23,929 nucleotides of DNA from a virus: IMG/VR virus record IMGVR_UViG_3300047562_000521, positions 1 to 23,929 of that record. One strand, 5' to 3'. How positions within the stretch are numbered: position 1 is the first letter of the stretch; every line of letters starts with the position of its first letter. Shown here in pieces: positions 1 through 23,929 of the stretch. Below the pieces are notes generated by a model. The model did no database searches and had not been told where the DNA came from. It saw only the letters and a program-made list of their open reading frames with translations. The translations under genes and the position numbers were made by a program.

Positions 1-427
1 TAATGTCACTATATGTTGCTCCGCTAATATGTCTAACTTCCATTTTATTTCTTACAGGATCGTTATTCTGAATAGCGTTTTGATCAATAACTTTTGAATA
101 AGTTTGATTATATAAACTTGAGTTTGTACCAACAGTATTTGGTGTTAGATATGTAATAAGTCCAGTAGGATCAACTGTAGTACCGCCACTACCGAAAACC
201 ATTTGATAAATTGTACCTTGACCCTGATTTGATAAACTGTTAACCATTGCAATACTCATATTTTCATAATGAATAGCATTGCGCTTGTCCTGGAACACTT
301 CACCTGTTTCAGGATCATAAATTTTAATATGCCCTTCGAAATGGAACCCTCCGGTTTCATTTGCGACAGGCTTTTTATTTTCTGTATTTTCGTTACTGTT
401 TGGCATATCTTTCTCTTCGGTTTTCAT
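1..427 (-). CDS. Conserved marine T4-like phage virion protein, N-terminal part (cut by window edge)
   Basis: About 142 codons are visible and the frame stays open to base 1, so the C-terminus is missing. The first ~25 residues are polar (Asn, Glu and Lys rich). A beta-rich domain follows, with FEGHIKIYDPETGEVF, then DKRNAIHYENMS, then FGSGGTTVDPTGLITYL and LYNQTYSKVID. I recognise this pattern from proteins in the baseplate clusters of marine T4-like phages but cannot give it a T4 gene number; it does not resemble T4 gp8. The longest ORF starts at 427, seven bases after the stop of the giant gene, but no ribosome binding site precedes that ATG. Met8 (ATG at 406) has GAGAAA five to six bases upstream and suits a transcript starting from the late-type promoter at 432-439. 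I therefore favour 406 as the true start and give 427 as the outer limit. Gene reality is well supported; the function is not known. Confidence 0.75.
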   Translation of the reverse strand, partial: MKTEEKDMPNSNENTENKKPVANETGGFHFEGHIKIYDPETGEVFQDKRNAIHYENMSIAMVNSLSNQGQGTIYQMVFGSGGTTVDPTGLITYLTPNTVGTNSSLYNQTYSKVIDQNAIQNNDPVRNKMEVRHISGATYSDI

Positions 428-431
428 AGTG

Positions 432-439
432 TATTTATT
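432..439 (-). promoter_or_regulatory. T4-late-type promoter (AATAAATA) before the partial gene
   Basis: The minus strand reads AATAAATA, one mismatch from the T4 late promoter element TATAAATA and a form reported in marine T4-like phages. The octamer contains the TAA stop of the giant gene (437-435). Its end lies 4 nt from the ATG at 427 and 25 nt from the ATG at 406. A T4-type late transcript starts about 6 nt downstream of the element, which would fall at or inside the first ATG. The match is seen; promoter function is inferred. The same octamer also occurs before the first gene of the cluster (23888-23895). Confidence 0.5.
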
Positions 440-3400
440 CAGGTAAACGGGTACTCTTCGCAGCAATGAACTTAGTTATTGCACTTTCATTTTCAAGCAA
501 AGTAACGCCACTAGTAGCGGTTGCGGCGCCTCTATCGTACCAAGTTTGACCTAATTTCCTAATAATTCTAATTCTTGTTCCTGCAGGTAATGCACTTGTC
601 AATCTAATATATGGATCAGTACCATTAACTGCAAATTCTGCTGGAATTTCTCTATCAGCACCCGGACTATTTGCAGATAAAGTTTCGTCAAATACAGTTA
701 AAGATGTCTTTCTTAGACGTTTTCCGCCTGCAAATACTTCAACAGTATCACATCTTCTGTACTCGCTTGGTATAGATCCAGCATACCAAGTTCCTGTGGT
801 TGACTGAGGAGGCACAAAATCTAGTGGTCCTATTAGTAAACTACTACCGTCACTCACAAAATCTGTTCTTTCTTGACTGTCGTTATATGGTAATGCTTCC
901 GGAGCACCGACATCAATCACTAAACTTCCTGAAATATGTGTTTCAGCAATGGCTGTTCCAAAACTTCCACGTCTTAATTGTGTTAAAACGTTTCCGGTCT
1001 TGACCATATATTCAATTCTTTCATTATTAATTAGTACAATACCAGGAATGTTCCTAGATCGAATTGGTTCTGCTAATAACGACCCGTCAGTAACTGTAAT
1101 TGATGTGTCATAATACATTAAATTTTTAGCCAATTTAACATCAACATTTGCTGAGTATCTATTATAACGATATACGTTAAGCATATCTTTATTAATTTCA
1201 AATGCACTAGGCAATCTATAAAGCTCTTTACCAAAAGAAGTAATTGTTATTTCATCTGCATCTGAAGATTCAACATTTAATTTAACAACACCTCGAGGTA
1301 ATTGTACTTCATAATCAACATCTTGTTTTAGTCTCTGACCATTTTTATAAACCCATACATAACTTGTTGATAATGGCACAAACGGTAATTCATAAACAAC
1401 TTTGCCGCCTTTTACTCTATCACTTACTATAGATAATGATGGATACTCGCCAAACCAAGTTATATAAATTTTGTCTCCAGATGTTAAAGGCACTGTAGGA
1501 TTAATCACTACATTATCTCCAACAACCGCATATTGAGAACGAAGATCATTTTCGATCTTTATAACATCACCGACTGATATAGAACTTGCATTAATTGTAA
1601 GTTCTTTTGTTGTACCATTGTAAACATAATCTTGAATAAATGTTTGCAGGTTACCGTTTAGATAAACTCGAATATTATTTGTTAGAATAGCACCTGATGC
1701 TTCTGCAGGATCTAAACCTAATGTAAAGTTTAAGTTAGTTCCGTCATACACATCATAAATTGTATCAACTCCGATTAATTTCACATCATTAACTTCAACA
1801 ATTATTGATGACATTGCACTTTCTCTAGTTAACTGAACAAAGTTATCTAAATCAATATTTCTTGTGCTACCATCATATTCAACTTCTTGTCTGTTAATTC
1901 TAACAATTGGAACATCAGTACTATCAACATCAGTAGAAGCAGCAAACGTAAGTATTTTTATAACATCGTTTCTTGCAGGTGTTGTTCCAAATTGCACAAG
2001 TGTTCTATCTGGGGTATCAACTACTCCTGTACTATTGATAAATCCTACATCCTCTCTAACACCATTAAGTGTTACATAAATTGAGGATGTATTAGTAAAC
2101 GAAGCGTTAGTTAAAAATAAATTAGTATCACCGTCAGCAATAAATTCCTGGTAGTCTAAAATTTGTACGCCGCCGATACCAACTGAAAGAATTTCAATAA
2201 ATTGTCCTAGAGGAGGAGCAGAATTAAATTCAATTGAATTGTCGTTGACATTGACAACATAATTTATTGGTTCTACTTTTTGTCCGTCAACATATATAAT
2301 CACAGAATTGTTTTCAACAATGTTTTGTCCAACACCGTAAAGCAATGTAGTTCCATCTGAATACAATACTTTAGATTGAATTGGTGCTGCGCCTGTGCCT
2401 GTTGTTTGATATACTTTAATACTTAAACTATCAAGAACTTGTCCTGGAATATTTTCTTCTGTTGCGGGAACCTGATCAGGAGATACAAATTTGCCGCCTT
2501 CAATAACAATTTCTTCAGCAGTTATTCCTGTCGCTGTAGCATATGCTCCATCAATTTGAGATAAACTTCCGCCGGTAATTGCAGTGTCAACTAGATTAGG
2601 ATCTGTAATTGTAACTGATCCGTCACTTTCTACAGGACGGAATATTAGTATATCACCGGTATTTGTTGAAATATATCTTCCAATCTCAATGGTGTTAGTA
2701 GATCCATCGCCTACGAATGTTGGCATTTGTGCGTGTGGATTAGTTTGGTTAGAACTATCCCAAGCATCTGTATAATTTGGATCATCAATTCTAATAGTTC
2801 TAGGAAGAGGTCGGCCTTCACTGTATTGTAACTGATCAATAGTTGGTAATTCCTCTGTACCTTCTCTTCGTAAGTAAATTGTAATAATTTGTCCGTCGGT
2901 AGGAACATATGGTAATGCAACTACTTGTGTACTACCGTCGCACACAACATAGTAATCTGCTGCTGCTTCGACACTATCCCAACTGTCAGTAAACCAAGGA
3001 AGTGCGTCCCAACCACCTGTAACATCAAATGTTGTGCCTTGTACTTGGACTCCGCCAAAGTCAATACCAGTCATTAACTGATCTAAATCAGTGCCTTTCA
3101 TTCCTGATGATGGTGCATAATATTTTCTAATTCTATTAACACTATCTAAAATTTCATCATTCTTCTCGTATGTTATCTTAATAACATCTCCGGCATCTGG
3201 CGCTTGAACAAATGTAATTTTACCTTTTAACTGTTCAAATCCGTCTGTTGATCGTTTGTACAGACTAACTGAATATTCGTTGTTTAATACCAATTGTCCG
3301 TTTCGAATAATTTGTATTTTAGATTTGTCAACGGTTGAAGGATAATTTAATTCAAATACAGCAGATGTACCTGTTGCTGTAAATGTTTGTTCATAACTAT

Positions 3401-6400
3401 AAAGGGCATACAATCCTTCTTTAGTAATTCTATCAAATTTCATTTTAAGATTAAATGATCTTGATTTAGAACTTCCTAAAATTGGAACTGCTTTGGCTTT
3501 ATTGGTATTACTACCATTACCGCCTACAAGTGTAACTGTTGGAGTTTTTGTATACCCAGAACCTGGATCAGTTACTAGAACTCCACTGACCTTACCGTTA
3601 GAAATATATGCTTTTGCTTTTGCTCCAGTACCGTCTCCAATAATAGCGACTACAGGCGGTGAAGTGTATCCCGAGCCTGTTGCTGAAACAACTATATCAG
3701 TTATACTGTATCCTTTGTTATCTAACCAATATTTGTAAGGATATGATTGGATTAGTTCATTGTTTTCAGACACAGTTGTAATTCTTCCTTCAATCTCAGA
3801 ATATGCTGGTGGTAGATCAAAGTCTGTTACTGATGTATCTGAAACATCGACTTTGTTATACTTACTAACGTATTCTCTAACTGTTGTCCTATAAGGTTTA
3901 ACTTCGTTAATATAATCTAAGAAATATGTTAATCCATCACTCTTATAATTAACACGTTGTCTTAATTCTCCAACATCGTGAGTTGCATTTAAGAAACTTG
4001 TTTTAAACGCCCAATCAACATATGTTTGTTCTGTAAACACATATCTAATACACGTAAAGAACAGTTTGTTCCATTCAACTGCGTAATCTCCTACAAAGAT
4101 ATCTTCTTTAACTGCTTTTAAAATATTTCTTAATTCATTAGCAACTTCTTTATCATATAGTCCAGCGTCAAAACTATCAACAATGTCATAACCAATACCA
4201 CTAGTGTTTGTGTCATATAAAAGATCACTAAATTGTATTGTACCATTTTTTCTACCTACGAGTTCATAGTTTTCTAATAGAGTGTTTCCTGAATCATCAA
4301 TTTTCTTGAACACTGCCCATCCACCTGAACCATATTCTTTGATTTGAATTATGTCTCCAACCTGAACAGAAATTGCAGGTTCTTGGTAAACACTATTAAT
4401 CTCTTTAACAATTCTATCTGAAGAACTGTATCCTTCTTTCCACCAATCTACTTTGCTCCAGTATCTAGTGGTATTAAATGCTTGAGAACGACTGCGATAG
4501 AAACTCTTACGCTGATCGTCCCAAGCGTAAATGCTCCAATTATTGTTCGCTGTTGAATCTGTTTCTACTAAAACTGAAAACTCTCTAATCTTAGCAATAA
4601 CATAACTATATTTTCTTCCTGAATTAACAATATTAATTCTTGACACACGACCTTGTGTGTCTAATACTGCAACTGCTTCTGCTCCAATTCCGTCACCTTC
4701 AAACTCAATCGGAGGAGGAATTTTATAACCAAAACCTGGATTGATTACATCTATAGAATTAATCTCTCCGTCAATAATATTTGCTCGAATTTCTGCTTTT
4801 CTAACTCTAATAGTACCAACAGTTTCTAAATCAATATAATTTGTAACAGCAGTATCATATAATTTTAAAATTTCAGAAGGTTGTTCGTCAATTTGATTTA
4901 ATGTTGTGTAATCAATTATATCTGCAAATGCCTGTTTGCGAAGTACAGTATTAATATTGTTAATAACAATCTTTAATATGTTTCTCTTATTGACAAACAT
5001 ACTTTGTCTTGGTCTATAATTAATTCCATATTTTTGTTTAGTTGGTAGATTTGTATCAGGAATTCTATTACCCTGAACGTCATAACCAATTAAACTATCA
5101 ATCCATTTGTTCTCTAACTGTGAAGGAGGTAAACTATCTGAAACACCTTCAGTGATTAATTTATATTCATTATGAATTGCATTTTTCGATTTCTTATCAT
5201 TAAAGTATTCTGCATTTAAAATTGCATAATCAGAATTTACTAATGATTTGTAATTATAGAACAATGTTTTATTGCTATCAATAAATGCAGCATAAACTGT
5301 TCCTACAGAACCCGGATCTGAAATTAAAGAAGAAACACTACTTGCACTTAACGATCTACCAACTACTCCGTCAGGAGCAATTAATTTATTTCTTACCCAG
5401 AAATAATATAAAGTTTCAGTAGGCAATCCTGTGTTTGTGTTTAGTAATACTTTTTCTGAATAAACATTGTCTTCAGGATATAGAGGTTGACCGGATATTC
5501 CTGCTTGTAATCCTTCGTTAGTATCTGCTACAGCAGCCCACTCACTTGGACGGAATTTACTTTCGACCCATTCATAAATGTCAATAGTAGAACCCTCTGC
5601 TAGTTTACCCCAGTTTGCAGTTCGATATGCAATGTCTCCCTGCTCGTAATCAATCCATTTGGCTGTAGAAATATTCCACCATAATTTTCCAACATTCTTT
5701 GTAGTCCAAGCAATACTAGGATCAACAATAGTTGTACCGTCATCAAGTCCTTCAGTATACACAGCAGGATCATACGGAACCTTAAATGAAAGTTCACGTT
5801 CTGCTGAAGCAAGAATTTTCATTTTTGCAGGATCAATAATTTCAACATCTTGTAACTTAGTGTCTGTATCAACATCGTATAATGCTAAACGTTTTAGTTG
5901 TTCAATATCTACTGTTGCTGGTTGTGATCCTAATACAGTTAACGGTTTTTCAGTTGATGACTTCTTAAACATTCTTGCCATACCAACTTTTGGACCTTCA
6001 AATGCTAGTTCAATTCCGTGATCTGCTGGAGCAATATAGTCTGGCGAACCAACAACAATTACATCTGAAGTACAAGAAATACTATGACCAAAAGATTCAT
6101 TCAACGAAAGATTTGCTTCTAATTTTTCTGCAAGGAAATACTGTGTTGACTTTCTTTCAAACACGTATACTGATCCAGCAAATCCTGAATAACTCTTGAA
6201 CGTTGTTTTTCCATCATCAAATCCTGTTTCACCGCTGTCAAATACCGCAGGTAAAACAAACGGACTGTTATTTGCACCAACAGCAATTAATTCTGAATTA
6301 GGACTAATGCATACATCTTGTCCAAAGTACTCATTCGGGAATCTATCGTAACTTTGTAATTTTTGTTTTATTCTATAATGTTTGTATGTACTATCAGTAT

Positions 6401-9400
6401 CATATTCAAATACATAAGCAGTTCCTTGATTCTGGAAGTTAATGTCTGCCTTAGGACTTGAAACAACTAATACACTACCACTATAATCTAGAGCCAGTGC
6501 GTGACCAAAACGATCTCCTGTTGCAATATCCTGCGTTCCAATATCACTGTAATCAGTTAAACTGTCTGCTGTTACAGTTTGAATAAGTTCATAATAGCCA
6601 GCATTGGCTCTTCGGTATATGTAAACTTTTCCTGAAATATCAGCAGTACTATCTCCGTGGTCTACCCAAGGATATCCCGAAGAAGGAACTTGATTATAAC
6701 TTCTTATAGTACTTCCATCAGCAACAGGATCTGCTCCGATGTTTGCTAATATATGATATCTATCTTCCCACTTGACTACATCACCTTGAATGTATTCATA
6801 ATCTGGTTTCCAAATGCCTTTGTAATTAGGAAAATACTGTCCATCTGCTTCTGGTGCACCTACGGCTAATACTGAACCGTCATAGTTCATAGACAACGTT
6901 GTACCAAATTCAAATCCTTCCATTACAATTTCAGCAACTTGATCTGGTGTTAGTAATCCTGCATATAGAGATGAACCGTCATCATCTAGTGCAATACTTT
7001 GAGGTAACGAAGCACTTGTTGAAACTCTATCAAGTTGGATCCAGGCTTCGGAATCTATACTAATTGTACTTCCATCACCATAAGTATCTGTTACTGCTTT
7101 CCATAATTTTCCATCATAGAAAACTATCGAATTAACTGGATAGAATTTACTAGGATCATTGTCGTAAGGCCCTTTATAATTTTCATTCTCATCTAACTGC
7201 CAACCGTCACTAACAGTATAGGTGTAAAGATATACTCGGCCTTTTCCAAATAAACTGCCTGGCGCAGATACTGCCATATGATATTGATCACCATTTTTAG
7301 CAATTTGTATTTTATGACCAAATCTTTCATCATATGCCGGACGAGGGCTAATAAAATTGTATCTCAAATTCCACTGATTCGCTGCCCATTCATACAAGGT
7401 GATCATACCTTGATATGTAAACCCACTATCTGTACCAGAAGAACTAGCACTTATATTTCTAACATATTCCCAATCATCCGAATAAACGTTAATTGTACTT
7501 CCGTCTCCTACAACAGCAACTTTTGCCTTCCATAATTTTCCATCGTGTAGTACAATATCATTAGGGGCATATGTTGCAGTTGGATCGAAACTTCCTTGAT
7601 AGTAACTAGTAACTCCACTAGCGATCGGCGAACCTACTGCTAACCATTTACTGTCGGGACTTATTGCAATTTCATCTCCAAATGTTCCAACTGTTGCATC
7701 AACAAAATCACTATTAGGTTCGAGAATTTGTCTTAATCCAAGTCCTGCTGATGTTTCAACATATGATATAACGTATCCATTATCAGGCAACCCAACAAGT
7801 GTTTGTTTTAAAATATCACTATAAACAACTTTTTGTCCGGCTCTACTTGGATCCTGTAATCCGTAAGTTGTAATTTCTTTAGCAGAATAAGATTTATTTT
7901 TTTCTACAACTTCCCATTTATCTGTTCCGTTGTTGTCAATCCATAACTTTGATCCGTTTTGTAAAAGAGCTAGATGCTCAGGTGTAATTGATTCGTAGTC
8001 ACTGAATCTTGCCTCAGCAAATACAAATGGATATGAAAGTTGTGATTCGACAAATTCAACATTAGTCGGTCTTTCAGTCACTGTAACCACAAGACTAAAT
8101 GAGTCAGCACTTGTAATTTTCCATACACCATCAATCTTTGTATCAATACCTTTTAAACCGATATAATCATCTACTTCAAGATTATGACGTTTTGTAAATC
8201 CGATAGTAACAGACAAGTTATCAACTGTGACTGTGCTGATTGGTAAATCGTAAGCAATGTTTGTTCTTAGTACTGTCCAAGAAGGACCATTAAATGTTAC
8301 CCAGATATGATCATTATCAATCAATGATGTAACCGCAATACTAGTGAGTTGCTCTTTTGTTTTTATAATATAATCTGTTTGGCCTAATTTAACATAACCA
8401 GCAGTTTTAAAAGGTGCTGATTCATAATTTGTAGGATGAATGTTATTAGTATAAGGCACTGGAGCATAAACAAAGTCTGATTTATTAACTCTGTAATATC
8501 TATCAATAAATGTACCTTTTTCTTCTGTAATAATAACTGGCTGAGGATTAATTGTAAACTTATCGGTTTGAAGTTTTAATTCGATATTTTTAGATTGTGC
8601 TGTTCCTCCAAGTGTACCTACTTTGAACGCCCACTCTTCATCTAATTCTACACTTGCTGAACCAGATCCACTTAGTTTATTAAACAGTTTTGTAACTGCA
8701 TTGTTACTACCTTTCTCTCTGATAAATCCTTGGTATAACTGAAATTGTGTAACAGGATCTTCGGCTAATGATTCAAGATAATCACGCTTCTGATAACCAA
8801 CAGTGTGTCTTGCAAGATCTCGTTGGCTCTGTCCTAATCCTTCAGATGCTACATCAAAATAATCTTCAATTTGATTAATTCTATAATCGTAGTTTGCAAT
8901 TAATTGTTTTTCAGGTGTACTGTCAAGAATTGTCCAATCTTCATCGTCGAAAAGTTCTCCACTTGTATGATTATATCTGCTTGTATAATTTCCTGACCTA
9001 TAAGCAATAATATCACCTAGTTTATAGTTTGTGAATGGAGACCAAGTTGCTATTTGAACATTATCAAATAAGAAGCCCGGAGATGTGTAATCTCCATCCC
9101 AGTCTACTGTACGGAATCCTTGAACTTTAATTCTTTCTTGTCTATATCCTGTCGACTTATCAAAGATAATATCATTAAACACCGTTCTGTCATCAAACAA
9201 TGCTACGTGTTCTTTTAGAACATAATTTAATTTTAAATAATATATTCCTTTAGTAGTGTCGACTGTGGTAATGACAAATTTTTGAAAATCTCTCGATACG
9301 TCAATATTCTTAGGATCAATTGGTTGTCCATCACCAGTTAATACATTATAATCATAGAAACTGTTTAGAATATTATCTGCAACACCAACAGGAATTTCAA

Positions 9401-12400
9401 TTTGTAATTTTTCTGCGCCTGGACTTAAAGTAATTAATGATCCAACTGCCCAGTTATGTCTTGTCCAGAACATAAATTCTTTACAACTTGTGGTCCAGTC
9501 TTGAACTACTTGATTTCGATTATCATAATTGTTAAAAACAAACCCATTGGCTTTTAAAAATTCTTGATAGCCTAATAAGAAATCAACAACTCCCTGAATA
9601 CTATTAAATTCATCACCGTAACTTAAACGTCTGATAACAGTAGTGTTAAAATTGCGTCTGCGCTGTGCTACCGCTGCTCCTTCTAGCGGAAGTTCTGCTA
9701 GTTTTTGCCAATTGTTTTTATCAAACTCGTTTGTTCCGGTATGAGTTTTATTTGCTCTCCAATAATCATTTCTATATTCAACAATTGATCCATTATTGTA
9801 TGTTTTATTTTCTTCCCACACAACGAAAGATGCACTAACACCCCCTACAGAAATTGTTGGATCTTTCTGATTAGGGATTGGTGGATAATAATTAAAGTAA
9901 GGATTAATATCATCATATCCATTAACTACAAACCCTGTTGTTGTTTTTTCTAAAATAACACCACTATAAGTTAACGAAGAAATTGGAGAACTAACATTAA
10001 AGATAATATTATAATTCTCTGGAGGAATGAATGTGCTAGAACTAGTAGAATTTGGATTTTTACTATCTAACAAATATTTTTGTTGATCTTTATCAACAAA
10101 ACCACTTAAACGATTTGATAGTCTAACATTAAGATTAGACAACATATCCTGTGCTTCACTAACCGGTTTGCCTTTAGATTTAGCATATGCAGCAACATAA
10201 AAACTTAAACCGCTTTTTAATTTTTGACCTGCAATCGGAAGTTCAAGATCAGAAATAGTTAAAAATGTTTTAGTTTCATTATCGACAATTTGATCTAAAA
10301 TATTTGAAACAGTTTTAGATCTATCAAAGTTTGCAATAACGAATTCAAAGGGTTTTACTAAACACAGTGCCATTACAAATGCAAACGGATATTCAGAACT
10401 GCTTCTCCAAGCATACTCAACAGGTCCTATGTCGCCTAATCTAAAACTTCCTTTGTTATTAATTAATGTAAAGTTCTGTGCCAAGCCACTTGTTAACGGA
10501 TCAATAAGTTCTCCGTCCGCATTAACTGGAATGTGACTCATAATACTCGATCTAGCATAACGAGGATAAGTTCCTGCTCTCTCGCCGTGCCTAATTATAC
10601 CATCTCTAATATCTTCCCAGAGAATCAAGTTGCCACTAGTATAAGGTGCCGGACCGTATTCGCTTTCCCACCAATCTGGCTGTTCACTAAATCCTAAACA
10701 TTCCCAAGGACAACGATGTGGTCTATCTGTATCATAAAAATATTTGTACACACCTCTCCAATATCCAAGTAAATTCTCAGAGTTTGTTGGATCAGTCATA
10801 TTAGAATATGTGTAGGTGAAAGGATTTTCACTATCAAAAAATGAGTTGACAGTATAACCCAAGTTAGTATTTGCTACCCATTTTAAAAATTCCTGAGATA
10901 TAATATCTGTTAGGTCTTTTTGATTGTAATTTGCATTTTCGTAATAACCACCAACAATATCATCAATATCGGAAACTTGTGGATTATATTCTTGTTTGAT
11001 ATTGTTGTAAATTCTATATTCTAGTTCTAATAAAAGGTCATCACGGAAATCGCCATAAGCAATAGTAATACTTCCGTCGTGTCCTTGAATTACTTCCTGT
11101 GGTTCAGTATACGTGTCATCAACAAATTTCATAGGTGTATACTTTTTGTATAGACCCATTGAAGTAGGAGTAGGCGGAATATGTGAGAATGCTGTTGATA
11201 CATATTCTCTAATCTGTATTTGATCGTTTTCAACAAGATCAATTTTTAATATTATAAAACCAAATGTTGAATTGAATTCGTAATCTCTTCCGTGTAGTAA
11301 TTGCAGATTATTTTTGTAAACATATACTGCACGTCTGCTTAATGTATCAAGTCCAAACGGTTGTGAAAGACTGAAAGTTTTAATACCAGTGTCTTCAACA
11401 ACATAATCAATAGATGTATATGCGCCTGCGCCGATCATATCAGAATCAGCAAAAGGACTATCAATAGTTTTTGTTCTTGTTAGTTCTGTAATAATATCGT
11501 CAACAAAATCTGCATTGATATTCTGAAAATCTATTTCAGCGGCTTTCTTAATAAAGTTATCTTTAAAAACAGAATATGATTTTTTAGAAAATTGTAAAGA
11601 CTTAACAAGATTAATTTCTTTATCATTTAATAAAGCAATTGAAGCAGCAGCAATACCGCTATGCTTTAAAAATCTTTTAGCGTGTACTTGATAATCTGAA
11701 ATGTCTCTTAGATTGCTAACACCCGGTAGTGAACCACTAAAATCAGAATTAAATTCTAAAGCGGTTGAAACGTGATCAATTGCTTGACCTAACGTAAACT
11801 CTTTAACAGGTTCATTCAAAGGATTTTTTTCTAATCCAACTGGAATTTCATAATAGCCATTATCGGGTTCGACATCATCTACTACTTTGATAACAACTAC
11901 GTCTTTTTCATTAAATGTCTTATCAAATACAAAAACTGATCCTTGTAAAGTATAAGTTAAATCTGTTTTTACTCCATTAACATAAAAAACTATTTTTAAA
12001 TTACTAGTTGTCTTAGACCAATCAATAGTTTTAAAATCAATTAAATTTGTAGTTTCTGTTACAACTACGGAATCAATAATAGGTTGCAAGAAATCGTAAG
12101 AAGTTTTTATCCACCCGTTGTCATAGGAATCATTTATTTTAATAAATCCTTTGCTAACATTAACATTAATTGTATCCTGCTGAAGTGTGTATTGAAATGA
12201 ATCTGAATCTAGATGCCAATTAAAAAGTATATCTCCAACATTATCGATATTGAGATAAGATAACTGAAATCCTAGTTCAGCATCTACTCTACCTGATCCT
12301 TCTTTATAACTTAATATTTTTGTTCCTAAGAAAGTTGTTACTGGATATGTTTCTTCATCGGAAAAACTTACGCCATTAGAATCAAATACATCAAACAACG

Positions 12401-14186
12401 GAGATTGGTTAATAGCAGTTTTTTCCTGACTTTTAACCCAATTAGTTCCGTTAAAATGATACATCTTACCAGCATTGAGTTTTCCTCGTCTAACTAAAAC
12501 ACACTCATTAATTACTGAATTAGAATCACTTGTTTCTTTAAGATTAATTTGTCTACGACCGTTATGAGTAATAAAGTTTACTTCATAAATTCTATTATTG
12601 GCTAATCCGTCGGTATCTGCTGTAACAAGCACTCTTGCTCCTTGAAACAAGAATTCGCCGTCAATATTATAACCTAAACTTCCTTCAACATTAGAAAACA
12701 CATCAGTAGTAAAATTATCAATATAGTCAACTGTAGTCTTTGCTGTTGTACCGTGATTGTATAATTTTATATTAGGATGAAATTCAATAATAGGACGCTT
12801 TGCTCTTGATGCTTCAGCAGCATCAAAGTCACTTCCTCTTCTTCTATAAGCATATTCTAATACGCTTCTATGAAACCATCTATTGTAACGACTCCAGGGA
12901 TTTGAATCTTTACTATTTCTACTAATAGTAATATAATCTTTATATCCGGGATATTGGCTAGCATCATCAAAAGGTTGTGTGTCAAAACCTTCGTTATCAA
13001 AAAGTATTTCAGGTGTATCTGATGTTAATGCTGGCGGAACAAGATCACTAAACTTAATTAAAGTAATTTCTTTACCAACACCTTCAACTAACCAAGTTCC
13101 TTCGGCATACTTGGGACTTTCAACTTGGCCTAGAAACTCAACTACTAGACCGTTGGTAAATTCAACTCCATTAGCACTAGTATATGTTTTCTTTCCAAGA
13201 ATTTCTTTTTCGATATCTATAAATGTGTTAGAATCAATGTCAGCAATAATAAAGCGTCCTAGCCTATTAGGATCTTTGTCGCTTTGATAGAATAACATAT
13301 CTGGAGCATCAAGAGGCACTTCAAATGTTAGTGTTCCTCTTTTCACACCATTATTAGTAATACCATTATTGTATACTAAAGAATCAATATCTGCATTTTC
13401 ATCGATCAATTCCCAATCCTGACTATCAGTATCAATACTACTTCCGTCTGGAGAAATATCAGTTAACGCTTTCCATAATTTTCCATTGAAGACAACTAGT
13501 TCACCTGGACGATATGCTTTGTCAGGATTATAAATTAAAGATCCTGTATCATAATGTGTTCTAATAGTAAATGCTTCTGTTGCATTAACTTCGAACTTGT
13601 ATGTTTGTCCTCTGTATAAAGTTAACGCAGGATTATTTGTTGCACCGTCTGGTGTAAAAATCCAACTAGAGCCAATTGAAGTTCTAACTTTGTATGTGCT
13701 TGTTACAGAAGACGCTTGTCCTTGGACCGGTATGCTAGGTGGTCCTGAAGGAACCCAAAAATATTCTCTGTAGTTTGTAAACTTATCCCAACTAATTGGA
13801 GGATTCCAAGAATAATGTTCTTGTTTGTTTAACTTATCATCTCTCTCAATATTGTTTCCAAAGAATTTTAAAATGTTTTTTAAATCAAGATAATCATAAA
13901 ACTTTTTAATTTCTTGATCTTGCTCAACTGTAACACCTGGTTCTAACTGATATCTACTTCTTAGTGTCGCATCTGAGTCAAGATAAATGTCTTTTCCGTT
14001 ATAGGTTTTACCGTAACGTCTACCTATATATCCAACAAGTTTGTCAACAACACCTGGTTGTACTAATGGATCAACAACACCTGAAAGAAATTTTTGATTT
14101 GTATCAGTTCTAAAGACATTGGGTAGAAAGTCGCTAGACTTTCTAATAGGAACTTGACTTTTTGGAAAAACTTTTTTATCGGCCAT
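435..14186 (-). CDS. Giant modular virion protein, 4583 aa, probable outer baseplate/host-contact protein
   Basis: One unbroken frame encodes a protein of roughly 500 kDa. Visible regions, in order: a conserved N-terminus (residues 1-150) with QVPIRKSSDFLPNVFRTDTN, PLVQPGVV and YREYFWVPSGPP; a beta domain (~170-310) interrupted by a carbohydrate-binding-like module (219-263); a Trp-rich block (~1155-1210, CPWECLGFSEQPDWW); two further modules (1457-1499 and 1713-1756); an FG-GAP-type beta-propeller (~2166-2745) holding three modules; a W/G-rich block near 2810-2900; G-x-G-Y repeats (~3148-3196 and 3500-3563); a conserved stretch with VKPYRTTVREYV near 3430; and DGST-type beta repeats to the C-terminus. 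The N-terminus and mosaic layout match the very large structural proteins encoded after gp6 in marine T4-like phages. The start overlaps the gp6 stop (TAATG) with no strong ribosome binding site, so translational coupling is likely. No catalytic motif was recognised. The role in the outer baseplate or fibres is inferred from position. Confidence 0.85.
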   Translation of the reverse strand: MADKKVFPKSQVPIRKSSDFLPNVFRTDTNQKFLSGVVDPLVQPGVVDKLVGYIGRRYGKTYNGKDIYLDSDATLRSRYQLEPGVTVEQDQEIKKFYDYLDLKNILKFFGNNIERDDKLNKQEHYSWNPPISWDKFTNYREYFWVPSGPPSIPVQGQASSVTSTYKVRTSIGSSWIFTPDGATNNPALTLYRGQTYKFEVNATEAFTIRTHYDTGSLIYNPDKAYRPGELVVFNGKLWKALTDISPDGSSIDTDSQDWELIDENADIDSLVYNNGITNNGVKRGTLTFEVPLDAPDMLFYQSDKDPNRLGRFIIADIDSNTFIDIEKEILGKKTYTSANGVEFTNGLVVEFLGQVESPKYAEGTWLVEGVGKEITLIKFSDLVPPALTSDTPEILFDNEGFDTQPFDDASQYPGYKDYITISRNSKDSNPWSRYNRWFHRSVLEYAYRRRGSDFDAAEASRAKRPIIEFHPNIKLYNHGTTAKTTVDYIDNFTTDVFSNVEGSLGYNIDGEFLFQGARVLVTADTDGLANNRIYEVNFITHNGRRQINLKETSDSNSVINECVLVRRGKLNAGKMYHFNGTNWVKSQEKTAINQSPLFDVFDSNGVSFSDEETYPVTTFLGTKILSYKEGSGRVDAELGFQLSYLNIDNVGDILFNWHLDSDSFQYTLQQDTINVNVSKGFIKINDSYDNGWIKTSYDFLQPIIDSVVVTETTNLIDFKTIDWSKTTSNLKIVFYVNGVKTDLTYTLQGSVFVFDKTFNEKDVVVIKVVDDVEPDNGYYEIPVGLEKNPLNEPVKEFTLGQAIDHVSTALEFNSDFSGSLPGVSNLRDISDYQVHAKRFLKHSGIAAASIALLNDKEINLVKSLQFSKKSYSVFKDNFIKKAAEIDFQNINADFVDDIITELTRTKTIDSPFADSDMIGAGAYTSIDYVVEDTGIKTFSLSQPFGLDTLSRRAVYVYKNNLQLLHGRDYEFNSTFGFIILKIDLVENDQIQIREYVSTAFSHIPPTPTSMGLYKKYTPMKFVDDTYTEPQEVIQGHDGSITIAYGDFRDDLLLELEYRIYNNIKQEYNPQVSDIDDIVGGYYENANYNQKDLTDIISQEFLKWVANTNLGYTVNSFFDSENPFTYTYSNMTDPTNSENLLGYWRGVYKYFYDTDRPHRCPWECLGFSEQPDWWESEYGPAPYTSGNLILWEDIRDGIIRHGERAGTYPRYARSSIMSHIPVNADGELIDPLTSGLAQNFTLINNKGSFRLGDIGPVEYAWRSSSEYPFAFVMALCLVKPFEFVIANFDRSKTVSNILDQIVDNETKTFLTISDLELPIAGQKLKSGLSFYVAAYAKSKGKPVSEAQDMLSNLNVRLSNRLSGFVDKDQQKYLLDSKNPNSTSSSTFIPPENYNIIFNVSSPISSLTYSGVILEKTTTGFVVNGYDDINPYFNYYPPIPNQKDPTISVGGVSASFVVWEENKTYNNGSIVEYRNDYWRANKTHTGTNEFDKNNWQKLAELPLEGAAVAQRRRNFNTTVIRRLSYGDEFNSIQGVVDFLLGYQEFLKANGFVFNNYDNRNQVVQDWTTSCKEFMFWTRHNWAVGSLITLSPGAEKLQIEIPVGVADNILNSFYDYNVLTGDGQPIDPKNIDVSRDFQKFVITTVDTTKGIYYLKLNYVLKEHVALFDDRTVFNDIIFDKSTGYRQERIKVQGFRTVDWDGDYTSPGFLFDNVQIATWSPFTNYKLGDIIAYRSGNYTSRYNHTSGELFDDEDWTILDSTPEKQLIANYDYRINQIEDYFDVASEGLGQSQRDLARHTVGYQKRDYLESLAEDPVTQFQLYQGFIREKGSNNAVTKLFNKLSGSGSASVELDEEWAFKVGTLGGTAQSKNIELKLQTDKFTINPQPVIITEEKGTFIDRYYRVNKSDFVYAPVPYTNNIHPTNYESAPFKTAGYVKLGQTDYIIKTKEQLTSIAVTSLIDNDHIWVTFNGPSWTVLRTNIAYDLPISTVTVDNLSVTIGFTKRHNLEVDDYIGLKGIDTKIDGVWKITSADSFSLVVTVTERPTNVEFVESQLSYPFVFAEARFSDYESITPEHLALLQNGSKLWIDNNGTDKWEVVEKNKSYSAKEITTYGLQDPSRAGQKVVYSDILKQTLVGLPDNGYVISYVETSAGLGLRQILEPNSDFVDATVGTFGDEIAISPDSKWLAVGSPIASGVTSYYQGSFDPTATYAPNDIVLHDGKLWKAKVAVVGDGSTINVYSDDWEYVRNISASSSGTDSGFTYQGMITLYEWAANQWNLRYNFISPRPAYDERFGHKIQIAKNGDQYHMAVSAPGSLFGKGRVYLYTYTVSDGWQLDENENYKGPYDNDPSKFYPVNSIVFYDGKLWKAVTDTYGDGSTISIDSEAWIQLDRVSTSASLPQSIALDDDGSSLYAGLLTPDQVAEIVMEGFEFGTTLSMNYDGSVLAVGAPEADGQYFPNYKGIWKPDYEYIQGDVVKWEDRYHILANIGADPVADGSTIRSYNQVPSSGYPWVDHGDSTADISGKVYIYRRANAGYYELIQTVTADSLTDYSDIGTQDIATGDRFGHALALDYSGSVLVVSSPKADINFQNQGTAYVFEYDTDSTYKHYRIKQKLQSYDRFPNEYFGQDVCISPNSELIAVGANNSPFVLPAVFDSGETGFDDGKTTFKSYSGFAGSVYVFERKSTQYFLAEKLEANLSLNESFGHSISCTSDVIVVGSPDYIAPADHGIELAFEGPKVGMARMFKKSSTEKPLTVLGSQPATVDIEQLKRLALYDVDTDTKLQDVEIIDPAKMKILASAERELSFKVPYDPAVYTEGLDDGTTIVDPSIAWTTKNVGKLWWNISTAKWIDYEQGDIAYRTANWGKLAEGSTIDIYEWVESKFRPSEWAAVADTNEGLQAGISGQPLYPEDNVYSEKVLLNTNTGLPTETLYYFWVRNKLIAPDGVVGRSLSASSVSSLISDPGSVGTVYAAFIDSNKTLFYNYKSLVNSDYAILNAEYFNDKKSKNAIHNEYKLITEGVSDSLPPSQLENKWIDSLIGYDVQGNRIPDTNLPTKQKYGINYRPRQSMFVNKRNILKIVINNINTVLRKQAFADIIDYTTLNQIDEQPSEILKLYDTAVTNYIDLETVGTIRVRKAEIRANIIDGEINSIDVINPGFGYKIPPPIEFEGDGIGAEAVAVLDTQGRVSRINIVNSGRKYSYVIAKIREFSVLVETDSTANNNWSIYAWDDQRKSFYRSRSQAFNTTRYWSKVDWWKEGYSSSDRIVKEINSVYQEPAISVQVGDIIQIKEYGSGGWAVFKKIDDSGNTLLENYELVGRKNGTIQFSDLLYDTNTSGIGYDIVDSFDAGLYDKEVANELRNILKAVKEDIFVGDYAVEWNKLFFTCIRYVFTEQTYVDWAFKTSFLNATHDVGELRQRVNYKSDGLTYFLDYINEVKPYRTTVREYVSKYNKVDVSDTSVTDFDLPPAYSEIEGRITTVSENNELIQSYPYKYWLDNKGYSITDIVVSATGSGYTSPPVVAIIGDGTGAKAKAYISNGKVSGVLVTDPGSGYTKTPTVTLVGGNGSNTNKAKAVPILGSSKSRSFNLKMKFDRITKEGLYALYSYEQTFTATGTSAVFELNYPSTVDKSKIQIIRNGQLVLNNEYSVSLYKRSTDGFEQLKGKITFVQAPDAGDVIKITYEKNDEILDSVNRIRKYYAPSSGMKGTDLDQLMTGIDFGGVQVQGTTFDVTGGWDALPWFTDSWDSVEAAADYYVVCDGSTQVVALPYVPTDGQIITIYLRREGTEELPTIDQLQYSEGRPLPRTIRIDDPNYTDAWDSSNQTNPHAQMPTFVGDGSTNTIEIGRYISTNTGDILIFRPVESDGSVTITDPNLVDTAITGGSLSQIDGAYATATGITAEEIVIEGGKFVSPDQVPATEENIPGQVLDSLSIKVYQTTGTGAAPIQSKVLYSDGTTLLYGVGQNIVENNSVIIYVDGQKVEPINYVVNVNDNSIEFNSAPPLGQFIEILSVGIGGVQILDYQEFIADGDTNLFLTNASFTNTSSIYVTLNGVREDVGFINSTGVVDTPDRTLVQFGTTPARNDVIKILTFAASTDVDSTDVPIVRINRQEVEYDGSTRNIDLDNFVQLTRESAMSSIIVEVNDVKLIGVDTIYDVYDGTNLNFTLGLDPAEASGAILTNNIRVYLNGNLQTFIQDYVYNGTTKELTINASSISVGDVIKIENDLRSQYAVVGDNVVINPTVPLTSGDKIYITWFGEYPSLSIVSDRVKGGKVVYELPFVPLSTSYVWVYKNGQRLKQDVDYEVQLPRGVVKLNVESSDADEITITSFGKELYRLPSAFEINKDMLNVYRYNRYSANVDVKLAKNLMYYDTSITVTDGSLLAEPIRSRNIPGIVLINNERIEYMVKTGNVLTQLRRGSFGTAIAETHISGSLVIDVGAPEALPYNDSQERTDFVSDGSSLLIGPLDFVPPQSTTGTWYAGSIPSEYRRCDTVEVFAGGKRLRKTSLTVFDETLSANSPGADREIPAEFAVNGTDPYIRLTSALPAGTRIRIIRKLGQTWYDRGAATATSGVTLLENESAITKFIAAKSTRLPE
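450..3400 (-). repeat. C-terminal string of DGST-type beta-sandwich repeats in the giant protein
   Basis: The last ~1000 residues are a degenerate tandem array. Units tend to open with D-G-[ST]-[ST] followed by hydrophobic alternation, pass through a V-x-[VL]-N-G-x-x-[LQ] strand pair and end in a G-D-x-I-x-I strand. Openings are visible near residues 3600 (ATGTSAVFEL), 3748 (CDGSTQ), 3825 (GDGSTNT), 3941 (SDGTTLL), 4016 (ADGDTNL), 4103 (YDGSTRN), 4146 (YDGTNLNF), 4256 and 4443 (SDGSSLL). Closing strands include GDVIKITYE, NDVIKILTF and GDVIKIEND. Similar F-x-G-D-G-S-T units are common in tail fibre and tail tip proteins. Near 4350-4420 the pattern is broken by a segment with NNERIEYMVKTGN and LRRGSFGT, a motif seen in other phage tail proteins. 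Copies are diverged, so the array is old. The span given is approximate. Confidence 0.65.
3498..3690 (-). repeat. G-S-G-Y-T repeat pair in the giant protein
   Basis: Residues ~3500-3563 contain two units starting GSGYTSPPVV and GSGYTKTPTV, separated by GDGTGAKAKAYI and a G-K-V-S-G-V-L-V strand. The pattern is G-x-G-Y-x-x-P-P-x-[VI], then GDGxGAxAxA, then xGxVxxIxVxxxG. It recurs, more diverged, at residues ~3148-3196 (4600-4745). Such units occur in many phage and marine surface proteins and are probably small beta domains. No activity can be assigned. Confidence 0.6.
4600..4745 (-). repeat. Second, diverged G-x-G-Y repeat unit in the giant protein
   Basis: Residues ~3148-3196 read NPGFGYKIPPPIEF, then GDGIGAEAVAVL, then a G-R-V-S-R-I-N-I-V strand and NSGRKYSYV. 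This matches, position by position, the unit at 3498-3690, about 350 residues further on. The second half has lost the canonical G-Y-T (RKYSY in its place). It is probably the same small beta fold duplicated within the protein. Confidence 0.55.
6650..6825 (-). repeat. Carbohydrate-binding-like W/Y module 6, inserted in the propeller (residues 2455-2512)
   Basis: The module begins YKGIWKPDYEYIQGDVVKWE (W2459) with DRYHILANIG, then DGSTIRSYNQVPSSGYPW (W2507). It is longer than modules 4 and 5, with extra residues between the two halves. It sits between AVGAPEADG and GKVYIYRR, again splitting a single propeller blade at the same topological position as module 4. Confidence 0.5.
7025..7180 (-). 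repeat. Carbohydrate-binding-like W/Y module 5, inserted in the propeller (residues 2336-2388)
   Basis: The module begins YKGPYDNDPSKFYPVNSIVF and continues with YDGKLWKAVTDTYGDGSTIS to SEAWIQL. W2362 and W2382 are 20 residues apart. It follows the closing strand GRVYLYTY of the second propeller blade. It is closest to module 4 in protein sequence and identical to module 1 over 19 bases at the GKLWKA core. Confidence 0.55.
7096..7114 (+). repeat. 19-base direct repeat GCTTTCCATAATTTTCCAT, copy in module 5
   Basis: Identical to 13468-13486 (module 1) and 18 of 19 bases to 7525-7543 (module 4, GCCTTCCATAATTTTCCAT). On the coding strand it encodes GKLWKA. Identity at synonymous positions across copies 6.4 kb apart suggests fairly recent duplication, gene conversion or recombination between modules, since most other repeats in this gene have diverged. 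Confidence 0.7.
7458..7595 (-). repeat. Carbohydrate-binding-like W/Y module 4, inserted in the propeller (residues 2198-2243)
   Basis: The module begins FDPTATYAPNDIVLHDGKLW (W2219) and ends in GDGSTINVYSDDWEYV (W2239). It lies between the AVGSP turn of the first propeller blade and the closing strand QGMITLYEW of the same blade, so it splits the blade. It shares GKLWKA, DGSTI and the 20-residue W-W spacing with module 5, and 18 of 19 core bases with modules 1 and 5. Confidence 0.55.
7525..7543 (+). repeat. 19-base repeat, copy in module 4 (one mismatch)
   Basis: GCCTTCCATAATTTTCCAT differs by one base (AAG for AAA in the Lys codon) from the copies at 7096-7114 and 13468-13486. It lies 429 bases from the module 5 copy, in the same orientation and reading frame. 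Confidence 0.7.
8920..9050 (-). repeat. Carbohydrate-binding-like W/Y module 3 (residues 1713-1756)
   Basis: The module begins WSPFTNYKLGDIIAYRSGNY (W1715) and ends DDEDWTILD (W1751). This is the most typical Y-x-x-G-D-x-[IV]-x-Y-x-[GS]-x-x-Y pattern of the six. It follows a beta segment with VDWDGDYTSPGFLFDNVQ, so it may also be an insertion. Sugar binding is inferred. Confidence 0.5.
9690..9818 (-). repeat. Carbohydrate-binding-like W/Y module 2 (residues 1457-1499)
   Basis: The module begins WEENKTYNNGSIVEYRNDYW and ends NNWQKLAELP. It has the same W-x-x-x-x-x-Y-x-x-G-x-x-V-x-Y-x-x-x-Y-W layout as CBM5/12-type domains, with HTGTNEFDKNNW in the closing half. It is more diverged from modules 1, 4 and 5 and lacks the DGST segment. 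Sugar binding is inferred. Confidence 0.5.
13400..13532 (-). repeat. Carbohydrate-binding-like W/Y module 1 (residues 219-263)
   Basis: The module begins YNPDKAYRPGELVVFNGKLW and ends SQDWELIDE. The layout Y-x-x-G-x-x-V-x-x-x-G-[KNR]-x-[WY] followed by a terminal W resembles small chitin/cellulose-binding domains (CBM5/12-like). W238 and W258 are exactly 20 residues apart, as in modules 4 and 5. It interrupts a beta domain that starts with LTLYRGQTYKFEVN and resumes at residue ~270 with RGTLTFEVPLDAPDMLFY. Carbohydrate binding is inferred from the pattern only. Confidence 0.55.
13468..13486 (+). repeat. 19-base repeat, copy in module 1
   Basis: GCTTTCCATAATTTTCCAT is identical to the copy at 7096-7114, 6372 bases away, in the same frame of the same gene. 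It encodes the GKLWKA core of the first carbohydrate-binding-like module. Confidence 0.7.
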
Positions 14187-17100
14187 TATGTGTTACTCAC
14201 TACTGAATTTGCACCAGCTCTAATTTCAGCAGCGGTAATGGATGTAACAATTTCGATATCGTCAACTGTAGCACCACTTACAAAAATTTCATCTGGCTTA
14301 CTTTGAATTTCAAATAAACTTCCAAATACTTGATTACTTTGTTTTGGTAGGATCACAAAGTTAGTAACATCTGGAGAAACTGAATTTACAACATATGTTG
14401 ATAATTCACTTAGATAAAATCTATCACCGAAGTCCCAGTTATTAACACTAAAGAATTGGTTAACGGCATTTATTATTCGCACCTTTAAGTTATTGTCATT
14501 GATTGACTTACCTGGATTTTTAACTACTTTAAATTGTGCTTGTAATTTTTCAGGAGCAGATGCGCCAAATAATACTTTGTATTGAACAGGATGATAAATT
14601 ATTTCATCGCTGATTGCTTTAATTTCGTTTAGTCCACCACCAAAATCAATTCTTAAAGAATCTGAATCAGGTCTTTGTGGCTCTGTAGTTGTAAACCCTG
14701 CAAGATAATTTCTAAAATCAGTATCATATGATCTAGTTAAAATAAACAAATCAATAATATTAGTAACACTAGGATCAATTCTTCTATCTTCGCTGGCGGC
14801 GTGAGTATATTGGAATTTGATATTCCTTCTGCCGATCACTGCCTTATAAGAACTTTCAAGGTCAAGTGTGTTAGTTGTTTTGTTTACGCTCTTTACGATA
14901 TCCTCGTTAGCATCATAAAAGTACAACAACTGTCCGTCATCATAATTATTAAGCACTGCTTGTGATTCTCGTGGTAAAATTAATATAGTGTCGTTAGAAT
15001 TATCAATTAAATTGTACACCGAAGTGCCGTACTCGTCTTTAACTTCTTCAAAGAAAAGATAGTTTAAATCAAGGTCTGGTCCAACGATTGTTTCAAATGC
15101 TTCTGGATTATCGATAACTCCATCATCGTCTGTGCTTTCGTAACCGTCGTCGTATTTGATAGTGTCAGACACTTCAAAATCATAATCAGATATTAAAGAT
15201 TCAATACCATCACTACCTGTATTAATTCCTAAAATTCTAATTGTATCTTTTGCAAGTTTTCCAGTTACATTATTGTATGCTTTTTCGTTTTTATCAAAGT
15301 AAAAACGATTTTGATCAATACTACCAAACACATAGTCTAACTTTCTAATTCTTACAACGTAACGATCGTTGTCTTTTACAAATGCAACAATCCAGGATGC
15401 ATCTAAATTCACACTTGTTGTATCGCCTGCTTTACCTAAACTAAATGCAGAAGTCAAATCAATGTTTTGACTTTGAATAATTTTCCAACTAGCAGATACT
15501 GGGTCATATCTTAAACCAAAGTTTAAACTTGAAAATGCTTGATTAACAATTTCTGTTTCAATTGAACTAGCAATGTCAGTTACAAATTTAGGCACAATAC
15601 GTCTTGCAATAGCACCTGACGGAATATTATCATTAAATGTAACTGGACCTAATCCGCTAGTTAAAGGACCTCTTCCTGCGTTAGTACCATCACCAACTAC
15701 ATTAACTACCTTAGTCCACAAATATGATCTTTGTGCAGGATCTGTTGTATCTTCGTCAACAAGTTTTCCTTTTTTAAATGCCTTTCCGCTAGGAGCAACA
15801 AATTTAATATTTGCACCTGGCTGTAGATATTTTAAGTTATTTGTTGCATAGTTTGAAACTTTTAACAATGAACTGTCAACTGAATTTTTAAAATAACCTG
15901 TTCCTATGTTAACGTCATTGGTAACTGCTTCCCATACTGTAGTTGTTTCTGTAAACAACACTTTTTCAAACTTGGTTAGATAAAAATTATAAACGTCTGT
16001 ATCATCAAAAACTTTTTCAACATAACGCTTAACAAAATTAATAATGTCTGTTCTATTTGTAAATTTAAATGTTAAATTACGTTCGCCTTCTTCTTTAAAA
16101 ATATAACCGTCAGTAGCAAATACATTTACAGCACTATACTTTCCGCTGGCATCAATGATATCTAAATTCCTACTAATACCGCTAGATGTTCTGTTTACTG
16201 CTTTTACTTTTAAAATATTCTGTGAAGTTGATAGTGGAGCAAGATTATAATCTTCTCCCGTAATCATTCTATTCTGTGTATAATATTGTGCAGGAGCATT
16301 CTGTCTGATAGTATCAATATCTTCAGCGGCAGCCGCACTTGAAACTGTATATTGCAAACCTAAGGTAATACTTAATGTATGACGCTGTCCTACTTTGTTA
16401 ACGTACGGAACACTAATACTGATACCTCTCATTTCATTAGGTGTAATACTATATTGTAATCCGTTACTAACTCTGTAATATGTTCTAAAACTTCCTTGTG
16501 GTAAATTTCCATAAACACCATCAGCAAACACTAGATCAATTCTATCGTTCTCTCTAGTTTCAACAGCATAGATATCTCTTAAATCTCCAACAACACTGTT
16601 GTATGCAATATTGTTTCCTGACAATGTTGAGACTTTTGCCCATTCAGACTGTTGAACACCATCTGCCGACATTGCGAATAACCACACATCATTATTGTTA
16701 ATGTTTTGACTTTCAACTTCAACACGCTCATTTGTAGTTGGAACATCAATTGTAAAATCTGCAAGTTCTAAACTTCCTTGCTTGAACATTAAAAAGAACC
16801 CGGTGTTATTACTTGCAGGTCCTTGACCGTCTTGACGGTAAACAAATCCTAGTTGATTACCTGGTGTAGGTGCTTCTTCATAAATTTCTTCAGCATCTTT
16901 AAACGCAGTAGATAATAATTCAAAAGCCATATTTCTTCCAGCAACTGATTTAGTGAAACTAAAGATAGGAACATCATCTGAAATTGATTTAAATCTGTAT
17001 TGTTCGGTAGGAACACTTTGAACAATTGCTGATCCTTGACTTCTACCAAATTCTGTATTATCGCTCATAGCAGCATTTAACACAAGAATAAATTGTTCTG

Positions 17101-17557
17101 CCCAGTTAGTATTCGTTGGATCATTCCAACGAATGTTTTGAGAAGATAAATTTCTACCGTTACTATCAATTAAATCTTCAGTCGTTGTAACTGATGTAAA
17201 TTTTAATAATCCTTTTGCTGCTATATTACGTTTTGCATTGTATGAAAGCATACGTGCAATACGTAAAACACTTTCTTTACGTTCTGCAAGTTCGATAAAA
17301 TTTTCACGTGATGCTAGATCAATACGGAAACTTAGACTTTGTCCTAAAAATGCTACTGCATCAATTAGAGCTAGATACTCCGAACTTTCAATATAGTCGT
17401 TGAAATCTTCAGGATAGTTTTCTCTTAGATACGTAATGATTACACGGCGAATGTTCTCAAAGTCGTAAGATTTAAAATCAGCATTACGAAACGTCTGATA
17501 GATTCTTTTCCAGTCTTCATTAAGTATTAAGTTGTTCTGTCTTGAAGTTGTGCTCAT
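14186..17557 (-). CDS. 6: Baseplate wedge protein gp6, 1123 aa (enlarged)
   Basis: gp6 forms the continuous ring at the inner baseplate of T4-like phages by linking neighbouring wedges. The N-terminal third is typical: NEDWKRIYQTFRNADFKSYD, YLRENYPEDFNDYIESSEY, ALIDAVAFLGQSLSFRIDLA, SRENFIELAERKESVLRIAR and MLSYNAKRN (residues ~15-110). The C-terminal ~130 residues (from ~995: FGASAPEKLQAQFKVV, then IINAVNQFFSVNNWDFGDRF and LSELSTYVVNSV) have the baseplate-J/gp6 dimerisation-type fold. T4 gp6 is 660 aa, so this protein carries about 460 extra residues, mostly between ~550 and ~990, including a segment with YLQPGANIKFVAPSGKAF and FGLRYDP. AGGAAT upstream of the ATG supports the start. The stop overlaps the next start by one base (TAATG). 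A weak late-type element lies 18 nt upstream. Confidence 0.9.
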   Translation of the reverse strand: MSTTSRQNNLILNEDWKRIYQTFRNADFKSYDFENIRRVIITYLRENYPEDFNDYIESSEYLALIDAVAFLGQSLSFRIDLASRENFIELAERKESVLRIARMLSYNAKRNIAAKGLLKFTSVTTTEDLIDSNGRNLSSQNIRWNDPTNTNWAEQFILVLNAAMSDNTEFGRSQGSAIVQSVPTEQYRFKSISDDVPIFSFTKSVAGRNMAFELLSTAFKDAEEIYEEAPTPGNQLGFVYRQDGQGPASNNTGFFLMFKQGSLELADFTIDVPTTNERVEVESQNINNNDVWLFAMSADGVQQSEWAKVSTLSGNNIAYNSVVGDLRDIYAVETRENDRIDLVFADGVYGNLPQGSFRTYYRVSNGLQYSITPNEMRGISISVPYVNKVGQRHTLSITLGLQYTVSSAAAAEDIDTIRQNAPAQYYTQNRMITGEDYNLAPLSTSQNILKVKAVNRTSSGISRNLDIIDASGKYSAVNVFATDGYIFKEEGERNLTFKFTNRTDIINFVKRYVEKVFDDTDVYNFYLTKFEKVLFTETTTVWEAVTNDVNIGTGYFKNSVDSSLLKVSNYATNNLKYLQPGANIKFVAPSGKAFKKGKLVDEDTTDPAQRSYLWTKVVNVVGDGTNAGRGPLTSGLGPVTFNDNIPSGAIARRIVPKFVTDIASSIETEIVNQAFSSLNFGLRYDPVSASWKIIQSQNIDLTSAFSLGKAGDTTSVNLDASWIVAFVKDNDRYVVRIRKLDYVFGSIDQNRFYFDKNEKAYNNVTGKLAKDTIRILGINTGSDGIESLISDYDFEVSDTIKYDDGYESTDDDGVIDNPEAFETIVGPDLDLNYLFFEEVKDEYGTSVYNLIDNSNDTILILPRESQAVLNNYDDGQLLYFYDANEDIVKSVNKTTNTLDLESSYKAVIGRRNIKFQYTHAASEDRRIDPSVTNIIDLFILTRSYDTDFRNYLAGFTTTEPQRPDSDSLRIDFGGGLNEIKAISDEIIYHPVQYKVLFGASAPEKLQAQFKVVKNPGKSINDNNLKVRIINAVNQFFSVNNWDFGDRFYLSELSTYVVNSVSPDVTNFVILPKQSNQVFGSLFEIQSKPDEIFVSGATVDDIEIVTSITAAEIRAGANSVVSNT

Positions 17558-17575
17558 TTGTTCATTCCTATAACG

Positions 17576-17583
17576 TATTTACC
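17576..17583 (-). promoter_or_regulatory. Possible weak late-type promoter before gp6
   Basis: The minus strand reads GGTAAATA in the 42-base gap between gp25 and gp6, ending 18 nt before the gp6 ATG. It keeps the TAAATA core of the T4 late element but not the first two positions. This is the longest gene gap inside the cluster. Function is uncertain, and the gp6 message may simply be read through from upstream. Confidence 0.25.
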
Positions 17584-17599
17584 ACTTATAATTAAGTGC

Positions 17600-18037
17600 T
17601 TAGTTAATTCTCTGGCTGTTTTTATCAAAGTCAAAACGCATCCTTTCATTTACATTAAACGGTATGTACGTTATATCTGCTTCAATTCTTATCCCCATTT
17701 CAGTAGTGTCTACTGATACTTGATTTACTACAATTCTTGGATCATAGTTAATAACATCTTGAACATCTTTAGCGATGATTTCTTTCGCTTCTTCTGTGAA
17801 CGGTTCAAAGATCATATCCCAGATAACCGTTCCAAAATTAGGATTCATTAGTTTTTCACCCTTACGAATATAAAAGTGATTAATAATATCCTGTTTTACA
17901 AGATCAAGATCGTATAATTTGTATCCATTCTTATTTTCTTTAGAACTAAATCCTTTATATTTGAAAGAGTCTGCAACATCGTCACCAACTGATGTCTTGT
18001 TAACTGCTACTCTAGTTTTATTATAAAGTTTTGCCAT
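17600..18037 (-). CDS. 25: Baseplate wedge protein gp25, 145 aa
   Basis: gp25 is the small, conserved wedge and sheath-initiator protein of contractile tails; it starts sheath polymerisation at the baseplate. The family pattern is clear in residues 30-135: LYDLDLVKQDIINHFYIRKG, then GEKLMNPNFGTVIWDMIFEP, then INYDPRIVVNQVSV at the position of the conserved E-P-R motif of the family. Here the motif reads D-P-R. The C-terminus gives the final beta strands (IEADITYIPFNVNERMRFDF). The length fits the family (T4 gp25 is 132 aa). GGAG lies eight bases upstream of the ATG. It sits 11 bases after gp5 and 42 bases before gp6, the usual order in marine T4-like phages. Confidence 0.93.
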   Translation of the reverse strand: MAKLYNKTRVAVNKTSVGDDVADSFKYKGFSSKENKNGYKLYDLDLVKQDIINHFYIRKGEKLMNPNFGTVIWDMIFEPFTEEAKEIIAKDVQDVINYDPRIVVNQVSVDTTEMGIRIEADITYIPFNVNERMRFDFDKNSQRIN

Positions 18038-18048
18038 AATTTACTCCT

Positions 18049-19743
18049 TTATTCTCCGGTACCTGAGGTTTCGCCATTTTCTCTATCTGTAGCACTCGGT
18101 GTAAAGAAACTTGGTGCTTGGTTTTCGTGCAACGGCCAAGGTTCGTGCATCGGTACACGTTTCATAATAGATTTAAATTTACCGCTTTGATATTTACTTG
18201 TCTCCCAACCCACAACAGGATTAGTAAACAAATTATCGTGGATGATAAGATCAGCAATGCTTTGTGCATTACTAGCCTGCCTTGCTTCTGGACCATTCAT
18301 ATGAATAGCGTCAGTGGCTGTTTCAATATGTTTAGCACCACTATATATTTCTGTGTTGATTCCTGCTGTTAGATATGTGTTTCTTCCTGTTTTTAAATCT
18401 AGAGTATCTCCTATTTGCCATCTAGCATTAGCAGCAACTTTAATATCAAGATCTCCCTCATTAAAACCTTCATTACCTCGACATTCAATAAATCCATTTT
18501 TCCCCATAAGCAATTTCATATCGTGTCGACTTTCTATTTGAATTCTTCCGGAAACTACTCCACCTTCGTCTTCGTTAGTATAGATAGGATTTCCGTCATC
18601 GTCTCGTTGATGTAAATTATTTTCTGATCCGTATGTGGCTGTTGCTTTAATATTAATGTTTCTACCTGCTTCCATATTGATATCTCTATCAGCACGAATG
18701 TTTAAATCATTTTCACTGTGAATACTAATACTATCTGCACCGTAAATATCAATCTTACCATTAGACGATAATTCAACCCAAGCCGTTCCTCTAGCATTAC
18801 CAATGTAAATCAAATCCTCACTATTGTGCATTAGAATTTGATGTCCGGTTCTAGTTCTTATTCTTGTATGTTCATTATAAGGAACATCGGGTAATCCTGA
18901 TTCTCCGCGTGTAGTATCTGCATATTGTACTGGGCCTGTAGCAGCAGAAGTTTTTCTTTGATATCGATCATCTCCATCATCGATGTAAAACTGAGTACCA
19001 CCTAATCTACTAATAGGAATTTCTGGTGACTGAGATTCTCTCGGTCCTATAGACATTCTCTTTGCACCGCTTCGATAGTCTAACGGACCCGGTGTTGATA
19101 TACCAAAAACAGTATTTGGTACTTGTCTTCTTGGAGTACTTGGAGATACTCCTCTTACATCATCTTCAAGTGTACCTTGTTCTAAAAATCTATCAGCAAT
19201 CGGATGAACCGGTTTTTTAATTTTTTCAGGATCTATTTCTTGTAATTGTCTGTTTAGAAGTTTGTTAATTTCTCCGGTAGGTAACGGTTGTGTTGTGTTA
19301 TATCTTTTTTTATCATCTGCTGTTAAATCTGTAACTGTAGTTCCTCCAATTGCAGGAGTCATCTGATTAGCAAATGTTGGTGGAATGCAGGCAAACCAAA
19401 AACCTAAAGCAGGATTTCCATCAACGAACATACACAACACAGTAACACCAACATCTGGTGGTACCATCCACATACCATAAGATTTCTGGGTGTCATTAAA
19501 ATCATCTCCGTTCATTCCTAACCCTTCATAAGGGGTATACCCAAAGAACGGAGAAGCATAATTTAATGTGTATGTTTGATTTTCCATACCAACTTCGTTA
19601 CCTTGATCTTTAAGTAAGGTAACTTTTAATCTTCCCATAAACATCGAATCCATCACACTGACTACTGTCGCCAAAAAGATTCCGTTACCTAATTTTCGGC
19701 TACCGATTGTACTTGATGCTGATAGTCTGTGTTGTTGTGCCAT
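18049..19743 (-). CDS. 5: gp5-like baseplate hub/needle protein without lysozyme domain, 564 aa
   Basis: gp5 is the trimeric central hub and spike that pierces the outer membrane. Residues ~20-135 form the OB-fold domain (GIFLATVVSVMDSMFMGRLK, then GMWMVPPDVGVTVLCMFVDG). The middle (~150-310) is a Pro/Arg/Asp-rich linker with NTVFGISTPGPLDYRSGAKR and a TRTGHQILMHNSED segment. The C-terminus is a VgrG-like beta-helix (~320-480) with short in-register repeats: GKIDIYGADSISIHSENDL, RADRDINMEAGRNINIKA, and later KTGRNTYLTAGINTEIYSGA. The tail contains MKRVPMHEPWPLHEN, a motif I know from marine phage gp5 proteins. T4 gp5 (575 aa) has a lysozyme domain between OB fold and helix; here no lysozyme-like catalytic pattern is visible. 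AGGATAA precedes the ATG. The ORF starts 8 bases after the 896-aa hub protein gene. Confidence 0.88.
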   Translation of the reverse strand: MAQQHRLSASSTIGSRKLGNGIFLATVVSVMDSMFMGRLKVTLLKDQGNEVGMENQTYTLNYASPFFGYTPYEGLGMNGDDFNDTQKSYGMWMVPPDVGVTVLCMFVDGNPALGFWFACIPPTFANQMTPAIGGTTVTDLTADDKKRYNTTQPLPTGEINKLLNRQLQEIDPEKIKKPVHPIADRFLEQGTLEDDVRGVSPSTPRRQVPNTVFGISTPGPLDYRSGAKRMSIGPRESQSPEIPISRLGGTQFYIDDGDDRYQRKTSAATGPVQYADTTRGESGLPDVPYNEHTRIRTRTGHQILMHNSEDLIYIGNARGTAWVELSSNGKIDIYGADSISIHSENDLNIRADRDINMEAGRNINIKATATYGSENNLHQRDDDGNPIYTNEDEGGVVSGRIQIESRHDMKLLMGKNGFIECRGNEGFNEGDLDIKVAANARWQIGDTLDLKTGRNTYLTAGINTEIYSGAKHIETATDAIHMNGPEARQASNAQSIADLIIHDNLFTNPVVGWETSKYQSGKFKSIMKRVPMHEPWPLHENQAPSFFTPSATDRENGETSGTGE

Positions 19744-19751
19744 TTGTTATC

Positions 19752-22442
19752 CTATGATTCGAATATTCTCAATGTGTTTCCTGCCGCATCTACTGTATCT
19801 ACGAAAGGTTTAGTTCTATCAATATTAAAGTTAACAAGTACACCGTTTGATTGGCGTCTTCTCTCAATTAATTCTGGTTGACTTTCTTTTTTAGGCGAAG
19901 TAGCAGGACCAGCCGGAAACTTGTTTTTAAAATCAGTTATCCAATTAAACACATTCGAGGCAGGTGCTTGTTCTGCTGAAACATTAGTCTTTGGTGGTTT
20001 TTCTTCTCCTACTGTTTTAGCAAGTGCAGTGTTCTTATCAACCGGAATATCTTTGCCTCCGAGATCTAATGCTTGTCCTTGCATTCTTAAGCATCGTAGT
20101 GTTTGTGTAAACTGTCCTTGATTGAACTTGCTTTCACACCTTACGACTTTGTAAATTCCTCCGAACGGACTTGCTTTAGACGCTGCTTCAAATTCGTATA
20201 CTCCTTTTTTCTCAGAAATATCTGTTGGTGTTCTAAAATTTATCATTATATAAACATCGCTGCCTTCATAGTTGGCTGTTCCGTCGTCTGTTATTTGTGA
20301 TTTGTCTGATGCTTTAGCGATATAATTTGAAATACCGCTGTCAACCATCCAATAAGGATCTCCTAAAATTTCTAAATCTAGAGAGATCATATCAGCAGAT
20401 CCGCCACTTAAGAACGCTTGTTGGAAGTTTTCAGCAATGCGTTGTTCAACTGTTGCTGTACCACTACCCCCAGTGTGAAGATTAAATCCTGTAGGTGATC
20501 GTTTTGATTTACTCTTACCAACTCTACTGGCTTGAACTACTTTTGATTTTTGTGTTCCGGTAGTAGTTGTGGTACTCTTAGGACTATTATCAACTGTACC
20601 GTTTTGGTTAGGTTTAGAATATGTAACGGTTTTAGATTCAGCAGAAGGGTTAGTTCCGGTGTAGAATAAATTATTAATCTTAATTTCAAATTTAAGAATG
20701 TCTGTATTTTGTCCGGTAAAAATATAATTGTATTCTTTAGCAATTAACTTTTTAAGTTCTCCATACCCCGGCGGAGGTGCAGCGGCGCTACCAAAAATAC
20801 TACAATGCACATAAAAAGGAACAACTCTAAAAGTATAGATTTTTGCAAAATCACCTATATCAGAATCATATTCTTTAAATCCTATTTGTATGTCAATTCT
20901 AAACCACTTGATGTAACCTTCAGGTGTTAGTGTTGAAGGATCTGAAATTGCTGTTTTAGCATATTGTGAACTTAGAATAACCTGAGTTATAATTTCTGTA
21001 AGTTTCTGTTTCTGAGCAAACTGAAATACTCTGTTCTTAGGATCTATACTAAACTTGTCTCGCAGAATTCTTCCAGTTTCTTTATCATACACATCACCTT
21101 CTTTAGCGAAAGGAAAGTTACCTCCATCTTTTACAGTAAAACCAAAATCAGACTCACCAATAGGATTATTTGTAAAATTCTGTCTAGTTAACTGACGTTC
21201 ACCGCCAAGTTTACTCGGAGGGGTAGCCTTAGGATCAAAGGTTGCTCCTTCATCTCTTGTTGTTGGTGGACCGTATAATTCAAACTGACTAGAGTCTTGA
21301 GGGAATTCAATATAAAATTCGTCAGGTATAGAATACATTTTCTGTTTCACATTTAATGCTTCAGAATCATTTAAAAGATTTTGTAAACTTTTTTTACCTG
21401 TAACAAGTAATTCTCTTACAGTTGCTTTAGAATTAGGATCTGGTGCGATAGAAATATCATTCCAGGCCATATCAACAATATCTGAATACCCTTGATGATT
21501 ATATGGAAACGCTTCAACTTGATACTTACTACCACTTTCATCAACTTCAAACTTAACTGATTTAAGTTTCATTACAAAGTATTTTGGTTTTACTGATGAT
21601 ATTTGTCTTGCGTCTTCGTTAAAACCTTTGAAATCTAATTTTAAAAGATAAGGAGCATCAAGATAGTTGATATATCCTGCCTTAACAGCACCTACTTGTA
21701 AAGACTGTAATAGCAATCCCATACTGAAAGGTTCGTAAATTGTAAAAGTAAAACCAATAGCATTTGTATTACCTGTTTTTTCGTTAGCAGATACGGTTGC
21801 CTTCATCTGGAAATCGTCAACATAGAACTCCGGTGTTCCTGATGCAGTGTCAACTCTGTATTTGTCTCCTCTACCACCTGAACTAAAAATAATTCCACTT
21901 TTTAATTTTTGTGTTTGTTTACTACCTTGATCGAAGTCGTGAACTGGAGGTCTTTCTATTGTGATGTTTTCACTCATACCTGCAAATTTAAGACCTTCAG
22001 TTCTATAAGATTGCGGATTATTAAATTGCCCTGGTGTTAGAACCGCCATCGTCCAGAGAGCGTTCATTGTAGCAAATTTTTCTAAAGGATTAGGAACTAC
22101 ACTTGGCAAAAAAGAATATGCAGGGCCGCTGTTGGTTCTTGTTTTATCAACCTTTGGTAATCCAGTTTTAACATCGATCTCGTTTATTGCTTTAGCAATA
22201 GAGTCTGCAAAAATTCCTGGCTTTGCTACTCCCTTCGGAATAGTAACAGGCGCAGGTGTTTTTGAAACGGCTGTGCCATCAGGTTTTTTATTTTGGAATT
22301 CGTTTAATTGTTCTTGTGATCCAAATATTCTGGCTTTCTTTCCATCAACAACTGTGTCAATGAAAGGTTGATTTCTATCTATGTTGAAGTTGACCGTATT
22401 ACCATCGCTCTGTATTCTACGTTCAATAAATTCAGCAGCCAT
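19752..22442 (-). CDS. VrlC-like putative baseplate hub protein with duplicated terminal motif, 896 aa
   Basis: Marine T4-like phages carry a large protein here, between gp53 and gp5, often named VrlC; it may replace T4 gp27 as the hub ring that joins tube and spike. Residues ~140-350 look like a hub barrel (NITIERPPVHDFDQGSKQTQ, YRVDTASGTPEFYVDDFQMK, YEPFSMGLLLQSL, DAPYLLKLDFKGF). A second globular part covers ~430-600. A Ser/Thr/Lys-rich linker (~602-655) leads to a C-terminal domain (~657-800) with SLDLEILGDPYWMVDSGI and GIYKVVRCESKFNQGQFTQT. Residues 4-42 and 857-896 are copies of one motif: E-x-I-E-R-R-x-Q-S-x-G, then VNFNIDR, PF-x-DTV and RIF-x-S. The second copy is the last 40 residues. 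The ribosome binding site AGGGG lies in the end of gp53, four bases separate the genes, and the start is well supported. The hub role is inferred from position and pattern. Confidence 0.75.
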   Translation of the reverse strand: MAAEFIERRIQSDGNTVNFNIDRNQPFIDTVVDGKKARIFGSQEQLNEFQNKKPDGTAVSKTPAPVTIPKGVAKPGIFADSIAKAINEIDVKTGLPKVDKTRTNSGPAYSFLPSVVPNPLEKFATMNALWTMAVLTPGQFNNPQSYRTEGLKFAGMSENITIERPPVHDFDQGSKQTQKLKSGIIFSSGGRGDKYRVDTASGTPEFYVDDFQMKATVSANEKTGNTNAIGFTFTIYEPFSMGLLLQSLQVGAVKAGYINYLDAPYLLKLDFKGFNEDARQISSVKPKYFVMKLKSVKFEVDESGSKYQVEAFPYNHQGYSDIVDMAWNDISIAPDPNSKATVRELLVTGKKSLQNLLNDSEALNVKQKMYSIPDEFYIEFPQDSSQFELYGPPTTRDEGATFDPKATPPSKLGGERQLTRQNFTNNPIGESDFGFTVKDGGNFPFAKEGDVYDKETGRILRDKFSIDPKNRVFQFAQKQKLTEIITQVILSSQYAKTAISDPSTLTPEGYIKWFRIDIQIGFKEYDSDIGDFAKIYTFRVVPFYVHCSIFGSAAAPPPGYGELKKLIAKEYNYIFTGQNTDILKFEIKINNLFYTGTNPSAESKTVTYSKPNQNGTVDNSPKSTTTTTGTQKSKVVQASRVGKSKSKRSPTGFNLHTGGSGTATVEQRIAENFQQAFLSGGSADMISLDLEILGDPYWMVDSGISNYIAKASDKSQITDDGTANYEGSDVYIMINFRTPTDISEKKGVYEFEAASKASPFGGIYKVVRCESKFNQGQFTQTLRCLRMQGQALDLGGKDIPVDKNTALAKTVGEEKPPKTNVSAEQAPASNVFNWITDFKNKFPAGPATSPKKESQPELIERRRQSNGVLVNFNIDRTKPFVDTVDAAGNTLRIFES

Positions 22443-22446
22443 ACTT

Positions 22447-22746
22447 CTATACCCCTAGAAATTTTCTTAAGTTTGAATCCTTGGGAATATAAATTTTTAC
22501 ACCTGGTTCAAAATCATATATCGGATCTTTTATTACTTCCATATTTCTTTGTACAAAAACCCACCACAAAGAAGGATCGCCATATAAATCGTAGGCCAAT
22601 AGATCAGGTCGATATTGATATTGATTTTCAATCGTGTAAAGAAAATCATCTCCTTCTGCAGGAACTGATCTAATGTTCAAAGTTTCCAGGTATAGATTAT
22701 TCGAAACGGTGGTGTAATAAGGTGAAGTTGTGCTATAATTTGCCAT
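22447..22746 (-). CDS. 53: Baseplate wedge protein gp53-like, 99 aa
   Basis: gp53 is a small wedge protein with a LysM-like fold that helps join wedges into the baseplate ring. Visible signature: FLYTIENQYQYRPDLLAYDL, then YGDPSLWWVFVQRN, then DPIYDFEPGVKIYIP. The Y-G-D-P-x-L-W-W and G-x-x-I-x-I-P elements are typical of LysM-type tail proteins. I chose the ATG at 22746, one base after the stop of the preceding gene, with AGGA ten bases upstream. The longer frame from 22794 would overlap the upstream gene by 47 bases, and its 16 extra residues (MQEERCNHQ...) do not resemble the family. The last codons hold the ribosome binding site of the next gene. Confidence 0.85.
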   Translation of the reverse strand: MANYSTTSPYYTTVSNNLYLETLNIRSVPAEGDDFLYTIENQYQYRPDLLAYDLYGDPSLWWVFVQRNMEVIKDPIYDFEPGVKIYIPKDSNLRKFLGV

Positions 22747-22747
22747 A

Positions 22748-23860
22748 TTATAAGTATCCTGAACCGCTTGGTGATTGCATCTTTCCTCTTGCAAAATTTT
22801 CTAAACTGAACTGTCTTAAATTTCTTCTGTTGTAGATCGGCTGAACTGTGATATTAATTGAGCTCTTAATAGGAACCCAAGTGCTAGTTTTAAACTTATC
22901 GCATTTTATATAATTGACATCTGTTGGAAAATCAACAGAAAAACTTTTTACAACTATAGGCACATTGTCAAAAACACTTCCGCCATAACCGCTTAAAAAA
23001 CAAATAGGTGGAGGATTACCTGCATTAATGCCTGTACCAAAAAACATTTTAGTAACTGTTCTGAAAAAAGTTGTTGCCGCTATCCAATATGCTGCTTCTG
23101 TTTCTGATTCAGCAGTAAACGTACCATTAATACTAATCTCGTCCACTTGTGAGTTCTTGTATGCTTGGAAAGGATAATTATTATGTGTTGGATCGATTTG
23201 TGTATAATTTGCTCTTGTTGATAGACTTACTTCAGGTAGATAAGGAAAAACAACTCCGCCTGTGTCTCTTAATAAATTAAACATATCGGAATTAAAGATT
23301 GACCAGTTTGTTTTTATTCTAACTCGCCAATCGTCTTTTGTTGAAGCATTTAATTGAATCGATTCACCCGTTGTGGTAAACAATTCTCCGCCTTTCGGAA
23401 TATTGGCACCACGTTTAATACTTACTATGTCATTAAGTATACCTGCTGCTGTTGAAATTTTTCCTGCGAATGCTTGTATTCCAGTTGCTAAATTTCCCCC
23501 AGTCAATTTACTTAATGTGGAGGTAATATCGCCTCCAAGATTGTTTAACGCATTTGCTGCACCAGAGGCTGCACTTTGTAATGCACCGATAGTATCTGAA
23601 GCAGATGATAATGAAGTATTGCCCAAAGGAGAAGAAATAGGATTGCCTAACGCTGATTTAAACCCTTCAAACCCTGAGGATGCTTGGTTCAACCCACTAC
23701 CTAATTCACCTGACAGTCTAGAAATTTTAGCGTCAAGTTCTTCTTTGGTAATTGACGAACTAGCAGAAGGTATGTTAGCACGAGCAACTTCTTGTGTAGC
23801 AACTATAGCACTATTAACAGAAGTTACTAGTTTTGCTATCGGATTTATGTTTAAACTCAT
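22748..23860 (-). CDS. 48: Baseplate tail-tube cap protein, gp48/gp54 family, 370 aa
   Basis: gp48 and its paralogue gp54 cap the hub and start tail tube polymerisation in T4-like phages. The N-terminal ~150 residues are Ser/Ala/Gly-rich and probably helical, partly low complexity (SLSSASDTIGALQSAASGAA). The conserved part starts near residue 178: DDWRVRIKTNWSIF, then VVFPYLPEVSLSTRANYTQI, NNYPFQAYKNSQVDEISING, AAYWIAATTFFRTVTKMFFG, PPPICFLSGYGGSVFDNVPI and FPTDVNYIKCD. I know this pattern from marine phage tube-cap proteins annotated as gp48; its paralogue gp54 is the alternative. It is the first gene of the block seen here, with a late-type promoter 27 bases upstream and AAGGAAA before the ATG. 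Confidence 0.8.
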   Translation of the reverse strand: MSLNINPIAKLVTSVNSAIVATQEVARANIPSASSSITKEELDAKISRLSGELGSGLNQASSGFEGFKSALGNPISSPLGNTSLSSASDTIGALQSAASGAANALNNLGGDITSTLSKLTGGNLATGIQAFAGKISTAAGILNDIVSIKRGANIPKGGELFTTTGESIQLNASTKDDWRVRIKTNWSIFNSDMFNLLRDTGGVVFPYLPEVSLSTRANYTQIDPTHNNYPFQAYKNSQVDEISINGTFTAESETEAAYWIAATTFFRTVTKMFFGTGINAGNPPPICFLSGYGGSVFDNVPIVVKSFSVDFPTDVNYIKCDKFKTSTWVPIKSSINITVQPIYNRRNLRQFSLENFARGKMQSPSGSGYL

Positions 23861-23929
23861 TTTGGTAATATTTCCTTATCTTTACTCTATTTATTTCTAG
23901 AATAATGTGCTATTATATTAAATATTAGG
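23861..23929 (-). promoter_or_regulatory. T4-late-type promoter and leader for the baseplate block
   Basis: The minus strand reads AATAAATA at 23895-23888, one mismatch from the T4 late consensus TATAAATA, ending 27 bases before the gp48 ATG. AAGGAAA follows at the right place for a ribosome binding site, though about 13 bases from the ATG. The spacing suits a short leader and independent late transcription starting here. The rest of the segment is very A+T-rich, with no ORF on the coding strand and no convincing terminator. The next upstream gene lies outside the window. Confidence 0.6.

Follow-up and report, generated by a model that had tools for sequence, protein, structure and literature searches.

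Gene content of the window

The window, that is, the whole stretch of DNA that was analysed, is a linear piece of viral DNA, 23,929 bases long. A baseplate cluster runs along its minus strand in the order gp53-like, virion protein, gp5-like hub, gp25-like, gp6-like and an ORF of 4583 amino acids. All window features given below lie on this strand. The gp53-like wedge protein (22447..22794; phrog_7145, 96 bits) probably has its true start inside the ORF. It is followed by the virion protein (19752-22442), the gp5-like baseplate hub protein (18049..19743; phrog_13211, 128 bits), the gp25-like baseplate wedge protein (17600..18037; Pfam GPW_gp25, 42.4 bits) and the gp6-like baseplate wedge protein (14186..17557; phrog_10646, 968 bits). 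We notice that an N-terminal segment of the virion protein, IERRIQSDGNTVNFNIDRNQPFIDTV, is repeated near its own C-terminus as IERRRQSNGVLVNFNIDRTKPFVDTV.

The 4583-residue product, a giant baseplate protein (435..14186), is encoded directly after the gp6-like gene and matches phrog_10938, virion structural protein, at 1102 bits, with 76 relatives aligned. Its gene position directly after gp6 is like that of the T4 gp7 or BW3 wedge protein. Aligned with T4 gp7 by hhalign, with a single-sequence target, it reaches a probability of at most 0.2%. We also considered the giant as a homologue of T4 gp6, gp7, gp8 or gp10 and set this aside, finding no convincing hhalign match to these targets, all of them single sequences. 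A phmmer search of the whole protein against the PDB gave no useful match, and a near-DNA search of cultured phages gave zero matches.

The giant also contains two copies of a G-x-G-Y-x-x-P-P-x-x type repeat, at residues about 3489-3600 (window about 3387-3722) and about 3165-3230. These repeats probably explain the matches to unrelated tail and connector families. On inspection, phrog_438 and phrog_460 were rejected as true orthologues, their matches being put down to the repeat near residues 3490-3570.

Six CBM5/12-like modules in one chain

The first-pass annotation had described six carbohydrate-binding-like modules in the giant, and all six stretches are found at those residues. Module 1 covers residues 219-263 (13398..13532), module 2 residues 1457-1499 (9690..9818), module 3 residues 1713-1756 (8919..9050), module 4 residues 2198-2243 (7458..7595), module 5 residues 2336-2388 (7023..7181) and module 6 residues 2455-2512 (6651..6824). 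The Y-x-x-G-x-x-V core given for them is exact in modules 1, 2 and 6, but looser in modules 3 (YKLGDII), 4 (YAPNDIV) and 5 (FYPVNSIV). Modules 1, 4 and 5 do have the stated 20-residue spacing between the two key Trp residues; it mirrors one subtype, with 31-34% mean identity between sites. This subtype, A, consists of modules 1, 4 and 5 and carries D-G-S-[ST]-I ... D-W, whereas subtype B, modules 2 and 3, carries T-H-T-S or a variant, followed by F-D ... W. Module 6 is divergent.

Searched with Pfam CBM_5_12, the whole giant scores 62.8 bits against the curated cut-off of 26.2. Singly, modules 1 to 5 score 19.4, 26.3, 21.9, 20.8 and 14.6 bits and module 6 obtains no score, so that module 2 is the only one to pass the cut-off by itself. 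In a leave-one-out comparison, a profile was made from relatives of five modules and the sixth was scored, alongside 177 shuffled or reversed decoys. Modules 1 to 6 reach 30.0, 30.3, 14.7, 35.9, 25.0 and 3.7 bits, and the best decoy 4.9. Because modules 1 to 5 score 14.7-35.9 bits against at most 4.9 for the decoys, chance similarity of their sequences is excluded. Module 6 falls within the decoy range. In a profile-profile comparison it matches module 4 with a probability of 96.7% and an E-value of 4e-10, where reversed decoys reach at most 0.7%; it is through this comparison only that module 6 is tied to the family. Three tblastn searches with queries of 44-49 amino acids found no donor proteins for the modules, and the alignments of the modules vary too much to define a pattern for scanning.

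Host folds of the modules

Module 1 had been said to split an N-terminal beta domain. The AlphaFold2 model of residues 150-330, with a pLDDT of only 73, agrees: it displays a cupredoxin-like fold (about residues 160-325, 13212..13709) interrupted by a discrete beta unit. The best structural match of this domain is rusticyanin, with a Z score of 10.5 and 95 residues aligned over a 156-residue span at an rmsd of 2.1 Å. Since the model matches cupredoxins, we take module 1 to split a cupredoxin-like domain. Judged by eye, the segment LFYQSDKDPNRLGRF of this domain contains no Cys, His or Met, and the ligands that hold copper in cupredoxins (His, Cys, His, Met) may have been lost from it.

Modules 4, 5 and 6 are located in a predicted integrin-type, seven-bladed FG-GAP propeller (residues 2098-2746, 5949..7895; FG-GAP_2, 53.8 bits). 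The AlphaFold2 model of residues 2090-2790 has a pLDDT of 82.8 and a pTM of 0.80, and superimposes on integrin alpha-L with a Z score of 32.5 (361 residues, rmsd 3.1 Å); Foldseek likewise matches it to integrin alpha-subunit propellers (E 2e-12). As had been proposed, modules 4 and 6 split single blades at the same place, which in the model is the loop between the second and third strands (the B-C loop). Module 5 does sit just after the last strand of a blade, the one between those of modules 4 and 6, but in the linker between two blades (the D-A linker) and not inside one. In beta-propellers, B-C loops and D-A linkers lie on the same face. Because the strand order and propeller topology place these segments together, modules 4, 5 and 6 probably project from one face of the modelled propeller. 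Modules 2 and 3 are located in the conserved wedge part of the giant.

In the models of modules 1, 4, 5 and 6, short strands form a small beta-sheet fold. The structure prediction called for in the first pass thus returns discrete beta units, not integral strands of the surrounding domains.

Filled and empty sites among relatives

Two scans of IMG/VR yielded 12 and 80 loci encoding relatives. Together with nine cultured jumbo phages, they give 77 distinct sequences, including that of the window. The modules vary in presence and absence among these homologues, and every site is empty in at least some of them; with the predicted units splitting the cupredoxin-like domain and the blades, this bears out the description of the modules as inserted small domains.

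Module 3 is cleanly missing from all nine cultured jumbo phages, whose conserved flanks meet directly. Atu_ph07, Phosso, Cassandra and SCTP-2 have module 2, which is absent from RaK2, PHA46, XaC1, BF, Vibrio 2.275.O and the relative L017. L017, a distant relative at 32% identity, keeps module 3, lacks modules 1, 2, 4, 5 and 6, and has an uninterrupted cupredoxin-like domain. Within the window's clade, every sufficiently complete member retains modules 1 to 4. Module 5 is absent from L053/L042, and modules 5 and 6 are both absent from L067, in which the blade strands are joined directly (VGAPQIFNEIPENKGKVFVY) and module 4 is retained.

A seventh site near residue 3750 is vacant in the window (CDGSTQVVALPYVP), where the alignment places it at GSTQ (residues 3751-3754, 2925..2936). 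L016, L083 and L078 carry a further module there, and L067 carries one near it. These extra modules score 12-15 bits, which is weak, yet above decoys. L083 shares about 85% identity with L075 and L061, both of which lack the seventh-site module.

Insertion also occurs within insertions. Module 5 of L020, L060, L029, L027, L028, L026, L018 and L013 contains a second small domain (G-R-T-Y-T-I ... G-T-T-x-F ... G-T-G-T-V), and a different domain occupies the same point in L022/L024. Related nested inserts are found in module 6 of L019 and in module 4 of L016. Searches against Pfam and PHROGs gave the nested domains no convincing name.

Two side observations concern other insertions in these viruses. 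In L090, L084 and L095, an extra domain of roughly 120 residues lies between the third strand of a blade and module 5, and it looks like a copy of the N-terminal cupredoxin-like domain with no interruption. Gp6-like wedge proteins with CBM5/12-type modules occur in Vibrio phage 2.275.O (L102, 4638-8507, plus strand; three modules) and Atu_ph07 (L099, 5306-8902, plus strand; one, weak).

Order of gain and turnover

A tree of the giant was built without the modules, and a separate tree was made of the modules themselves. In the protein tree, module 2 is placed deepest, then module 3, and modules 1, 4, 5 and 6 fall on the stem of the window's clade. The gains accordingly ran from module 2 to module 3 and then to modules 1, 4, 5 and 6 before this clade diversified, with occasional losses and additions later. 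In the module tree, whose support is low because the domains are so short, sites 1, 2, 3, 5 and 6 form one group each (site 5 unsupported) and site 4 is not separated from site 1. Since the modules group by site, the tree gives no sign of recent shuffling between sites.

The picture of a mobile domain colonising exposed loops holds in part. It fits when taken over the long term, and for the seventh site and a few recent changes, but not the site-wise grouping and the vertical descent within the window's clade. Most insertions are old and have been inherited vertically. Since the clade stem, modules have been lost only at sites 5 and 6, and a few new ones have been added around residue 3750. 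For this anatomy and history of the insertions, taken apart from any docking role, our confidence is high.

Core and ligand residues of the modules

In CBM5 domains, chitin is bound by an exposed aromatic pair (Tyr-Trp or Trp-Trp) after the second strand, together with a third aromatic, whereas the Tyr of Y-x-x-G and the last Trp are core residues (PMC8449059). At every site of the giant, at least 98% of the sequences have an aromatic in each of the two core positions. None of the six window modules has the chitin-contacting pair, nor does any aromatic occur commonly at that position in their families. Modules 2 and 3 have a conserved Phe near the place of ChiA1 Trp687, where the alignment is uncertain. 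With the contacting pair absent, we assign the modules to CBM5/12 by fold and sequence family only, and would not regard them as functional chitin binders. They may bind another glycan through another face.

A possible docking role

The module profiles also match chitinases and deacetylases. Among contractile-tail proteins of known structure and role, they give two modest matches: residues 29-66 of the phage Milano tail spike gp124 (E 3e-4) and residues 40-84 of cyanobacterial Cis13/All3316 (E 1.6e-3). The N-terminal tail-binding module of Milano gp124 spans residues 1-175, in which the stretch 100-RTDLPPGPFDPANWQ-115 contacts the wedge protein BW3 (PMC10811340). The N-terminal domain of Cis13/All3316 binds the baseplate (PMC8894136). 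In CBA120 TSP1, the ChiA1 chitin-binding fold is that of the head-binding subdomain D2; according to its authors, no head domain of this type has ever been reported to bind polysaccharide (PMC3966878). The multivalent sugar-binding surface that the first-pass annotation had suggested is still a conjecture: the conserved aromatics are the structural core pair, the contacting pair is missing throughout, and the matches in solved tails fall in docking regions. We also tried the XD2 and XD3 domains of T4 gp10 as counterparts of the modules and dropped them, since those are described as jelly rolls (PMC8825819).

The comparisons show the six CBM5/12-fold modules inserted in surface loops of a large protein associated with the wedge, in a contractile-tailed phage of the jumbo type. 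The modules may act as accessory docking surfaces that hold other baseplate or fibre proteins at the baseplate periphery. The chitin-binding fold would here serve again for contacts between proteins, as it does where several tail spikes have it in their head-binding parts, and gain or loss of a module would change which peripheral parts are carried. That similar modules occur in a gp6-like wedge protein in both Vibrio phage 2.275.O and Atu_ph07 is consistent with this role. Several observations count against it. The profile matches are of weak to moderate strength for both Milano gp124 and Cis13. The domain is fibre-side and trimeric in Milano, Cis13 and CBA120, whereas in the window it lies in a wedge-side protein. 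The losses in L067 show modules 5 and 6 to be dispensable, and phage CBM insertions of other folds, tested elsewhere, bind host surfaces. We hold the explanation as a whole, docking included, tentatively and slightly nearer to doubt than to belief. We lean slightly towards docking over glycan binding because the Milano gp124 and Cis13 matches fall in baseplate-attachment parts and the same-fold head domain of CBA120 comes without reported polysaccharide binding.

Alternatives to docking

The modules could instead be weak glycan-binding domains, in which the repeats within a chain, multiplied by the copies of the chain, provide a multivalent hold on the polysaccharide of host or capsule until irreversible binding follows. 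Membership of the CBM5/12 family, by Pfam and leave-one-out comparison, fits such a role. In lactococcal phages, tail-tube and neck proteins that carry CBMs bind the host (PMC6669499), and an evolved Dit improves infection of exopolysaccharide-bearing hosts (PMC10688798). The propeller face that modules 4, 5 and 6 probably share by strand order also points this way, as does the somewhat lower conservation of the modules (mean identity 0.47-0.62) relative to most close flanks (0.51-0.79). The ligand positions argue otherwise: none of the six modules has the exposed aromatic pair of CBM5, their families have no common aromatic there, and the only aromatic near ChiA1 Trp687 is the uncertainly aligned Phe of modules 2 and 3. 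Same-fold domains in tail spikes, moreover, serve docking. We consider glycan binding possible, if on balance doubtful.

The modules might also be passengers or spacers that the protein tolerates: small, stable folds whose termini lie close together, which any exposed loop can accept, spread by illegitimate recombination and contributing little except bulk or stiffness. Further small domains have been inserted likewise, even within the modules, and sites 5 and 6 have been cleanly lost. Unlike neutral passengers, however, modules 1 to 4 are kept across the sufficiently complete members of the clade, with core residues nearly invariant over wide divergence, which makes this account unlikely. The view that the modules belong to the surrounding domains as integral strands, CBM-like in appearance only, found nothing in its favour and is hardly credible, because module-free relatives keep the surrounding domain, the models contain separate beta units with host folds that match known cupredoxins and propellers across the gap, and clean empty sites refute it for modules 1, 3 and 6.

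Returning to docking, a stronger version would make the giant an insertion platform, with the chitin-binding fold converted into a docking socket. Single sites would gain or lose such sockets, and every socket would hold its own kind of peripheral fibre or spike. We regard this as rather unlikely. If it were true, module turnover would alter the adhesion kit of the phage.

Comparison with known systems and significance

With CBM5 and CBM12 domains (Pfam CBM_5_12; ChiA1, 1ED7), the window modules have in common the profile match, the core Tyr and Trp and the short strands. They differ in lacking the ligand aromatic pair and in lying in loops of a virion protein instead of being attached to an enzyme. 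In lactococcal and Lactobacillus phages, evolved Dit likewise has a CBM-type module inside a conserved baseplate protein, with insert-free relatives. Its modules, however, are BppA-like, whereas the window has six modules in one chain and several host folds. Tail-spike head-binding domains (CBA120 TSP1 D2 and the Milano gp124 N-terminal module) share the chitin-binding-domain fold or a matching sequence in a contractile-tail protein; theirs belong to a trimeric receptor-binding protein, the window's to a giant wedge-associated protein.

The integrin alpha subunit, with its alpha-I domain, also has an extra domain between the blades of an FG-GAP propeller. The window's inserts are three CBM-like modules and no alpha-I domain, and a common fold is not proof of common function; FG-GAP propellers are common in viral proteins. 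The phrog_10938 giants of jumbo phages (relatives of PA5oct, Atu_ph07 and RaK2) share the protein family and gene order, but the nine cultured relatives lack modules 1, 3, 4, 5 and 6, and their sequences do not align with the propeller. One phrog_10938 member is already annotated as chitin-binding type-3, and earlier CBM_5_12-type annotations exist in relatives, in Pseudomonas phage PAC2 and in a Vibrio phage gp6-like protein.

CBM insertions in phage baseplates are already known from evolved Dit, and some improve adsorption. By its sequence comparisons, the giant is a CBM-decorated baseplate protein, with CBM-type modules in a conserved baseplate protein of which insert-free relatives are found. 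As far as could be found, the apparently new elements are six modules in one protein, their placement in an integrin-type propeller and a cupredoxin-like domain, the run of filled and empty sites among relatives, and the nested inserts. A CBM_5_12 annotation in a phage tail protein should not be read as sugar binding unless the ligand residues are checked. The relatives supply a natural filled and empty series in one virion protein, in which lineages about 85% identical differ by a single module and modules 5 and 6 have been naturally lost. This series makes the role of inserted CBM-type modules in a contractile baseplate testable.
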